Translations under genes and position numbers: made by a program
The notes under the pieces: model-generated
Database searches by the model: none
The model's input: the letters and a program-made list of their open reading frames with translations, nothing else
What the model was told of the DNA's origin: nothing
Part shown: positions 1 through 64,000 of the stretch, in pieces
How the letters are laid out: each line of letters starts with the position of its first letter
Numbering within the stretch: position 1 is the first letter of the stretch
From: a virus
Direction: 5' to 3' (one strand)
Length of the DNA stretch: 64,000 bases
Virus record (IMG/VR): IMGVR_UViG_3300020595_000010
Coordinates: 1 to 64,000 of that record

Positions 1-1
1 C

Positions 2-448
2 ATGGTAGATGTTTATAAGACACCAGAGGGTTATTATTTCCAAACTGATAATTATGATGGAGAAGCTTCTAATGCTAAAGAAGCAGCTAAATGGTTAAAA
101 GATAATGGTTTTGTTAGATTACAAGCTGGTAGTTTAGATGAAGCTAAAAAGAAAAAAGCTAAGAAAAAAGATAATAGACCAATAGGAAAACCAATGCGTT
201 CATCTTCAGGTGGAAAAGCTTACAAAGTATACGTTAAGGATCCTAAAACTAAAAAGATTAAAACCGTTAGATTTGGATCTGGTGGTTTAAGAGCAAAAAT
301 AAATGACTCTAAGGCCCGCGCAGCATTTGCAAAAAGACACAAATGTTCAACTAAAAAAGACAGAACTAAAGCAGGTTATTGGAGTTGTAGATTACCTAGA
401 TATGCAAAATTACTCGGACTCAAATCAAGCTTTTCTGGATTCTGGTAA
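2..448 (+). CDS. Small basic conserved phage protein, function unknown
   Basis: The product has 148 residues and is Lys/Arg-rich. Residues 50-57 are almost all Lys/Ala. The C-terminal half (about 60-148) holds the pattern KxYKVYVKDPKTKKIKTVRFG, then an AxxxFAKRHKCS segment and a GYWSCRLPRYAKLLGL segment. From memory this resembles a small Cys/Trp-containing domain common in marine T4-like phages (RKSFRARHxCD...YWSC); no function is established. A Leu-Asp-Glu/Ala sequence just before the Lys run would fit a T4-type prohead protease site. The first ATG sits at the window edge, so the true start may lie upstream. The 3' end overlaps the next gene by 47 bases. Confidence 0.6.
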   Translation: MVDVYKTPEGYYFQTDNYDGEASNAKEAAKWLKDNGFVRLQAGSLDEAKKKKAKKKDNRPIGKPMRSSSGGKAYKVYVKDPKTKKIKTVRFGSGGLRAKINDSKARAAFAKRHKCSTKKDRTKAGYWSCRLPRYAKLLGLKSSFSGFW

Positions 449-713
449 ACCATATATTGACTTAGAAGTTACAGATAATTATATTCTAAGACAATTTAAT
501 GAATCAATTGATCCTATAGAATTACTTTGGCATCGTGATGATGAAGACAGAGTAGTTGAAATTATAGGAGAAACTGATTGGAGTTTACAACTTGATAATT
601 CCCTTCCATCTTCCCTTCAGGAACGTATATTTATACCTCGACATCAGTGGCATAGAGTAATCAAAGGCACTGGAAGTTTAAAACTTAAAATATATAAAAA
701 TGAACAAATGTGA
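402..713 (+). CDS. Small cupin-like hypothetical protein
   Basis: The product has 103 residues from the ATG at 402; a longer in-frame reading exists upstream but has no convincing start. It contains an acidic WHRDDEDR stretch and a C-terminal IPRHQWHRVIKGTGSLKLKIYK segment. The His-x3-His spacing followed by alternating hydrophobic residues looks like the last strands of a small double-stranded beta-helix (cupin) that could bind a metal. I do not recognise a substrate. The gene overlaps the basic protein upstream by 47 bases and the tiny Cys-rich frame downstream by 14 bases, which suggests translational coupling. Confidence 0.6.
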   Translation: MQNYSDSNQAFLDSGKPYIDLEVTDNYILRQFNESIDPIELLWHRDDEDRVVEIIGETDWSLQLDNSLPSSLQERIFIPRHQWHRVIKGTGSLKLKIYKNEQM

Positions 714-768
714 TTGTCAAATATGTAAGTGCGGTACTTCATGTAGTTGTACTTGTTGTAATTGTTAA
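700..768 (+). CDS. 22-residue Cys-rich metallothionein-like peptide
   Basis: An ATG at 700 opens a 22-codon frame ending in TAA at 766-768. Nine of the 22 residues are Cys (positions 4, 6, 9, 11, 15, 17, 19, 20, 22), giving a dense series of C-x-C, C-x2-C and C-C patterns with almost no hydrophobic residues. This is the composition of metallothioneins, which bind Zn, Cu or Cd through thiolate clusters. The start overlaps the end of the cupin-like gene by 14 bases, and the stop lies 5 bases before the next start, so it fits the operon neatly. The alternative is a chance frame, but nine Cys codons in 22 make that unlikely. Binding of metal is inferred. Confidence 0.55.
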   Translation: MNKCDCQICKCGTSCSCTCCNC

Positions 769-773
769 ATAAA

Positions 774-1049
774 ATGGAAAATTTCGATTATAAAAAATAT
801 TTAGCTGAAGGTCGCTTATACGAAAACGTATTAGCTCAAAAACTTAGAGACGAAGCAAAACACCCAGACTCAAAAGTGGGTGCTGCTATATTTAACAAGT
901 ATGCTGAAAAAGTAGAAAAAGCTAAAAAAGAAGATTATGTAAAACTTATAAAAGCTATGGAAAGCGAATTAATATCTAAACACCCTGATACATTCAGTGG
1001 TGAAGATGACATTCCAGGAAGCTTTTTACGTGAGGACAAAATAAATTAA
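774..1049 (+). CDS. Putative internal head protein with capsid-targeting-like N-terminus
   Basis: The product has 91 residues from the ATG at 774; an upstream in-frame TTG at 762 is less likely because the ATG start aligns with the next gene. The N-terminus reads MENFDYKKYLAEGRL and is nearly repeated in the following gene (MNNFDLTKYLAEGKL). T4 internal proteins begin MKTYQEFIAEA and are cut by gp21 after the (I/L)xE motif. LAE/G here matches that rule. The rest is a Lys/Glu-rich helical protein without a recognised domain. It is likely packaged in the head, cleaved and possibly injected (inference). Confidence 0.6.
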   Translation: MENFDYKKYLAEGRLYENVLAQKLRDEAKHPDSKVGAAIFNKYAEKVEKAKKEDYVKLIKAMESELISKHPDTFSGEDDIPGSFLREDKIN

Positions 1050-1054
1050 AATAA

Positions 1055-1537
1055 ATGAATAACTTCGATTTAACAAAATATTTAGCTGAAGGTAAGCTAC
1101 TAAATGAATTCGTAGGTAAAGCCTTAGAAGATAGAAATCAACCTCTTTATGATAAATTAGTAGCAGGATCTGGCAAATCAGATACTATGGAAGGTGAAAT
1201 GTTAAGAGCTATTAATAGAATTGTTTATCGTTATTATAATGATGGAGATGAATACCATACAGGATATGGTACTGAAACAGCAGGACCAGCTCATTCATTT
1301 TTGGTTAATGCTAACACAGGTGTAAGATCAGCAATGAATATGATATTTAGAAATGGAACTAATTATGAAGAAACTATTGAGGATGCTTTAGAGCATATTT
1401 TATCTCATATTGAAGCTAAACAAGGTAAATACACCCCTAATACAGTAGGTGATATGTTTGATTATGAAGCTGAATTTGAAGACGATACATATGAAGAAGA
1501 AGATTATGATGATTATGATGATGATTATGATTATTAA
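1055..1537 (+). CDS. Putative internal head protein, paralogous N-terminus, acidic tail
   Basis: The product has 160 residues. It shares the NFDxxKYLAEGxL N-terminus of the preceding gene, whose stop lies only 5 bases upstream. The LAE/G bond at residues 11-14 fits the T4 gp21 consensus, so an N-terminal peptide of about 13 residues may be removed. The middle contains a mostly helical segment with a TAGPAHSFL stretch. The last 25 residues are almost entirely Asp, Glu and Tyr. No known domain was recognised. The acidic tail could mimic DNA or bind cations. Confidence 0.6.
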   Translation: MNNFDLTKYLAEGKLLNEFVGKALEDRNQPLYDKLVAGSGKSDTMEGEMLRAINRIVYRYYNDGDEYHTGYGTETAGPAHSFLVNANTGVRSAMNMIFRNGTNYEETIEDALEHILSHIEAKQGKYTPNTVGDMFDYEAEFEDDTYEEEDYDDYDDDYDY

Positions 1538-1548
1538 TTAAAATAATA

Positions 1549-1557
1549 TATTTATAA
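1549..1557 (+). promoter_or_regulatory. Late-promoter-like motif TATTTATAA
   Basis: TATTTATAA lies 17 bases before the ATG at 1574. The same nonamer precedes many virion genes in the window. It is the reverse complement of the T4 late box with one extra base. Confidence 0.5.
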
Positions 1558-1573
1558 TAAAAAATAATAAAAC

Positions 1574-2296
1574 ATGAAATATCACATATTTAGTGGATTG
1601 TACGTAGATGGAGCAGACTTTCAAACTGGCACGGGGATAGGCCTTTGGTGTAATTTTAATGATAATTCAGGACTATACACAGTAGACCAAGAACAAAATT
1701 TTGTAATAGACACACCAAATTTTCTAAATAATTCTTCTATAGGAGGTAGCCTTAATATAGATAATGAAATGTGTGGATCAGCACCTATACAAGCAGGTAC
1801 TAATTCCCAATTCCAAGGCCCCGCAGATGGTCTCCCAACTACTTTTCCTGTAGGAAAAAGTAGATTTGCAATAGGAGCAGTTGACCTTGATGAATATGTA
1901 AGCCAGGGGGGCACTTTATCTCCATCTGATTGGTCAAATAATTTTGCTCAAATAGGATTTAGAGGAAATGCCAACCCATTAACAGTTTCAAAACTTCCAG
2001 GACAAGTTATTCCAAGTACAGATCATTATAATGTAATAGTTGCTGGAAACGAACCCTTAGGATTAAATACAAACGATGCAGGTGGAAGAGTACATTGGGA
2101 TGTTGCTACCGGTACTTTAGGTCAATTTGTTAGTAAAATATTAGGTATAAAAATTGGAGAAGTTGGTGGAGCGGGAAGTATAGGAACTGTAGTTCCTTCA
2201 ACTTCCGATGAATTAGCTGCTGGTGTTTTATTACTATCAGGGTATGGAATTTTAAAAAATGATGCACTAGCATTTGCAACAGAACCCCAACCATAA
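1574..2296 (+). CDS. Hypothetical protein, probably virion-associated
   Basis: The product has 240 residues, rich in Gly, Asn, Ser and Thr, with alternating beta-type patterns and no evident signal peptide or catalytic motif. The N-terminus is MKYHIFSGLYVDGADFQTGTG. The composition resembles phage fibre or decoration proteins. The gene stands alone: it has its own late-type TATTTATAA motif upstream and an intrinsic terminator downstream, so it is probably a monocistronic late unit. Its function is not recognised. Confidence 0.5.
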   Translation: MKYHIFSGLYVDGADFQTGTGIGLWCNFNDNSGLYTVDQEQNFVIDTPNFLNNSSIGGSLNIDNEMCGSAPIQAGTNSQFQGPADGLPTTFPVGKSRFAIGAVDLDEYVSQGGTLSPSDWSNNFAQIGFRGNANPLTVSKLPGQVIPSTDHYNVIVAGNEPLGLNTNDAGGRVHWDVATGTLGQFVSKILGIKIGEVGGAGSIGTVVPSTSDELAAGVLLLSGYGILKNDALAFATEPQP

Positions 2297-2357
2297 TACA
2301 ATAAACTTACAGCTCGATTCATAGCCGAGCGATTATATAAAAATAAATTTAGAGATC

Positions 2358-2390
2358 TGTGGCCTCCATTTGGAGGTCACATTTTTTTTT
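2358..2390 (+). terminator. Intrinsic terminator
   Basis: A 10-base-pair stem (2358-2367 with 2372-2381, one G-U pair) and ATTT loop are followed by nine T residues. A weaker GCTCG/CGAGC hairpin with a 9-base loop lies upstream at 2312-2330. Confidence 0.85.
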
Positions 2391-2400
2391 CGTATATTAA
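2391..2400 (+). promoter_or_regulatory. Promoter-like motif CGTATATTAA
   Basis: CGTATATTAA begins right after the terminator T-run, 24 bases before the ATG at 2424. It matches the C(G/T)(T/A)ATATT signal before the replication genes. Confidence 0.35.
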
Positions 2401-2423
2401 TAACAAATAAAATTTAAGTCTAG

Positions 2424-3899
2424 ATGAATAAAAACATAGTAATGGTTGGAGCCGGGGTAGCAAATGTAAATGCTGCTACTAAGCTAGTAGATGAAGGTTA
2501 TAATGGTAAAATTACCATTATTGATATGGGTAAAGACCCTTATTTAAGACCCTATGAAGAAGTAATGACAGGATTTTTGGGTGCAGGAGGTTGGTCTGAT
2601 GGTAAATTAACTTACCATACTTCAATTGGAGGACAATTATCTAAATATTGTGGGGAAGAAAAAGCAATGGAATTATTTGATCAGGTGATAGATAATTTTA
2701 AACGTTTCCACCCCAAACCAGAGGAAGTACAATGTTCAAATCCAATTGCAGAACCAGATTTTATTAAACCCTATTTTGGTTTACGTTTATTCCCTGTATG
2801 GCACGTTGGTACAGATTACCTACACGAAATTGGAAAAAATTGGTATGATTATCTAGTATCTAAAGGTGTTAAATTTGAATGGGAAGCTAAGGTAACTTCA
2901 ATTGATTTTGAAAACCAAACAGGAACTGTAATAGTACTACAATCTGATCTAACACATACATTTGAATATGACCGTCTAATATTTGGTGTAGGTAAATCAG
3001 GTATTGACTTTGGTAAACAATTAGCTGAAAAATATGAACTACCAACTGAACCAAAACCAGTACAAATTGGTGTCCGATTTGAAGCACCACAAAAACACTT
3101 TCAAAAACTTATTGATGTAAGCTATGATTTCAAATTGTATCGTAAATTCGAAGACAAAGGAGTATCATTACGTTCATTCTGTACTAACAACAACGCAGCT
3201 TATGTTGCCGTTGAGCAAACGTATGGGGATGTTAGCTACAATGGACACGCTAAAAAAGGAGAAGAACATAGAAACAATATGACCAATTTTGGCATATTAA
3301 TGGAAATTCAAGGTATTGATGAACCTTTTACCTGGTCAAGAGAATTAGTTAAAGCTGTAAATGAAACTTGGTTTGATAATAGTAAAGGCCAAGGTAGATT
3401 TGCTCGTAAGACTCATACAGGTTTATATTATTCACCTACTCGTGAAGCAGGAATGACAAGTGAAGGTATAAAAGTTGATGCTATGCCTATTAAATCATTA
3501 GATCAAGTTAAAGATGCATTTCAAGGTTATTATGATTACATAGAAGATTTTATTGAAGATATGAAAAAAGTATTCCCAACACTTAAAGATGATTGGGGTA
3601 TTTATGTACCTGAAGTAAAATATTTGTCACCTGAACCATTAGTTAACTATAATGATTTAAGTTTAACTACATACCCTAATGTACATTTTGTAGGTGATGC
3701 TTTAAGTGCAAGAGGTATAACAGTATCAGGTGCTCAAGGGACATTAGTAGCAGAACAAATTGTAAATGACCAAAAAGAAATAAATGATTTTTTAGAATGG
3801 GCTGATAAACCTGGACCTTGGTCTGAAGAAGATAATAAAATACATACTATAGGAGGATTAACAATGCCTAAAAAAAATACTAATAAATTAAATAAATAA
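2424..3899 (+). CDS. FAD-dependent oxidoreductase (COG2509-like)
   Basis: The product has 491 residues. Residues 9-14 form the GAGVAN dinucleotide-binding loop at the end of the first beta strand, followed by an acidic IIDMGKD strand end. A GGWSDGKLTYHTSIGG segment (about 56-71) matches the GG-x-SDGKL signature I associate with COG2509, the uncharacterised FAD-dependent dehydrogenases. The C-terminal HFVGDALSARGITVSGAQG segment is the usual second FAD-contact region. Length fits the family and no signal peptide is seen. The substrate is unknown. It starts a run of small accessory genes that ends with a methyltransferase and a kinase, so it looks like a host-derived auxiliary metabolic gene (inference). 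Confidence 0.75.
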   Translation: MNKNIVMVGAGVANVNAATKLVDEGYNGKITIIDMGKDPYLRPYEEVMTGFLGAGGWSDGKLTYHTSIGGQLSKYCGEEKAMELFDQVIDNFKRFHPKPEEVQCSNPIAEPDFIKPYFGLRLFPVWHVGTDYLHEIGKNWYDYLVSKGVKFEWEAKVTSIDFENQTGTVIVLQSDLTHTFEYDRLIFGVGKSGIDFGKQLAEKYELPTEPKPVQIGVRFEAPQKHFQKLIDVSYDFKLYRKFEDKGVSLRSFCTNNNAAYVAVEQTYGDVSYNGHAKKGEEHRNNMTNFGILMEIQGIDEPFTWSRELVKAVNETWFDNSKGQGRFARKTHTGLYYSPTREAGMTSEGIKVDAMPIKSLDQVKDAFQGYYDYIEDFIEDMKKVFPTLKDDWGIYVPEVKYLSPEPLVNYNDLSLTTYPNVHFVGDALSARGITVSGAQGTLVAEQIVNDQKEINDFLEWADKPGPWSEEDNKIHTIGGLTMPKKNTNKLNK

Positions 3900-3904
3900 A
3901 AATT

Positions 3905-4171
3905 ATGAGCAGTAAATTTTATGAAGAAAAAGTAATTAAATATAAAGGAGCTAGACATTATTTAATTAGATTAGAAGGTGAAGAACATTTTAAACATCAC
4001 AGATACGATTCACCAGCAATAGTACCTATCAATAAACAATCAGAGTTTAAAAGGGGATACTTTTTAAGTGGGATTGAATATTCTGAGGAAGAGTTTAAGG
4101 ATATAATGAAGGAAAGAGAAGGTTTACCTTGGTACAAAACATCAGCTGGGAAGGGAACATCAAGACATTAA
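3905..4171 (+). CDS. Small hypothetical protein with one toxin-like 'HR.DSPA' repeat
   Basis: The product has 88 residues. The middle (HHRYDSPAIVPI, then GYFLSGIEYSEEEFKD) resembles a single copy of the repeat found in phage proteins of HREDGPA...WYLNGKxYSEEEF type, for which no biochemical role is known. The ATG lies 5 bases after the oxidoreductase stop and the TAA is 1 base before the next ATG, so it is part of the same operon. Confidence 0.5.
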   Translation: MSSKFYEEKVIKYKGARHYLIRLEGEEHFKHHRYDSPAIVPINKQSEFKRGYFLSGIEYSEEEFKDIMKEREGLPWYKTSAGKGTSRH

Positions 4172-4172
4172 T

Positions 4173-4580
4173 ATGAGAGACCACACATTAGAAGCAATGC
4201 CTTATAAAGGAGAAATTCATGAAAAAGCATGGGGTCATGAGTTATGGATAATTAATAATGAATTCTATTGCGGTAAGTTATTAGTATTTAAAAAGGATAA
4301 ATCATTTTCAATGCATTATCATTTATTAAAAGATGAAGCATGGTACATCTCTAAAGGAAAATTTTTGTACAAATATATTGATACTGAGGATGCTGAGTAT
4401 AAATCAATTGAAGTAACAGAAGGAGATTGTATACATTTAATGCCAGGACAGCCTCACCAAATGTTGGCTCTCGAAGAAGGAAGTTGTATATTTGAAGTAT
4501 CAACACAGCACTTTGATAGTGATAGTTATAGAATAGGAATGGGATCTTCACAGTTAGATCCAAAAAACTTACCATTTTAA
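4173..4580 (+). CDS. Cupin-domain protein, sugar-isomerase-like
   Basis: The product has 135 residues forming one cupin barrel. Motif 1 is MHYHLLKDE, giving metal ligands His48, His50 and Glu55. Motif 2 is PGQPHQM with His95. An EVSTQHFDSDSYRI segment follows, as in cupins related to mannose-6-phosphate isomerase and other sugar-modifying enzymes. A mononuclear metal enzyme or sugar-binding protein is therefore likely. The next-but-one gene is an FkbM methyltransferase, so a role in glycan synthesis or modification is plausible, though not shown. Confidence 0.65.
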   Translation: MRDHTLEAMPYKGEIHEKAWGHELWIINNEFYCGKLLVFKKDKSFSMHYHLLKDEAWYISKGKFLYKYIDTEDAEYKSIEVTEGDCIHLMPGQPHQMLALEEGSCIFEVSTQHFDSDSYRIGMGSSQLDPKNLPF

Positions 4581-4582
4581 TT

Positions 4583-4870
4583 ATGAGTATTAGAAAAAAA
4601 TATAAACAGGAAGACCAAGAATTAGCAGCTTCTTTACAGGAAATAAACATAAATACAGCGATATTAGAAATAAAATTATTGGGTTTATCTAAAATAAAAG
4701 ATAATTTATTATATGAGTGTAGATATGTTGATAGAGGAACAATTAAAACAGTGCCGATTATAGCACAAGATGTTACTCAAGCAATAGCTAAGTTAGATCC
4801 CTATGTAGAATCAGCAATCCCCGAAAACGTATTAAAAATAATGTTGGGCACAGAAAGATATAGTATATAA
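4583..4870 (+). CDS. Hypothetical protein
   Basis: The product has 95 residues with a helical, charged N-terminus and a short alpha/beta C-terminus (LLYECRYVDRGTIKTVPIIAQDVTQAI). It starts 2 bases after the cupin stop and its TAA shares its last A with the ATG of the methyltransferase (TAATG), so the genes are translationally coupled. I do not recognise a family. Confidence 0.5.
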   Translation: MSIRKKYKQEDQELAASLQEININTAILEIKLLGLSKIKDNLLYECRYVDRGTIKTVPIIAQDVTQAIAKLDPYVESAIPENVLKIMLGTERYSI

Positions 4871-5559
4871 TGATAAGAAACGGTAAACAATTTTATACAA
4901 AAGATGGAAAATTAATAGATATGTCAAGCTGGGATGTTAGTAAAGGACATCAAGATGTAGGTATTAATTATGGTTGGGAAGGTGCTATGGCTTGGGGAAA
5001 TTTAATCCATGATGAGTTAAATAAATATGGACCTGGTGTTCAACCCGGTGATGTTTATTTAGATTTAGGAGCAAATATAGGACTATCAGCTTTAAGAGCA
5101 GAATTATCAGGGGCCTCTAAATTATATTGCATTGAACCTGACCCAGGAGTATACGAGGCATTAGAAATGAATAAATCAGATAAATGGGAGAATTTTAATT
5201 TAGCAATTGCAGACTATGATGGAGAAATAGACATACCCAAATGGCCTGATTGGTGGGATAATGTTTCACGTCCTTGTATTACTTTAGAAAATTTTATGTA
5301 TTCTAATAAAATTACACATATTGATTATATGAAAGTTGATATTGAGGGACATGAAATTAAAATTTTACCCCAAATTCCAAAAGCTATATATGATAAAATT
5401 TCAAAAATTTTTATTGAATATCATGAGGATACTACAATTTCACCAGAAGATAGAGATAAAAAAAGATTAGAATTTGTAAAATCAATAATATCAAAAGGAT
5501 ATAATAATCACTTTGTTGAAGTTGGATATCATCAAAGTTTTATTTATATTTGGAAATAA
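4870..5559 (+). CDS. FkbM-family SAM-dependent methyltransferase
   Basis: The product has 229 residues. Motif I is YLDLGANIGL (SAM-binding loop DLGANIG at 65-71), motif II is YCIEPDP (acidic ribose ligand near 89), and a MKVDIEGHE strand follows, the hallmark of the FkbM family. FkbM enzymes O-methylate small molecules and sugars. The start overlaps the previous stop as TAATG. With the cupin upstream and glycosyltransferases elsewhere in the genome, methylation of a glycan is possible but unproven. Confidence 0.8.
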   Translation: MIRNGKQFYTKDGKLIDMSSWDVSKGHQDVGINYGWEGAMAWGNLIHDELNKYGPGVQPGDVYLDLGANIGLSALRAELSGASKLYCIEPDPGVYEALEMNKSDKWENFNLAIADYDGEIDIPKWPDWWDNVSRPCITLENFMYSNKITHIDYMKVDIEGHEIKILPQIPKAIYDKISKIFIEYHEDTTISPEDRDKKRLEFVKSIISKGYNNHFVEVGYHQSFIYIWK

Positions 5560-5571
5560 AATAAATAAGTT

Positions 5572-6102
5572 ATGAAAATAGGTTTTTGTGGAACAATGTC
5601 AGTAGGTAAAACAACTTTAGTTAATGCTTTATCTGAACTACCAGAATTAAAAAATTATAAATTTAGAACAGAACGTTCTAAATATCTTATGGAAATGGGA
5701 ATCCCATTAAACACAGATAGTACCGTAAAAGGCCAGTCTGTATTTTTAGCTGAAAGAGCTAGTGAACTAATGCAAAATAATATTATAACAGATAGAACTA
5801 TTATTGATGTGATGGCGTTTGCTAAATGTTCTAAGTCTATGAATTACATGGAAGCAGATGATTTTTGCTCATTTGCTAGTAATATGTTAGATGAATATGA
5901 TTATATATTTTATGTTTCACCTGAAGGTGTTGATATAGAAAATAATGGTGTTAGAGAAACTAATGCTGAATATAGAAAATTAATTGACCAAAACATACAG
6001 CTTTTAATTATTAAGTACAGACATAAGATAAAAAACTTAATTGAAATAAAAGGTTCAACAGAGGAACGTATAAAGTTAGTTAAACAGTCAATTTCTTTGT
6101 GA
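5572..6102 (+). CDS. P-loop kinase-like ATPase (AAA_28 type)
   Basis: The product has 176 residues. The P-loop GTMSVGKT occupies residues 7-14. A TERSKYLMEMG helix and an IITDRTIIDVMAFAK segment correspond to the substrate and LID-like regions of the AAA_28/NadR kinase group. This points to phosphorylation of a nucleoside, nucleotide or small metabolite. It begins 12 bases after the methyltransferase and closes the accessory operon. A role in nucleotide supply is the usual one for such phage genes; the substrate cannot be told from sequence alone. Confidence 0.6.
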   Translation: MKIGFCGTMSVGKTTLVNALSELPELKNYKFRTERSKYLMEMGIPLNTDSTVKGQSVFLAERASELMQNNIITDRTIIDVMAFAKCSKSMNYMEADDFCSFASNMLDEYDYIFYVSPEGVDIENNGVRETNAEYRKLIDQNIQLLIIKYRHKIKNLIEIKGSTEERIKLVKQSISL

Positions 6103-6111
6103 TATTTATAA
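6103..6111 (+). promoter_or_regulatory. Late-promoter-like motif TATTTATAA
   Basis: TATTTATAA lies 14 bases before the ATG at 6125 and marks the start of the packaging and head gene cluster. Confidence 0.5.
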
Positions 6112-6124
6112 CAAAAATACTCTA

Positions 6125-6493
6125 ATGAAGAAATCAGAATTAAAAGCATCAATTAAAGAAGAAATCCTTGAACTATTAGAAGCAGAATCTGCAGATGAAA
6201 TTAGTGCTAAAGCCGATGCACAGGCTGACCTAAATAAGGAATTAGAAAAAACTCAAGACCTTATGAAAGAAGAAGATGAAGATGATGAGGATGTAATGGA
6301 TAAGAAAGCTATAAAAGGAGCTAAAAAAGGAGACTCAGTATCTAAATTAGCATCAAAACTTCAACAAACATCTGCTGAAATGAAAAAAGTAGTAAAAAAG
6401 TGGAAAAATGCTGAAGGTTCTGAAAAACAAAAACTTACGGATCGTCTAAGAGAATTAACTAAAATTAAAAAAGAACTTGAAGGTCTTCTTTAA
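6125..6493 (+). CDS. Coiled-coil, charged hypothetical protein upstream of terminase
   Basis: The product has 122 residues and is almost wholly helical, with an acidic centre (residues about 50-58, Glu/Asp run) and a basic C-terminal coiled coil. The N-terminus MKKSELKASIKEEILELLEAES ends in Leu-Leu-Glu/Ala, compatible with a prohead-protease site. Its place just before the terminase gene resembles that of T4 gene 16 (small terminase), but I see no helix-turn-helix or similarity to gp16. A small head or core protein is equally possible. Confidence 0.5.
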   Translation: MKKSELKASIKEEILELLEAESADEISAKADAQADLNKELEKTQDLMKEEDEDDEDVMDKKAIKGAKKGDSVSKLASKLQQTSAEMKKVVKKWKNAEGSEKQKLTDRLRELTKIKKELEGLL

Positions 6494-7073
6494 AAATATC
6501 CAATTTCTACTTATTGTAGTTTTAGTTGTACTCCTTTTATTACAAAGGAGTTGTACTTCTGATCCAACTATTATTGAACCTACGATTATAACAAAGGTTG
6601 AAACTAAATGGGATACTATTACTATTAACAAGATAGAATATGTACCTAAATGGGTAGAAAAAATAGTAACAGTATATGAAAATGATACTATTATAATAAA
6701 TACTCCTATAGATACATTAGAAGTATTAAAAGAATACTATGCCAAAAATGTTTATGTAGATAAAATTGTATTGGATTCTTTAGGGGTTGTAACTGTAACA
6801 GATACAATTTCCCAAAATAGAATATTTTCAAGACAAATAAAATCAGATATACTAATCCCTACAAAAACACTAACTCAAGAGATTTATTTAAATAATAGAG
6901 AATTTTATTGGGGTTTAAATATAGCAGGTAGATCATCACAAATTAATTATTTAGGTGGGGGAATATTATACAAATCAAAAAGAAAAAACATATATGGTTT
7001 AGGGATAGGTGTTAATGAAAACTTTGAACCTATTATATCAGGTAGTTATTATATGAAAATAGGTAAAAAATAA
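6477..7073 (+). CDS. Membrane-anchored hypothetical protein, TTG start
   Basis: The frame has no ATG before the hydrophobic segment, so the best start is TTG at 6477, giving 198 residues. Residues 8-22 (NIQFLLIVVLVVLLL) form one transmembrane or signal-anchor helix, followed by QRSCTSD; this is not a good lipobox. The centre is Thr/Ile/Asp-rich (repeated DTITI/DTIII types) and the end has short Gly-rich strands (GLNIAGRSS, YGLGIGVN) that look beta-barrel-like. It overlaps the preceding gene by 17 bases. A lysis (spanin-like) or envelope role is possible, but nothing proves it. Confidence 0.5.
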   Translation: MKVFFKNIQFLLIVVLVVLLLLQRSCTSDPTIIEPTIITKVETKWDTITINKIEYVPKWVEKIVTVYENDTIIINTPIDTLEVLKEYYAKNVYVDKIVLDSLGVVTVTDTISQNRIFSRQIKSDILIPTKTLTQEIYLNNREFYWGLNIAGRSSQINYLGGGILYKSKRKNIYGLGIGVNENFEPIISGSYYMKIGKK

Positions 7074-8648
7074 ATGGCTGAAGATTTAAAAAAAATAATA
7101 AGACAAGAATATATGAAATGTGCTCAAGACCCAGCTCATTTTATGAAAAAATACTGTTTTATTCAACACCCTCAAAGAGGTAGAATCCAGTTTAATTTAT
7201 ATCCTTTTCAAGAAAAAACTTTACATTTAGTTAGAGATAATCCTTATTCAATAATATTAAAGTCAAGACAATTAGGAATATCAACCCTATCAGCCGGTTA
7301 TTCTTTATGGTTAATGTTGTTTCATAAGGATAAAAACGTGTTATGTATAGCGACTAAACAAGAAACAGCGCGTAACATGGTTACTAAGGTAAAATTCATG
7401 TATGACAATTTACCATCATGGTTATCTATAAAAGCAGAAGAAAATAACAAACTATCACTTAGATTAAATAATGGATCTATAATTAAGGCAACATCAGCTA
7501 GTAGTGATGCTGGTAGATCAGAAGCAGTATCTTTACTATTAATAGATGAAGCAGCCTTTATTGATAATATTGGTGAGATTTGGGCATCAGCTCAACAAAC
7601 ACTAGCAACTGGTGGGGGTGCTATAGTATTAAGTACTCCCTATGGTACCGGAAATTGGTTCCATAAAACTTGGGTTAATGCAGAAGCTAATGAAAATCAA
7701 TTTATACCTATTAAATTACCTTGGTTTGTCCACCCTGAAAGAAACCAGGAGTGGAGAGATAACCAAAATGAATTATTAGGAGATCCTAGAATGGCAGCTC
7801 AAGAGTGTGATTGTGATTTTAGTACATCAGGTGATATTGTATTTTACAATGAATGGATTGAGTTTTTAAATGAAACTACTATTAAAGAGCCTATGGAAAG
7901 AAGAGGAGTAGACCAAAATTTATGGGTTTGGGAATCTGCTGATTATTCTAGAGAATATATGGTTGTAGCAGATGTTGCACGGGGTGATGGTAAAGATTAT
8001 TCAGCCTGCCATGTAATGGATATAGCTACAAATACACAAGTAGCAGAATATAAAGGACAAATGCCCCCTAAAGAATTTGGATATTTTTTAACAGGTTTAT
8101 CTACAGAATATAATAATGCTATGTTAGTAGTAGAAAATGCTAATATAGGGTGGGCAACCTTAGATGCGATACAAGAAAGAGGATATAAAAATTTATACCA
8201 ATCCCCCAAATCCGATGCCTTAACGGCTGAGTCATTTTTAAGAGTATTTGAAGGAAATTCAGAGATGGTACCTGGGTTTACAATGTCAATGAGAACAAGA
8301 CCTCTTTGTATTAATAAATTTAGAGAATTTGTAGGAGATAAATCTGTGGTAATTAGGTCAAAACGTTTAATAGAAGAAATGAAGGTATTTATCTGGAAAA
8401 ACGGAAGACCAGAAGCTCAAACTGGTTATAACGATGACTTGGTTATGTCATTTGGGATTGGTATGTTTCTACGAGACACATCATTAAAATTCCAACAGCA
8501 GAGTTTAGATATGACAAGGGCAACATTAGGTAGTGTAAAATCTAATAAAGTAACATATAGTGGAGGACATTCAGCAAACAATTCAATTGAAAATCCATAT
8601 GAGATGAAAATAAATGGTAAGTCTCATGATATAGGATGGTTATTATAA
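7074..8648 (+). CDS. terL: Terminase large subunit (T4 gp17-like)
   Basis: The product has 524 residues. The ATPase P-loop variant SRQLGIST (residues 64-71) has the lysine just upstream (LKSRQLG) instead of GKT, a known terminase variation. Walker B is LLLIDEAAF near 154-162. The C-terminal RNase H-like nuclease shows VVADVARGDGKD, LVVENANIGW and GYNDDLVMS, which supply its acidic metal ligands. It pumps DNA into the prohead through the portal and cuts the concatemer. It starts immediately after the preceding stop and is followed by the portal gene as in many T4-like phages. Confidence 0.93.
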   Translation: MAEDLKKIIRQEYMKCAQDPAHFMKKYCFIQHPQRGRIQFNLYPFQEKTLHLVRDNPYSIILKSRQLGISTLSAGYSLWLMLFHKDKNVLCIATKQETARNMVTKVKFMYDNLPSWLSIKAEENNKLSLRLNNGSIIKATSASSDAGRSEAVSLLLIDEAAFIDNIGEIWASAQQTLATGGGAIVLSTPYGTGNWFHKTWVNAEANENQFIPIKLPWFVHPERNQEWRDNQNELLGDPRMAAQECDCDFSTSGDIVFYNEWIEFLNETTIKEPMERRGVDQNLWVWESADYSREYMVVADVARGDGKDYSACHVMDIATNTQVAEYKGQMPPKEFGYFLTGLSTEYNNAMLVVENANIGWATLDAIQERGYKNLYQSPKSDALTAESFLRVFEGNSEMVPGFTMSMRTRPLCINKFREFVGDKSVVIRSKRLIEEMKVFIWKNGRPEAQTGYNDDLVMSFGIGMFLRDTSLKFQQQSLDMTRATLGSVKSNKVTYSGGHSANNSIENPYEMKINGKSHDIGWLL

Positions 8649-8657
8649 TATTTATAA
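8649..8657 (+). promoter_or_regulatory. Late-promoter-like motif TATTTATAAATA
   Basis: The motif extends to 8660 as a 12-base palindrome, so it contains both TATTTATA and the canonical T4 TATAAATA. It lies 10 bases before the portal ATG. Confidence 0.55.
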
Positions 8658-8666
8658 ATAAATAAA

Positions 8667-10559
8667 ATGGCAGATACAGGTTTATTCCCAAGATTAAGAA
8701 GGTTATTTTCTACAGACGTAATAATTCGTAATGTAGGGGGCAGCCAACTTAAAGTTTTCGATGTTAACAAAATCCAGCAAAGTGGAGAAATTGAAACAAA
8801 CACACTAGTAGATAGATTTAATAGAATCTATTCAAATTCTTCAACATCACTATATGGTCAACAAGCTGGTTTTAACTACCAGTATTTAAGACCTATGCTA
8901 TACTCAGAATATGATGCAATGGATACAGATGCTATTGTTGCATCTGCTTTAGATATTATAGCTGATGAGTCTACCCTTAAAAATGATATGGGTGAAGTGC
9001 TACAAATTAAATCTTCTGATGAAGACATCCAAAAAATATTATATAATTTATTTTATGATGTTTTAAATATTGAATTTAATCTTTGGCCTTGGGTTAGAAA
9101 TTTAGCTAAATATGGAGATTTTTTCTTAAAATTAGAAATAGCTGAAAAGTATGGAGTATATAATGTAATACCTTATACTGCTTTCCATATTGAAAGAATG
9201 GAGGGAGATGGTGAAAACCCAACTGAAGTTAAATTTAGATTTGACCCAGAAGGAGTATCAGCATCAGATTATGGTATGATGAGTGTACCAAATGCGGGAG
9301 TTAATAATTCCCGCTCTATTATATTTGACAACTATGAAATGGCTCATTTTCGTCTATTAACAGATATGAACTTTTTACCTTATGGTAGATCATATATAGA
9401 GCCTGCTCGTAAATTATTTAAACAGTATGTTTTAATGGAAGATGCTATGTTAATTCATAGAATTGTTCGTGCACCTGAAAAACGTATCTTTTATATGAAT
9501 GTTGGGTCAATTCCTCCAAATGAGGTAGATGCCTTTATGGAAAAAACATTAAGTAAACTTAAACGTACTCCTCACGTAGATGAGAAAACTGGAGAGTATA
9601 ACTTAAGATACAACATGCAAAACCTTTTAGAAGATTATTATATTCCTGTTAGAGGTAATGATTCAAGTACTAAAATTGAAAGTGCAAACGGGTTACAATG
9701 GGATGGGATTGCTGATGTTGAATATTTAAGAGATAAATTATTTGCTGCCTTAAAAGTACCAAAAGCATTTTTAGGGTATGATGAAAATACGGATGGTAAA
9801 GCAACACTAGCAGCTCAAGATATTAGATTTGCACGTACTATTGAAAGAATACAAAGAATTATAGTATCAGAATTATATAAAATAGGATTAGTCCATTTAT
9901 ACACTCAGGGCTATAGAGATGAACAATTAGCTAATTTTGAATTATCATTAACTACCCCATCAATTATATATGATCAAGAAAGGGTAGCATTAATGAAAGA
10001 AAAAATGGATTTAGCAGCTCAAATGACTGAAACTAATTTATTTCCTTCTGATTTCATTTACGACCATTTATTCCATTTAAGTGAAGACCAATATGATGAT
10101 TTTAGAGATTTGATTAGAGAAGATGCTAAACGTAAATTTAGAATAGACCAAATAGAAGCAGAAGGTAATGATCCTGTTGAAACTGGCAAATCATATGGTA
10201 CACCTCATGATTTAGCTTCACTATATGGTAAGGGTAGAATGTATTCAAACCCAGGTGATGTTCCTAAACCTGAAACATATGATAAAGATGGAGATAAAGA
10301 TGTATTAGGTAGACCAAAAGAAAAAGCTTCTAAAAGAAACACACAAGATGATAATTTTGGTAAAGATAGATTAGGTGCTAAAGGTATAAAAAAGGATTAT
10401 AATGATACAAATAAAAGTGGTATGGCTTTAGAAAATAATAGCCACTTTGCAAAGCATCAATCCATGTTAAAATCTATCCCTACAGGTAAAAAGTTAGTAT
10501 TTGAAGATAAACCCGCAAAAAGTTCGCTTCTTGACGAGTCAAATATTAAGGAACAATAA
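8667..10559 (+). CDS. gp20: Portal protein (T4 gp20-like)
   Basis: The product has 630 residues, against 524 in T4. Family hallmarks include YDAMDTDAIVASALDIIADE near the N-terminus, PYGRSYIEPARKLFKQYVLMEDAMLIHRI in the middle and ADVEYLRDKLFAALKVPKAFLG, the clip/stem region. The portal forms the dodecameric ring at the unique head vertex through which the terminase packs DNA. The extra length is mostly a charged, disordered C-terminal tail (from about residue 500: Lys, Asp, Gly, Asn-rich), probably facing the capsid interior. Confidence 0.93.
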   Translation: MADTGLFPRLRRLFSTDVIIRNVGGSQLKVFDVNKIQQSGEIETNTLVDRFNRIYSNSSTSLYGQQAGFNYQYLRPMLYSEYDAMDTDAIVASALDIIADESTLKNDMGEVLQIKSSDEDIQKILYNLFYDVLNIEFNLWPWVRNLAKYGDFFLKLEIAEKYGVYNVIPYTAFHIERMEGDGENPTEVKFRFDPEGVSASDYGMMSVPNAGVNNSRSIIFDNYEMAHFRLLTDMNFLPYGRSYIEPARKLFKQYVLMEDAMLIHRIVRAPEKRIFYMNVGSIPPNEVDAFMEKTLSKLKRTPHVDEKTGEYNLRYNMQNLLEDYYIPVRGNDSSTKIESANGLQWDGIADVEYLRDKLFAALKVPKAFLGYDENTDGKATLAAQDIRFARTIERIQRIIVSELYKIGLVHLYTQGYRDEQLANFELSLTTPSIIYDQERVALMKEKMDLAAQMTETNLFPSDFIYDHLFHLSEDQYDDFRDLIREDAKRKFRIDQIEAEGNDPVETGKSYGTPHDLASLYGKGRMYSNPGDVPKPETYDKDGDKDVLGRPKEKASKRNTQDDNFGKDRLGAKGIKKDYNDTNKSGMALENNSHFAKHQSMLKSIPTGKKLVFEDKPAKSSLLDESNIKEQ

Positions 10560-10567
10560 TTTTAGTA

Positions 10568-10576
10568 TATTTATAA
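10568..10576 (+). promoter_or_regulatory. Late-promoter-like motif TATTTATAA
   Basis: TATTTATAA lies 15 bases before the ATG at 10591. Confidence 0.5.
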
Positions 10577-10590
10577 AAAAATATTGATTG

Positions 10591-11448
10591 ATGTATATAA
10601 AACATTCAAAATTCAGGAATACAGGCATTTTATTCGAGGTAATAGTAAGAAAAATTACATCAGAAACCCTGTCAGGAAAAGATTCACCAGCTATTAACAT
10701 TCTAAAATCCCACTTTGTAAATACTGAGTTAGGGAAAGAATATAAATTGTATGAAACTATATTTAAATCTAAAAATCTAGATAGTACTAGAGCTAGTACA
10801 GTTTTAGATACCATATTAGAATCTTCAAAAAGACTTAATAGAACTAGGATTAGAAAAGAAAAATACAATCTTATAAAAGAACTTAAAGCTCACTATAATG
10901 TTGAAGATTTATTTAAAACAAAACTTAATGATTATAAAGCACAGGCTTCATTGTATACTTTATTAGAAACATACAACACAGAAAAATTAATAGACCCAAA
11001 TCAAATTATAGATAATAAAGTTACACTATTAGAATATTTAACATCTAAAGATATAAATAGAGATAATGTTAAAGAAGATGTAATTGAAGAGTTTAAATCT
11101 CAAGATAAAGATATTCGTACATTAACATATTATGTATTACTAGAAAAATTTAATGATAAATACTCAACATTAAACCCTAGACAAAAGAATATTCTTAAAG
11201 AATTTATTGAGTCTGTAGATAACACACCATCATTAAAAGAATTTTATAATAAAGAAGTTCTTTTTATTAAAGAATCAATTAAATCTCAAATTGCTAAAAC
11301 AGAAAGTAAAGTAATTAAGATTAAATTAAATGAAGTTAATTCTTTGATTAGTGAGTTAAATAAAAAAACAACCATTAAAAGTGATCACTTAGTTGATTTG
11401 TTACAATACCATTCATTAATAGAAGAATTAACAAAATCAAATGGATAG
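10591..11448 (+). CDS. Conserved head-cluster protein, function unknown
   Basis: The product has 285 residues from the ATG at 10591; a TTG one codon earlier is an unlikely start. It is helical and Lys/Glu-rich, beginning MYIKHSKFRNTGILFEVIVRKIT followed by GKDSPAINILKSHF. I recall similar proteins placed between portal and protease genes in marine T4-like phages, which suggests a head or scaffold role. No catalytic motif is visible. It overlaps the next gene by 8 bases. Confidence 0.6.
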   Translation: MYIKHSKFRNTGILFEVIVRKITSETLSGKDSPAINILKSHFVNTELGKEYKLYETIFKSKNLDSTRASTVLDTILESSKRLNRTRIRKEKYNLIKELKAHYNVEDLFKTKLNDYKAQASLYTLLETYNTEKLIDPNQIIDNKVTLLEYLTSKDINRDNVKEDVIEEFKSQDKDIRTLTYYVLLEKFNDKYSTLNPRQKNILKEFIESVDNTPSLKEFYNKEVLFIKESIKSQIAKTESKVIKIKLNEVNSLISELNKKTTIKSDHLVDLLQYHSLIEELTKSNG

Positions 11449-12478
11449 CATAGTAGAAAAAATAATTGGCTTGATAAAAGAAGTTAAAAGAAAAGATATT
11501 GATCCAAAATTAATAACTTGGATTGAAGATAGATATGGTCCTTGGGATGATAGAGATTTTATATCTGATGATGGTGATACTTATTTTAAAACAGATGCTG
11601 ATTATGAATCTGAAGGAGGTGGAATTTCACATAAAATAGTTAAATTGCCTTCATTTTCAGTATTAATCAAACAATTAAAAGCAACTAGGGATGCTGCTAA
11701 TGAATTAGTTAAAGGTGAATCTGTAAGAGATGATGAGATATTAAGAGATATATCTAATGAATTAAAAAGAGAATTTAATAGATTTAGAACTCATTTAAGA
11801 AAAGAATACCCAGCATTTTATGCTCAATTAAAATCTCAACTTACTAAAGAAGAATTAGAGGAAATGTCTACAACTGGCGGTGGAGCAGGTGCTGCTTCAT
11901 TTACCCCGGGTACAGGAATGCAATATGCAACCCCATATGCTTTTAAAAAAGCTAAAAAAGCAGTGCAAAAAGAAGCATTACAACTAGTACATGTTTACGA
12001 TAAAGATGGTAAAATGTATGGTACTGGATCAGTTGAAAAGGTAGAAGGGGATAAAACGACAGTTCGTTTTGATGGTAGTACAGTTAAAATATTTCCTAGC
12101 AATAGAGTAAAACTAGTAAAAGAGGATATTGGAGCAACATTAGGCCCAGGACCTAAAGCAGGTCCAGAAGGAGTAAAAGATAATGCATACGTAAAACAAT
12201 TTAAATATAGTTTAGTACCTAAGAAAATAAAAGGATCTGGTTTAGAAGTTAAGCAGTTATTTGAAGCTGATGATGTAAAATCATTCCAACAAGAAAGAAT
12301 AGCTGCTTTTGATGTAATTGAACAACAACTTAATGATATTTATAAGATGTTAAGCAATGCTAAAAATGAAACAGGGGATTATTACACAGAAAACCCTACA
12401 TCATTTTCAGTTATAAAACCAACAGATCTAGTATTAGATTATATAAAAGATATAAAAGACTTATTAAAAGGAGAATAA
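11441..12478 (+). CDS. Putative head/core protein sharing a processing segment with the capsid protein
   Basis: The product has 345 residues. Residues 139-163 read LEEMSTTGG...FTPGTGMQYA, closely parallel to the major capsid protein at residues 59-83 (MEESNTGG...FTPGTGAQWA). In the capsid protein this segment lies where the propeptide is expected to be cut, so this protein may be cleaved by the same prohead protease. A helical N-terminal region precedes it; a beta-rich segment with KDGKMYGTGSVEKVEGDKTTVRFDG, SH3-like in pattern, follows. It overlaps the previous gene by 8 bases and abuts the next. Confidence 0.6.
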   Translation: MDSIVEKIIGLIKEVKRKDIDPKLITWIEDRYGPWDDRDFISDDGDTYFKTDADYESEGGGISHKIVKLPSFSVLIKQLKATRDAANELVKGESVRDDEILRDISNELKREFNRFRTHLRKEYPAFYAQLKSQLTKEELEEMSTTGGGAGAASFTPGTGMQYATPYAFKKAKKAVQKEALQLVHVYDKDGKMYGTGSVEKVEGDKTTVRFDGSTVKIFPSNRVKLVKEDIGATLGPGPKAGPEGVKDNAYVKQFKYSLVPKKIKGSGLEVKQLFEADDVKSFQQERIAAFDVIEQQLNDIYKMLSNAKNETGDYYTENPTSFSVIKPTDLVLDYIKDIKDLLKGE

Positions 12479-13645
12479 ATGAAAACATTACAAGAACAAT
12501 ACAACCAAATTAAAAAGGGAAAAGGCAGTAAGCATATTTTCCTTAAAGAAGTTAAAGCTAAATATCCTAATTTAGTACGTAATGCTGCAGGATTTGATGA
12601 AGCATCATCTGCTCTAATTGGTAGAAGCATTATAGCTGAAAACCTTTATGTAGGAACAGGAAACACTAAAAAACCAGACTGGTTTAAACTTTTTGATGAC
12701 AACATGAACTTAATCTCTGAGGAAGAAGCTAAAGCTATAGAAAAAAAGGTAACAAAAGGAGTAACTGATTTACAAGCACCTGATAAAGGATACGATTATA
12801 AAGATGATAAAATGCTTAATAATGTATCTGGTGAGCAATTTCGTCAAGGATATTTTACAGAACTTACTTGTGTATCTAATAAAGACAAAACTAAGGAAGA
12901 ATTAATAGATTTAGTTATTAAAAATATTGATAAAAACCCCCTATATTATATTGAGGAAGCTCAATTTGGCATTAAAGGGATAGGATATACTGAAGATGCA
13001 CCCGCTTTAGGTAAAGGTAAAATGGTTAAAGATCCGGGTGTTGGTGGTGGATATGGTGAAGCTACAAAAAAAGACTTCCCAGAAGGTGAAGTAGGTACTG
13101 GTTATTTAGAAATTAAAGAAAACAAAATGATATCATTATTAAACTTATTAGAAAATAGTCCTTTAGGTGAAAAACCAAAGGCAAAAGTAAAAAAGAAAGT
13201 AAAAAAAGAAACAACAGATAGCAAATTAGCCGAGATTGAAAATAATGGTAGAATTGCTACTCTTGAGTTACAAATTAATGCCTTAGATGAAATCATTGAA
13301 AGTAAAAATGATAGAATTTCTATGGTATCCGAAGATGAAAGTTTATCTGAATTAGTAGATAAGAAAAAAATGAAAGAAATGCAACGTGAAGTAAAAGTTC
13401 TTGAAAAGAAAAAAGCGGGCATGGAGAAAATGTATGAAAAGATGTGTGGTAAATCATACAAAAAAGTAGTTACTGAAATGGATCCTGAAGCATGGAAAAG
13501 ACAAAATGGTCAAGATGCTGATTGGGCACCAAGAAATGAAGAAAGTAATGCTAACAGTAATGAAGGATCTAACGAAAATTCAAACGAAAATTCAAACGAT
13601 AATAAAGAATCATATTCAGGATTATCAAAATTTAGAACTGCATAA
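12479..13645 (+). CDS. Putative head/scaffold protein with Asn/Ser/Glu-rich tail
   Basis: The product has 388 residues. It begins MKTLQEQYNQIKKGKGSKHIF, a type of N-terminus I associate with head-cluster proteins of marine T4-like phages. A Lys-rich linker (about 234-245) leads to a coiled coil (about 250-330). The C-terminus has short SNEN/SNDN repeats (about 360-377) and ends in GLSKFRTA. It begins directly after the preceding stop and ends 8 bases before the prohead protease gene. A role in core assembly is inferred from position. Confidence 0.6.
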   Translation: MKTLQEQYNQIKKGKGSKHIFLKEVKAKYPNLVRNAAGFDEASSALIGRSIIAENLYVGTGNTKKPDWFKLFDDNMNLISEEEAKAIEKKVTKGVTDLQAPDKGYDYKDDKMLNNVSGEQFRQGYFTELTCVSNKDKTKEELIDLVIKNIDKNPLYYIEEAQFGIKGIGYTEDAPALGKGKMVKDPGVGGGYGEATKKDFPEGEVGTGYLEIKENKMISLLNLLENSPLGEKPKAKVKKKVKKETTDSKLAEIENNGRIATLELQINALDEIIESKNDRISMVSEDESLSELVDKKKMKEMQREVKVLEKKKAGMEKMYEKMCGKSYKKVVTEMDPEAWKRQNGQDADWAPRNEESNANSNEGSNENSNENSNDNKESYSGLSKFRTA

Positions 13646-13653
13646 AACATATT

Positions 13654-14256
13654 ATGAGTCAATTACTAATAGAAACACACGTATTTAAACCTAAGGGAGT
13701 CATTTTAAATGAATCACGCTCAAAACGAGGTTTACCCTTAGTTGAAGGAATATTAGCTACTGCTGAAGTAAAAAACGGTAATGGTAGGTATTATTCTAAA
13801 GAATTGTGGGATAGAGAAATTGACAAATATAGAGTATTAGTTGATGAAAATAGAGCAATGGGAGAATTAGACCACCCAGAATCCTCAGTAATAAATTTAC
13901 AGAATGTATCACATAATATTTCTGAAATGTGGTGGGATGGAGATAATGTAATGGGTAAAATAGAAATTTTACCTACACCAAATGGTAATATACTCAAAGC
14001 ATTAGTTGAAAGTGGGATTACAGTAGGTGTGTCTTCAAGAGGAATGGGTTCATTAGAACAAAAAGGTGAATTAATGGAAGTTCAAGATGACTTTGAATTA
14101 TTATGTTGGGATTTTGTCTCAACACCATCTAACCCAGACTCATTTATGCATTTAGTAAGAGAAAATAAAGAATTTAAATCACAAGATAAATATAAAAACG
14201 TAAATAATATATTAGGTGAAATATTATGTTCATACGGACATTGCCCTATATTATAG
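13654..14256 (+). CDS. gp21: Prohead core protease (T4 gp21-like)
   Basis: The product has 200 residues, close to the 212 of T4 gp21. NGNGRYYSKELW (41-52) and GELDHP with His74 are family hallmarks; GVSSRGMG (125-132) carries the nucleophilic Ser (127 or 128); CWDFVSTPSNPDS (151-163) completes the fold. The enzyme is a His/Ser protease of the herpesvirus-assemblin type. It matures the prohead by cutting after (L/I)xE in scaffold, capsid and internal proteins, then degrades itself. It sits just before the scaffold and capsid genes, as in T4. Confidence 0.9.
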   Translation: MSQLLIETHVFKPKGVILNESRSKRGLPLVEGILATAEVKNGNGRYYSKELWDREIDKYRVLVDENRAMGELDHPESSVINLQNVSHNISEMWWDGDNVMGKIEILPTPNGNILKALVESGITVGVSSRGMGSLEQKGELMEVQDDFELLCWDFVSTPSNPDSFMHLVRENKEFKSQDKYKNVNNILGEILCSYGHCPIL

Positions 14257-14286
14257 CTTAACAATACAACCCCTGATTCCTAGAAG

Positions 14287-14316
14287 AGGCGCACTCATTT
14301 TTTTGATGCGCCTTTT
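14287..14316 (+). terminator. Intrinsic terminator after prohead protease
   Basis: Stem AGGCGCA (14287-14293) pairs with TGCGCCT (14307-14313), followed by a short T-run. The T-rich loop carries the TTTG of the promoter proposed for the next operon. Confidence 0.7.
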
Positions 14317-14333
14317 CGACTTTTATACCTTTG
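14302..14333 (+). promoter_or_regulatory. Bacteroidota-type promoter TTTG-N20-TACCTTTG
   Basis: TTTG at 14302-14305 and TACCTTTG at 14326-14333 are separated by 20 bases. This fits the -33 TTTG and -7 TAnnTTTG elements of the Bacteroidota primary sigma factor (usual spacing about 19). It would transcribe scaffold and capsid genes from 14447 on. Confidence 0.45.
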
Positions 14334-14354
14334 CATATACGTATAATTGATAAT

Positions 14355-14420
14355 ATGTCATTTCTCATATGACATCAATAATTTTTTATTATAACCCCCA
14401 TTACGTTTCTTAATAAACGT
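14355..14420 (+). promoter_or_regulatory. Two hairpins in the scaffold-gene leader
   Basis: ATGTCAT (14355-14361) pairs with ATGACAT (14369-14375), and ACGTTT (14403-14408) with AAACGT (14415-14420). Neither is followed by a T-run. They would lie in the 5' leader of the scaffold/capsid transcript and could stabilise it or bind a regulator. Confidence 0.35.
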
Positions 14421-14446
14421 AGTTTCCCAACAAAAAATTTAGGAAA

Positions 14447-15604
14447 ATGAATAGAAACTTTTTACAAGAGGCTATCGCCGATGCTAAAGCAGTCAAAGAA
14501 TCTGCAATAGCAAATGCTAAAGTCGCATTAGAAGAAGCTTTCTCACCTCAAGTTCAAGCCATGTTTGCTAGTAAACTAGAAGAAATGGAAAAAGACGAAG
14601 AAGTGAATGAAGCTTATGATGATGTAGATGAAGCAAAAGATGATGAAATTTCAGAAAAGAAAGAGTACATGACCAAAAAGGAAAAGCGCGAAGGTGACGA
14701 TCGTAAGTCTGATAATAAGGCTGAGACTGAAACTGAAAAAATGCGTAAAATCAAAGAGGAAGAAGAAATGGACTTAGACGAAATTTTAGCAGAGTTAGAA
14801 AAAGATGAAGATCTTAAAGAAAATGCTCGTACAGACGCTGAAGAAGAAGGCTACAAGGACGGTATGAAGGACGAAAAAGAGGACTTGAAAGAGGACGAAC
14901 GTACGGATGCTGAAGAAGAAGGCTACTTAGACGGTGAAAAAGACGAGAAAGAAGACATGGATGATGAGGACGATGAAGATATCGACCTTGAAGATATGTC
15001 AGAAGAAGACCTTAAGAAATTTATCGAAGACGTAATCGAAGATATGGTTAGTGCAGGTGAAATTGAAGCCGGCGAATCATTCGAAGATGATGTAGATGTT
15101 GATGTTGATGCAGATGGTGAAATTGAAATAGAAGATGATGAAGAAACTTCTGTAGATGTAGCTGAAGCTAAAGACGACATTGATGAATACGGTAAAGAAG
15201 AAATCGATGAAGCAAAAGACGAAATGGATGAAGTTAAAAAAGATTTAGATGAAGCAATGAAAACTGTTGCTACTTTAAGATCTGAACTAAATGAAATCAA
15301 TTTGTTAAATGCTAAATTACTTTACACAAACAAAGTGTTCCGCGGTAAAAATTTATCTGAAAACCAAAAGGTTAAAGTGTTAGGTGCTTTTGATAAAGCT
15401 GAAACAGTTAAAGAAGTAAAACTTGTATTTGAAACTATTAATAGTAGTGTTAAATCAAAAACTACAAATAATTCTATAAGCGAAGGCTTTAGAGCTAAAG
15501 GTAGTGCCTCAAATATGTCAGCTCCAAAAGTAACTAAAAAACAACCAATTGTTGAATCAGATGAAATGGTCGCTCGCTTTAAAAAATTAGCTGGAATAAT
15601 CTAA
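14447..15604 (+). CDS. gp22: Prohead core scaffold protein (T4 gp22-like)
   Basis: The product has 385 residues and is extremely acidic and helical. The centre contains two tandem copies of a TDAEEEGYxDGxKDEKED unit (around residues 127-167), then a long Asp/Glu run. A coiled coil (about 245-290) precedes a conserved C-terminus ending VARFKKLAGII, like the end of other gp22 proteins. Gp22 forms the inner core on which the capsid shell assembles and is later destroyed by gp21. The gene stands directly before the major capsid gene, as in T4. Confidence 0.85.
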   Translation: MNRNFLQEAIADAKAVKESAIANAKVALEEAFSPQVQAMFASKLEEMEKDEEVNEAYDDVDEAKDDEISEKKEYMTKKEKREGDDRKSDNKAETETEKMRKIKEEEEMDLDEILAELEKDEDLKENARTDAEEEGYKDGMKDEKEDLKEDERTDAEEEGYLDGEKDEKEDMDDEDDEDIDLEDMSEEDLKKFIEDVIEDMVSAGEIEAGESFEDDVDVDVDADGEIEIEDDEETSVDVAEAKDDIDEYGKEEIDEAKDEMDEVKKDLDEAMKTVATLRSELNEINLLNAKLLYTNKVFRGKNLSENQKVKVLGAFDKAETVKEVKLVFETINSSVKSKTTNNSISEGFRAKGSASNMSAPKVTKKQPIVESDEMVARFKKLAGII

Positions 15605-15650
15605 TTAAGTAAAACAAAACAATTAATTATTAAATTTAAAAACGTAAAAA

Positions 15651-17291
15651 ATGAGTCAATTAAATTCTCTTTTAGAAAGCGCTAATCCTTACAAGTCACT
15701 ACAAAGTGATGCTGCAAGATTAGCCAACAAATGGAACAAGACAGGCTTGTTAGAAGGTATCGGAAACGAAACTGAGAAAAACAATATGTCTATGATCCTT
15801 GAAAACCAAGCTAAGCAATTAGTGATGGAAGAAAGTAACACCGGTGGTCCACTTCCTGGAGCAGGTACATTCACTCCTGGAACAGGAGCACAATGGGCAG
15901 GTGTAGCTTTACCACTAGTAAGAAAGGTATTTGGTCAAATCGCAGCGAAAGAATTCGTTTCGGTTCAACCAATGAATTTACCTTCTGGTCTAGTATTTTA
16001 TCTAGATTTCCAATACGGAACTGCAGGTAAACAACCTTTTGCACAAGGCGGATCACTTTACGGTGATACTGACGGTAACTTACCATTTGGTAATGGTGCT
16101 ACAGGTGGTCTTTATGGTGCTGGTAGATTTGGTTATTCAATTAACAATACTCAATCTGCTGCTTATGCAGTAGCTTCTGGTTCTGTTGATTGGTATAGTG
16201 ATTTGAATGCTGATTCTTCAGTATCTCAGTCTTATGTTGCAGGTGCTTCAGGTCAAATTGTAAAATTAACTGTCCCTTCTGCTTCATTACCTAACTTTGA
16301 TGAAAGAGCAGTAAGAGGTTTTTACCTTTCAGGTTCAGCTGCTGATTTACCAGCTTCTGCTACTCAATACCCACAATTTACTAAAATCAATGGTGCAAAC
16401 ATTGAATTCTTTGTAGGTTCTGATGTTGTTGAAGCAGGTGCATTAAAAGTTGAGTATTTACTACAAACAAATGACGCTCAAAGAGGTGATTTTGAAGATG
16501 GTAATAACAACTTAAATGCTGACAACACTCCAATTTCAATTCCAGAAATCAATATTCAAATGCAGTCGGAAGCAATTGTTGCTAAGACTCGTAAATTGAA
16601 AGCTGTTTGGACTCCTGAGTTTGCTCAAGATCTTAACGCTTACCACTCTTTGGATGCTGAAGCTGAATTAACTTCAATTATGAGTGAGTATATCTCATTA
16701 GAAATTGATTTAGAAATTCTTGATATGTTGATCGAATCTGCTGCTGCTGGTACTGAGTACTGGAGTGCACAGAATAACTTAGCATTAGCTTCAACAGGTG
16801 TTGTAGATTCAGATTTAGGTTTCTACAACTCACAAGGACAATGGTTCCAAACTTTAGGAACTAAAGTTCAGAAATTGAGTAATATCATTCACCAGAAAAC
16901 TCTAAGAGGTGGAGCTAATTTTATGGTATGTTCTCCAACAGTAGCTACAATTATCGAATCCATTCCAGGATTTGCTAGTACTTCTGATGGTGATGCTGCT
17001 AAAATGAGCTACGCATTTGGTGTACAAAAAGCAGGTACTATCAATTCAAGATACACAGTTTATAAGAATCCATACATGACTGAAAATACCATTTTAATGG
17101 GCTTTAGAGGTGGACAATTCTTAGAAGCAGGTGCTGTATTTGCTCCATATATTCCGTTAATCATGACTCCATTAGTATACGATCCAAATACCTTTACTCC
17201 AAGAAAAGGTCTATTAACTCGTTACGCTAAGAAAGTCGTAAGACCAGAATTTTATGGTAAGATCTTCGTAGAAGGTTTAAACACTCTATAA
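15651..17291 (+). CDS. gp23: Major capsid protein (T4 gp23-like)
   Basis: The product has 546 residues (521 in T4). The propeptide region contains NKTGLLEGIGNE (29-40) and ILENQAKQLVMEES (49-62), typical of gp23 precursors; cleavage by gp21 probably falls near Glu60/61-Ser62. The HK97 fold follows with FVSVQPMNLPSGLVFYLDF, then AKTRKLKAVWTPEFAQDLNAYHSLDAEAEL and a C-terminal YAPYIPLIMTPLVYDPNTFTPRKG. It forms the hexamers of the head shell. A strong terminator follows, so scaffold and capsid form one unit. Confidence 0.95.
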   Translation: MSQLNSLLESANPYKSLQSDAARLANKWNKTGLLEGIGNETEKNNMSMILENQAKQLVMEESNTGGPLPGAGTFTPGTGAQWAGVALPLVRKVFGQIAAKEFVSVQPMNLPSGLVFYLDFQYGTAGKQPFAQGGSLYGDTDGNLPFGNGATGGLYGAGRFGYSINNTQSAAYAVASGSVDWYSDLNADSSVSQSYVAGASGQIVKLTVPSASLPNFDERAVRGFYLSGSAADLPASATQYPQFTKINGANIEFFVGSDVVEAGALKVEYLLQTNDAQRGDFEDGNNNLNADNTPISIPEINIQMQSEAIVAKTRKLKAVWTPEFAQDLNAYHSLDAEAELTSIMSEYISLEIDLEILDMLIESAAAGTEYWSAQNNLALASTGVVDSDLGFYNSQGQWFQTLGTKVQKLSNIIHQKTLRGGANFMVCSPTVATIIESIPGFASTSDGDAAKMSYAFGVQKAGTINSRYTVYKNPYMTENTILMGFRGGQFLEAGAVFAPYIPLIMTPLVYDPNTFTPRKGLLTRYAKKVVRPEFYGKIFVEGLNTL

Positions 17292-17315
17292 TCAATAGAT
17301 TATAAATAAATTAAG

Positions 17316-17343
17316 AGCCCCGCGTCAGCGGGGCTTTTTTTTT
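17316..17343 (+). terminator. Intrinsic terminator after major capsid gene
   Basis: AGCCCCGC (17316-17323) pairs with GCGGGGCT (17328-17335) around a GTCA loop, followed by nine T residues. It is the strongest hairpin in the window. Confidence 0.92.
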
Positions 17344-17375
17344 GTTACTAGTGTGTACCTAGTAGGTAGTTAGTA

Positions 17376-17383
17376 TATTTATA
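17376..17383 (+). promoter_or_regulatory. Late-promoter-like motif TATTTATA
   Basis: TATTTATAC lies 29 bases before the ATG at 17413, beside a second motif at 17386. Confidence 0.4.
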
Positions 17384-17385
17384 CT

Positions 17386-17395
17386 CGAATATTAA
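17386..17395 (+). promoter_or_regulatory. Promoter-like motif CGAATATTAA
   Basis: CGAATATTAA lies 17 bases before the ATG at 17413 and is identical to a site at 46695. This unit may therefore be expressed both before and during the late phase. Confidence 0.35.
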
Positions 17396-17412
17396 TTAAA
17401 ATAGTTTTTAAA

Positions 17413-18327
17413 ATGAAAGAAACCCCTTCACAGTTACCGATTCAAAGTTATGTAATGAATTTCCCACATACTTTCTCAACAAATGACCCTAATAACGTTT
17501 GGATGAAAGAAATGTCCGATAAAGAGTTAGCTATAAATAGACCTAAAGCATACAAACAATTTATGGATTTGTATAATTTTATGGCTGGTCAATCATTAGT
17601 ACATTTGTTACCTGCAGAAGGTAATTTTCAAGATTTAATATACGTTGCTAATTTAGGGTTACAATTACCCCACATTAAAGATGAAAACCATATTTTATTA
17701 TCAAATTATACTTCACCTCCAAGACAGGGTGAAGAATATGTTGGTGAAAAATTCTTTAATCAAATGGGTTATAAAACCCACATTTCTCCCCATAAATGGG
17801 AAGGGGAAGCAGATATAAAATATCTAAAAGATAATGTTTATATTGGGGGGTATGATATAAGATCAGATATTAAAACCTACCACTGGATGGAAGAAAATTT
17901 TGATATGAAAGTAATCAAAGTTAAAATGGTTGATGAATATATGTATCACTTAGACTGCAGTATCTTCCCGTTAAATACGCGATCAACTATGGTTTGCACT
18001 GAGTTATATGATAAAACAGAGTTAGCGCAAATAAGCAAATATACAAATATAATAGATATAAATGCTGATGATTCTACTTATGGAATGGCCAATTCTGTTA
18101 GATTAGGAAACATGATATTATGTGCCTCAAACATTTCAGAATTAAAAAAATCAGATGAATTTTATGAGGGTGAAAAACACAAAATTGAATCATTAGAAAA
18201 AATATGTTCTGACGAGGGGATGGAACCTGTTATATTTAATTTATCTGAATATATGAAATCTGGAGCTATGTTAAGTTGTATGGTAATGCATTTAAATAGA
18301 GTTGATCACTTTAAATCACTTCTTTAA
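17413..18327 (+). CDS. Amidinotransferase/dimethylargininase-like enzyme
   Basis: The product has 304 residues. Motifs fit the guanidino-group-modifying superfamily (arginine deiminase, DDAH, amidinotransferase; COG1834): EGNFQD (69-74), WEGEADIKYLKDNVYIGG (129-146), HLD with His179, and a C-terminal SGAMLSCMVMHLNR with the nucleophilic Cys at 289. Such enzymes attack the guanidinium carbon of arginine or its derivatives through a covalent Cys intermediate, releasing or transferring the amidino group. The TAA shares its last A with the next ATG, coupling it to the decarboxylase-like gene. The substrate is not evident; the fold assignment is fairly sure. Confidence 0.72.
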   Translation: MKETPSQLPIQSYVMNFPHTFSTNDPNNVWMKEMSDKELAINRPKAYKQFMDLYNFMAGQSLVHLLPAEGNFQDLIYVANLGLQLPHIKDENHILLSNYTSPPRQGEEYVGEKFFNQMGYKTHISPHKWEGEADIKYLKDNVYIGGYDIRSDIKTYHWMEENFDMKVIKVKMVDEYMYHLDCSIFPLNTRSTMVCTELYDKTELAQISKYTNIIDINADDSTYGMANSVRLGNMILCASNISELKKSDEFYEGEKHKIESLEKICSDEGMEPVIFNLSEYMKSGAMLSCMVMHLNRVDHFKSLL

Positions 18328-19094
18328 TGGCTGAAAAACTAGAAGACTGGTTAAATGGAGAAGTTGCAGAATTATCTAAAAAGTCTGTAGGAGAGTTAAG
18401 TAATAATTTTTTCTTTAGAGATCCATTAAGGCCAACACATATAGATTATAAGCATTTTTATAGCCCAGCAGATGGAACTATTTTATATCAAAAAGTAGTA
18501 CAACCTGGTGATCAAGTTTTAGAAATAAAAGGTGTTGATTACACACTTCAAGATGTAATGGGAGATCGTGATTATAATCACCCTTCTTTAGTTATTGGAA
18601 TATTTATGTCATTTTATGATGTACATATTAATAGAATTCCATACGGGGGTGTACTTAAATATAAACGTTTGGAGCCTATTGAATCTACTAATCAACCTAT
18701 GTTAGCTGTAGAGAAGGATATATTAAATAAAGTAATTAATCCTAACAACATGGCATATTTAAAATACAATGAAAGAATGTCTAACCAAGTGTATGTTCCC
18801 TCTTTGGATTATACATACCATTTAATACAAATTGCCGATGAAGATGTAAATGTAATAGCCCCTTTTAAACAACAAAATGATCTTTGTGTCCAAAACGAAA
18901 GATTCAGTTTAATTAGATGGGGTTCCCAAGTAGATTTAGTTCTACCTCTAGATTCTAGATATGAGTTTGAGACTGTATTAGATAATACAATGCATGTAAA
19001 TGCTGGTCTTGATAAATTAATTAAAATAAACCACACTCAAAAATGCCTTCAAAACCCCACACAGACGAAGTACACAGAAAACAAAGAACTGTGA
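18327..19094 (+). CDS. psd: Phosphatidylserine decarboxylase-like pyruvoyl enzyme
   Basis: The product has 255 residues. SPADG (46-50) and FMSFYDVHINRIPYGG (93-108) match the two central motifs of phosphatidylserine decarboxylase. RWGSQVDLVLP (197-207) holds the Gly199-Ser200 self-cleavage site that generates the pyruvoyl cofactor (LGS in most bacteria, WGS here). Known members convert phosphatidylserine to phosphatidylethanolamine at the membrane; some relatives decarboxylate amino acids. No transmembrane helix is visible. It overlaps the amidinotransferase-like gene (TAATG) and the PhoH gene (52 bases). Confidence 0.75.
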   Translation: MAEKLEDWLNGEVAELSKKSVGELSNNFFFRDPLRPTHIDYKHFYSPADGTILYQKVVQPGDQVLEIKGVDYTLQDVMGDRDYNHPSLVIGIFMSFYDVHINRIPYGGVLKYKRLEPIESTNQPMLAVEKDILNKVINPNNMAYLKYNERMSNQVYVPSLDYTYHLIQIADEDVNVIAPFKQQNDLCVQNERFSLIRWGSQVDLVLPLDSRYEFETVLDNTMHVNAGLDKLIKINHTQKCLQNPTQTKYTENKEL

Positions 19095-19777
19095 AGAACC
19101 CAATAAAATTCAAAATAAGTTTAAACGAGGAACAAAAAGAAGCCAAACAAAAAATATTAGATAACACATTAACCCTATTAGCCGGAAGAGCAGGATCTGG
19201 AAAAACACTCCTAGCATGTCAAGTTGCTTTAGATGGTCTTATACGAAGACACTATTCAAAAATAATCATTACTAGACCTACAGTTTCAAAAGAAGAAATA
19301 GGATTTTTACCTGGGGATTTAAGAGAAAAAATGGATCCTTGGATTCAACCTATTTACCAAAATATGTATGCCTTATATGATAAGGTAAAAGTAGAAAAAT
19401 TAATTGAGGATGGCAAAGTAGAAATAGTTCCTTTAGCATTTATGAGAGGAAGAACCTTTTTAGACTCTTGTATTATTGTAGATGAAGCTCAGAATGTTAC
19501 TCATGAACAAATGGAAATGATTTCAACCCGAATAGGATTAAGATCAAAAATGATTATTTGTGGTGATGACCACCAAGTTGATTTGAAATCAAAACGAGAA
19601 TCTGGTTTTAGATTTTTATACTCAGCAGCTCGTAAAGTAAAAAATATGTGTTCTATTACTTTAATGCAAAATCATAGAGACCCAATTGTGGATAACTTGA
19701 TTGAAATTTATGAAGAAGCTGAAAGTAGGGGGATTATTAAAGGATCCTCCGGCACTAGCGGAAAAGCTAGGCGATAG
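19043..19777 (+). CDS. phoH: PhoH-like ATPase
   Basis: The product has 244 residues. Walker A is GRAGSGKT (48-55), the ITRPTVSKEEIGFLPGD segment is diagnostic of PhoH, and Walker B is CIIVDEAQN. PhoH proteins are helicase-related ATPases, very frequent in marine phages; their role is unsettled and may involve RNA. The start lies 52 bases inside the decarboxylase-like gene in another frame. The last residues are GSSGTSGKARR, which by chance or otherwise resemble the triplets of the giant fibre. Confidence 0.88.
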   Translation: MPSKPHTDEVHRKQRTVKNPIKFKISLNEEQKEAKQKILDNTLTLLAGRAGSGKTLLACQVALDGLIRRHYSKIIITRPTVSKEEIGFLPGDLREKMDPWIQPIYQNMYALYDKVKVEKLIEDGKVEIVPLAFMRGRTFLDSCIIVDEAQNVTHEQMEMISTRIGLRSKMIICGDDHQVDLKSKRESGFRFLYSAARKVKNMCSITLMQNHRDPIVDNLIEIYEEAESRGIIKGSSGTSGKARR

Positions 19778-19792
19778 TCCTAAAAATTTAAA

Positions 19793-19821
19793 AGGGGCTT
19801 AGCAATTAAGCCTCTTTTTTT
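19793..19821 (+). terminator. Intrinsic terminator after phoH
   Basis: AGGGGCTTA (19793-19801) pairs with TAAGCCTCT (19807-19815, one G-U pair), followed by a T-run. A late-type motif follows within 4 bases. Confidence 0.85.
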
Positions 19822-19824
19822 ATA

Positions 19825-19833
19825 TATTTATAA
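19825..19833 (+). promoter_or_regulatory. Late-promoter-like motif TATTTATAA
   Basis: TATTTATAA lies 12 bases before the ATG at 19845, directly after the phoH terminator, as expected of a promoter. Confidence 0.6.
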
Positions 19834-19844
19834 CAAAAATAATT

Positions 19845-21158
19845 ATGGCATCAATACTTACTCCATCAGCATTTCAGATTAAAATAAAGGAGGAACACGT
19901 AGTTAAGGGTATTAAAACTACAAATGAAACATTTTTTACATTAGGGAATATTACTAATGTAGATAGAAGAATAGTTACAATACCAGCTCAAACTCCAATT
20001 GATTTATTTAATGTCAATGGGGTAAGACCTTCAGCAGGAACTTTTCCATCAAGTAGTATGAAATATGCTAGGATTACTAATTTAGACACAACATCTTCAT
20101 TAGCAGTTTCTTTTACATCATCAAAGTCACCTGATGGGATAGGCGTTATAGGTACGGATTTAACTTCATCTTATACAAGCGGTGGTGTTGGGGGTGTAAT
20201 TGGGTTATACGCAGGTGTACCAACTACAGCAAGTGTTAGTGGTAGTGGGATGACATTAGATGTTGTTATTTCTTCATCTTTAATAATGAGTCAAAGTTTA
20301 GGATTAAATATTGCACCCGATGATTGTGCTACTGGAACTTATAATGTTAATTTAATAGGAGGTAGCGGTACTGGAGCAACAGCTCAAGCAGTAGTTACAG
20401 GAGCAAATCCATCTACACCAACATTATCAACTGTAATGGTATTAAATCCTGGAAGAGGATATGTAGTAGGAGATTTATTAACAATTGCAAGCGGAGATTT
20501 AGGAACGGGACAATTAGTAACAAATCAACCTTTTACTAATAACGGTTTAATTCCTAATGTAACAAATAATATAACAAGAGAAATAGCAGTTTATACAGCT
20601 ACAGGTCAAGGTGGTACAGTTAGTGTAAAGTCAGATGGTGGTGTAATTACAGTAGTAAAACCAGTAAATATAGGAACAGGATATTTGGAAAATCAAACAA
20701 TTACAATATCTCAAGATCAACTAACTAATGTAGGGTTTGGAGTAGTAAGTTCAGATTATACTAATACATTAATAGCAGATGATGTTGCTGATTCATCTGC
20801 AGCATCTATGTTAGCCTTAACTAGTAGTAATATAAATACAAACGTATTTCAAGCAAAAATAGCAGCAGGTGGAAGTGGGTATGAAGTAGGAGAAACAATT
20901 ACAGTAAATGGTGCTGAAATAGGTAATTCAACAGATGCCGTATTTACTTTAACCTTAAATGATTTTACAGAAAATGGAGCAAGAAGTTACTGGACGATGG
21001 ATGTATTACCTACATCATCTTTAATGTTTTCAAGTCCTCAAGTTACAGGAAGTACATTTAACGGCTTCTTTGAGCAAGATATAGAATTTGTTTCTGTGTA
21101 TGCTGAAACAGAAAGGATGGATGTTGAATACGTAGTTGTTAACTCAGATAACGCATAA
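19845..21158 (+). CDS. Virion structural protein with three GxGY modules
   Basis: The product has 437 residues. Residues about 149-373 contain three modules of the type GxGYxxGxxLTI (NPGRGYVVGDLLTI, IGTGYLENQTITIS, GGSGYEVGETITV). The same three modules, in the same order, form an insert in the tail sheath gene at 43487. The flanking parts are Ser/Thr-rich beta structure, and the end (WTMDVLPTSSLMFSSPQVTG...AETERMDVEYVVV) looks like a surface domain. It opens the neck gene operon. The exact role is unknown; a head-decoration or neck-associated protein is likely. Confidence 0.6.
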   Translation: MASILTPSAFQIKIKEEHVVKGIKTTNETFFTLGNITNVDRRIVTIPAQTPIDLFNVNGVRPSAGTFPSSSMKYARITNLDTTSSLAVSFTSSKSPDGIGVIGTDLTSSYTSGGVGGVIGLYAGVPTTASVSGSGMTLDVVISSSLIMSQSLGLNIAPDDCATGTYNVNLIGGSGTGATAQAVVTGANPSTPTLSTVMVLNPGRGYVVGDLLTIASGDLGTGQLVTNQPFTNNGLIPNVTNNITREIAVYTATGQGGTVSVKSDGGVITVVKPVNIGTGYLENQTITISQDQLTNVGFGVVSSDYTNTLIADDVADSSAASMLALTSSNINTNVFQAKIAAGGSGYEVGETITVNGAEIGNSTDAVFTLTLNDFTENGARSYWTMDVLPTSSLMFSSPQVTGSTFNGFFEQDIEFVSVYAETERMDVEYVVVNSDNA

Positions 21159-21168
21159 ATAAAAAACT

Positions 21169-22332
21169 ATGGCAAATATACCAATATGGCCCGGATCTAG
21201 TTCATTCCACCCAGGAGATACACCTTTTGGGTTTTATGATAATGATCCTGAATTCCAAATAGACGCAGATAAATTTTCAACTTTTGCAGCAAGAAGATTA
21301 GGATATCCTATTGTGGATGTTGAACTTCAAGATTTAAACTTTTATGCTGCTTTTGAAGAAGCAGTAACAATATATGCTAATGAATTATACGGGTTTAAAA
21401 TTAGAGATAATTATTTAACCTTAGAAGGAGCAGATGCTTCTACTATGGATATTGAAAATTCAGTTGTTGTTCCAAATCTAGGAAGAATAATCCAAATGTC
21501 AGAACAATATGGGGTTGAAGCTGGTACTGGTGGTAATGTTGACTGGCATACAGGTCATGTTAATTTAACAAAATCAGTACAAGATTATAATTTAGAAGAA
21601 TGGGCAAAGGATACTATACCACATTATAAGGATCATGATATAGAAATTATGAGAGTTTTTTATGAAGCTCCACCTGCAATGTTAAGATTTTTTGATCCTT
21701 ATGTAGGAGCAGGAATGGGTACTATGGATATGATGGATACTTTTGGTTGGGATGGATTTTCTCCTGCTGGTGTAAATTTCATGTTAATGCCTATTAATTA
21801 TGATTTACAAGTTATCCAACAAATAGAATTTAATGATATGATCAGAAGAGCAAATTATTCTTTTGAAATGCATAACAATAATTTAAGAATTTTCCCAATA
21901 CCCGATGGATCAGTCCCAAAATTATACTTTGAATATATTCTTAACTCAGAAAGATCTTCAGCTTCCTTTGTAGTAGGTGGAAGTAGTACTATTACTAATA
22001 TATATGATGTACCTTATAAAAACCCAAATTACGATGATATTAACTCAGTAGGTAGAAGTTGGATATTTGAATATGCTTTAGCTTTATGTAAAGAAATGTT
22101 AGGGTATGTTAGAGGTAAATATCAAGTAGTACCAGTCCCTGGGGATAATGTTACACTAAATGCAAATGATTTAATTACAGCAGCTACTGGAGAAAAAGAA
22201 AGATTAATTGATAGGTTAAGGGCTTATTTAGGAGAAACATCAAGAGAAAAATTACTAGAAAGAAGAACAGCCGAAAGCGATTTCATTGAAAAAGAATTAG
22301 GCAAGGTTCCATTTCCAATTTATATAGGATAA
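21169..22332 (+). CDS. Head-tail connector/neck protein (T4 gp13-like by position)
   Basis: The product has 387 residues. An LQDLNFYAAFEEAVTIYANELY helix (about 55-76) resembles the start of head-completion/connector proteins, and a long helical C-terminus follows. The gene directly precedes gp14-like and gp15-like genes, matching the T4 order 13-14-15. The protein would seal the portal after packaging and bind the neck. Direct similarity to T4 gp13 was not established by eye. Confidence 0.6.
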   Translation: MANIPIWPGSSSFHPGDTPFGFYDNDPEFQIDADKFSTFAARRLGYPIVDVELQDLNFYAAFEEAVTIYANELYGFKIRDNYLTLEGADASTMDIENSVVVPNLGRIIQMSEQYGVEAGTGGNVDWHTGHVNLTKSVQDYNLEEWAKDTIPHYKDHDIEIMRVFYEAPPAMLRFFDPYVGAGMGTMDMMDTFGWDGFSPAGVNFMLMPINYDLQVIQQIEFNDMIRRANYSFEMHNNNLRIFPIPDGSVPKLYFEYILNSERSSASFVVGGSSTITNIYDVPYKNPNYDDINSVGRSWIFEYALALCKEMLGYVRGKYQVVPVPGDNVTLNANDLITAATGEKERLIDRLRAYLGETSREKLLERRTAESDFIEKELGKVPFPIYIG

Positions 22333-22333
22333 T

Positions 22334-22930
22334 ATGGCATTATTTGGAGGAGCAAGAGACATAAGTTTATTTAGACATCTAAATAGAGAGTTAATGGCAG
22401 ACATCATTACTCAGCAATGTTCTTTTTATAAGTTTAAGTTAGAAGAAACTAAAGTAAACATATATGGAGAAGCAGCAGAGGAAAAATTCTACATGGGTCC
22501 TGTTTTACTAAATTGTCTAATTGAAAGATCAAATGAAGAATTTCCTGAAACAGATTTAGGTACTGACTTTACTTGGGGTGCTACCTTTAAATTTTTAAGA
22601 GATGATTTATTAGGAAAAATGAAAGAATTTAATTTAGATTTTGCACCTACAAACTATCAATATGGAGCTGATTTAGTTCCTGAAGTTGGAGATATAATTT
22701 TATATAATGAAGGATATTATGAAGTAGATAATGTAAATGCTAACCAATATTTTATGGGTAAAAATCCAGATTATCCTAATTCACCTCAATTACAAAACCC
22801 AGGCTTAGAAAATTTTGGAACTTCAGTTTCAATTATAGTTGAAACACATTATGTACCTGCTGATAAGGTTGGTATTACACAAGAAAGATTGTATACTGGA
22901 AATAATTCAAACCCATCACTAAATGGCTAA
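22334..22930 (+). CDS. gp14: Neck protein (gp14-like)
   Basis: The product has 198 residues. DIITQQCSFYKFKLEETKVNIYGEAAEEKFYMGPVLLNC is the recognisable part: the TxxxIYGEA...Y.GPV pattern is shared with the gp14/neck family of T4-like phages. A GDIILYNEGYYEVDNV segment gives the central beta domain. It is placed between connector and gp15-like genes and overlaps the latter by 8 bases. It should join the filled head to the tail. Confidence 0.65.
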   Translation: MALFGGARDISLFRHLNRELMADIITQQCSFYKFKLEETKVNIYGEAAEEKFYMGPVLLNCLIERSNEEFPETDLGTDFTWGATFKFLRDDLLGKMKEFNLDFAPTNYQYGADLVPEVGDIILYNEGYYEVDNVNANQYFMGKNPDYPNSPQLQNPGLENFGTSVSIIVETHYVPADKVGITQERLYTGNNSNPSLNG

Positions 22931-23882
22931 AAGAGGAAAAATACCAACACCTAAAACTCAAAGAGAAATATTAAATTCTCAAATTGATCCATACAGCCCA
23001 CCAGCTGGTTCTCCTGGTTTTTCAGATACAGGTAATCCTAATAATGCTGATACTCCTAATAGAGGTAACCAAGTATCATTTAGAGATGATACTACTAAAC
23101 CTTTTAGTTTAGGAATTAAAGATATAGATGAAGCTATTGCTTATTATATGGAAGAAGTAATTCAACCTACCGTAATACAAAATGGGGCAGTACAACAAGT
23201 ACCATTTATTTATGGTTCTCCTGAAAGGTGGAAGCAGGTACAAAAAGATGGGTATTATAGAGATAAAAAAGGTAAAATTATGTTACCTTTAATTACTTTT
23301 AAACGTAACAATATTGAAAAAGTTAGAAATATAGCTAATAAATTAGATGCAAATAACCCACATAATGTAAATATTTTTCAAAAACAATATAGTGTTAGTA
23401 ATGCTTATGATAATTTTGATATACTAAATAATAAAAGACCTGATAAGGTTAATTATGCAGTAGTAGTACCTGACTATGTAAATATTACTTATGATTTTAT
23501 TGTTGCTACTTACTATATAGAACAATTAAATAAAATAGTCGAAGCTATTAACTATGCTTCAGATTCTTATTGGGGCAATCCTGAAAGATATCAATTTAGA
23601 GCTAGAATAGATAATTTTGCTACACCTGTACAAGTAGAACAAAAAGGAGAAAGATCAGTTAAAGCAACATTTAGCCTAAAATTATATGGTTATTTAGTTC
23701 CTGACACAGTCCAAAAACAATTAAACGCAATAAAAAAATTCAATACCCCAACACAAATTATATTTAATATGGAAACAGTACAAAGTATAGAAGAGTTAAA
23801 CCAAAGAAAAAAATTAGATAATTCCCGTCTTAGTATTCAAACGGATAATAATTTTACAGAATTTCCAAAATCTGGGAAATAA
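22923..23882 (+). CDS. gp15: Tail completion/sheath stabiliser (T4 gp15-like)
   Basis: The product has 319 residues (272 in T4). Its core shows VPFIYGSPERWKQVQKDGYYRDKKG and LPLITFKR, matching the VPITYASKEHF region of T4 gp15. VNITYDFIVATYYIEQLNKIVEAINYASD corresponds to the T4 IYELSIFTRYEDDMFQIVEQIL helix region, and FSLKLYGYLVPD to its FEVNGWMYPP strand. Gp15 hexamers cap the tube and sheath and bind the neck. A Pro/Asn-rich, probably disordered N-terminus of about 60 residues is extra. Confidence 0.78.
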   Translation: MAKRGKIPTPKTQREILNSQIDPYSPPAGSPGFSDTGNPNNADTPNRGNQVSFRDDTTKPFSLGIKDIDEAIAYYMEEVIQPTVIQNGAVQQVPFIYGSPERWKQVQKDGYYRDKKGKIMLPLITFKRNNIEKVRNIANKLDANNPHNVNIFQKQYSVSNAYDNFDILNNKRPDKVNYAVVVPDYVNITYDFIVATYYIEQLNKIVEAINYASDSYWGNPERYQFRARIDNFATPVQVEQKGERSVKATFSLKLYGYLVPDTVQKQLNAIKKFNTPTQIIFNMETVQSIEELNQRKKLDNSRLSIQTDNNFTEFPKSGK

Positions 23883-23897
23883 TACTGTTTTTTATAA

Positions 23898-23906
23898 TAT
23901 TTATAA
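23898..23906 (+). promoter_or_regulatory. Late-promoter-like motif TATTTATAAATA
   Basis: TATTTATAAATA (to 23909) is palindromic like the one before the portal gene. TATTTATAA ends 11 bases before the ATG at 23917. Confidence 0.55.
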
Positions 23907-23916
23907 ATAAAATTAG

Positions 23917-26457
23917 ATGGGTATAATATTAAGACAGAACAAAGGTTCCGAGTTAACATTCGCAGAAGTAGATGGCAATTTTCAGTCACTCTACTACTCT
24001 AGTTCTCTGTCTGGTACTGACCTTCAATTCTTTTTTGCAAGTAGTAGTGTAACACATAGTATAGATTTACAAAATGTTCCGGGATTTACAGGAGTTACAA
24101 TTGAAAGTGGAAGTACTTTAATAAGTAATGGTGTTCAAACTCTAAATTTTTTAGGAGATGGTATAGCTAGTATAACAAACTCCCCAACAACAAACCAAGT
24201 TGATATTAATATCCAAGGAGGTGGTGGTGGTGGTGGTTCTGGAACAGGAATATTCCAATTATTAGGAGCTACAGATATATATTTTGCAACCTCTTCATTA
24301 CAAGTTACAGCCAGTACTTACCAAGAATCTGAGTATACTACTATAGGCGTTACACAAAACCCAAACAATGATGGCACTGGAGGTAATGTAGCTAAGTATG
24401 GAATGATGTTTAGCCAATCAGTATGGCATTATACGGATAATGTAGGTTACCCAACATCAAAAGCATGGCAGACAGATTTAGAAGGATCGGTATTTAATAA
24501 CTATGACCAAAATACAGATACAGCAGAAATTTTAAGGTTTATTGCAACACAATTAAGTGCATCATCCCCAGATACTTCCCCAAATGCTCGTTATTATTCT
24601 GGTACTTCTGAAACAATTGCTTCAAATGGAACTGGTGGGGTTACGGGTTATGTACCCAATTCTACAACCGACCCCATTTTATTATATTTGCAAGGAAAAG
24701 GATGGGCTATAGCAGGACAAAGTGTATTTCAAGGAATTACCCCAATTTATAATAATTCAGGCTATAATATAAAATATACATCAGTTGCAGCTGGTTCGAC
24801 TACATGCCCCTCATCATCTTATGATCCTTCTTTCCAATTATTCAATTTAGGATTAGTAAGTTCTTCATTTACAACATCAGGTTCTTTAAGAAGAATTTTT
24901 GCTGATAACTCTGCAAAAACCCAAACAGTAGTAGATGAACAACAATATACTTTAGTAAAAACCCCACCACCTTTTAATACAACATCAGGTCAAACTATTG
25001 GGGCAATACCTACAGTAGGAGGATTAGATATAAAATATCAAGATGGTAAATTTGCTACGATTTTCCAAAATAATTTATATAATGGGGGTATTTCTTTCAC
25101 AACAAAAGAGGCTACAGGTTGGTATAGATTATCTTCATCAATAGGAGTACAATCAGGTTCTTCTAATTATACTACTTTTTATGATCAAGATACTGAAATA
25201 TTTTGGTCGGAAGTACAAACTAGTGATTTTTCTCAAACAGTAGGTTTTAATACTAGACAAAGTTCATCTTTATCAGCAACCTCAAGATCACTTTCAGGAG
25301 CTCCTTTATTATTAACATCAAATTTTAAAGAAGGATCTCATCTTACAGGATATTTCAATCCTTTATTTTCAGCACAACCTACATTTGCTTCAATTACAGA
25401 AACAGATTCTTTAGTAACCCCCTCTAACCCAACAGGTGGAACTAGAAATGGAAGTACAAATGGGGGTACTGTTCAAACTTCTAATTTTATATATTCTAGT
25501 GGGGGTGTTGTTAGAACTGTAGGAACTATACCAAGTCAAGGAGATGTTGTTTATTTGACAGCAAGTTTAGCATTTAATGCAGGATCAGGAGGGGCTGATA
25601 ATATCAACCAAACCGGATTTGGCACAACAACATTTATAACAACAACAAAAGGTAGAGAATTTGGAGGATCGTTAAATACCGTATTTACTAATACTTATGC
25701 TTATTTTGACCCAGGGGCATATGGACAAAATGTACTGTCAGGTTCTATGGGTTACTACGGTAGAGCTCAAGGATATGATGGTGGCACCTTAACTGGGGCT
25801 TCAAGTAATACAATATTTACAGAACAATTTTCAGGAGAAGATTATAGAATAGTTATTGATGATGATTTATTAACAGGATCCTATGCTAGTGGAACAAAAT
25901 TGGCAACGGGTGTGTATGCAGAGTATGTTCAACAACCCTTAGAATTACAAATAAAACCAGGATATTTAGTAACCCCAGGAGGAACATATGGTTATTGGAC
26001 TCCTGCAAACGCTGGTGCAAATACTTATCAATATTATTCAAGAGCATTTCAAAGAGATTTAACAACAGGAGCAAGTGATGTAACAGCTAGTTTTGGTGCA
26101 GCTTTAAATACGTGGGATAGCACAGCTAATGGGGTATCAGTAGCATTTTTGTTTTCAGGTTCGGGTGCACAAGCTTATACAAATCCAAGAATATTTGATC
26201 CTGCAACAACCGTAGGAGATGCTTTACAAATAGGTATAACAAATAATAATTTTACAAATCCATTTAGTGATCCAATTGATTTATATGCTTGTAAAACAGG
26301 TACAGTAAGAGGAAGTGGAGCTGGTACAAGTTATGAATTTCCTCTTTTAAATGGAAATGGTATGACTTTAGATCAGTTAACACAGGACTTTATAGTTATA
26401 ATAAGATATAAAGGAGACCCAGTTCCAGTAGAAGATATAGACATAACGATTACGTAA
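23917..26457 (+). CDS. Tail fibre-like structural protein
   Basis: The product has 846 residues, rich in Ser, Thr, Gly and Asn. The N-terminal RQNKGSELTFAEVDGNFQSL is a widespread phage fibre signature (LTxxEVDxNF). A Gly run (about 101-108) acts as a linker, after which the protein is repetitive beta structure without catalytic motifs. It has its own late-type motif and is followed 17 bases later by the giant fibre gene, so the two are probably co-expressed and may assemble on the same virion appendage. Confidence 0.7.
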   Translation: MGIILRQNKGSELTFAEVDGNFQSLYYSSSLSGTDLQFFFASSSVTHSIDLQNVPGFTGVTIESGSTLISNGVQTLNFLGDGIASITNSPTTNQVDINIQGGGGGGGSGTGIFQLLGATDIYFATSSLQVTASTYQESEYTTIGVTQNPNNDGTGGNVAKYGMMFSQSVWHYTDNVGYPTSKAWQTDLEGSVFNNYDQNTDTAEILRFIATQLSASSPDTSPNARYYSGTSETIASNGTGGVTGYVPNSTTDPILLYLQGKGWAIAGQSVFQGITPIYNNSGYNIKYTSVAAGSTTCPSSSYDPSFQLFNLGLVSSSFTTSGSLRRIFADNSAKTQTVVDEQQYTLVKTPPPFNTTSGQTIGAIPTVGGLDIKYQDGKFATIFQNNLYNGGISFTTKEATGWYRLSSSIGVQSGSSNYTTFYDQDTEIFWSEVQTSDFSQTVGFNTRQSSSLSATSRSLSGAPLLLTSNFKEGSHLTGYFNPLFSAQPTFASITETDSLVTPSNPTGGTRNGSTNGGTVQTSNFIYSSGGVVRTVGTIPSQGDVVYLTASLAFNAGSGGADNINQTGFGTTTFITTTKGREFGGSLNTVFTNTYAYFDPGAYGQNVLSGSMGYYGRAQGYDGGTLTGASSNTIFTEQFSGEDYRIVIDDDLLTGSYASGTKLATGVYAEYVQQPLELQIKPGYLVTPGGTYGYWTPANAGANTYQYYSRAFQRDLTTGASDVTASFGAALNTWDSTANGVSVAFLFSGSGAQAYTNPRIFDPATTVGDALQIGITNNNFTNPFSDPIDLYACKTGTVRGSGAGTSYEFPLLNGNGMTLDQLTQDFIVIIRYKGDPVPVEDIDITIT

Positions 26458-26474
26458 AAGAATAAAGATATAGA

Positions 26475-29400
26475 ATGGCATTAGATAAAATAAAAAAGTC
26501 GAATAGATTACTCCAGAGTAAGAGATATACAATGGAGCAGAGTACTGATGCTCAGGAGGCATTCACAAGAACTCTCGACATTAATGCTGGTGATGTTTAT
26601 ATAAGAGAAAATTTTGTTCCCTTAAATAATTTACCATATTCTGGTAGTGGACAGAACCAAGATACAATAGAATCAGGTTCAGCTTTAACAGCTGTTGATA
26701 TTGTAAAGTTTCACTTCCAACATCAATTAACACCATCATCGGTTGTTAATGGTAGTAAAACAGAAGTATTTTTCTTTATATCAAAATCAGCACATGATCC
26801 TACAATAGCTGTTACTCCTCAAATTATACAGGATGGACAACAAACAAACTTTTTATCACCAAAATATTCAGATGCTTCCTTAACATTTAAAAATACTGAG
26901 GATAATGTACCCGCAGGAAACGGTACACCTGGATATAATGTTACTGTTAGAGTAAATGGTACTGAACAAGATTCAGCTTTTTATCAATTTGATTATAAAA
27001 CAGGTGTAATACAATTCGTAGATAATTCAGTCTCACCATCAACCGGAGATACTGTCGTTTTATCAGCATACCAATATGTAGGTCCTACATTAGCAGATGG
27101 TGGTGTTGGTGGAGGTAATGCTTTTCCATTTTCAGGATCAGCACAAATAACAGGATCAGTTGGGGGTGTTCCAGGTGGATTCGCAGTAACCGGTAGTAGT
27201 ACATTTGATGTAAGTGGTACCGGAGATGATTTTTCTATAATATCAGCTCCAATACAAGATAGACCTGAATTATTAACATATAACCCTTCAACAGGTCTTA
27301 TAGGATATGTAAATGCAACTAGTGGTACTAGTGGATTTTCAGGTTCAAGTGGTACAGCAGGCCAATCTGGTACTTCAGGTACAAGTGGTTCATCAGGTTC
27401 AACAGGAACAAATGGTACTTCAGGAGAATCTGGTACTTCAGGAACATCAGGTGAAAGTGCTACTTCAGGTACATCAGGTACATCAGGTACTTCAGGTACA
27501 TCAGGTGAAAACGGAACAAACGGTACTTCAGGTTTAAGTGCAACAAGTGGTTCTTCAGGAACAAGTGGTACTTCAGGTGAATCAGGCACAGCAGGAACAA
27601 GCGGAGAAAGTGCAACATCAGGCTCAAGTGGTACTTCAGGTACTTCAGGTGAAAGCGGCACAGTAGGTACATCAGGAGAAAGTGCAACATCAGGCTCAAG
27701 TGGTACATCAGGTACTTCAGGAGCAGATGGAACAAGAGGTACTTCAGGTTCAAGTGGTACAAGTGGTACTTCAGGTACATCAGGTACTTCAGGAGCAGAT
27801 GGGACAAGAGGTACGTCAGGAGAAAGTGCAACATCCGGCTCATCAGGTACTAGTGGTACTTCAGGTGAATCAGGCACAGCAGGAACAAGCGGAGAAAGTG
27901 CAACATCAGGCTCAAGTGGTACTTCAGGTACTTCAGGAGCAGATGGAACACGCGGAACTTCAGGAGAAAGCGCTACTTCAGGATCAACAGGTACTTCAGG
28001 TACATCAGGTTCAAACGGAGTAGCAGGAGAAAGTGGCTTAAGTGCTACAAGTGGTACATCAGGAACCAGTGGTGCAGATGGTACATCAGGTACTTCAGGT
28101 TTAAGTGCAACAAGTGGTTCTTCAGGAACAAGTGGTACTTCAGGAGCAGATGGAACAAGAGGTACATCAGGAGAAAGTGCAACATCAGGCTCAAGTGGTA
28201 CTTCAGGTACTTCAGGAGAATCTGGTACTGCGGGAACATCAGGTGAAAGTAGTACAAGTGGTTCTTCAGGTACTAGTGGTACCTCAGGAGCAGATGGAAC
28301 ATCAGGTACATCAGGTAAAAGTGCAACAAGTGGTTCTACAGGAACAAATGGAACTTCAGGTTCAAATGGTGTTGCCGGAGAAAGTGGCTTAAGTGCTACA
28401 AGTGGTACATCAGGAACCAGTGGTGCAGATGGCACCTCAGGAACTTCAGGTGTAAGTGGTACAGCAGGTTCATCAGGAACTTCAGGTACTTCAGGAGCAG
28501 ATGGAACAAGAGGTACTTCAGGAGAAAGTGCAACATCCGGCTCATCAGGTACTAGTGGTACTTCAGGTGAATCAGGCACAGCAGGAACATCAGGAGAAAG
28601 TGAAACTTCAGGATCTTCAGGAACAAGCGGTACTTCAGGAGCAGATGGAACATCAGGTACATCAGGTTTAAGTGCAACAAGTGGTTCAACAGGAACAAAT
28701 GGTACAAGTGGCTCAAACGGAGTAGCAGGTGAAAGTGGCTTAAGTGCAACTTCAGGTACTTCAGGAACAAGTGGAGTTGATGGTACATCTGGAACAAACG
28801 GAAAAAGCGGAACAAGTGGTTCATCAGGAACAAGTGGTACTTCAGGAGCAGATGGAACAAACGGAACTTCAGGTTTAAGTGCAACTTCAGGATCATCAGG
28901 TACTTCAGGTACTTCAGGTACTTCAGGAGAATCTGGTACTGCAGGAACATCAGGTGAAAGTGCTACAAGTGGTTCAGCAGGTACATCAGGTACTTCAGGT
29001 GAAAGTGGAACAAATGGCACATCAGGAGAAAGTGCAACCTCAGGTTCAACAGGAACAAATGGTACATCAGGTTCAAATGGGGTAGCAGGAGAAAGTGGCC
29101 TAAGTGCAACTTCAGGAACCTCAGGAACTTCAGGTGTAGATGGCACCTCAGGAACTTCAGGTGTAAGTGGTACAGGAGGTTCATCAGGTACATCAGGTAC
29201 TTCAGGAGCAGATGGAACAAATGGTACAAGTGGTTTAAGTTCAACTTCAGGTTCAACAGGAACAAGCGGTACTTCAGGTGAATCAGGTACTGCAGGAACA
29301 TCAGGAGAAAGCGAAACTTCAGGATCTTCAGGAACAAGCGGTACCTCAGGAGCAGATGGAACATCAGGTACATCAGGTTTAAGTGCAACTTCAGGTTCAA

Positions 29401-32400
29401 CAGGTACTTCAGGTACATCAGGTTCAAATGGGGTAGCAGGTGAAAGTGGCTTAAGTGCAACTTCAGGAACTTCAGGAACTTCAGGAGCAGATGGAACTTC
29501 AGGTACAAGTGGCGAAAGTGGCGAAAGTGGCTCATCAGGTACTAGTGGTACTTCAGGAGCAGATGGAACATCAGGAACAAGTGGTCTAAGTGCAACTTCA
29601 GGTTCATCAGGTACATCAGGTACTTCAGGAGCAGAGGGAACAAAAGGAACTTCAGGAAAAAGCGGAAAAAGCGGAACTAGTGGTTCAGCAGGTACTTCAG
29701 GTACTTCAGGTGAAACAGGAACAAATGGTACATCAGGTTTAAGTGCAACAAGCGGTTCAACAGGAACAAATGGTACAAGTGGCTCAAATGGAGTAGCAGG
29801 GGAAAGCGGTTTAAGCGCAACTTCAGGTACTTCAGGAACTTCAGGTGTAGATGGTACATCAGGTACAAGTGGTGTAAGCGGAACTGGAGGTTCATCAGGA
29901 ACTTCAGGTACTTCAGGAGCAGATGGAACAGCAGGAACATCAGGTGAAAGTAGTACAAGTGGTTCTTCAGGTACTAGTGGTACTTCAGGTGAATCAGGTA
30001 CTGCAGGAACATCAGGAGAAAGTAAAACAAGTGGTTCATCAGGTACTTCAGGTACTTCAGGTGAAACTGGAACAAATGGTACATCAGGTAAAAGTGCAAC
30101 ATCAGGATCAACGGGTACTAATGGTACTTCAGGTTCAAACGGAGTAGCAGGTGAAAGTGGCTTAAGTGCAACTTCAGGTACTTCAGGAACTTCAGGAGTA
30201 GATGGAACTTCAGGTACAAGTGGCATTAGTGGTACAAGTGGCTCATCAGGTACATCAGGTACATCAGGAGCAGATGGAACAAACGGAACTTCAGGTTTAA
30301 GTGCAACTTCAGGATCAGGAGGTACTTCAGGTACTTCAGGAGCAGATGGAACAAACGGAACTTCAGGAAAAAGTGCAACTTCAGGATCATCAGGTACATC
30401 AGGTACTTCAGGTAAAACAGGAACAAACGGAACTTCAGGTAAATCAAATACTTCAGGTACATCAGGTACTTCAGGTTCCTCAGGTACTAATGGTACAAGA
30501 GGTTTATCAGGTAAATCAAATACTTCAGGTACATCAGGTACTTCAGGTTCGACAGGTACTTCAGGTACATCAGGTGAATCAGGCACAGCAGGAACAAGCG
30601 GAGAAAGTGCAACTTCAGGTTCGACAGGTACTTCAGGTACATCAGGTTCAAATGGAGTAGCAGGTGAAAGTGGCTTAAGTGCAACTTCAGGAACTTCAGG
30701 AACTTCAGGTGTAGATGGCACCTCAGGAACTTCAGGTGTAAGTGCAACAAGCGGTTCATCAGGTACTTCAGGTACAAGTGGTGCTGATGGTACAGCAGGA
30801 ACATCAGGTGAAAGTAATTTAAGTGGTACATCAGGTACATCTGGTACATCAGGTACATCAGGTTCAAGAGGTACTTCAGGTACTTCAGGCGAAAATGGTA
30901 CATCAGGTACAAGTGGTGTAAGTGCAACAAGTGGTTCAGCAGGTACATCAGGTACTTCAGGTGAAACCGGAACAAATGGTACGTCAGGTTTAAGTGGTAA
31001 AAGTGGTACTTCAGGTTCAGCAGGTACTTCAGGTACATCAGGTAAATCAGGTAAAAACGGCACAGCAGGAACAAGTGGTAAAAGTTCAACTTCAGGATCA
31101 GCAGGTACAAATGGTACTTCAGGTAAAAATGGAACAGCAGGAACAAGTGGTAAATCAGGAACTTCAGGTTCAACAGGAACAAATGGTACATCAGGTTCAA
31201 ATGGGGTAGCAGGAGAAAGTGGCCTAAGTGCAACTTCAGGAACCTCAGGAACTTCAGGTGTAGATGGTACTTCAGGTACAAGTGGTGAAAGTGGAGGAAG
31301 TGGTTCATCCGGTACTAGCGGTACTTCAGGAACAGACGGAACAAATGGAACAAAAGGTTCAAGTGGAAATAGTGCAACATCAGGTTCATCAGGTACATCA
31401 GGTACATCAGGTGAAAGTGGAACTTCAGGAACCTCAGGTTTAAGTTCAACTTCAGGAAGTTCAGGTACTTCAGGTACAAGTGGTAAATCAGGAAAAGATG
31501 GTACTGCTGGTACATCAGGTAAATCAAATACTTCAGGAAGTTCAGGTACTTCAGGTACATCAGGTACATCAGGTGAAAGTGGAACTTCAGGAACCTCAGG
31601 TTTAAGTTCAACTTCAGGATCAAGTGGTACTTCAGGTACAAGTGGTAAAAATGGAACAGCAGGAACAAGTGGTAAATCAAATACATCAGGAACAACAGGT
31701 ACTTCAGGTACAAGTGGTTCAAACGGAGTGGCAGGAGAAAGTGGCCTAAGTGCAACTTCAGGAACCTCAGGAACTTCAGGTGTAGATGGAACTTCAGGCA
31801 CATCAGGTTTAAGTGGTACTGCAGGTTCAAGTGGTACAGCAGGTACTTCAGGTAAATCAGGAAAAGATGGCACTTCAGGTACATCAGGCAAATCAGGTAC
31901 TTCAGGATCAGCAGGTACAAATGGTACTTCAGGTAAAAGTTCAACTTCAGGTACCTCAGGTTTAAGTTCAACTTCAGGAAGTTCAGGAACTTCAGGTACT
32001 TCAGGAGCAGATGGAACAGCAGGAACCTCAGGTGAAAGTAATTTAAGTGGTACATCAGGTACATCAGGTACATCAGGTACATCAGGATCAAGGGGTACTT
32101 CAGGTACTTCCGGTAAAAATGGAACAGCAGGAACCTCAGGTTTAAGTTCAACTTCAGGATCAGCAGGTACAGCAGGTACTTCCGGTAAAAGTGGAACAGC
32201 AGGTACAAGCGGTAAATCAAATACATCAGGTACATCAGGTACTTCAGGATCATCAGGTACTAATGGTACAAGAGGTTTATCAGGTCAATCAAATACCTCA
32301 GGTACATCAGGTTCTTCGGGTTCAACAGGTACAGCAGGTACTTCCGGTAAAAGTGGAGTAGCAGGTACAAGTGGTAAAAGTTCAACTTCAGGAACAACAG

Positions 32401-35400
32401 GTACTTCGGGTACAAGTGGCTCAAACGGAGTAGCAGGTGAAAGTGGTTTAAGCGCAACTTCAGGTACTTCAGGAACGAGTGGAGTTGATGGTACATCAGG
32501 TACAAGTGGTGTAAGTGCAACAAGTGGTTCAGCAGGTACATCAGGTACTTCAGGTAAATCAGGAGCAGATGGAACAGCAGGTACTTCAGGTAAAAGTGCA
32601 ACTTCAGGATCAGGAGGTACATCAGGTACAAGCGGTAAAAACGGAACAGCAGGAACCTCAGGTAAATCTAATACTTCAGGAAGTTCAGGTACAAATGGTA
32701 CTTCAGGTAAAAATGGAACAGCAGGAACCTCAGGTAAATCAAATACTTCAGGAACATCAGGTACTTCGGGATCATCAGGTACTAACGGTACAAGAGGCCT
32801 ATCAGGTCAATCAAATACCTCAGGTACATCAGGTTCTTCAGGTTCAACGGGTACGGCAGGTACAAGCGGTAAATCAGGAGCAGATGGAACAGCAGGAACT
32901 TCAGGTGTATCAAATACTTCAGGTTCTACAGGTACTTCAGGTAAGTCAGGAGCAGATGGAACCGCAGGAACCTCAGGTAAATCTAATACTTCAGGATCAG
33001 GAGGTACTTCAGGTACTTCAGGTAAATCAGGAGCAGATGGAACAGCAGGAACTTCAGGTAAATCAAATACTTCAGGTTCTACAGGTACAAGTGGTACTTC
33101 CGGTAAAAGTGGAACAGCAGGTACAAGCGGTAAATCAAATACTTCAGGTACATCAGGTACTTCAGGATCATCAGGTACTAATGGTACAAGAGGCCTATCA
33201 GGTCAATCAAATACCTCAGGTACATCAGGTTCTTCGGGTTCAACAGGTACAGCAGGTACAAGCGGTAAATCAGGAAAAGATGGTACTGCGGGTACTTCAG
33301 GTGTATCAAATACTTCAGGTTCTACAGGTACTTCAGGTAAATCAGGAGCAGATGGAACAGCAGGAACATCAGGTAAAAGTTCAACTTCAGGATCAGCAGG
33401 TACTTCAGGTAAATCAGGAGCAGATGGAACAGCAGGAACCTCAGGTAAATCAAATACATCAGGATCATCAGGTACATCAGGATCATCAGGTATAGATGGG
33501 GGTAGTGGTGAAAGTGGCGAAAGCGCTACAAGTGGATCATCAGGTACTTCAGGTACTTCAGGTAAAAATGGTACTGCTGGAACTTCAGGTGTATCAAATA
33601 CTTCAGGAAGTTCAGGTACAAATGGTACTTCAGGTAAAAATGGAACAGCAGGAACAAGTGGTAAATCAAACACTTCAGGTACATCAGGTACTTCGGGTTC
33701 CTCGGGTACTAATGGTACAAGAGGCCTATCAGGTCAATCAAATACCTCAGGTACCTCAGGTACATCAGGTTCTTCAGGTTCAACAGGTACGGCAGGTACA
33801 AGCGGTAAATCAGGAAAAGATGGAACAGCCGGAACATCAGGTAAAAGTGCAACTTCAGGATCAGGAGGTACTTCAGGTACTTCAGGTAAGTCAGGAGAAG
33901 ATGGAACAGCAGGTACTTCAGGTAAAAGTGCAACTTCAGGATCAGGAGGTACATCAGGTACTTCAGGTAAAAATGGAACAGCAGGAACAAGTGGTAAATC
34001 AAACACTTCAGGAACATCCGGTACTTCAGGTTCCTCAGGTACTAACGGTACAAGAGGCCTATCAGGTCAATCAAATACCTCAGGTACCTCAGGTACATCA
34101 GGTTCTTCAGGTTCAACGGGTACAGCAGGTACTTCAGGTAAATCAGGAGCAGATGGAACAGCAGGAACATCAGGTAAATCTAATACTTCAGGTTCTACAG
34201 GTACTTCAGGTAAGTCAGGAGCAGATGGAACAGCAGGTACTTCAGGTGTATCAAATACTTCAGGATCAGCAGGTACTTCAGGTAAATCAGGAGCAGATGG
34301 AACAGCAGGTACTTCAGGTGTATCAAATACTTCAGGATCAGCAGGTACTTCAGGTAAATCAGGAGCAGATGGAACAGCAGGAACCTCAGGTAAATCAAAC
34401 ACTTCAGGTTCTACAGGTACTTCAGGTACTTCAGGTAAATCAGGAGCAGATGGAACAGCAGGAACTTCAGGTAAATCAAATACTTCAGGTTCAACGGGTA
34501 CGGCAGGTACAAGCGGTAAATCAGGAGCAGATGGAACAGCAGGAACATCAGGTAAATCTAATACTTCAGGATCAGCAGGTACTTCAGGTAAATCAGGAGC
34601 AGATGGAACAGCAGGAACCTCAGGTAAAAGTGCAACTTCAGGATCAGGAGGTACTTCAGGTACAAGCGGTAAAAACGGAACAGCAGGTACGTCAGGTACT
34701 TCAGGATCATCAGGTACAACTGGTTCAAGTGGTGTAGGTGGTGCTGGTGGTGTTTCAGGTGGATCAGGTACATCTGGTACATCAGGAAAAGATGGTACTT
34801 CAGGATCATCAGGTACATCAGGTACATCAGGTACTTCAGGTACTTCAGGTAAAAATGGTACAAGTGGTACATCAGGTATAAACGGTGCCTCAGGAGCGAG
34901 TGGAACACCTTTAGAGGTTTGGGTTGATGATAATACATCATTAGATTATGCTGCAAATATTAAGATAAATGGAGCAAATTATACACAAGCATCACCATTT
35001 ACATTAAATACAGATTTTTCATTAGGTATTACAAACCCATTCCAAATAGGTAAAAACCAACCAGACTTAACTAATACAAGTGCAATTAATGGTACAGGAT
35101 TTATTGAATATCTAATCCCAGGTGCAGATGGTTTTACTGGGGAATTTTATACTGGTGGGGGGAATGCAGGTGGAGTAACTCAATTTGAATTAGTAGCTTT
35201 AAACAGTGCTGGTAATTGGGATGAAGCAGATGCTGATTTATCATCAACAAAGAATTTATTGGGTGTTGCATATAAGGCAACCGGAGTATTGGTTGATGTT
35301 ATATTAAGAGGTATGATTAAATCTAAGACTTTTAGTTTTACTGTTGGAGCACCAGTTTATGTTTCAAGAACACCTGGGGGTTTCACACAATCATTAACAG

Positions 35401-35498
35401 GATTTGTTACTGGTGATTATGTAAGATTAGTAGGACATTCCATAGAAACTAATGTTTTATATTTCAACCCAGAACCAACATGGATCTTAATTTCATAA
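26475..35498 (+). CDS. Giant collagen-like fibre protein, 3007 residues
   Basis: An N-terminal domain (1-283) with beta-rich and Ser/Gly segments leads into 2529 residues (284-2812) made of consecutive three-residue units of Gly-X-Y type, mostly GTS, GSS, GES, GKS, GAD and GTA. Proline is absent. A C-terminal globular domain (2813-3007) contains LLGVAYKATGVLVDVILRG and FTVGAPVYVS, a beta-rich domain often found after such repeats in phage fibres. The protein is probably a very long trimeric fibre or whisker. Ser and Thr fill most X and Y positions, so it offers well over a thousand potential O-glycosylation sites. Three glycosyltransferase genes follow one small gene downstream. The frame is continuous over 9 kb. 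Confidence 0.85.
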   Translation: MALDKIKKSNRLLQSKRYTMEQSTDAQEAFTRTLDINAGDVYIRENFVPLNNLPYSGSGQNQDTIESGSALTAVDIVKFHFQHQLTPSSVVNGSKTEVFFFISKSAHDPTIAVTPQIIQDGQQTNFLSPKYSDASLTFKNTEDNVPAGNGTPGYNVTVRVNGTEQDSAFYQFDYKTGVIQFVDNSVSPSTGDTVVLSAYQYVGPTLADGGVGGGNAFPFSGSAQITGSVGGVPGGFAVTGSSTFDVSGTGDDFSIISAPIQDRPELLTYNPSTGLIGYVNATSGTSGFSGSSGTAGQSGTSGTSGSSGSTGTNGTSGESGTSGTSGESATSGTSGTSGTSGTSGENGTNGTSGLSATSGSSGTSGTSGESGTAGTSGESATSGSSGTSGTSGESGTVGTSGESATSGSSGTSGTSGADGTRGTSGSSGTSGTSGTSGTSGADGTRGTSGESATSGSSGTSGTSGESGTAGTSGESATSGSSGTSGTSGADGTRGTSGESATSGSTGTSGTSGSNGVAGESGLSATSGTSGTSGADGTSGTSGLSATSGSSGTSGTSGADGTRGTSGESATSGSSGTSGTSGESGTAGTSGESSTSGSSGTSGTSGADGTSGTSGKSATSGSTGTNGTSGSNGVAGESGLSATSGTSGTSGADGTSGTSGVSGTAGSSGTSGTSGADGTRGTSGESATSGSSGTSGTSGESGTAGTSGESETSGSSGTSGTSGADGTSGTSGLSATSGSTGTNGTSGSNGVAGESGLSATSGTSGTSGVDGTSGTNGKSGTSGSSGTSGTSGADGTNGTSGLSATSGSSGTSGTSGTSGESGTAGTSGESATSGSAGTSGTSGESGTNGTSGESATSGSTGTNGTSGSNGVAGESGLSATSGTSGTSGVDGTSGTSGVSGTGGSSGTSGTSGADGTNGTSGLSSTSGSTGTSGTSGESGTAGTSGESETSGSSGTSGTSGADGTSGTSGLSATSGSTGTSGTSGSNGVAGESGLSATSGTSGTSGADGTSGTSGESGESGSSGTSGTSGADGTSGTSGLSATSGSSGTSGTSGAEGTKGTSGKSGKSGTSGSAGTSGTSGETGTNGTSGLSATSGSTGTNGTSGSNGVAGESGLSATSGTSGTSGVDGTSGTSGVSGTGGSSGTSGTSGADGTAGTSGESSTSGSSGTSGTSGESGTAGTSGESKTSGSSGTSGTSGETGTNGTSGKSATSGSTGTNGTSGSNGVAGESGLSATSGTSGTSGVDGTSGTSGISGTSGSSGTSGTSGADGTNGTSGLSATSGSGGTSGTSGADGTNGTSGKSATSGSSGTSGTSGKTGTNGTSGKSNTSGTSGTSGSSGTNGTRGLSGKSNTSGTSGTSGSTGTSGTSGESGTAGTSGESATSGSTGTSGTSGSNGVAGESGLSATSGTSGTSGVDGTSGTSGVSATSGSSGTSGTSGADGTAGTSGESNLSGTSGTSGTSGTSGSRGTSGTSGENGTSGTSGVSATSGSAGTSGTSGETGTNGTSGLSGKSGTSGSAGTSGTSGKSGKNGTAGTSGKSSTSGSAGTNGTSGKNGTAGTSGKSGTSGSTGTNGTSGSNGVAGESGLSATSGTSGTSGVDGTSGTSGESGGSGSSGTSGTSGTDGTNGTKGSSGNSATSGSSGTSGTSGESGTSGTSGLSSTSGSSGTSGTSGKSGKDGTAGTSGKSNTSGSSGTSGTSGTSGESGTSGTSGLSSTSGSSGTSGTSGKNGTAGTSGKSNTSGTTGTSGTSGSNGVAGESGLSATSGTSGTSGVDGTSGTSGLSGTAGSSGTAGTSGKSGKDGTSGTSGKSGTSGSAGTNGTSGKSSTSGTSGLSSTSGSSGTSGTSGADGTAGTSGESNLSGTSGTSGTSGTSGSRGTSGTSGKNGTAGTSGLSSTSGSAGTAGTSGKSGTAGTSGKSNTSGTSGTSGSSGTNGTRGLSGQSNTSGTSGSSGSTGTAGTSGKSGVAGTSGKSSTSGTTGTSGTSGSNGVAGESGLSATSGTSGTSGVDGTSGTSGVSATSGSAGTSGTSGKSGADGTAGTSGKSATSGSGGTSGTSGKNGTAGTSGKSNTSGSSGTNGTSGKNGTAGTSGKSNTSGTSGTSGSSGTNGTRGLSGQSNTSGTSGSSGSTGTAGTSGKSGADGTAGTSGVSNTSGSTGTSGKSGADGTAGTSGKSNTSGSGGTSGTSGKSGADGTAGTSGKSNTSGSTGTSGTSGKSGTAGTSGKSNTSGTSGTSGSSGTNGTRGLSGQSNTSGTSGSSGSTGTAGTSGKSGKDGTAGTSGVSNTSGSTGTSGKSGADGTAGTSGKSSTSGSAGTSGKSGADGTAGTSGKSNTSGSSGTSGSSGIDGGSGESGESATSGSSGTSGTSGKNGTAGTSGVSNTSGSSGTNGTSGKNGTAGTSGKSNTSGTSGTSGSSGTNGTRGLSGQSNTSGTSGTSGSSGSTGTAGTSGKSGKDGTAGTSGKSATSGSGGTSGTSGKSGEDGTAGTSGKSATSGSGGTSGTSGKNGTAGTSGKSNTSGTSGTSGSSGTNGTRGLSGQSNTSGTSGTSGSSGSTGTAGTSGKSGADGTAGTSGKSNTSGSTGTSGKSGADGTAGTSGVSNTSGSAGTSGKSGADGTAGTSGVSNTSGSAGTSGKSGADGTAGTSGKSNTSGSTGTSGTSGKSGADGTAGTSGKSNTSGSTGTAGTSGKSGADGTAGTSGKSNTSGSAGTSGKSGADGTAGTSGKSATSGSGGTSGTSGKNGTAGTSGTSGSSGTTGSSGVGGAGGVSGGSGTSGTSGKDGTSGSSGTSGTSGTSGTSGKNGTSGTSGINGASGASGTPLEVWVDDNTSLDYAANIKINGANYTQASPFTLNTDFSLGITNPFQIGKNQPDLTNTSAINGTGFIEYLIPGADGFTGEFYTGGGNAGGVTQFELVALNSAGNWDEADADLSSTKNLLGVAYKATGVLVDVILRGMIKSKTFSFTVGAPVYVSRTPGGFTQSLTGFVTGDYVRLVGHSIETNVLYFNPEPTWILIS
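27324..34910 (+). repeat. 843 tandem 9-bp Gly-X-Y units with higher-order repeats
   Basis: The block is 7587 bases, exactly 843 units of 9 bases. Both ends and eleven internal landmarks checked are in one 9-base register. Roughly every eighth unit has Ala, Asn, Ser, Glu or Lys in place of Gly (ATS, NTS, STS). A GSNGVAGESGLSATSG signature occurs at least 11 times (28008 to 32418), at first every 351 or 360 bases. A second signature (GTNGTRGLSG followed by K or Q) recurs at least six times between about 30480 and 34070. Confidence 0.9.
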
Positions 35499-35502
35499 AA
35501 AT

Positions 35503-36231
35503 ATGCCTCAAGTAAATTTAGCCCCATATACTACAAACAGCTCTAACTATGCTTTAGGTAATATTAGAAGAACGGGTGTAGGTTCCTGGACTTCTATTAG
35601 AACAGGCACACCAGTTTCAGGAAATGTGTCTCAAACAGGTAATTCTACTAAAAGTATTGGTGTTGCTTGGACTGGAGGTAGTAGAGGATCATATAGCTTA
35701 TATAGAAATTATATATGGTATGATGTAACAGCCTACCAAAGCGTTTTAATAACTTCAGCAGAATTAACTTGTCCTACAACGGCAGGGGTAACTGCTTTAG
35801 CACTTCCAGTAATAGCAGTAGATAGTAGTACTGCTTTTAGTAATAATTCAAACACAACATTAAGTTTAAGTCAATTTCTTTCTACTTCTTTTGTAGCTTA
35901 TAGTAATTCTACAAATTGGGCACAAACCACAGGTTTCCAACAAATAACCCTAAATAGTTCAGCAATAGTAGCAATACAAAATGGAAATAATTTTGGAGTT
36001 GGTATTATAGACCATAATTATGATTTTCAAAATGTTCAACCCTCAGGTATTGGATTTGATGGTTTTTATTTAGGTGATATGTCAAATGCAACACAAAGAT
36101 CAAGATGGACATTAACTTTAAATTACATAGCAGGATGGTCAGCCGGAGACATGAATGGAGTGGCAAGTAGTGACATGGGGGAAGTTAATGGTGTAGCTAT
36201 AGCAGACATAAGTGAAATTAATGGTATTTAA
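35503..36231 (+). CDS. Fibre-associated beta-rich protein
   Basis: The product has 242 residues and starts 5 bases after the giant fibre stop. It is predicted to be a beta-sandwich of about 200 residues (WTSIRTGTP, SLYRNYIWYDVTAYQ, ITSAELTCP, WTLTLNYIAGW). The end consists of short NGV-type repeats (DMNGVASSDMGEVNGVAIAD, then ISEINGI). Such repeats end many marine phage adhesins. It may be the receptor-binding tip or an assembly partner of the giant fibre (inference from adjacency). Confidence 0.55.
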   Translation: MPQVNLAPYTTNSSNYALGNIRRTGVGSWTSIRTGTPVSGNVSQTGNSTKSIGVAWTGGSRGSYSLYRNYIWYDVTAYQSVLITSAELTCPTTAGVTALALPVIAVDSSTAFSNNSNTTLSLSQFLSTSFVAYSNSTNWAQTTGFQQITLNSSAIVAIQNGNNFGVGIIDHNYDFQNVQPSGIGFDGFYLGDMSNATQRSRWTLTLNYIAGWSAGDMNGVASSDMGEVNGVAIADISEINGI

Positions 36232-36254
36232 CAATAGTTTGGATATGTAATTAA

Positions 36255-36263
36255 TATTTATTA
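36255..36263 (+). promoter_or_regulatory. Variant late motif TATTTATTA
   Basis: TATTTATTA, one base off the common motif, lies 31 bases before the glycosyltransferase operon ATG at 36294. The same variant precedes the sheath gene. Confidence 0.35.
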
Positions 36264-36293
36264 TATTGTCAAGTAGTTTTAAAAAATAGTTAT

Positions 36294-39005
36294 ATGAAGA
36301 AAATCTTATTTATAGCGCCTCATCTTTCAACAGGAGGACTCCCACAATATTTAACTAAAAAAATTGAACTTATTAAAGATGAGTTTGAAGTATATGTAGT
36401 AGAATGGGTAGATTGTACTGGGGGGAAATTAGTTGTAACCAAAAATAAAATATTAGAATTAGTAGATAATAATAAATTTTTTACACTTGAAGAAGATAAA
36501 AGTGAATTATTTAATATTATAGATAGGATTACACCAGACATTATTCATTTAGAAGAAATTCCTGAGTATTTTATGGATGATGATATAGCTCGAAAGTTAT
36601 ATGATGTAAATAGAAGTTATTTTTTAGTAGAAACATCACATGATTCTTCTATGGATACAGACACTAAAATATTCTCACCAGATAAGTTTATGTTTGTGTC
36701 AAACTGGCAAATAGAACAGTATAAAAACATAGATATACCTAAAATACTGGTAGAATACCCAATTGAATATATCCCCAGACCTAATAGAGAAAATGCGTTA
36801 AAACGCTTAAATCTCGACCCATCAAAAAAACATATATTACATATAGGTTTATTTACTTCTAGAAAAAACCAAAAAGAATTTTTTGAATATGCTGAAGCAT
36901 TACCTGAATATGAATTTCATAGTGTAGGAAACCAGGCAGATAATTTTAAATGGTATTGGGAACCTTTAATGGAAAATAAACCAACTAATTTAACTTGGTG
37001 GGGTGAACGAACTGATGTAAATAATTTCTATCAATCAATGGATTTATTTTTATTTACATCTAGAGGAAGTAAAAATGATAAAGAAACAATGCCTCTAGTA
37101 ATACGTGAAGCTTTATCTTATCAAATACCACAACTATTATATAATTTAGAAGTTTATCAAAATTATTTTGAAGACTATAATACAATTAATTATTTAGATT
37201 TTGCAGATTTTAATAAGAACGTTAAATTAATTAAAAATCAACTAAATACCCCTTCTATAATACCCCCAGATGTTGAAGAAAAAGAAGCATATGTGATTTG
37301 TACTTACCCAAATACACAAGCAGTAGTAGATACCACAATAGAATGTATTAAATCATTAAGAAAAAACAGTAATAGAAAAATAATTATATCCGCACATTGT
37401 CCTGTTCCAAAGGAATTACAGGGTATGGTTGATTATGTTTTTTATGAAAAAAATAATTTATTAACAAAACATACATTCTACTCAGGTTATTGGATGTATC
37501 ATGATCAATATGATACCCATGTAAATTTAAAAGGTGAAGATAATGATAGATATCACGGCCCAGCATGTTATACATCCTTCTATAACCCAGCAACATTTGC
37601 TAAAGAATTAGGGATTGAAAAATTATACTATATTAACTTTGATTATATTCTTAAAGATAGTAGTTATATAGATTATATATCTAAAAAATTAAATACTCAT
37701 GATACTTTCTTTGGTGAATATGAAGCACAAGAAGGTAAATGTTATTATACATATTTCTTTGCAGTCAAACCAGATGCAATTTTAAGACATTGTGATTTTA
37801 TAGAAACTGAAAATCAATATAATAGTCTTATGGATAAGTATGAGGCTGAATCTAATGGTATTGAAAATTTATATTATCATATATTTAAAAATAATATAAA
37901 TAACTATATTGAACCAAAAGAAAAATTTGAATCTGATGCTGAAAAGTATTTTGAATTTGAGGATTATTCAATGATTGAATATTATACTATACTTCCTACA
38001 GATGTAGATAATCATTTTTGTCCTTGGATAACTATTTCTAATGCTAAAGAAAGTAAGAATATCTACTATACAGTAGAAAAAAATGGTGAAGTTATCATTG
38101 ATAGATTGCTAGAAGTTAGGGGAAAATTTTCATTTTGGGATTTAGTAAAATATGATTTAGATGATAACATCATAGTTACATTTGATGTAAAAGATACTAA
38201 TACTGGAGAAAGTGTAAAATATCATAAATTTAATTTAAATAAAGATTATTTTTTAAATACAATGCCTAATAATGGTATGTTTAATTGGAAAGGAGATAGA
38301 AGTAGATACAACCCAAAAATTAAACTAATGCATTTAGTTACAGAACCAGATGTAAATGAAAAAGAAATAAGATCAGTAAAAAATATTAAAGAATTTTGTG
38401 AATCAACAGGTATAGAATACGAACAAAGAATAAATAAAATATGGACTGACTTACCCCCAATTGATACTTGTAATAGACCTGAAGATGTTCAAGACAAACC
38501 AGGATATTATAAACTAGCACCAGGACATTATGGGTGTTATAAAGCACACACAAATGCTATTATGTCTGAAAATAATAAAGATTATGATTATATTTTAATC
38601 TTTGAAGGGGATGTTATTGTTGATTCCCCATTTGATGAATTAAAACAAGCTTTAAATCGTTTTAGTAATCTATCTAAATCTAATAATCAGGACATTATAG
38701 GATTTGGCAACCCTTACCAAAATCGTAATTTAAATGGGCCTAAAATTGAAGACATATACACTAATATATCTCCATTTATACCTGCACAATCTTATTTAAT
38801 AAATAAAAATAAATTACAACTTATTCAAGATAAAATTAAAAATACAAAATGGGATGCTTTTGATATGTGGGTATGTAATGTAGCTAAATTAAAAGTAGGA
38901 ACAGCAGAAAAAATTTATACTAAACATCTACCAGGATTTAGTATAATTGAGCAAGAAATAAAAACAACAGACGAAAATAGTCCTTTAATATACGCTGGAG
39001 AATGA
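36294..39005 (+). CDS. Multidomain glycosyltransferase (GT4-like + GT-A-like + GT25-like)
   Basis: The product has 903 residues. Domain 1 (1-320) is a GT-B fold of GT4 type: LFIAPHLSTGGLPQYL start, HIGLFTSRKNQ, and E264-x7-E272. Domain 2 (about 330-560) starts AYVICTYPNTQAVVDTTIECI and resembles a GT-A nucleotide-sugar domain. Domain 3 (about 680-903) has GHYGCYKAHTNAI and YILIFEGDV, the GxxGCxxSH and EDD-type motifs of GT25, a family that includes LPS galactosyltransferases and collagen galactosyltransferases. The TGA overlaps the next ATG by 4 bases. Proposed target: the giant fibre. Confidence 0.72.
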   Translation: MKKILFIAPHLSTGGLPQYLTKKIELIKDEFEVYVVEWVDCTGGKLVVTKNKILELVDNNKFFTLEEDKSELFNIIDRITPDIIHLEEIPEYFMDDDIARKLYDVNRSYFLVETSHDSSMDTDTKIFSPDKFMFVSNWQIEQYKNIDIPKILVEYPIEYIPRPNRENALKRLNLDPSKKHILHIGLFTSRKNQKEFFEYAEALPEYEFHSVGNQADNFKWYWEPLMENKPTNLTWWGERTDVNNFYQSMDLFLFTSRGSKNDKETMPLVIREALSYQIPQLLYNLEVYQNYFEDYNTINYLDFADFNKNVKLIKNQLNTPSIIPPDVEEKEAYVICTYPNTQAVVDTTIECIKSLRKNSNRKIIISAHCPVPKELQGMVDYVFYEKNNLLTKHTFYSGYWMYHDQYDTHVNLKGEDNDRYHGPACYTSFYNPATFAKELGIEKLYYINFDYILKDSSYIDYISKKLNTHDTFFGEYEAQEGKCYYTYFFAVKPDAILRHCDFIETENQYNSLMDKYEAESNGIENLYYHIFKNNINNYIEPKEKFESDAEKYFEFEDYSMIEYYTILPTDVDNHFCPWITISNAKESKNIYYTVEKNGEVIIDRLLEVRGKFSFWDLVKYDLDDNIIVTFDVKDTNTGESVKYHKFNLNKDYFLNTMPNNGMFNWKGDRSRYNPKIKLMHLVTEPDVNEKEIRSVKNIKEFCESTGIEYEQRINKIWTDLPPIDTCNRPEDVQDKPGYYKLAPGHYGCYKAHTNAIMSENNKDYDYILIFEGDVIVDSPFDELKQALNRFSNLSKSNNQDIIGFGNPYQNRNLNGPKIEDIYTNISPFIPAQSYLINKNKLQLIQDKIKNTKWDAFDMWVCNVAKLKVGTAEKIYTKHLPGFSIIEQEIKTTDENSPLIYAGE

Positions 39006-39958
39006 AAATATGCCATGTAGACCCAGCTTGTGGGTTAGATATCCCACCAAAAAATTGGGGAGCAATTGAAAAAATTATTTGGGAATTTATAAATAATCAA
39101 AAATTACTAGGCCATGAATCTACCTACAAATTATCTTCTCATATTAATCTTGGAGAATTTGATATTGTACATTGTCATGTAGCTAATTTAGCAATTGGTT
39201 TACAAGAAAGAAATATACCCTATATATTCCAACTTCATGACCACCATGCATTTCATTATGGTAAAGACTCACATATATTTAAAGAAAATTTAAAAGCTAT
39301 AGAAGGATCACTTTTAACCTTACTACCAGGTAAATTTTTAGTTGATTATTTTAACCACCCCAAAGCACAATATTTTTCTCATGGGGTTAATGTTAATGAA
39401 TTTTATCCTTCACCTAACCCAAATCCTATAAAAATAACAAACCCCAAACTGTTGATGGTTGCAGCTAATGGTTTAGCTGGTGATAAGGGTTATGATAGAA
39501 AAGGATTTAAATATGGATTAGCTTTAGCAGCAAAACATAATTTAGATATAACCATAGCAGGTCCAAACTTTAATAAAGAATTTTTTAATCAACATTTAGA
39601 AATGTTTAATTATCCAAAATTAAACTTAGTCTTTGATACACCCAACAATAAATTATTAGAATTATATCACAAACATGATATTTTTATTCACCCTACAATG
39701 CTAGAAGCAGGCCACCCAAATTTAACTATGATTGAAGCCGCAGCTGCTGGTTTACCTATAATAGCAAATTGGGAATATGAAACAGATTTTCATGGTGCTT
39801 GGAGATCACCACGTGATATATTTCACATGGAAGTAGGGTTAAAAGATATAATAAATAACTATGACTATTATAAAGTTAGAGCAGTAGCTACTGGAAAAGA
39901 ATTAAGCTGGAAAAACAGAACAAAAGATTTATTAGAAATTTATAAAAATTTTATATAA
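39002..39958 (+). CDS. Glycosyltransferase, GT4-like
   Basis: The product has 318 residues with the GT-B fold. The N-terminal MKICHVDPACGLDIPPKNWGAIEK carries the donor/acceptor loop, YFSHGVNVNEFYP the central linker motif, and EAGHPNLTMIEAAAAGLP the acidic nucleotide-sugar-binding motif of retaining GT4 enzymes. Its start overlaps the preceding stop (ATGA) and the next gene begins 1 base after its stop, so the three transferases are translated as one unit. Donor sugar unknown. Confidence 0.8.
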   Translation: MKICHVDPACGLDIPPKNWGAIEKIIWEFINNQKLLGHESTYKLSSHINLGEFDIVHCHVANLAIGLQERNIPYIFQLHDHHAFHYGKDSHIFKENLKAIEGSLLTLLPGKFLVDYFNHPKAQYFSHGVNVNEFYPSPNPNPIKITNPKLLMVAANGLAGDKGYDRKGFKYGLALAAKHNLDITIAGPNFNKEFFNQHLEMFNYPKLNLVFDTPNNKLLELYHKHDIFIHPTMLEAGHPNLTMIEAAAAGLPIIANWEYETDFHGAWRSPRDIFHMEVGLKDIINNYDYYKVRAVATGKELSWKNRTKDLLEIYKNFI

Positions 39959-39959
39959 T

Positions 39960-41162
39960 ATGAAAGAAATTTTAATCCAAGAATATAATAATTTATCTAA
40001 ATTACTTATTAAACCAAAACCTCAATCTAACTTTTACCACATTAACTTTATTAATGGGGCTAAATTAGAAATTACAGGTAAAATAGATAAAAAATATAAC
40101 ATCCAATTTTACGACCAAAATACATTAGAATTACTTTTTGAAAGTGAAATTACAAATAATATGTGGACTAAATTTAACAAAACATATTATATAAATTATA
40201 ATATTAAAGTAATAGATTTAGAAAATAATACAGTTGTTTTTGAACATAAATTTAATGCAAAAAACAAAAGAGTTTATATTCATTTTGCCTCAAAAGCCTT
40301 AGGGGATACTATAGCATGGTTTCCATTTGCTGAAGAGTTTAGAAAAAAGCACCAATGTGAATTAATTGTTTCTACTTTCCATAACAGTATGTTTAAGGAA
40401 AACTATCCAAACATTAAATTTATAACTCCTGGAGAAGAACAATTTGACTTATATGCTATGTATGAAGTTGGGTGGCATTATAATGAAGATGAAAAAATAG
40501 ATTATAATAAAAATATATCAGATTTTAGAAAACATGGTTTACAAAAATGTAGTGGTGAAATTTTAGGAGTTAACCAATCAGAAATTAAACCAAAACTAAC
40601 ATTCAAAAATACAGGATCTACAATAGAAGGAAAATATGTCGTTATAGCACCCCATGGGTCGGCACATGCTAAGTATTGGAATTATAAAGGAGGGTGGCAA
40701 ACAATAATAGATTATTTAAATAATAAAGGTTATAAAGTAGTAATGATAACACAAGAATTATTAGGAGACAAATGGCATGATTCTAAATTAGGAGGAACTT
40801 TAACGGGGGTTATTGATAAAACTGGAGATTACCCTTTAAGTGAAAGAGCTAATGATATGTTAAATGCTAAAGCTTTTATTGGTATTGGAAGTGGGTTAAG
40901 TTGGTTAGCTTGGGCTTTAAAAACCCCTGTAGTAATGATATCAGGATTTAGTGAAGCTTATAGTGAATTTGAAGATTGTGAAAGAATATCATCACCTAAA
41001 AATAAATGTTCTGGATGTTTTAATAGAGTAAGATTAGATGCAGGAGATTGGGAATGGTGTCCTGATCATAAGGATACAGATAGAATGTTTGAATGTACTA
41101 AATCAATAACACCAGATACAGTAATTGCTGCTATAAACCATCAATTAGAAAAATCTCTTTGA
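39960..41162 (+). CDS. Autotransporter-heptosyltransferase-like O-glycosyltransferase
   Basis: The product has 400 residues. ALGDTIAWFPF (113-123) and PHGSAHAKYWNYKGGW (231-246) match the bacterial autotransporter heptosyltransferases (BAHT; TibC, Aah), which are GT9-related. Four Cys at 350, 353, 367 and 379, in CSGC, WCPDH and FECTK, reproduce the C-x2-C, WCP, FEC iron-finger of that family. Known members attach heptose to Ser in repetitive autotransporter adhesins. A beta-rich N-terminal region (1-105) precedes the catalytic part. Here the obvious repetitive Ser/Thr substrate is the giant fibre. Confidence 0.8.
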   Translation: MKEILIQEYNNLSKLLIKPKPQSNFYHINFINGAKLEITGKIDKKYNIQFYDQNTLELLFESEITNNMWTKFNKTYYINYNIKVIDLENNTVVFEHKFNAKNKRVYIHFASKALGDTIAWFPFAEEFRKKHQCELIVSTFHNSMFKENYPNIKFITPGEEQFDLYAMYEVGWHYNEDEKIDYNKNISDFRKHGLQKCSGEILGVNQSEIKPKLTFKNTGSTIEGKYVVIAPHGSAHAKYWNYKGGWQTIIDYLNNKGYKVVMITQELLGDKWHDSKLGGTLTGVIDKTGDYPLSERANDMLNAKAFIGIGSGLSWLAWALKTPVVMISGFSEAYSEFEDCERISSPKNKCSGCFNRVRLDAGDWEWCPDHKDTDRMFECTKSITPDTVIAAINHQLEKSL

Positions 41163-41171
41163 TATTTATAA
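41163..41171 (+). promoter_or_regulatory. Late-promoter-like motif TATTTATAA
   Basis: TATTTATAA starts 1 base after the O-glycosyltransferase stop and lies 13 bases before the ATG at 41184. Confidence 0.5.
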
Positions 41172-41183
41172 CAAAATTATAGA

Positions 41184-43136
41184 ATGGCAATTAAACTTTC
41201 AAATACAGGCATAACACCAGGAGCAGTAGTTAAATCCGCTGAAGTTTCTCAATCTATAGATGCTTTTACAGGTACTATAGCCTATGATATTCAACAATCA
41301 GGCTCATTTAGCCAAACAGGTTCTTCTATACTATCAGGTTCAGTTTATCTACCAGATAATACTCATATGGGGATTGGTACTGCACCATCTCCAACAGCTG
41401 GAGTTAAATTAACTTTAAAAGCAAATGACTCTTCAAATGATCCAACAATCTTATTAGAAGCATTTGGAGCAGCAGATTCAGCTACTATAGGGTGGAAAAA
41501 TCCTGATGTAAGGTGGAATTTAGGGTTAGCTGGAGGAAGTTCTGATTCTTTTGTTCTACAAAATCAAACAACTAATAAGTTTCCTATTTTAATAGATTAC
41601 TCTTCTTCTGATGCATCAATAGTACTTAGAAATGATAATGGGTCAGATTTATTTCAAAAAGTTGGTATTAATTGGCCTTATGGTGAGATGGGTTTTGGAT
41701 CACCAAATCATACACTTTTAGTTAGTGGCTCTGTAACATCATCAGTAGGTTTTTATGGTGATTTAATAGGAACAGCTTCTGTAACGGATAAGGCTAAAGT
41801 AAGTAATATGATTGCAAATCAAACCAATCCAGTTTTAGTTATGCCCGGAACAGTTGATGGAGGTTATAAAGATGTTATGGCCGATCCATTATATCTTAAC
41901 TTTAATAATATAACAAAAATATTAGAAACAACTGCATCATGGGCAACAGAGTCAATTTCTGCTTCTTATAGTGAAACAGCATCTTATGCCTTAACAGCTG
42001 AATCAGCAAATCCTCTTTGGTATGATGGGGGTACTTATATCTCATCTTCTTACGGTACTATTGTAAGTGGATCGACAGCAGAATTTGTACTTTATAGAGG
42101 GGGTGTAACCAATACATCCTTAGTATCATCATCTGCAGTCCACTCAATAAATTTTTCTGGAAGCAATTATACAGCTTCAAGTGCTGTATCCAGTATTGTT
42201 ATAGGATCTAATAATATATCTTACGATTATAATGGAAGAAGCTACATCCAAAATAAAAATGTAGGAGCTAGTGCTACATTAAATATTGGGGTAGGTGGCG
42301 TTGGAGGAACAACATCTTCAGCAATAATAATAAATAGTAACAATGAAACCTCAATTGGTTCATCATCACCTGCTTTTAGTTACCCATTAGGATATACAGC
42401 TGGAGAAATACATTCATATGTCCAAATGCAGAATAACCACCAAGATTCTTCATCAGTATTAGCTGTAAAAGGTGCAAATGGAAGTGACGGTATTATTTAT
42501 TTAGGAGGAAATGAAGCATATGGTGGAGGTATTTTATATCATGGTGGGGGTGGAACTTCCCAAATACCTACTGCATTTGCTAGTCAGAAAACAGCATTAT
42601 ATAGAAGTAGTCAATCTGTTCCATTCCCAGTAATAGATTTTCCTACAGATAATAATCACATTATGGCAAGGTTAGATTCTAGCCCTGAATCTGATGCTAA
42701 TTTAGATTATTTTGGTATGGGTCCTTCAGGTAATATAGAGCCCTATAGAAGAACTTACATGCTTAATGGGATACTTACATCTGGTGCAGGTAATTCTGTC
42801 TCCTTAGGTCAAGTATCTGCCGTTCAATCTGGTACTTATTTAGTAAAATTAACTGTAGGTAAATCTAATAATCAATCCCCAACTGACGTTGGAGCTATAA
42901 TAGAAGAAATACAAACCTTTTATGTAGATTCATTTGGAAATCAACCACAAGCTTTGATTACTGGAACAGCACCAGGCCCTACAACAGTAGCTGAGGGATC
43001 ATTCGGTAGTGGAAACACAACCATCCAAATACTCCCCATTTCAACCGGTTTTCAATTCCGCGCTAATGGTAATGTAGGAGAAAATATGAACTTACAAGGC
43101 TTTGCAGAAGTAACATTTTTCCCTAATTCTATTTAA
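41184..43136 (+). CDS. Tail fibre-like structural protein
   Basis: The product has 650 residues. The N-terminus contains LSNTGITPGAVVKSAEVSQS, probably a virion-attachment segment. TASWATESISASYSETASYA (about 251-270) is the TASYA-type short repeat common in marine phage fibres. A beta-rich C-terminal domain with GNVGENMNLQGFAEVTFFPN closes it. No enzymatic motif was seen. It is a separate late unit, directly after the glycosyltransferases, and could itself be another glycosylation target. Confidence 0.65.
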   Translation: MAIKLSNTGITPGAVVKSAEVSQSIDAFTGTIAYDIQQSGSFSQTGSSILSGSVYLPDNTHMGIGTAPSPTAGVKLTLKANDSSNDPTILLEAFGAADSATIGWKNPDVRWNLGLAGGSSDSFVLQNQTTNKFPILIDYSSSDASIVLRNDNGSDLFQKVGINWPYGEMGFGSPNHTLLVSGSVTSSVGFYGDLIGTASVTDKAKVSNMIANQTNPVLVMPGTVDGGYKDVMADPLYLNFNNITKILETTASWATESISASYSETASYALTAESANPLWYDGGTYISSSYGTIVSGSTAEFVLYRGGVTNTSLVSSSAVHSINFSGSNYTASSAVSSIVIGSNNISYDYNGRSYIQNKNVGASATLNIGVGGVGGTTSSAIIINSNNETSIGSSSPAFSYPLGYTAGEIHSYVQMQNNHQDSSSVLAVKGANGSDGIIYLGGNEAYGGGILYHGGGGTSQIPTAFASQKTALYRSSQSVPFPVIDFPTDNNHIMARLDSSPESDANLDYFGMGPSGNIEPYRRTYMLNGILTSGAGNSVSLGQVSAVQSGTYLVKLTVGKSNNQSPTDVGAIIEEIQTFYVDSFGNQPQALITGTAPGPTTVAEGSFGSGNTTIQILPISTGFQFRANGNVGENMNLQGFAEVTFFPNSI

Positions 43137-43188
43137 TAGTTTTTAATAATAATATAATTTTAATAACAAGTTTTAATACGTATAAAAG

Positions 43189-43434
43189 ATGACAAAATTA
43201 CAAAGTGAAGAAATCAAAAAGGTTAATGATTTAAAAAATAAGTTTAATGAAACAGTACAAGCCCTAGGTAGTATTGAACTTCAACTTTTAAACATCAATT
43301 TAAAAAAGGAACAACTTAAAATGGAAGCAGTCGAAATTCAAAAAGAAGAAATAGATTTAGCAAAAGAGTTAGAGGAAAAATATGGTAGCGGAACTATTTC
43401 TTTAGAAACTGGTGAATTTTCTCCAACTAAATAG
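43189..43434 (+). CDS. Small coiled-coil protein
   Basis: The product has 81 residues; residues 4-65 form an uninterrupted heptad-rich helix (EIKKVNDLKNKFNETVQALG onward), followed by a short GSGTISLETGEF hairpin. It lies just before the sheath gene. Small coiled-coil proteins of this kind recur in marine phage structural clusters but have no assigned role; a chaperone or fibre-trimerising role is possible. Confidence 0.55.
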   Translation: MTKLQSEEIKKVNDLKNKFNETVQALGSIELQLLNINLKKEQLKMEAVEIQKEEIDLAKELEEKYGSGTISLETGEFSPTK

Positions 43435-43454
43435 ACTTTTGACAGAAAACCATA

Positions 43455-43463
43455 TATTTATTA
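43455..43463 (+). promoter_or_regulatory. Variant late motif TATTTATTA
   Basis: TATTTATTA lies 24 bases before the sheath ATG at 43487. A TTTTGACA sequence at 43437-43444 stands about 10 bases upstream. Confidence 0.35.
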
Positions 43464-43486
43464 TCAAAATATAACAATTACATAAC

Positions 43487-46081
43487 ATGGCAGAAACATT
43501 AATTTCCCCAGGAGTATTAGCAAGAGAAAACGATCAATCCCAGATTACATCTCAACCAATACAAGCCGGTGCAGCAATAATAGGACCAACAGTAAAAGGT
43601 CAAGTAAACATTCCAAGGCTTATTACCACTTATAGTGAGTATCAAGCTAATTTTGGTACTACCTTCGAAAGTGGGTCGGCAAACCAAAAAAGTGAATATA
43701 CTTTCTTAACTTCAATCTCAGCTTATAATTACTTCTCAAATGGAGGTACTTCGCTAATTGTTACTAGAGTAGCCTCAGGTTCTTTTTCACCAGCAACTTC
43801 TTCTAAGATTGCTAATGATCAAGAAACAGGACAAATTTTAGCTACAACTAATTTATTAGGATCTGCCGTAGGTGGTGGAGGTGGAGATGCTACATTCTCT
43901 GGAACACCTGCTTTTACAGGAGGAACAGGAACAGGATTAACACTTAACGCAGCAGTAACAACAAATGGGGGTGTTAAAGTAGCAGTAGATACTTTATTAG
44001 ATAATTTAAATGCAGGTACAAATCCAACAGATGCAGTAGATGGATCTTACACAGTTCCATTAGTTGGAGGAACAGGAACAAATTTAACAGCTTCAATTAC
44101 AGTATCAGGCCAAACAGTTACTTCTATTACAACTCCCCTAGCAACATCAGGTTCAGGTTACACAGCTTTAGATGCTTTAACTTTCCCAGCAGGTGCTTTA
44201 TCAGATGGTCAGTTAAAAACAGCTCAAGATATATTATCTATATCTAATGGTGGCGCTTTAGCAATAGGAGCAGGTGGTCCAGCAACTGGAGTAGCTATTA
44301 CAACAGTTACTGGGGGTACAGTACAAACAGGAACAGGAGCAACAGTCGATATAACATCAGATGGAACAAATGTTTCAGTACTAACAGTAAATGCATTAGG
44401 AACAGGATATGTTACAGGTAATGTATTAACAATTACACAAGCAGATTTAGTTACAGCTGGATTCGCAACTGCAGCAGCAGATTTAACAATTACATTAACC
44501 CCTGCAAATGTTGAATTATCAACAGCAGGAGCCTTAACATTACAAGCTGCAGATTTATTTTACTCACTAACAACTTTAAATGCTGCTACAGAAGGTACAG
44601 GATATGAAGTTAATGATCAATTAACAATTGTAGCAGGTGCTATGGGTGCAAATTCATCAGAATGTATAATTACATTAGTAGATGCTGATATAGTAGATGG
44701 AAATGCATTTATATTAGAATCAATTGGTCAAGGCCAAATCATGAATAGTACAGGAGCTGAAAATTCTCAAGGTGCTTTAACAAATGGATCATCAAATAAT
44801 TTAAGATGGGAAATTACATCACCAAATACCTCTTCAGGTACGTTTAGTGTAGTAATTAGACAAGGTAATGATAATACAAGAGCTAAATCAGTACTTGAAA
44901 GCTTTACTAATGTATCATTAGACCCAAAATCATCAAATTATATTTCAAGAGTAATTGGTGATCAAACACAAACAGTAAAAGGAGTTGGAACAACAGATGT
45001 TTACCTACAAACAACTGGATCTTATGCCAATGCTTCAAGATACGTAAGAGTAAAAGAAGTTAATTTCAAAACACCAGATTATTTAGATAATAGTGGACAA
45101 GCAAAACCAGAATATACAGCTTCTATACCAGTACAAGCTTCAGGAACATTTGGAGATGCAGTAGGTAGTATTTTAACCGGAACTGGAAAATATTATGATA
45201 AAATTACAGCAGATGATACTCAAGGATTAGTTGGAGATAATTATACAACTGCAATTAATTTATTAGCAAATAAAGATGATTACAAATACAACATTATCTC
45301 AACACCAGGTTTAACTCAAGCAGATTATACATCAACAACCAATAAATTAATTTCTAACACAGAAAATAGAGGAGATAATATTGTAATATTAGATCTTGAA
45401 CTATATGCTAAGTCTATTACAAATGTTACTACAACGGCAGCAAGTAAAGACTCATCATATGCAGCTTCATATTGGCCTTGGTGTATGGTAACAGATCCAG
45501 ATTCAGGACAAAGAGTTTGGGTACCAGCAGGAACATTAATTCCAGGAGTTTATGCTAATAATGATAGAACAGCAGAAGCATGGTTTGCCCCAGCAGGTAT
45601 TAATAGAGGTGGATTAGGTCAAGTAATTCAAGCTGAAAGAAAATTAACTCAAGCTAATAGAGATGAATTATATATTAATAAAGTAAATCCTATTGCAACC
45701 TTCCCAGGAAGAGGAGTAGTAGTATTTGGTCAGAAAACACTACAAAATCAAGCATCAGCTTTAGATAGAGTAAATGTTAGAAGATTGTTAATTGCACTTA
45801 AAAATTATATTTCTCAATTATCTGATAATTTAGTATTTGAACAAAATACAGCGGCTACAAGAAATACATTCTTAAGCCAAGTTAATCCATATTTAGAGTC
45901 AGTACAGCAAAGACAGGGTTTATACGCGTTTAAAGTTGTTATGAATGATTCAAATAATGGACCCGATGTAATTGATAGAAACGAATTAAGAGGTGCTATA
46001 TACATACAACCTACTAAAACGGCTGAATTCATTTACTTAGATTTCAACATTTTACCAACTGGAGCAGAATTTCCAGCATAA
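43487..46081 (+). CDS. gp18: Tail sheath protein (T4 gp18-like) with large insert
   Basis: The product has 864 residues against 659 in T4. The start (ISPGVLARENDQSQ, then GAAIIGPTVKGQVNIPRLI) and the C-terminal region (QNQASALDRVNVRRLLIALKNYI, FKVVMNDSNNGPDVIDRNELRG) are typical of contractile sheaths. Residues about 128-400 are an insert made of GxGY modules (TSGSGYTALDALTF, LGTGYVTGNVLTIT, EGTGYEVNDQLTIV) shared with the protein at 19845. In T4 the corresponding variable domains lie on the outside of the sheath, so this insert probably decorates the tail surface. Confidence 0.93.
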   Translation: MAETLISPGVLARENDQSQITSQPIQAGAAIIGPTVKGQVNIPRLITTYSEYQANFGTTFESGSANQKSEYTFLTSISAYNYFSNGGTSLIVTRVASGSFSPATSSKIANDQETGQILATTNLLGSAVGGGGGDATFSGTPAFTGGTGTGLTLNAAVTTNGGVKVAVDTLLDNLNAGTNPTDAVDGSYTVPLVGGTGTNLTASITVSGQTVTSITTPLATSGSGYTALDALTFPAGALSDGQLKTAQDILSISNGGALAIGAGGPATGVAITTVTGGTVQTGTGATVDITSDGTNVSVLTVNALGTGYVTGNVLTITQADLVTAGFATAAADLTITLTPANVELSTAGALTLQAADLFYSLTTLNAATEGTGYEVNDQLTIVAGAMGANSSECIITLVDADIVDGNAFILESIGQGQIMNSTGAENSQGALTNGSSNNLRWEITSPNTSSGTFSVVIRQGNDNTRAKSVLESFTNVSLDPKSSNYISRVIGDQTQTVKGVGTTDVYLQTTGSYANASRYVRVKEVNFKTPDYLDNSGQAKPEYTASIPVQASGTFGDAVGSILTGTGKYYDKITADDTQGLVGDNYTTAINLLANKDDYKYNIISTPGLTQADYTSTTNKLISNTENRGDNIVILDLELYAKSITNVTTTAASKDSSYAASYWPWCMVTDPDSGQRVWVPAGTLIPGVYANNDRTAEAWFAPAGINRGGLGQVIQAERKLTQANRDELYINKVNPIATFPGRGVVVFGQKTLQNQASALDRVNVRRLLIALKNYISQLSDNLVFEQNTAATRNTFLSQVNPYLESVQQRQGLYAFKVVMNDSNNGPDVIDRNELRGAIYIQPTKTAEFIYLDFNILPTGAEFPA

Positions 46082-46097
46082 AAGTTAAAAAGTATAA

Positions 46098-46106
46098 TAT
46101 TTATAA
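46098..46106 (+). promoter_or_regulatory. Late-promoter-like motif TATTTATAA
   Basis: TATTTATAA lies 29 bases before the tube ATG at 46135. Confidence 0.5.
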
Positions 46107-46134
46107 TTGAATAAAAAAATTAAAAAAACATAAA

Positions 46135-46623
46135 ATGGCAGTATTAGATCCAAACGAAATATTTTTCACAGCATTTGAGCCAAAGGTAGCTAATAGATTT
46201 ATCATGTACGTAGATGGATTTCCATCATACATTATTAAAGGTATTAGTGGATTAGGGTTCGCACAAGATGAAATTACATTAAATCATATCAACACTTATA
46301 GAAAAGTTAAAGGTAAGTTAAGATGGAATGACATTACGATGCAATTATTTGACCCTATAACACCTTCAGGAGCACAAGCTGTAATGGAGTGGGTTAGATT
46401 ACACCATGAATCAGTAACTGGTAGAGATGGTTACTCTGATTTCTATAAAAAAGATTTAACAATTGATGTGTTAGGTCCTGTAGGTGATGTTGTTTCTGAA
46501 TGGATCATAAAAGGAGCATTTATCAAAGACGGATCGTTTGCTGATATGAATTGGGACACTGATGGTGAAGCTCAAAACATTGATTTAACAATTGGAATGG
46601 ATTACTGCGTGTTGAATTTCTAA
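46135..46623 (+). CDS. gp19: Tail tube protein (T4 gp19-like)
   Basis: The product has 162 residues, matching T4 gp19 (163). ANRFIMYVDGFPSYIIKGISG and the C-terminal NIDLTIGMDYCVLNF are family features; the middle contains RWNDITMQLFDPITPSGAQ. Hexameric rings stack inside the sheath to form the DNA channel. It directly follows the sheath gene, as in T4, and ends in a terminator. Confidence 0.95.
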   Translation: MAVLDPNEIFFTAFEPKVANRFIMYVDGFPSYIIKGISGLGFAQDEITLNHINTYRKVKGKLRWNDITMQLFDPITPSGAQAVMEWVRLHHESVTGRDGYSDFYKKDLTIDVLGPVGDVVSEWIIKGAFIKDGSFADMNWDTDGEAQNIDLTIGMDYCVLNF

Positions 46624-46649
46624 TAAGAAATTATATATTTTTGAAAAAT

Positions 46650-46676
46650 AGCTTGGCTTCGGTCAAGCTTTTTTTT
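46650..46676 (+). terminator. Intrinsic terminator with UUCG loop
   Basis: An 8-base-pair stem (46650-46657 with 46662-46669, one G-U pair) closes a TTCG tetraloop and is followed by eight T residues. Confidence 0.92.
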
Positions 46677-46694
46677 ATATTATATATGTATACG

Positions 46695-46704
46695 CGAATA
46701 TTAA
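46695..46704 (+). promoter_or_regulatory. Promoter-like motif CGAATATTAA
   Basis: CGAATATTAA lies 21 bases before the ATG at 46726, identical to the site at 17386. Confidence 0.35.
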
Positions 46705-46725
46705 GTTATAACAAATAAAATTTAT

Positions 46726-47460
46726 ATGGAAGAATTTAAACTACCTACTGAAAACGTAGAATTACCTTCAAAGGGATTATTATACCCTGAAGACAACCCA
46801 CTATCTTCTGGTATGGTTGAAATAAAATATATGACTGCTAAAGAAGAAGATATTTTAACTAACCAATCATACATTAAAAAAGGAATTGTACTAGATAAAC
46901 TACTACAATCACTTATAGTTAATAAATCTATTAAATATGATGATATTATCGTAGGAGATAAAAATGCACTACTTATTGCAGCCCGTATCTTAGGATATGG
47001 TGCAACCTATGACTTTGATTATAATGGCGAAAAACAATCAGTTGATTTATCTACATTAGAAAATGTTCAGTTCAATGAAGATTTAATTACAAAAGGAGTA
47101 AATGAGTTTGATTATGAACTCCCAAAAATTAAAGCTAAAATATCTTTTAAAATATTAGATGGAAAAGATGAAAGAGCTATTGAAAGAGAACTTCAAGGAC
47201 TTAAAAAGATTAATAAGGATGCTAATCCTGAAATGTCTACTCGTTTAAAATATATTATAACAGCAATTGAGGGAAATCCTGATAGAAAATCAATTAGGGA
47301 GTTTGTAGATAATTATCTGCTAGCCCAGGATTCCAGGGCATTAAGAAACTATATAAAATTAGTTCAACCAGATGTTGATCTAACTTTTTTTCCCGACGGA
47401 AGGACTGATGACGCAATCCTCCCCATTGGACTTAACTTTTTTTGGCCTGACGCTCGATAA
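46726..47460 (+). CDS. gp26: Baseplate hub subunit (T4 gp26-like)
   Basis: The product has 244 residues (208 in T4). VELPSKGLLYPEDNPLSSG and MTAKEEDIL near the N-terminus are the family signature of T4-type baseplate hub proteins. The helical C-terminal half ends near FFWPDAR. The last 53 bases overlap the next gene in another frame. Gp26 helps assemble the central hub. Confidence 0.75.
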   Translation: MEEFKLPTENVELPSKGLLYPEDNPLSSGMVEIKYMTAKEEDILTNQSYIKKGIVLDKLLQSLIVNKSIKYDDIIVGDKNALLIAARILGYGATYDFDYNGEKQSVDLSTLENVQFNEDLITKGVNEFDYELPKIKAKISFKILDGKDERAIERELQGLKKINKDANPEMSTRLKYIITAIEGNPDRKSIREFVDNYLLAQDSRALRNYIKLVQPDVDLTFFPDGRTDDAILPIGLNFFWPDAR

Positions 47461-47737
47461 TGCGCCCGGAGTTAGAGTAAACGTATTTAATACAATACAC
47501 GAAATTGTATTCAATGGTAAGGGTGGATATGATTGGAACACTGTGTATAACATGCCTATATGGCTACGTAAGTTTACTTTTAATAAACTAAAAAGTCATT
47601 ATGATGAAGTTGAAGAGAATAGAAAAAAAGCTAATAAGGGAAAAGGCACACAAATAGATTTAAATAACCCAACTAAATCCCAACCACCAAAAAGTATATC
47701 ACCCCCCTCTTACGTTTCAAAAAGAACGCAAAAATAG
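47408..47737 (+). CDS. Hub assembly protein, gp51-like by position
   Basis: The product has 109 residues. A VFNTIHEIVFNGKGGYDWNT helix-turn region and MPIWLRKFTFNKLKSHYDEV resemble small proteins that follow gp26 in T4-like phages (T4 order 26-51). The last 40 residues are Lys/Pro/Ser-rich and disordered. Its ATG lies 53 bases inside the hub gene. A U7 run at 47437-47443 within the overlap could allow a +1 or -2 shift between the frames, but not a -1 shift. Confidence 0.55.
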   Translation: MTQSSPLDLTFFGLTLDNAPGVRVNVFNTIHEIVFNGKGGYDWNTVYNMPIWLRKFTFNKLKSHYDEVEENRKKANKGKGTQIDLNNPTKSQPPKSISPPSYVSKRTQK

Positions 47738-47747
47738 GTTTTTCTAA

Positions 47748-47756
47748 TATTTATAA
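47748..47756 (+). promoter_or_regulatory. Late-promoter-like motif TATTTATAA
   Basis: TATTTATAA lies 16 bases before the tape-measure ATG at 47772. Confidence 0.5.
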
Positions 47757-47771
47757 TAAAACAAACCTATA

Positions 47772-50735
47772 ATGGCTGATAATAGTTTAGACCCTAAAAA
47801 ATACCAACAGGTAGTTGAACTTCTTAAACAGATAAGAAGAGGCTATGAATCTTTAGGTAAAGCAAATCCTTTTACGGGTCAAACAGCACGTGAGTTTATT
47901 GACGCTATGGAGGATGCTGATGATGCTATTATTAAACTAGTTGATGGTGTAGATGAATTAGATAAGCAATTAGATAATGTTGGGAAAAATGCAAAGGGTT
48001 ACTTTGAAACTTTAATAGGTTTAAATGGTGCCCTAAAAAAGCAAAATGAAAGTCTTAACATTACTAAAAGAGCAACCAGCCAAATCCAGGGAATTGCTGA
48101 AAAGTTAAAAGATGATCAAGAGGGTATTAACAGACTAAACGCTAAAGAACTTGCCCAACTCCAACAAAAATACAAATCCCAACTTTCTAACTTTCAAATA
48201 GCTAATAAAGAAATACTTTTAGGAAAAGATGGTGAAAAATTAAATGAAGCTAATCTAAAAAAACGTTTAGCATCATTATTAGTACAAGAAAAGATTACTG
48301 AGGGTCATGCTGATATGATAATGGAGATGCAGGCTGAGTCTTCAGTTTTAACTGACATAAACCAAAAATTAGCAGACAGGCAAGCAAAAGAAGCAAAGGT
48401 TGCTGAGTACAATGAATTAACCAATAAAGCATTAGACTCAGCTGGTGGGTTAATGAAAAGTTTAGGATTTGGTAAATATGCTGATATGTTTAAGGACATA
48501 AGTAAAGAAGCTAATGAATTAACTGAAGAACTTTACGACCAACAACAAGCAGCTAATGATTTTAATACGGAATTAAAAAAAGCCCAGGCAAACGGTGAAA
48601 GAACAGGTGAAGAGCTTAAAGATTTAAGTAAACTAGGTTTAGAGGATGCCGACATTGAGGCAAAAGTTTTAGGAGATACACTTGTAAAGGGAGCTACAAA
48701 GTTTAAGAAGGAAATGTTAGCTGCTTTAGATGTAGCTATACTTAAGGGTTTAAAAGATGGAATTAAAAAGTTTGGGGAAGAAAGAGAAGATTTAGCTAAA
48801 ACATTTGCCCTAGGGAGAGATGATGCTAATAATTTAAAATCTTCATTAAATGTAGCTGCTAATTCTAGTGGAGAACTTCATTTTAATATTGCAGATGCTG
48901 TTAAAGGTATACAAGAATTCAACCAAGAAATAGGAGGTGCTGTTAAACTAACCCAAGATGAATTAAAAACATTTTCATTATTATCTAATGAATTTGGGTT
49001 AACCAATGAACAAGCAGCTCAATTTGTAAAATCAGCAAAATTAAGAGGTGAAAGTGCTGAAGATCTTACTGCAACCTTAAGAGGACAAGTAGCAATTTTA
49101 GCAGAACAAGAAGGAGTAGCAGTAAACCAACAACAAACATTTGCTGCCATTGGTAATATTAGTGCTGCTAATAGATTATCAATGGAAGGTCAAGGTAAAT
49201 CATTAGCTAATGCAGCATTCCAAGCTGCTAAATTAGGAATGAGTCAATCACAACTTGAAAAAACATCATCATCACTATTAGACTTTGAAAGTTCTATAGC
49301 AGCAGAGATGGAAGCTGAATTAATGACTGGTAAACAGTTAAATTTAGAAGATGCCAGAAGAGCTGCTTTAATGGGTGATCAAGAAGGATTAGCCAAAGCA
49401 ATATCTAGAGAAATAGGAACAGCTAAAGATTTTAGTAAAATGAATGTTTTACAACAACAATCATTAGCCAAAGCCTTTGGAATGTCAAGGGAAGAATTAG
49501 CAGAAACTTTAGAAACCCAAGAGCTTTTAACAGGTGAAGCTAAATCTATGACAGCTGCTTCTGATGCTTATAATAAAGCAATGGAGGATGGAGTTATAAC
49601 AGCTGATGAACAAAGACAAATTGGATCTGATCAATTAACAGATCAACTACATGCTGAGGCTGCTAGTAAAAGATTTGCAGATGCTATGGTAAAATTAAAA
49701 GATCAATTAACTCCTATTATGGAATCCATATCTAAGATATTAGATGGATTAATGGATATGGTTGAAGCTGCCCAAAGTGTAGGAGGTTTATTTACAAGTA
49801 TAGGTAAATATATGGGAATTATATCTGGGATTAGGATATTTGCAAGAATGAAAGCAGGTTTAGGAGTATTAAAAAATATGTTTGGTTTTTTAACTAAAAT
49901 AGGAGGAGCTGCATCATCTTTAGCAAGTACATTAGGGTTTGGTTCAACAGCTGCGTCATCAGCAGCATCCACATCAGCTAATGTTGCTGAGGGGGTTGCA
50001 GGAGCATCTACTAAAGCAGCAGCATCAAAAGTAGCAACAGCAGGTGGTGCAGCTGGTGGAGGTATGATGTCTAAAATTGGAGGACTTTTTAGTAAAATAA
50101 ATCCTATAAATGCTTTAAAAGATGCTATTAAACCTGTAATTGGTAAAGCTGCTTTAGGTCAAACTTTAAAATCATTAACAAAAAGAATTCCTATAATAGG
50201 AAGTTTTATTGAAGGAGTATTTGCAAACTCAGACATTAAAGGAATGATTGCTGACGGTAAAACTAAAAAAGAGATAGACGTAGCAATAGGAAAAAGAGTA
50301 AATGAAGGTATAGGAGCAGTTATTGGGTCCGCTGGTGGAATGGCAGCTATTCAAGCTTTAAACATAGCACCAGGTTTAGGAATAGCTTTAACCCCAGTTG
50401 CAGGTATAGCAGGAGATTGGTTAGGAAGAAGATTAGGAGGGTTAATGCCAGGACAAGAAACTGTAGGGGGTATTGTTAGAAATACATTCTATGACAAAGA
50501 ATCAGAAGCTGCGGGTATAGCAGAAGATTTTATTTCAAGACCAGGACAACCTATTCAAAAGTTTAGAGCTGATGATATTATAATGGGGGGAACTAATCTT
50601 ACAGGTGGGGGTGATAATTCTCAAGTAGTAACTCTATTAAAAGAATTAATATCAGCAGTAAAAAGTGGCGGTGATGTTTATATTGATGGAGCTAAAGCAG
50701 GTAAAGCAATGGTTATGGCGACTTCCAATATTTAA
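47772..50735 (+). CDS. Tail tape measure protein (T4 gp29 functional analogue)
   Basis: The product has 987 residues against 590 in T4 gp29. The first 650 residues are long helices and coiled coils; residues about 640-850 contain hydrophobic and Ala/Gly-rich membrane-active stretches (ISGIRIFARMKAGLGVLKNM, VIGSAGGMAAIQALNIAPGL). The C-terminus ends in DVYIDGAKAGKAMVMATSNI, a motif common at the ends of tape measures. At about 0.15 nm per residue it would specify a tail near 150 nm. It directly follows the hub genes, as expected. Confidence 0.8.
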   Translation: MADNSLDPKKYQQVVELLKQIRRGYESLGKANPFTGQTAREFIDAMEDADDAIIKLVDGVDELDKQLDNVGKNAKGYFETLIGLNGALKKQNESLNITKRATSQIQGIAEKLKDDQEGINRLNAKELAQLQQKYKSQLSNFQIANKEILLGKDGEKLNEANLKKRLASLLVQEKITEGHADMIMEMQAESSVLTDINQKLADRQAKEAKVAEYNELTNKALDSAGGLMKSLGFGKYADMFKDISKEANELTEELYDQQQAANDFNTELKKAQANGERTGEELKDLSKLGLEDADIEAKVLGDTLVKGATKFKKEMLAALDVAILKGLKDGIKKFGEEREDLAKTFALGRDDANNLKSSLNVAANSSGELHFNIADAVKGIQEFNQEIGGAVKLTQDELKTFSLLSNEFGLTNEQAAQFVKSAKLRGESAEDLTATLRGQVAILAEQEGVAVNQQQTFAAIGNISAANRLSMEGQGKSLANAAFQAAKLGMSQSQLEKTSSSLLDFESSIAAEMEAELMTGKQLNLEDARRAALMGDQEGLAKAISREIGTAKDFSKMNVLQQQSLAKAFGMSREELAETLETQELLTGEAKSMTAASDAYNKAMEDGVITADEQRQIGSDQLTDQLHAEAASKRFADAMVKLKDQLTPIMESISKILDGLMDMVEAAQSVGGLFTSIGKYMGIISGIRIFARMKAGLGVLKNMFGFLTKIGGAASSLASTLGFGSTAASSAASTSANVAEGVAGASTKAAASKVATAGGAAGGGMMSKIGGLFSKINPINALKDAIKPVIGKAALGQTLKSLTKRIPIIGSFIEGVFANSDIKGMIADGKTKKEIDVAIGKRVNEGIGAVIGSAGGMAAIQALNIAPGLGIALTPVAGIAGDWLGRRLGGLMPGQETVGGIVRNTFYDKESEAAGIAEDFISRPGQPIQKFRADDIIMGGTNLTGGGDNSQVVTLLKELISAVKSGGDVYIDGAKAGKAMVMATSNI

Positions 50736-50738
50736 TAA

Positions 50739-50747
50739 TATTTATAA
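50739..50747 (+). promoter_or_regulatory. Late-promoter-like motif TATTTATAA
   Basis: TATTTATAA begins 4 bases after the tape-measure stop and lies 29 bases before the ATG at 50776. Confidence 0.5.
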
Positions 50748-50775
50748 CAAAACAACAAATTAAACACATACAATT

Positions 50776-51075
50776 ATGGCAAATTCAATTCAAAAAATGT
50801 TTGATACTGATGGATCACCTTTAGGTGTTCCTGTATCACCAGCAAGCCCACAAGCTCCAGACGCAGTTAGCATTGTAGGTAATTCATTACTCCACAATCA
50901 ATACTCAAATATTGGAGACCCAACATTAACAAATCCAGCATATGATAATTTTGGTGCAGGAGCTATGGGATATACTAATCCAAGTACTTCTCAATTAGGT
51001 GAACAAACACAAGCATACCAAGAACCAGTAAACAGATATGCAAATAACTTACCTGAAGGAGCAGCAGGAATCTAA
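50776..51075 (+). CDS. Small hypothetical virion protein
   Basis: The product has 99 residues and is Asn/Pro/Gln/Ser-rich with little predicted structure (SPASPQAPDAVSIVGN, NPAYDNFGAGAMGYTNPSTS). It opens the baseplate operon under its own late-type motif and lies 10 bases before the next gene. Composition suggests an extended structural peptide; function unknown. Confidence 0.5.
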   Translation: MANSIQKMFDTDGSPLGVPVSPASPQAPDAVSIVGNSLLHNQYSNIGDPTLTNPAYDNFGAGAMGYTNPSTSQLGEQTQAYQEPVNRYANNLPEGAAGI

Positions 51076-51084
51076 ATTTAAAAT

Positions 51085-53208
51085 ATGCCTCTAATTAATT
51101 TCCAAACAGATTTTACAAATCTGCCTTGGGGGAGAGACAGACGTAATAGTGACGACAGTCGTCAACCTTATATTACTAAAGATATTCCTCAAGGTGATGA
51201 TAACCTTCCTGTAAGATCAGGACCGGATTTTATCGTTAGGGGAGGATTAAAGGCAGTTTCAAATGCGTTAGATGATGTAGGTAGATTAGCCCAAATGTTT
51301 GTGGATACTAAAAATCCATCAGCAGGTTTAGGATTTATAGCTAAACAAAATATATTATCTAGAACATCAGTTAAAACCCCAGCTTCATTTGGTTTAGGAT
51401 ATGCCGGTTTTACACCTTATGTTTGGGGTGTAAATGAAAATGGACTAATAGCTGAAGGTGGTGGTAATATAAATCAAGGAGTTTATACTCCTATAGGTAC
51501 TATAGCAACAGCTTTAGGAAATGGGTTAGGATTTCATGCAAATTTATTAGGTTTAGACCCTTTTTCCCCAATGAGTGGTGTAGTAGAAGGGGGTTTATTT
51601 CAGGGTGATTTACCTCCAGGGATGAGTTTATTAGGTTTAAATACCTATGAAGCAGCTACTAAACAATTAAATGAAACAGCTGAAAATAATAGATTAGTAA
51701 CATTCTTAACTAGGGCTGAAGAAGTAGGCAACAGCCCAGACCAAAATATTTTTGCTTATAGTGGAGGACCGGGTGCTATTTTAGGAATAGGTAAAACAAA
51801 TATTAGATTTGCAGATCAACGAACAGGAGTAGCAAATCCTCAATCTGTATCAAACCCTGGACAGTTTTATTTAGGTGGAGTTACTAGAAGATCATATCAA
51901 ACTGATGATTTATCAAAATTCCAATACCAACTTTCCATCCAAAATAGTGCCACAGCTAAATACGGCCAATTATATTTAACATCAAATGAAAAATTTAAAT
52001 TCCAGAGAAATAGAGAATTTTTATTTGATGATGTTAATGGTCCCGCAATATTAAAAGGAATAAATGGTCCTTACCAAACTTTTAATTATAAGGTAGATGG
52101 GTTAGTAAATGAGATAAATTCATTTACAGATGATGAAACTGGAGAAGTAACAACATATAATACTCAAAAATTTATAGTAAATAATAATGTATTATACAAA
52201 AATAACTCAAGAACATATTCACAACCACAATTAATAGGTAAAGAAAATGTAATTGAAGGAGGAGCTGCGGGTTTATACCCTACAGATTTTAGAAAAGAAC
52301 TATATGATGTAGATGGAGTTAATTTAGAAGATACAAAAGTATCATCTGTAATAGGTTTATCCCCTAACTATAGAGTTAAAAATATAGATGAAAGGCTTAA
52401 TATGGGTATGCCTGGAAAAGAAGGTGGTGAATACAGAGCAGATTACACTGGAAATAAAAATGTATGGAATTATGGAATCCCAGCAACTGAATTACAAGCA
52501 TTAGATAAAATTACAGCTATGCCTATGTATGATGGTACAGGGCCTGACGCAAACCAACCAATTAATGATTTAGTTAAGTTTAGAATAGCAGCTATAAATA
52601 ATGATGGCACAGATGGTGAAGCTGTTTATATGCATTTTAGAGCATTTTTAGATAATATGTCAGATAATTATGAAGCTAATTGGAATAGTATTAAGTATGT
52701 TGGAAGGGGAGAACCATTATACAATTATGAAGGGTTTGGTAGAACTATATCATTAGGTTTTACAGTTGCAGCACAATCAAAAGCTGAACTTATCCCCATG
52801 TATAAAAAATTAAATTATTTAGCATCAACTTTAGCTCCTGATTACACAGCAGCAGGGTTTATGAGAGGAAATTTAGTTAGACTAACAGTAGGGGGATATT
52901 TATATGAACAGCCTGGTTTTATTACATCATTAACATATGATATACCTGATACTTCAACTTGGGAAATAGCTATTGATGCTGAAGGAGGATCAGATGGTAG
53001 TGTTAAAGAACTCCCCCATGTTATTAAAGTAAGCGGGTTTTCATTCACCCCAATTCATACATTCCTACCAGAAAAACCAAATAATGCAAATAATCCAAAT
53101 AGTAAATTTATTGCATTAAGTAATGGGGTTAATAATAATTACAATGATGTATATGAAACATATCAACCAACTGCAGGTAGTGGAGGAGATAACCAAAGCC
53201 AAACATAA
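51085..53208 (+). CDS. Baseplate/tube-cap structural protein
   Basis: The product has 707 residues. The C-terminal third has VYMHFRAFLDNMSDNYEANW, YVGRGEPLYNYEGFGRTISL, then KLNYLASTLAPDY and GNLVRLTVGGYLYEQPGFI, a tube-like fold typical of baseplate proteins that bridge hub and tube (the role of gp48/gp54 in T4). The N-terminal region is long and has Gly-rich segments. It shares its last base with the start of the LysM-like gene. The exact T4 equivalent is uncertain. Confidence 0.6.
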   Translation: MPLINFQTDFTNLPWGRDRRNSDDSRQPYITKDIPQGDDNLPVRSGPDFIVRGGLKAVSNALDDVGRLAQMFVDTKNPSAGLGFIAKQNILSRTSVKTPASFGLGYAGFTPYVWGVNENGLIAEGGGNINQGVYTPIGTIATALGNGLGFHANLLGLDPFSPMSGVVEGGLFQGDLPPGMSLLGLNTYEAATKQLNETAENNRLVTFLTRAEEVGNSPDQNIFAYSGGPGAILGIGKTNIRFADQRTGVANPQSVSNPGQFYLGGVTRRSYQTDDLSKFQYQLSIQNSATAKYGQLYLTSNEKFKFQRNREFLFDDVNGPAILKGINGPYQTFNYKVDGLVNEINSFTDDETGEVTTYNTQKFIVNNNVLYKNNSRTYSQPQLIGKENVIEGGAAGLYPTDFRKELYDVDGVNLEDTKVSSVIGLSPNYRVKNIDERLNMGMPGKEGGEYRADYTGNKNVWNYGIPATELQALDKITAMPMYDGTGPDANQPINDLVKFRIAAINNDGTDGEAVYMHFRAFLDNMSDNYEANWNSIKYVGRGEPLYNYEGFGRTISLGFTVAAQSKAELIPMYKKLNYLASTLAPDYTAAGFMRGNLVRLTVGGYLYEQPGFITSLTYDIPDTSTWEIAIDAEGGSDGSVKELPHVIKVSGFSFTPIHTFLPEKPNNANNPNSKFIALSNGVNNNYNDVYETYQPTAGSGGDNQSQT

Positions 53209-53528
53209 TGAATAGGTATTCTAACGTAAAAGAAATAAGAAATACAAATGAATTTGTAGGCACTATTGGTACTAGATATTATACTAATAATACTTATCCC
53301 GAAGTTCCCCCAAATGAAAATGATATATGGGTTGAAACAGAATTTGGTGATAGATTAGATTCATTAGCATTTCAATTTTATAATGATGTTACCTTATATT
53401 GGGTAATATCTATAGCAAACCCAAATAAGATTAATATGGGCTCCTTATTTTTAGACCCAGGTGCCCAAATAAGAATCCCAACAAATATAGTCCAAATAGT
53501 AGATAGTTATAATATATTAAATAGGTAA
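53208..53528 (+). CDS. LysM-like baseplate protein (gp53/tail protein X-like)
   Basis: The product has 106 residues. The segment DRLDSLAFQFYNDVTLYWVI followed by ANPNKINMGSLFLDPGAQIRIP is the LysM-like pattern of phage baseplate wedge gp53 and tail protein X (SLAxxFYxDxTLWWVIAxAN...PGxxLRIP). It probably stabilises wedge-hub contacts. It lies between the tube-cap-like and hub-peptidase genes. Confidence 0.65.
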   Translation: MNRYSNVKEIRNTNEFVGTIGTRYYTNNTYPEVPPNENDIWVETEFGDRLDSLAFQFYNDVTLYWVISIANPNKINMGSLFLDPGAQIRIPTNIVQIVDSYNILNR

Positions 53529-53533
53529 AAGTT

Positions 53534-56461
53534 ATGGGTCAATCATTTACAGGAACCCCTTTTGATCAAGGTGTAAAAACTCAAATAGAAACAAGACAAA
53601 AATCTTTAGGAAAATATACTAATATTCCTTCTAAAGATCTTCAATATTATAATACAAAAACCCCATTTTTAAGGCTAGCAAGTTCAGTTGATTTAGAATT
53701 TTATAACCCCCTAAAAGGAGTACCTAAACAGTTAAAAAATCTAGGATATCCTGTAGATACATGGGATGGGTATTACTTAGCAAAAAATATAATACTTCAA
53801 GGAGGAGTAATGTCAGCAGATTTTGATGAAGGGTCAAACCCAGGAAAATTAAAATTTGGTTTAAATGATGGTAATAGCGTTTTTAATGGTGCTTATGGGT
53901 GGGGAGGTACATCAGAAAGAGGATATGTTCCTATGCCTGGTATTACAACAGCCGATGTAACATATTATAATAATGGAGCTTTAGCTAAGTGTAACATTAA
54001 TATAAAATGCTTCAGTAAGGCTCAATTTCAATTAATTGATATACTCTATTTAAGACCAGGATATACTTTATTAATGGAATTTGGACATTCTGTATGGTTA
54101 GATAATGAACAAAATCTAAAATCTATGGATAGTTTCTTAACAGAACCTATGTCTAAATTTCTTTCACCCGATGAAGGAACAAACCAATACGAAATTTATC
54201 AATCTATTAAAACGGCTAGAGAAACATATGATTATAACTATGAAGCTTTTTTTGGTCAGATAAGTAATTTTAATTGGCAGTTTAATAGTGATGGTAGTTA
54301 TGATTGTCAAGTCCAATTAACATCCTTAGGAGATGTTATTTCAGCCCTAAAATGTAATATTACAGACCCTTCTTTAATAGAAATTAAAACAGATACAAGG
54401 GGATGGTGGAAAAAATTATGGACATCAGATCCAGACCCCACACAACAACCCCCATTAGTAGCAAATGCAAATAAAACAATAGTAAATAGAGAATTATATG
54501 GTATATACCAAGCTGCTCAAGTTTCAGATCCTCAATTACAACTTTTAGATTATGAACTTGTAGATTATAGAGGTATAGATGAAAGTGGAAAACCTGAAAC
54601 CCAATCATCTTTAACATTTTCTAAAGGACTACTTACAATTCCCGGCACAACCGCAGATATAGAAGAAAACCAATCACCCCAAGTTTATATAAAATATGGA
54701 GCTTTTTTAGCTTATTTACAATCAAAAATTCTATTATATGATAATAGTACTGATACACCTTTAGTTGTTTTTGATATGGATTTTAAAAACCTCGATAAAG
54801 ATGAAAATGTAATATTTAAAGTACCAGGACAATTTTCAGCAGATCCTAGAATATGTATAATTCCTTATTCAAATACTAACATAGGAGAAGGTGTAACTCT
54901 ACCCCAAACAAAAATTAATGAAGTTGTTTCTGCAACAGCTTGGGAATATCAAACTTATTTAGGTAGAGTAGGTAACATTATGGTAAATGTTAATTTTTTA
55001 GCTACTTGTTTAGTAGATGCCTCTGATGAAAAAGGTAATATTAATGTTATTAATTATCTTAAAAGTATTAATAATGGATTAATAACAGCATTGGGAGATA
55101 TAAATGAATTTAAAATCAAATTATCCGATGATGGTTTAAAATTAATATTTAATGAAAATATCCCCCAAAGAAGAACACCAGATACCCCAACAAGTGAATA
55201 TACTAGATTTAATGTGTATGGTGTAAAACCTGGAGTTGAGGGAAGTTTTATTAGAAATGTAAGTTTAAATGCTTCAATTCCTTCAAATTTTGCTACTATG
55301 ATATCTATTGGGGCCCAAAGTAATGGAAATCAATTATCTGAAAATGCAACTTCGTTTTCAAATTATAATATGGGGTTAGCAGATAGGATTATAAAAGTAA
55401 AAGAAAGCATTTACCCTAAAAAAACACCAACTAATGAAGATGAAGTAGATGAAGTAACAATAAAAACTAATTTTGATGATAATATAAATGCAACTAATGA
55501 AGAAGGTGCAAGTTTATTTTTAAAAATTTATGGGGATGCAAGTTTAAAATTTTTAAATGATAACATAGGTTCTCTAGTAAGCCACAATAAAACTCATGCT
55601 TCTTTATTAGTAGGAAAATTAACTAAAGATAACCAAATACAAGCTCCTTTCTTTTTACCATTTAACTTCCAACTTGAAATGGATGGACTTTCAGGTATGA
55701 AATTATATCAGAAATTTTTAATGACTGATGACATTTTACCACCCACATATACTAATGATGGGGTTGATTTACAAATTACGGGTATAAATCATAAAATAGA
55801 CACATCATCTTGGATTACAGAGGTAACAACTCAAAGTGTAGCAGCCGAAACTTTAGGAGCTCCCGCAAGACCAAAACAATTAGTATCATCACAAACAACA
55901 CAACAATCATCAGCCCAAGGCGATGCATTACCTTTATCAACAAATGAGGCACCAGCATCTGATGATCCAGAATCAGTTGAAAGGTTTAATGCTATGCAAG
56001 CCTCTTACAATTATGTATTTAGTAGAGATGGAGAAATAAGTGGGATGTGTGCTAGATATTCTTATAATTTAGCTTTAAATTACATGAGATATTTACGAGA
56101 TAACAACCCAGAAAAAAGACAATTAGCAGCAGGGGGTAATGCTAACAATAACCAAGAATATTATAATAATTTAACAGCCTTAGGATATACTAAAACCCAA
56201 TCTGTTGTTACTAAAACACAACTATTAAATGACTTAGCTACCCGTACTTGGGGTTATGGGGATGTTGTAGCATACTATTGTAATAATGGTCCTACACAAG
56301 AATCCCATGTAAAATATGGTCACACGCAAGTTTATGTAGGGACTATTAACTCTGTTGGGTGGACAACATCAACAAGATCAAATTATAATACAGATTTCCC
56401 ATATAGATCTAGAGTAGGAGATAATTGGACATATTTAATATTTACAGCACCCGCAGAATAA
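53534..56461 (+). CDS. Baseplate hub protein with C-terminal Cys/His hydrolase domain
   Basis: The product has 975 residues. The first ~790 residues form a hub-like beta structure (FGHSVWLDNEQ, FFGQISNFNWQFNSDGSYDC, FNFQLEMDGLSGM...ITGINHKID). After a Gln/Ser/Ala-rich linker (about 778-815), residues about 830-975 form a small domain with GMCARYSYNLALNYM (Cys839), WGYGDVVAYY and KYGHTQVYVG (His930), the pattern of NlpC/P60 or CHAP peptidoglycan hydrolases. This arrangement parallels T4 gp27 plus gp5, where the hub carries a lysozyme that opens the cell wall during injection. The bond cut is unknown. Confidence 0.7.
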   Translation: MGQSFTGTPFDQGVKTQIETRQKSLGKYTNIPSKDLQYYNTKTPFLRLASSVDLEFYNPLKGVPKQLKNLGYPVDTWDGYYLAKNIILQGGVMSADFDEGSNPGKLKFGLNDGNSVFNGAYGWGGTSERGYVPMPGITTADVTYYNNGALAKCNINIKCFSKAQFQLIDILYLRPGYTLLMEFGHSVWLDNEQNLKSMDSFLTEPMSKFLSPDEGTNQYEIYQSIKTARETYDYNYEAFFGQISNFNWQFNSDGSYDCQVQLTSLGDVISALKCNITDPSLIEIKTDTRGWWKKLWTSDPDPTQQPPLVANANKTIVNRELYGIYQAAQVSDPQLQLLDYELVDYRGIDESGKPETQSSLTFSKGLLTIPGTTADIEENQSPQVYIKYGAFLAYLQSKILLYDNSTDTPLVVFDMDFKNLDKDENVIFKVPGQFSADPRICIIPYSNTNIGEGVTLPQTKINEVVSATAWEYQTYLGRVGNIMVNVNFLATCLVDASDEKGNINVINYLKSINNGLITALGDINEFKIKLSDDGLKLIFNENIPQRRTPDTPTSEYTRFNVYGVKPGVEGSFIRNVSLNASIPSNFATMISIGAQSNGNQLSENATSFSNYNMGLADRIIKVKESIYPKKTPTNEDEVDEVTIKTNFDDNINATNEEGASLFLKIYGDASLKFLNDNIGSLVSHNKTHASLLVGKLTKDNQIQAPFFLPFNFQLEMDGLSGMKLYQKFLMTDDILPPTYTNDGVDLQITGINHKIDTSSWITEVTTQSVAAETLGAPARPKQLVSSQTTQQSSAQGDALPLSTNEAPASDDPESVERFNAMQASYNYVFSRDGEISGMCARYSYNLALNYMRYLRDNNPEKRQLAAGGNANNNQEYYNNLTALGYTKTQSVVTKTQLLNDLATRTWGYGDVVAYYCNNGPTQESHVKYGHTQVYVGTINSVGWTTSTRSNYNTDFPYRSRVGDNWTYLIFTAPAE

Positions 56462-56463
56462 TT

Positions 56464-57144
56464 ATGTATATACCAAAAAGTAGAATATTAACCAATCAAT
56501 ATAGTAATGATAACTCATTAGTATATAAATCAAATAAAGAAGTTTATACGGGATTTTACTACAAAACCTTTGAAGGTAAATACTTTACAGGTAAAACCCA
56601 AAATGACCCACCTAATGAAGAATTAGAATTAATAGAAGATATAAATTCAATTCCTATTGTTGAGCAACCTCAAAATTCAATAGCTTATAGTGATGCACCT
56701 ACTATATTTGAAGATATTAACACACCCGGATACTCAGAAAGTATGGTAGTAAAATATGCTACTTTACAAAAAGTGGATTTATCTAAATCTACCTTAATAA
56801 ATATGCCCACACAGGAATATCCTTCTCCAACAGAAGAAGACTATAAAGTTGGTAGTTTTACTAGATATTTCTGTGTTAAAACAAACCAACCAATTTGGCT
56901 TGAAATATCATCAGATACCTTTGATAAACTTGAAAGTAGAAGCGGAGAATGGTTGTGGCAACCTTACAAATTAGTAACTTTACAATGGGCTTTAGTAGGA
57001 AGTGAAAATTACGTAGCTACTACTAATAAAAATATTATAATATTAGCAGAAAGAAGAAATAAAGTAATAGGGTTAAATGAATTTTTAAGAGGTAATTGGT
57101 TAAAATATTATAGAACTCCACTTGCCAATGCTTTAATAGGATAA
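56464..57144 (+). CDS. Conserved virion-associated protein
   Basis: The product has 226 residues from the ATG at 56464; an earlier in-frame TTG start inside the hub gene is less likely. It begins MYIPKSRILTNQYSNDNSLVYK, then VYTGFYYKTFEGKYFTGK, a pattern I have seen in many marine phage structural clusters. Function unknown; its place at the end of the baseplate operon suggests an external tail component. It begins 2 bases after the hub stop. Confidence 0.6.
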   Translation: MYIPKSRILTNQYSNDNSLVYKSNKEVYTGFYYKTFEGKYFTGKTQNDPPNEELELIEDINSIPIVEQPQNSIAYSDAPTIFEDINTPGYSESMVVKYATLQKVDLSKSTLINMPTQEYPSPTEEDYKVGSFTRYFCVKTNQPIWLEISSDTFDKLESRSGEWLWQPYKLVTLQWALVGSENYVATTNKNIIILAERRNKVIGLNEFLRGNWLKYYRTPLANALIG

Positions 57145-57169
57145 TGAGGTAATAAACTTTAATTTTAAT

Positions 57170-57200
57170 TTGGCTAAACCCAAATTATTTCTTATATTAC
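57170..57200 (+). promoter_or_regulatory. Promoter of the polymerase gene, TTGG/ACCCAA box + CTTATATTA
   Basis: TTGGCTAAACCCAA (57170-57183, core of a 7-bp inverted repeat AATTTGG/CCAAATT at 57167-57186) precedes CTTATATTAC (57191-57200) by 7 bases. The ATG follows 15 bases on. The hairpin could also end the upstream transcript. Confidence 0.5.
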
Positions 57201-57214
57201 GTTAAAATAAAGTT

Positions 57215-58474
57215 ATGTTTTGGTTAGTAGAATCTGAGGATCAAATAAAAAGGTTTTTTCAAAGTAGTTATAAGGAAGCATTTGTAGAAATAATTCCATA
57301 TAATGACACCGTACACCCCACACAAAACCAAGTTTGTGCCGTTTATATTCGTCCGTTAGTATCCACAAAAGGATTCATGTTGCCCATTTCGCATAGCGAA
57401 ACGATTGATACTAGTATTGACAATATAAAACACATATTATCAAAATATGATGCATTGTACGTGCGTGATAAAAAGGAATTTTTACATTATTTTCCTTTAA
57501 AAACTCTTTATGACATAACACTTAGTTCTCATACGTATATACGTGAAACAACACAAACCCACTCTTACTTCTACAGCAAGATGGGTGATAAAAAAGATTT
57601 AAACCGCATTATTCCAATAGTAAAACATTATGAATATTGTGAAAACCTATTTAATGATTTAAAAGATAAAATAAATGAGCCAATCAACGAATTTTACAAC
57701 ACAAAAGCCTCAGTGGTATTCAACGCCGTGGAGCGAAGTGGTTTACGAATTGATAGAGAAAAATTCCAATCGCACTTTCACGATGTCGATGGAGAGTATG
57801 TCTACACACAATTCAACTTTAAAACCCTTACAGGAAGACCAAGTAATAAATTCAAAGGAGTAAATTATGCGGCGATACCCAAAGATGACGGTAGTAGAGA
57901 CAGTTTTATCGCAAGTAATGATTGCTTGCTTGAGCTTGATATTGGTGCTTATCATCCTACTTTGTTGGCTAAGTTGGTCGATTATGATTTTGGTGATGAG
58001 GATATTCATGCTGCCTTTGCTAAAATGTATGGGGTGGATTACCAAAAAGCTAAGGAGTTAACATTTAAACAACTATACGGAGGAGTATTTGATAAGTATA
58101 AAGATCTGGAATTCTTTAGAAAAGTAACGGCATATACGGATGATTTGTGGGATACTTTTCAATATCAAGGCTACATTGAATGCCCTATCTCTAAAAAAAT
58201 ATTCAAAAGAGATGAATTAGATAATATGAAGCCTCAAAAGTTGTTAAATTATTTGCTTCAAAACTTGGAGACGTCATATAACATTCGTATATTGTGGGAA
58301 ATATTTAAAACATTAAACGGTGCTAATACAAAATTAATACTATATACTTACGATTCTTTTTTGTTTGATTTAGATAGAAGTGAAAGGGTAAAAATGGTGG
58401 AGATATTAAATATATTTAAAGATTATAAATTAAACATAAAATTCAACTATGGCAACACATACAATTTTAAATAA
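57215..58474 (+). CDS. Compact, divergent family-A DNA polymerase
   Basis: The product has 419 residues. The polymerase signature is visible in order: LTGRPSN (205-211) with IPKDDGSRDSFIA (221-233); motif A LELDIGAYHPTLLAKL with metal ligand Asp242; motif B KELTFKQLYGG (280-290); NYLLQNLETS (345-354), equivalent to NxxIQ; and motif C YTYDSFLFD with Asp380. The steric-gate Glu of motif A is His here. Residues 1-125 look like a degenerate 3'-5' exonuclease domain. T4 uses family B gp43 instead, so this may be a replacement or a repair polymerase. It lies upstream of SSB and recombinase genes. Confidence 0.65.
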   Translation: MFWLVESEDQIKRFFQSSYKEAFVEIIPYNDTVHPTQNQVCAVYIRPLVSTKGFMLPISHSETIDTSIDNIKHILSKYDALYVRDKKEFLHYFPLKTLYDITLSSHTYIRETTQTHSYFYSKMGDKKDLNRIIPIVKHYEYCENLFNDLKDKINEPINEFYNTKASVVFNAVERSGLRIDREKFQSHFHDVDGEYVYTQFNFKTLTGRPSNKFKGVNYAAIPKDDGSRDSFIASNDCLLELDIGAYHPTLLAKLVDYDFGDEDIHAAFAKMYGVDYQKAKELTFKQLYGGVFDKYKDLEFFRKVTAYTDDLWDTFQYQGYIECPISKKIFKRDELDNMKPQKLLNYLLQNLETSYNIRILWEIFKTLNGANTKLILYTYDSFLFDLDRSERVKMVEILNIFKDYKLNIKFNYGNTYNFK

Positions 58475-58937
58475 ACCTTCGCATATGTATAAGGTAGACG
58501 ACTTTCAGGAGTTGGATAACTTAAACATTAGCGATTTGAATAATAAATTATTTTGCACCTTTACAACTTTAGAGGAATTAGATGGCCTTTTAGACCACAT
58601 AACATCTAGTTATTCTATAATGTATAATAAGATATTTGTTTTACATATAAAAAGTAATGATGAATATGTTTGCACATATAACATAGATCAGGGAAACATA
58701 TCTCATTTAGATAGAAATTCATTACCACCTAATACTATAATGGTGCATAGGAAAAAAGATACTAATACTTTATATACTATCAATGCCCTAAATGAATTAA
58801 TTAAAAAATTAAATGGGGGAGTAGTTGATACTAAATTCCCAATTGATTGGCAACATTACAGAAACACAGTTCTTCTTACCCAACATGATGAATTAAAGCA
58901 ACTGAAAACAAAGATTTTCAAGATTATTGAACTTTAG
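58449..58937 (+). CDS. Conserved hypothetical protein before the SSB gene
   Basis: The product has 162 residues, alpha/beta, with TLEELDGLLDHI and a C-terminal TNTLYTINALNELIKKLNGG then WQHYRNTVLLTQHDELKQLK. I recall similar proteins next to the gp32 gene in marine T4-like phages but know of no function. By position it could be a replication accessory such as the gp59 loader or a transcription co-factor; the sequence does not decide. It overlaps the polymerase gene by 26 bases. Confidence 0.5.
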   Translation: MATHTILNKPSHMYKVDDFQELDNLNISDLNNKLFCTFTTLEELDGLLDHITSSYSIMYNKIFVLHIKSNDEYVCTYNIDQGNISHLDRNSLPPNTIMVHRKKDTNTLYTINALNELIKKLNGGVVDTKFPIDWQHYRNTVLLTQHDELKQLKTKIFKIIEL

Positions 58938-58938
58938 G

Positions 58939-58970
58939 TTGGTTTACCCAAAAGAAGTTCTTATATTAAC
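58939..58970 (+). promoter_or_regulatory. Promoter of the SSB gene, TTGG/ACCCAA box + CTTATATTA
   Basis: TTGGTTTACCCAA (58939-58951) precedes CTTATATTAAC (58960-58970) by 8 bases, nearly the same layout as before the polymerase gene. The ATG is at 59005. Confidence 0.55.
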
Positions 58971-59004
58971 ACAGTTATTAAATTAAAATTAAAAGTTATA
59001 AAAC

Positions 59005-59847
59005 ATGGATTTAAATGCAATTAAAAAGCGTCTGAATGATTTTCAAAATCAGACAAACAGTTCCGGAGGTCAACAAAAACAACTATTCTGGAAGCCAACA
59101 GTAGGTAAACAACTAATTAGAGTTGCACCTAACAAATACAACAAAGATTTTCCATTTACGGAAATGAAATTCTACTATGGAATTGGTAGTAAACGAGTAA
59201 TGGCATCTCCTTCAAATTGGGGTGAGAAAGATCCAATTATGGAATTTGCTAAACAACTTCGTGGAACTAGTGATAGAGAAAATTGGAGACTAGCTAAAAA
59301 ATTAGACCCAAAAACACGTATTTTTGCTCCTGTAGTTATTCGTGGGCAAGAAGATGAAGGTGTTAAGCTGTGGCAGTTTGGTAAAGAAGTTTATCAAGAA
59401 TTTTTGAATATGGCTGCTGATGATGAAATTGGTGATTTTACTGATATTGCTGGTGGTAGAGATATTAAACTATCTACAGTAGGACCAGAAACAACAGGTA
59501 CTCCTTATAATAAAACATCAATTGGACCATCTTTAAAAACATCTCCACTTCATGATGATGCTACATTAGTTGAAAGTTTGATGAATGATCAAGCAGATCC
59601 AATGAAGGTATTTAAACCACTTTCATATGATGAAATGAAAGTAGCCCTTCAAGAATGGTTAGCCCCAGAGGGTAGTGAAGAAGAAGGAGAAATAACTTCA
59701 GAACCTGCAGTAGCGTTTGACAGTGATGAAAAAAAGTCTAATTACTCATTAGATACAACATCTACCAATGTTAAAAAGTCAAAAGCCGCACAATTTGATG
59801 ATTTGTTTTCAGATGATAAAAATAAATCAGACGATTTACCGTTTTAA
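59005..59847 (+). CDS. gp32: Single-stranded DNA-binding protein (T4 gp32-like)
   Basis: The product has 280 residues. The N-terminal MDLNAIKKRLNDFQ basic helix serves cooperative self-binding; FWKPTVGKQLIRVAPN and FTEMKFYYGIGSKRVMASPS begin the OB-fold core. The C-terminal 60 residues are acidic and end DDLPF. T4 gp32 holds a zinc ion through one His and three Cys; this protein has no Cys, so that site is gone. The DDLPF end resembles the DDDIPF tip of bacterial SSB, which recruits host replication proteins. It precedes uvsX by 10 bases. Confidence 0.85.
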   Translation: MDLNAIKKRLNDFQNQTNSSGGQQKQLFWKPTVGKQLIRVAPNKYNKDFPFTEMKFYYGIGSKRVMASPSNWGEKDPIMEFAKQLRGTSDRENWRLAKKLDPKTRIFAPVVIRGQEDEGVKLWQFGKEVYQEFLNMAADDEIGDFTDIAGGRDIKLSTVGPETTGTPYNKTSIGPSLKTSPLHDDATLVESLMNDQADPMKVFKPLSYDEMKVALQEWLAPEGSEEEGEITSEPAVAFDSDEKKSNYSLDTTSTNVKKSKAAQFDDLFSDDKNKSDDLPF

Positions 59848-59857
59848 TAAATAATTT

Positions 59858-60934
59858 ATGGCTAGAAAGAAAAAATCACTATCGGAGGCAGTCTCCTCAG
59901 AAATACAGGCAAATTTTAACTTAGATGGGTTTAAATCTAAAAAAGGTTTAACATCCAAAGCTAAATTTAAGGATCAAGAATGGATTCCTCTATCACCAGC
60001 ATACCAGGAAATAACGTCAGTACCTGGTATTCCTATGGGTCATATAGTTTTACTTAGAGGTCATTCTGACACTGGAAAAACTACAGCTCTATTAGAAACA
60101 GCAGTTGAAGCTCAAAAACGTAAAGTACTTCCGGTTTTTATCATTACAGAGATGAAATGGAATTGGGAGCATGCTATACAGATGGGTTTAAAAGTTAATG
60201 AAGTTGTTGATGAAGAAACAGGTGAAATAACTGATTATAATGGTAATTTTATTTATGTAGACAGAGAAACTATCCATTCAATTGAAGATGTTTCTGGATT
60301 TATTCTTGATTTAATTGATGAGCAGAAAAATGGTAACTTACCTTATGATTTACTATTTCTTTGGGATTCAATTGGTTCAGTACCATGTGAAATGTCTATT
60401 AAATCTAATAAAAATAATAATGAGTGGAATGCTGGAGCAATGTCAACACAGTTTGGAAATAGTGTAAACCAACGCATTACATTATCTCGTAAAGAATCAT
60501 CTCCATATACTAATACTTTAGTTTGTATTAATAAAGTATGGACAGCAAAAGCAGAATCACCAATGGGTAAACCAAAACTTATGAATAAAGGTGGATTTGC
60601 TATGTGGTTTGATTCAACATTTGTTGTAACCTTTGGTAATATTATGAATGCTGGAACTTCTAAAATAAAAGCTATTAAAGGAGGAAAACAAGTAGAATTT
60701 GCTAAACGTGTAAATGTTCAGGTTGATAAAAACCACATTAATGGTATGACAACAAGAGGAAAACTTGTAATGACACCTCATGGGTTTATTTTGGATAATG
60801 ATAAAGATTTGAAGAAATATAAAGAAGACCATGCAGAAGAATGGGCTGCTATATTAGGTGGAAGTGATTTCAAGATCGCAGAAGAAGATCAAGAATATCA
60901 TGATATAACATCTCACACAGACGAGCCACAATAA
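59858..60934 (+). CDS. uvsX: Recombinase UvsX/RecA-like
   Basis: The product has 358 residues (391 in T4). Walker A is GHSDTGKT (67-74), Walker B is LLFLWDSIGS, and the DNA-binding loop region follows with NEWNAGAMSTQFGNSVNQRI. NTLVCINKVW is the strand before the acceptor loop. It forms filaments on SSB-covered DNA for recombination-dependent replication and repair, working with gp32 and gp41. It sits in the SSB operon and is followed by an inverted repeat that overlaps the next promoter. Confidence 0.92.
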   Translation: MARKKKSLSEAVSSEIQANFNLDGFKSKKGLTSKAKFKDQEWIPLSPAYQEITSVPGIPMGHIVLLRGHSDTGKTTALLETAVEAQKRKVLPVFIITEMKWNWEHAIQMGLKVNEVVDEETGEITDYNGNFIYVDRETIHSIEDVSGFILDLIDEQKNGNLPYDLLFLWDSIGSVPCEMSIKSNKNNNEWNAGAMSTQFGNSVNQRITLSRKESSPYTNTLVCINKVWTAKAESPMGKPKLMNKGGFAMWFDSTFVVTFGNIMNAGTSKIKAIKGGKQVEFAKRVNVQVDKNHINGMTTRGKLVMTPHGFILDNDKDLKKYKEDHAEEWAAILGGSDFKIAEEDQEYHDITSHTDEPQ

Positions 60935-60937
60935 ACT

Positions 60938-60973
60938 TTGATACCCGGGATATCTTTCGTATATTCCGGGTAT
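60938..60973 (+). promoter_or_regulatory. Promoter/operator of the 5' nuclease gene within an inverted repeat
   Basis: ATACCCGG (60941-60948) and CCGGGTAT (60966-60973) form a perfect 8-base inverted repeat. It encloses CGTATATTCC (60958-60967), and TTGATACCC (60938-60946) stands 11 bases upstream of that motif. It may act as an operator, a terminator of uvsX, or both. Confidence 0.5.
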
Positions 60974-60987
60974 ATAAAAAAATCACA

Positions 60988-62016
60988 ATGAAACAAAAGG
61001 AATTATTAAATCTCCTCAACAATATTGAGGAGCATGGGGAAGAAACTGTAGAAGGGGAAAGAATTCTAATGATAGATGGATTAAATCTATTTTTTAGAAA
61101 CTTTGCAATGATGAATATGGTAAACCCCGATGGGGTTCATATTGGGGGGTTAGGCGGATTTTTTAGATCTTTAGGAGCTGAAATTCGTAGAGTTGATCCT
61201 ACTCAAGTTTATGTAATATTTGATGGTGCTGGGTCAGCTAATGCTAGGAAAAATCTCCTCCCTGAATATAAATCAGGTAGGGATTTACAACGTATTACTA
61301 ATTGGGAAGCTTTTGATGATATAGAAGATGAACATGATGCTAAAGTGGATCAAATGGTCAGGGTAATTCAATACCTAAAAACTTTACCTGTTAAAACTAT
61401 AACATTACCTAAAGTTGAAGCTGATGATGTTATAGCATATTTGTCAGATATTATCCCTGAAAAACCAGAAGATAAAGTGTTTATAGTATCCTCAGATAAA
61501 GATTTTTTACAACTAATTAATAAAAATGTTATTGTATATCGCCCTATGGAAAAGGAATTTTATACTGAAGAAACAGTAGTTGAAAAATTTAATATGTCCC
61601 CTCATAATTTTATTTTATATAAAACCCTAATGGGAGACAATTCAGATAAAGTAAAAGGAGTTAAAGGGTTAGGTGAAAAGAAACTAAGAAAACTATTTCC
61701 TGAATTAAGTGAAAGAGATTTATCATTAGATGATATCTATAATATTTGTGAATCAAAATTTAAGGAAAATGTTATATATGCTAGGGTAATTCAACATATT
61801 GATGAATTAGAAAAGAATTACAAAATAATGGATTTATCTAACCCAATGTTAGATGAAAATGATAAAAAATACCTCACTCAGGTTGTGAAAACTAATGATT
61901 ATCATTATCTTCCTGATCAATTCGTAGCATTCTACAATGAAGATAAATTAGGTGGAATGATAAGAAATGTTAATTTTTGGGTAAAGGAAATATTTGAATC
62001 ATTGCAAATTAAATAA
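60988..62016 (+). CDS. rnh: 5'-3' exonuclease/RNase H (FEN family)
   Basis: The product has 342 residues. LMIDGLNLFFRNF (N-terminal metal Asp), VYVIFDGAGSANARKNLLPEYKSGR, KVEADDVIAYLSD and IVSSDKDFLQLI are the four acidic motifs of the 5' nuclease family; MGDNSDKVKGVKGLGEKKLRKL is the helix-hairpin-helix/H3TH DNA-binding motif. It removes RNA primers and trims flaps on the lagging strand, as T4 RNase H does. An N-terminal extension of about 25 residues is charged and not part of the domain. Confidence 0.88.
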   Translation: MKQKELLNLLNNIEEHGEETVEGERILMIDGLNLFFRNFAMMNMVNPDGVHIGGLGGFFRSLGAEIRRVDPTQVYVIFDGAGSANARKNLLPEYKSGRDLQRITNWEAFDDIEDEHDAKVDQMVRVIQYLKTLPVKTITLPKVEADDVIAYLSDIIPEKPEDKVFIVSSDKDFLQLINKNVIVYRPMEKEFYTEETVVEKFNMSPHNFILYKTLMGDNSDKVKGVKGLGEKKLRKLFPELSERDLSLDDIYNICESKFKENVIYARVIQHIDELEKNYKIMDLSNPMLDENDKKYLTQVVKTNDYHYLPDQFVAFYNEDKLGGMIRNVNFWVKEIFESLQIK

Positions 62017-62031
62017 ATTAAAATAAAAGTT

Positions 62032-63396
62032 ATGACATTAACCAGTTTAAATCAATATGGAAACCATTTCCAAATAAAGGTACTATCTTCACTTTTAACC
62101 CATAAAGAATTCTTAACCAATATTCATGATATTTTGAGTGATGAATATTTTGATAACCAAGCACATCAATGGGTTATTAATGAAATTCTTAGGTATTATG
62201 ATAAATACCATACTACGCCTTCAATGGATACCCTTAAGGTAGAACTTCAAAAAATTGAAAATGAAGTATTAAAACTATCAGTAAGAGAACAACTCAAATC
62301 AGCATATGAATCATCTGATGAAGATTTAGAGTATGTTCAAGAAGAATTTTCAACATTTTGTAAAAATCAACAATTAAAAAAAGCCTTACTTAATAGTGTA
62401 GATTTACTTAAGGCTGGGGATTTTGATGGGATTAAATATCTAGTAGAATCTGCATTAAAAGCAGGAAACGATAAAAATGTAGGTCATGAATATAATAAAG
62501 ATATCGAATCACGTTTTAGAGAAGATTCAAGAACTACATTACCAACTCCTTGGGAAAATGTCAACGACATATTGCAAGGTGGATTGGGAAATGGAGATTT
62601 TGGTCTTATATTTGGCAATCCAGGAGGTGGTAAATCTTGGTCATTAGTTGCCTTAGGTGGGTATGCTGTAAGGATGGGATTTAATGTTTTACATTATACT
62701 CTTGAATTAGGCGAGCAGTATGTTGGTAGAAGATATGATGCTTTCTTCAGCAAAATCCCAGTAGACCAAGTACTTAAAAATCGAGATAAAATTGAAGAAA
62801 TTTTACCTCAACTTCCTGGAGAACTTATTATCAAAGAATTCCCTACAGGAAGAGCAACAATTTCAACAATTGAATCTCACATTCGTAAAGTAGAAGATTT
62901 GGGAACTAAAGCAGATTTAATTATAATTGATTATGTAGATCTTCTCTCAACAAAGAAAAGAACAGCTGATCGTAAAGGGGAAATTGATGATATTTATACA
63001 AGCACTAAAGGACTTGCTAGAGAATTAGATGTACCAATTTGGTCAGTTTCTCAAGTAAATCGTGCAGGTGCAAAAGATGATGTTATTGAAGGAGATAAAG
63101 CAGCAGGATCATATGATAAAATTATGATTACTGATTTTTGTATGTCTTTATCAAGAAAAAAACAAGATAAGGTAAATGGAACAGGAAGATTTCACATTAT
63201 GAAGAATAGGTATGGTATGGATGGTTTAACATTTGGTGTAAAAGCTGATACATCTACAGGACATTTCGAAGTTCATGATTACAATCCAGATGACTATGAA
63301 TCAGATGAACCTACCCCACAAAATAAAGGTTATGGTGATTTTGATACCTTTGATAAGCAAGTATTAAAAAATAAATTTTTTGAATTAAATAAATAA
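62032..63396 (+). CDS. gp41: Replicative DNA helicase (T4 gp41/DnaB-like)
   Basis: The product has 454 residues (475 in T4). The N-terminal helical domain (1-140) begins NQYGNHFQIKVLSSLLTHKEF. The RecA-like motor has Walker A GNPGGGKS (195-202), LHYTLELGEQYVGRRYDAFF, Walker B IIIDYVDLLS and the DnaB-type SVSQVNRAGA. It unwinds DNA ahead of the fork as a hexamer and works with the primase. It starts 15 bases after the nuclease gene; the end is Asp/Glu-rich and followed 6 bases later by nrdB. Confidence 0.9.
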   Translation: MTLTSLNQYGNHFQIKVLSSLLTHKEFLTNIHDILSDEYFDNQAHQWVINEILRYYDKYHTTPSMDTLKVELQKIENEVLKLSVREQLKSAYESSDEDLEYVQEEFSTFCKNQQLKKALLNSVDLLKAGDFDGIKYLVESALKAGNDKNVGHEYNKDIESRFREDSRTTLPTPWENVNDILQGGLGNGDFGLIFGNPGGGKSWSLVALGGYAVRMGFNVLHYTLELGEQYVGRRYDAFFSKIPVDQVLKNRDKIEEILPQLPGELIIKEFPTGRATISTIESHIRKVEDLGTKADLIIIDYVDLLSTKKRTADRKGEIDDIYTSTKGLARELDVPIWSVSQVNRAGAKDDVIEGDKAAGSYDKIMITDFCMSLSRKKQDKVNGTGRFHIMKNRYGMDGLTFGVKADTSTGHFEVHDYNPDDYESDEPTPQNKGYGDFDTFDKQVLKNKFFELNK

Positions 63397-63402
63397 AAAT
63401 AA

Positions 63403-64000
63403 ATGGCAAAAACTTCCCTACTAAAAGAACGTATAGTATATAAACCTTTTGAATATCAGGAGGCATCAGATTTTTGGTTACAACAACAACAAGCTCATTG
63501 GTTACATACAGAAGTTCCAATGATGAGTGATGTTAATGATTGGAAACAAAATTTAACAGAGAATGAAAAAAATATAATTGGAACTATATTAAAAGGATTC
63601 GCTCAAACTGAAACAGTTGTAAATGATTATTGGTCAACTTTAGTTACAAAATGGTTTAGAAAACCTGAGATAATTAAAATGGCTGTTACATTTGGGGCTT
63701 TTGAAACTATTCATGCTGAAGCTTATTCTTTGTTAAATGAAGAATTAGGGTTAGATGATTTTAGCGAATTTTTAGAGGATGAAGCAACAATGGCTAAAAT
63801 TGATGCCTTAACAAAAGTAAGAGATTCACATGATGGTACTCCTAATTGGCATGAAAGAGCTAAATCATTAGCTATATTCTCAGCATTTACGGAAGGTGTT
63901 AATTTATTTTCTTCATTTGCTGTTTTATTATCTTTTAAATTAGATAATAAACTTAAGGGTGTAGGTCAAATAGTTGAGTGGAGTATTAGAGATGAATCAT
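63403..64000 (+). CDS. nrdB: Ribonucleotide reductase small subunit, partial (3' end outside window)
   Basis: The frame opens with ATG at 63403 and runs off the window after 199 codons. Iron ligands and the radical site are visible: Glu70 in FAQTETVVNDYW, ETIHAEAY (Glu101, His104, Tyr108, the ExxHxxxY of class I R2), Glu164 in TEGVNLFSSF, and Glu198 in SIRDES, where the next ExxH is cut off. With the large subunit it reduces ribonucleotides to deoxyribonucleotides for phage DNA synthesis. It is linked to the helicase gene by a 6-base gap. Confidence 0.9.
   Translation, partial: MAKTSLLKERIVYKPFEYQEASDFWLQQQQAHWLHTEVPMMSDVNDWKQNLTENEKNIIGTILKGFAQTETVVNDYWSTLVTKWFRKPEIIKMAVTFGAFETIHAEAYSLLNEELGLDDFSEFLEDEATMAKIDALTKVRDSHDGTPNWHERAKSLAIFSAFTEGVNLFSSFAVLLSFKLDNKLKGVGQIVEWSIRDES

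Follow-up and report, generated by a model that had tools for sequence, protein, structure and literature searches.

A candidate phage-encoded O-glycosylation module beside a giant Ser/Thr-rich collagen-like tail fibre

Glycosyltransferases encoded in phage tail regions are usually taken for modifiers of host LPS or of DNA, and the acceptor of GT25 (collagen galactosyltransferase) enzymes is the (hydroxy)lysine at the Y position of Gly-X-Y. The closest described enzymes to those presented here are the BAHT-family proteins TibC and AAH (TIGR04414; PDB 4rap, 4rb4). According to PMC4358343, D110 of TibC is catalytic, Cys 339/342/358/370 coordinate iron, and the acceptors described for BAHT enzymes are autotransporters of the beta-helical type rather than Gly-X-Y rods. 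A precedent for a transferase gene adjoining a collagen-like acceptor gene is SgtA/BclA3 of Clostridioides difficile spores, with O-glycosylated Thr, and Ser in test peptides, inside Gly-X-Y triplets; unlike the present case, SgtA is a GT-A enzyme adding GlcNAc, its acceptor triplets are GPT and the system is cellular, not viral (PMC7157674). Mycobacteriophages also decorate their own virion proteins, with glycans on capsid and tail tube C-termini (Freeman et al. 2023, as cited in PMC12619734), whereas the acceptor proposed for our phage is a fibre array and the proposed first enzyme a BAHT.

We analysed a window of 64,000 nucleotides (positions 1 to 64,000 of IMG/VR record IMGVR_UViG_3300020595_000010), and the features discussed here are collected in Table 1. 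The fibre matches Pfam Collagen with an E-value of 1.2e-260, and it also matches a number of PHROG families of tail fibres or collagen-like tail proteins. Its array covers residues 284-2812, that is 843 triplets or 2529 residues, which start with Gly in 758 cases and with another residue in 85 (A 42, N 29, S 11, E 2, K 1). Position X holds 493 T and 107 S, position Y 608 S and 30 T; overall, Ser/Thr account for 49% of the residues in the array, which contains a single Pro. A rod so poor in Pro may form a triple helix or pack in some other Gly-rich manner. The same fibre, again of 843 triplets, is carried by two further public contigs (L082 and L086), and thus the array is no assembly accident. 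An antisense ORF of 1632 aa opposite the repeat (26993-31891) was rejected as a gene; most likely the repeat itself gives rise to it.

Table 1. Positions of the fibre, transferase and sugar-related features (window positions, unless record bases are stated)
Feature	Position	Strand	Basis
FkbM-type methyltransferase	4870..5559	+	Pfam PF05050, 44 bits; synteny in relatives
Giant collagen-like tail fibre gene	26475..35498	+	3007 aa; ORF, Pfam Collagen, PHROG tail fibre families
Fibre N-terminal domain	26475-27323	+	
Ser/Thr-rich Gly-X-Y array, presumed acceptor rod	27324..34910	+	Composition, tandem repeats
Fibre C-terminal domain	34911-35498	+	
242-aa gene between fibre and transferases	35503..36231	+	ORF
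903-aa transferase, multi-domain	36294..39005	+	Pfam; AlphaFold2 models, fold searches
GT4-family glycosyltransferase, 318 aa	39002..39958	+	Pfam PF00534, 33.1 bits, cut-off 26.4
BAHT/TibC-family heptosyltransferase, 400 aa	39960..41162	+	TIGR04414, phmmer, invariant residues
Compact relatives of two HldE domains	Record bases 106874-107620 and 124418-124822		

The initial annotation had described a 3007-residue fibre dominated by Ser/Thr-rich Gly-X-Y units, one small gene and three closely joined transferase genes, and the coordinates bear out each of these elements. The GT4 gene overlaps the 903-aa gene by 4 bases and is separated by 1 base from the BAHT gene, and the transferase genes as a whole sit in the fibre-sheath interval. 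The small gene matched no family in Pfam, NCBIfam or PHROGs; homologues occupy the equivalent place in two relatives (L013 and L030), and its product is probably fibre-associated.

The last protein of the module is, by its sequence, a member of the BAHT family, scoring 336 bits against TIGR04414 (curated cut-off 200), as compared with 41 bits or less for the LPS heptosyltransferase models. TibC aligned with it over the full length in phmmer (E 2.3e-63), from residue 21; the N-terminal TibC beta-barrel (PF21129) reached 18.7 bits, with a cut-off of 27. All 37 aligned viral members match TIGR04414 at E<=1e-10, and D116, C350, C353, C367 and C379 are invariant among them. In the alignment to 4rap/4rb4, these residues correspond to the Asp that TibC uses in catalysis and to the four Cys of its iron finger, with the same spacing. 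As with TibC and AAH, the presumed acceptor is a repetitive Ser/Thr-rich surface protein, yet here it would be the Gly-X-Y rod of the fibre; the phage BAHT also differs in being encoded together with a GT4 enzyme and a multi-domain transferase, and in some phages it is fused to the GT4.

AlphaFold2 models and Pfam place in the 903-aa protein, in this order, a GT4-type GT-B domain (residues 1-323), a GT-A domain, a beta-rich stretch and a C-terminal GT25-like GT-A domain. The claim that both BAHT and GT25 types are present held firmly for the former, while the GT25 assignment is borderline and concerns the C-terminal part only: PF01755 scored 21.6 bits against the whole protein and 22.5 bits against its C-terminal 579 residues (gathering score 24), and it matched 22 of 27 relatives at E<=0.01 (best 1.6e-5). 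Profile searching with the C-terminal part gave nothing useful among PDB sequences, and phmmer with the whole protein returned a single marginal match, HemD. In the predicted structure, COLGALT1 (9evj) was the top named Foldseek match of residues 325-903 (E 1.6e-12), and the GT25 enzymes COLGALT1/LH3 likewise have a Gly-X-Y partner protein. On the other hand, the rmsd was about 20 A across both domains, the domain arrangement differs and the Z-score was tied with that of the GT8 enzyme glycogenin (14.2). Lys is found at Y in only 2 of the 843 triplets, so that the array lacks a hydroxylysine-type acceptor and a hydroxylysine-galactosyltransferase role is unsuitable; the strict collagen-galactosyltransferase reading was therefore rejected.

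A fold search with the GT4 domain had T4 alpha-glucosyltransferase structures among its matches (Z about 17), which, for a phage that we read as T4-like, would fit enzymes that glycosylate the phage DNA in the T4 fashion. We regard this as very improbable, since many GT4 enzymes match likewise, the genes are placed between fibre and sheath, and BAHT enzymes modify protein (PMC4358343).

An HldE-like kinase and an HldE-like adenylyltransferase are encoded by the same phage. HldE domains are the best-matching families for both genes, despite scores below the curated cut-offs (125 bits vs 345, and 102 vs 181.5), and the kinase has 248 aa against a model of 315 positions. Both genes are found together in five other BAHT phages; HldE-like genes occur in 9 of the 26 records with BAHT and in 0 of the 7 without it, numbers too few to tell. 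GmhA was not found in the phage record, and a complete phage-encoded heptose pathway was rejected on this ground. The FkbM-type gene product may O-methylate the glycan, judging from its sequence and from relatives in which FkbM homologues sit between GT4 and BAHT, and FkbM and epimerase homologues lie within or next to the module.

The order of the module was kept in 36 of 42 non-redundant loci, and BAHT was present in 41. Viral records were also found without use of the transferases, by a GTSGTSG-coding motif and by a GPQGPQG motif. Among the matches listed, BAHT was present in 21 of 53 array-carrying viral records from the GTS motif and, among the loci listed, in 0 of 49 records from the GPQ motif (p 1.1e-7 among the loci listed, with a GPQ control set of a different phage lineage). 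The GTS scan gave at least 120 stretches, and 54 of the 80 listed loci hold arrays. Among these loci, 50 records were searched whole (45 with arrays, 5 without), and nine array loci lay outside this search: L297, which belongs to a contig already represented by another stretch, and eight contigs of 4-12 kb, in whose complete DNA tblastn found no BAHT. L235 (10.5 kb) was added once its BAHT was known, and without it the count is 20 of 52 among the matches listed; two of the 21 listed BAHT matches fell under the family cut-off of 200 (129 and 193 bits). For GPQ, the comparison comprised 49 of the 80 loci listed, all on contigs of at least 15 kb; among them, the fetched stretches held a Gly-X-Y array with a net score of at least 8 in 44 and at least 15 triplets in 34, and comparing GTS with these 34 listed loci alone gave p 5e-6.

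Whether the transferases occur only with the repeat fibre, as the initial annotation had asked, receives a divided answer: BAHT is linked to Ser/Thr and not to Gln/Pro arrays, but 4 of 15 BAHT records checked had no Ser/Thr array motif (G113, G116 and G117, of 11-32 kb, and LR756504, of 636 kb). Of 20 regions, only 10 had the array within 5 kb of BAHT. For five BAHT loci, the stretch retrieved at first held no Ser/Thr array, and searching their whole records with a four-triplet Ser/Thr motif gave 28 matches in L066, 6 in L093, 41 in L043 and one each in L390 and L392; L354, L398 and L408 stayed exceptions after this search. In the opposite direction, arrays without BAHT were seen in 32 of the 53 GTS records among the matches listed, many of them fragments, as well as in G109 and G112, and therefore BAHT is not required for such arrays generally. 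In a sheath-anchored set of 37 non-redundant rows with at least 5 kb upstream, 11 of 13 rows whose array had a Ser/Thr score of at least 0.6 carry BAHT (L195 and L415 do not), compared with 8 of 24 rows without such an array; in three of these 8 rows (L174, L179 and L185) the fibre is truncated where the contig or stretch ends. A further table of 26 records, with BAHT in 11 of 13 motif-present and 4 of 13 motif-absent records (p 0.015), was partly hand-picked and is too selected to carry weight.

The pairing extends to bacteria, where a Ser/Thr Gly-X-Y array was located within 1.2 kb of BAHT in 11 of 25 loci, against 0 of 30 LPS-heptosyltransferase-like (heptosyltransferase-I-family) loci of the same genomes (p 3.7e-5). 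In a class-wide bacterial search, TIGR04414 matched at E<=0.001 in 113 of 369 genomes and above cut-off in 2, both known positives. These results bear on a different role for the transferases, namely that they modify LPS or O-chain at the surface of the host, for example to block superinfection, with the genes lying near the fibre as the T4-like tail region is a hypervariable cargo site. Such a role is the published reading for pelagimyophage tail-region transferases and rfaE (PMC7029224), LPS enzymes occur among the GT9/GT4/GT25 families by Pfam and NCBIfam names, and further sugar genes are found at other places of the phage genome. Nevertheless, we consider it unlikely, since the BAHT model is the best by far and since a host-surface role predicts neither the preference for Ser/Thr over Pro/Gln arrays nor the bacterial pairing.

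Another tail protein might instead be the main acceptor among glycosylated virion proteins. Ser/Thr amount to 22-24% in the 242-aa product and in the proteins at 41184-43136 and 23917-26457, and in L392, a BAHT locus with no Gly-X-Y array in the stretch, the next structural gene has Ser-rich repeats of the SSSYASS type. The array is richer in Ser/Thr, though, and it is the array, not those neighbours, that is the common partner in distant phages and bacteria, which leaves this possibility with a slim chance.

The conservation of the BAHT residues, the synteny and the array pairing in viruses and bacteria thus support the proposal of the initial annotation that the fibre is glycosylated by enzymes of the phage itself. 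Selection is purifying (dN/dS 0.11-0.27), and, reasoning from sequence comparisons, we think it probable that the module is an O-glycosylation system acting on this collagen-like fibre, putatively with heptose first. For the acceptor sites, sugars, step order and benefit we infer the following. Fibre chains would be produced in the host cytoplasm, where BAHT, perhaps as a TibC-like ring, would move heptose from ADP-heptose onto many Ser/Thr of the Gly-X-Y rod. The GT4 enzyme and the 903-aa enzyme, with its three catalytic domains, might then extend the glycan or add sugars, which could in turn be modified by the FkbM methyltransferases and epimerases that the phage also encodes. The HldE-domain relatives may raise the ADP-heptose supply, with earlier intermediates coming from the host. 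The very long rod, which cannot use hydroxyproline because it is nearly without proline, would gain stability and protection from the glycans; the initial annotation had suggested that they could stiffen the fibre, hide it from proteases or mimic host glycans. If the pairing is specific, many transferases of uncultured viruses would become testable virion-modifying enzymes, BAHT acceptors would reach beyond autotransporters, and a possible stabilisation route would be at hand for very long proline-free collagen-like rods.

The combination is not unique to this phage, being common in uncultured viruses; the isolated Microcystis phage Mel-JY01 has the same partners, with an array of 149 triplets close to a BAHT fusion protein of 1226 aa, as does a 735-kb phage with GT4 and BAHT in one polypeptide. 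In the isolated phage immuto, the fibre C-terminal domain is kept and both array and BAHT are absent. Searches of an open-access library turned up no description of the combination. It is about an even bet that phages and bacteria share a widespread, unrecognised branch of the TibC family with near-Pro-free Ser/Thr Gly-X-Y (GTS-type) acceptors, in which sugar replaces hydroxyproline as stabiliser, phages carry a kit for making the donor and for the first transfer, extension and O-methylation, and relatives with Pro arrays also have prolyl-hydroxylase-like oxygenases (both queries of the oxygenase comparison were taken from L066 and L408, loci within the compared set).

An interruption spacing of 8 triplets is typical of the clade, with 690 cases in 47 non-redundant arrays. 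Most BAHT-positive arrays of other phages lack this spacing, and it occurs in L274, a 27-kb record without BAHT; it was thus rejected as a BAHT recognition signal and is treated here as clade-specific.

The virus record is 163,571 bases long, of which the window covers bases 1-64000. Its gene content reads as that of a T4-like myovirus, and among isolated phages its terminase comes closest to those of Flavobacterium phage immuto, at 59% identity, and Microcystis phage Mel-JY01, at 51%. The Gly-X-Y array of the fibre, with GTS as its most frequent triplet (309 of 843), is 49% Ser/Thr and holds a single Pro. Of the three transferase genes that follow the 242-aa gene, the first two overlap by 4 bases and the last two are 1 base apart. 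Most likely, this module of fibre gene, small gene and transferases is a phage-encoded fibre glycosylation system in which heptose is added first, with acceptor and sugars predicted. Its predicted mode of working is likened to TibC-autotransporter glycosylation and to SgtA-BclA3 glycosylation. No description of BAHT-type transferases (TibC-family heptosyltransferases) together with a Ser/Thr Gly-X-Y phage fibre was found among the open-access journal papers searched. Across 47 non-redundant arrays, this one (window 27324-34910) included, A, R or N most often takes the place of the triplet Gly, with TS usually next, and 690 of the 1742 interruptions are spaced 8 triplets, or 24 residues, apart.

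Features of the fibre module and of other genes considered with it
Feature	Position	Remarks
Fibre gene	26475-35498	3007 aa: N-terminal domain, 843-triplet Gly-X-Y array, C-terminal domain
242-aa gene	between fibre gene and transferases	no family matches
FkbM methyltransferase, first	4870-5559	
FkbM methyltransferase, second	record bases 92456-93172	
Epimerase	record bases 99922-100995	
HldE heptose-7-phosphate kinase domain relative, compact	record bases 106874-107620	best NCBIfam family, below curated cut-off
HldE heptose-1-phosphate adenylyltransferase domain relative, compact	record bases 124418-124822	best NCBIfam family, below curated cut-off
2OG-Fe(II) oxygenase genes (prolyl-hydroxylase type) of related phages	L066:6505-7092, L093:8732-9325, L043, L390, L408:3899-4513	adjoining the same transferases, at loci with Pro in the Gly-X-Y array

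The third transferase is assigned to the BAHT family (336 bits against TIGR04414, cut-off 200) and the second to GT4. Residues 21-396 of the BAHT align to TibC (phmmer, 2.3e-63), and the catalytic Asp and four iron-finger Cys of TibC were invariant across 37 viral BAHT sequences. As for the first, 903-aa enzyme, a GT4-type GT-B domain was recognised in residues 1-323 by a model fold search (VIA Z 19.2, rmsd 3.9 Å, 282 residues aligned), and the models were read as showing two GT-A domains after it, separated by a beta-rich stretch. Residues 325-903, modelled separately (mean pLDDT 87), had human COLGALT1 as the top named Foldseek match (E 1.6e-12) and LH3 as the second (1.4e-8). However, COLGALT1 differs in domain arrangement (rmsd about 20 Å), and its Z of 14.2 was tied with that of glycogenin. 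The window protein fell slightly below the Pfam GT25 cut-off, and 22 of 27 relatives matched this family at E<=0.01. For the 903-aa enzyme, collagen galactosyltransferase is a candidate identity only. All three transferase genes are under purifying selection, with dN/dS of 0.11-0.27 over eight pairs.

Scans of IMG/VR returned 217 stretches with relatives of the BAHT and 112 with relatives of the 903-aa enzyme, the best 80 being kept from each. Non-redundant loci in which 1.5 kb or more precedes the 903-aa gene numbered 42; in 36 of them a Ser/Thr-rich Gly-X-Y frame ended 57-1370 bases upstream of that gene, and BAHT was present in 41. Mel-JY01 has a 149-triplet Ser/Thr array inside an open frame that ends at base 3049 of its record, the annotation covering the end alone as a hypothetical protein; downstream lie a 'structural protein' gene, a small gene and the gene of a 1226-aa protein that has both a GT4 and a BAHT part. 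Annotated minus-strand genes overlap this plus-strand frame at bases 1-2298 of PP395634.1 (Mel-JY01), and are probably mis-annotations. In a 735-kb metagenomic phage (LR756501.1), the array gene and the gene for a relative of the 903-aa enzyme are arranged head-to-head, and a single polypeptide combines GT4 with BAHT. Over that whole record a four-triplet Ser/Thr Gly-X-Y motif matched 1439 times on the reverse strand and 7 times on the forward, and very large arrays are predicted in addition to that adjoining BAHT. Phage immuto retains the fibre C-terminal domain (42% identity); no Gly-X-Y array was found in a 48-kb stretch, nor any Ser/Thr array motif genome-wide, nor a BAHT. The 636-kb uncultured phage LR756504.1 (locus L230) carries BAHT and a GmhA-type phosphoheptose isomerase above cut-off, yet a whole-record motif search found no Ser/Thr Gly-X-Y motif. 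At another BAHT locus, with no Gly-X-Y array in its stretch, an adjoining structural gene (L392:8818-9678) has SSSYASS-type Ser-rich repeats and encodes a possible alternative acceptor.

Viral contigs were also scanned for GTSGTSG-coding DNA, records with real arrays were kept, and BAHT was sought anywhere in the record (in 8 of the 53, by tblastn alone over the whole contig). Among the matches listed, BAHT occurred in 21 of 53 such records versus 0 of 49 GPQGPQG-coding contigs (Fisher p 1.1e-7, the sets being uncontrolled for phage lineage), whose arrays are rich in Pro (median 14%) and poor in Ser/Thr (median 9%). For records of 15-105 kb only, the counts were 12 of 38 (4 of the 38 having no array) versus 0 of 49. 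An array lay within 5 kb of BAHT in 10 of 20 regions examined.

The same BAHT-array pairing is seen, by gene content, in bacteria. Bacterial genomes scanned with the viral BAHT alignment yielded 27 loci, of which L567 and L568 were counted as phage-like because the 903-aa gene was also present. By record title, the remaining 25 belong to several Methylococcaceae, Polaromonas, various Gammaproteobacteria and others; at one of them, L579, the 903-aa enzyme and the GT4 were partially matched too. A Ser/Thr Gly-X-Y array lay within 1.2 kb of BAHT in 11 of the 25, versus 0 of 30 same-genome loci belonging to the LPS heptosyltransferase I family (p 3.7e-5); the query was viral, so the sample is biased to virus-like BAHTs, 9 of 24 matching genomes were above the control family's cut-off, and control stretches of 2.4-4.0 kb give about 1.5 kb per side. 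The main rival reading, modification of the host surface by tail-region transferases, is the interpretation offered for comparable transferases in PMC7029224, but it is disfavoured because the link of BAHT to Ser/Thr arrays is specific.

Arrays with at least 3% Pro were found in 5 of 50 non-redundant array loci. In three of these (L066, L093 and L408), all BAHT-positive, a prolyl-hydroxylase-type 2OG-Fe(II) oxygenase is encoded (PF13640 in L066); no such oxygenase was found in the other two (L373 and L404, both lacking BAHT) or in any of the 45 Pro-poor loci. Two of the three positive loci were query sources, so independent positive cases are few. The records of L066 and L093 carry Ser/Thr arrays as well, and one may ask whether some phages possess a collagen-like kit for both hydroxylation and glycosylation.

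Regarding heptose supply under the fibre glycosylation reading, the HldE-like kinase of the window phage retains the GAGD motif. This kinase and the adenylyltransferase co-occur in the window phage and in the viral records G102, G004, G023, G024 and G104, all BAHT-positive. The adenylyltransferase was matched in 9 of 26 BAHT-positive records (two being near-copies of the window phage) and in none of 7 BAHT-negative records, numbers too small to establish a link. For the second FkbM, homologues sit between GT4 and BAHT at 16 loci (counted without de-duplication; both genes are present in 143 loci). Homologues of the first lie about 0.7 kb ahead of BAHT at 8 loci or more, and epimerases 74-81% identical adjoin BAHT or lie within 2 kb of it in three (L030, L100 and L101). 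The presence of these homologues in or beside the modules of relatives suggests an O-methylated, multi-sugar glycan. Elsewhere, at record bases 87200-89135 (L155), an adjacent gene pair resembles, by eye, GroES and GroEL homologues.
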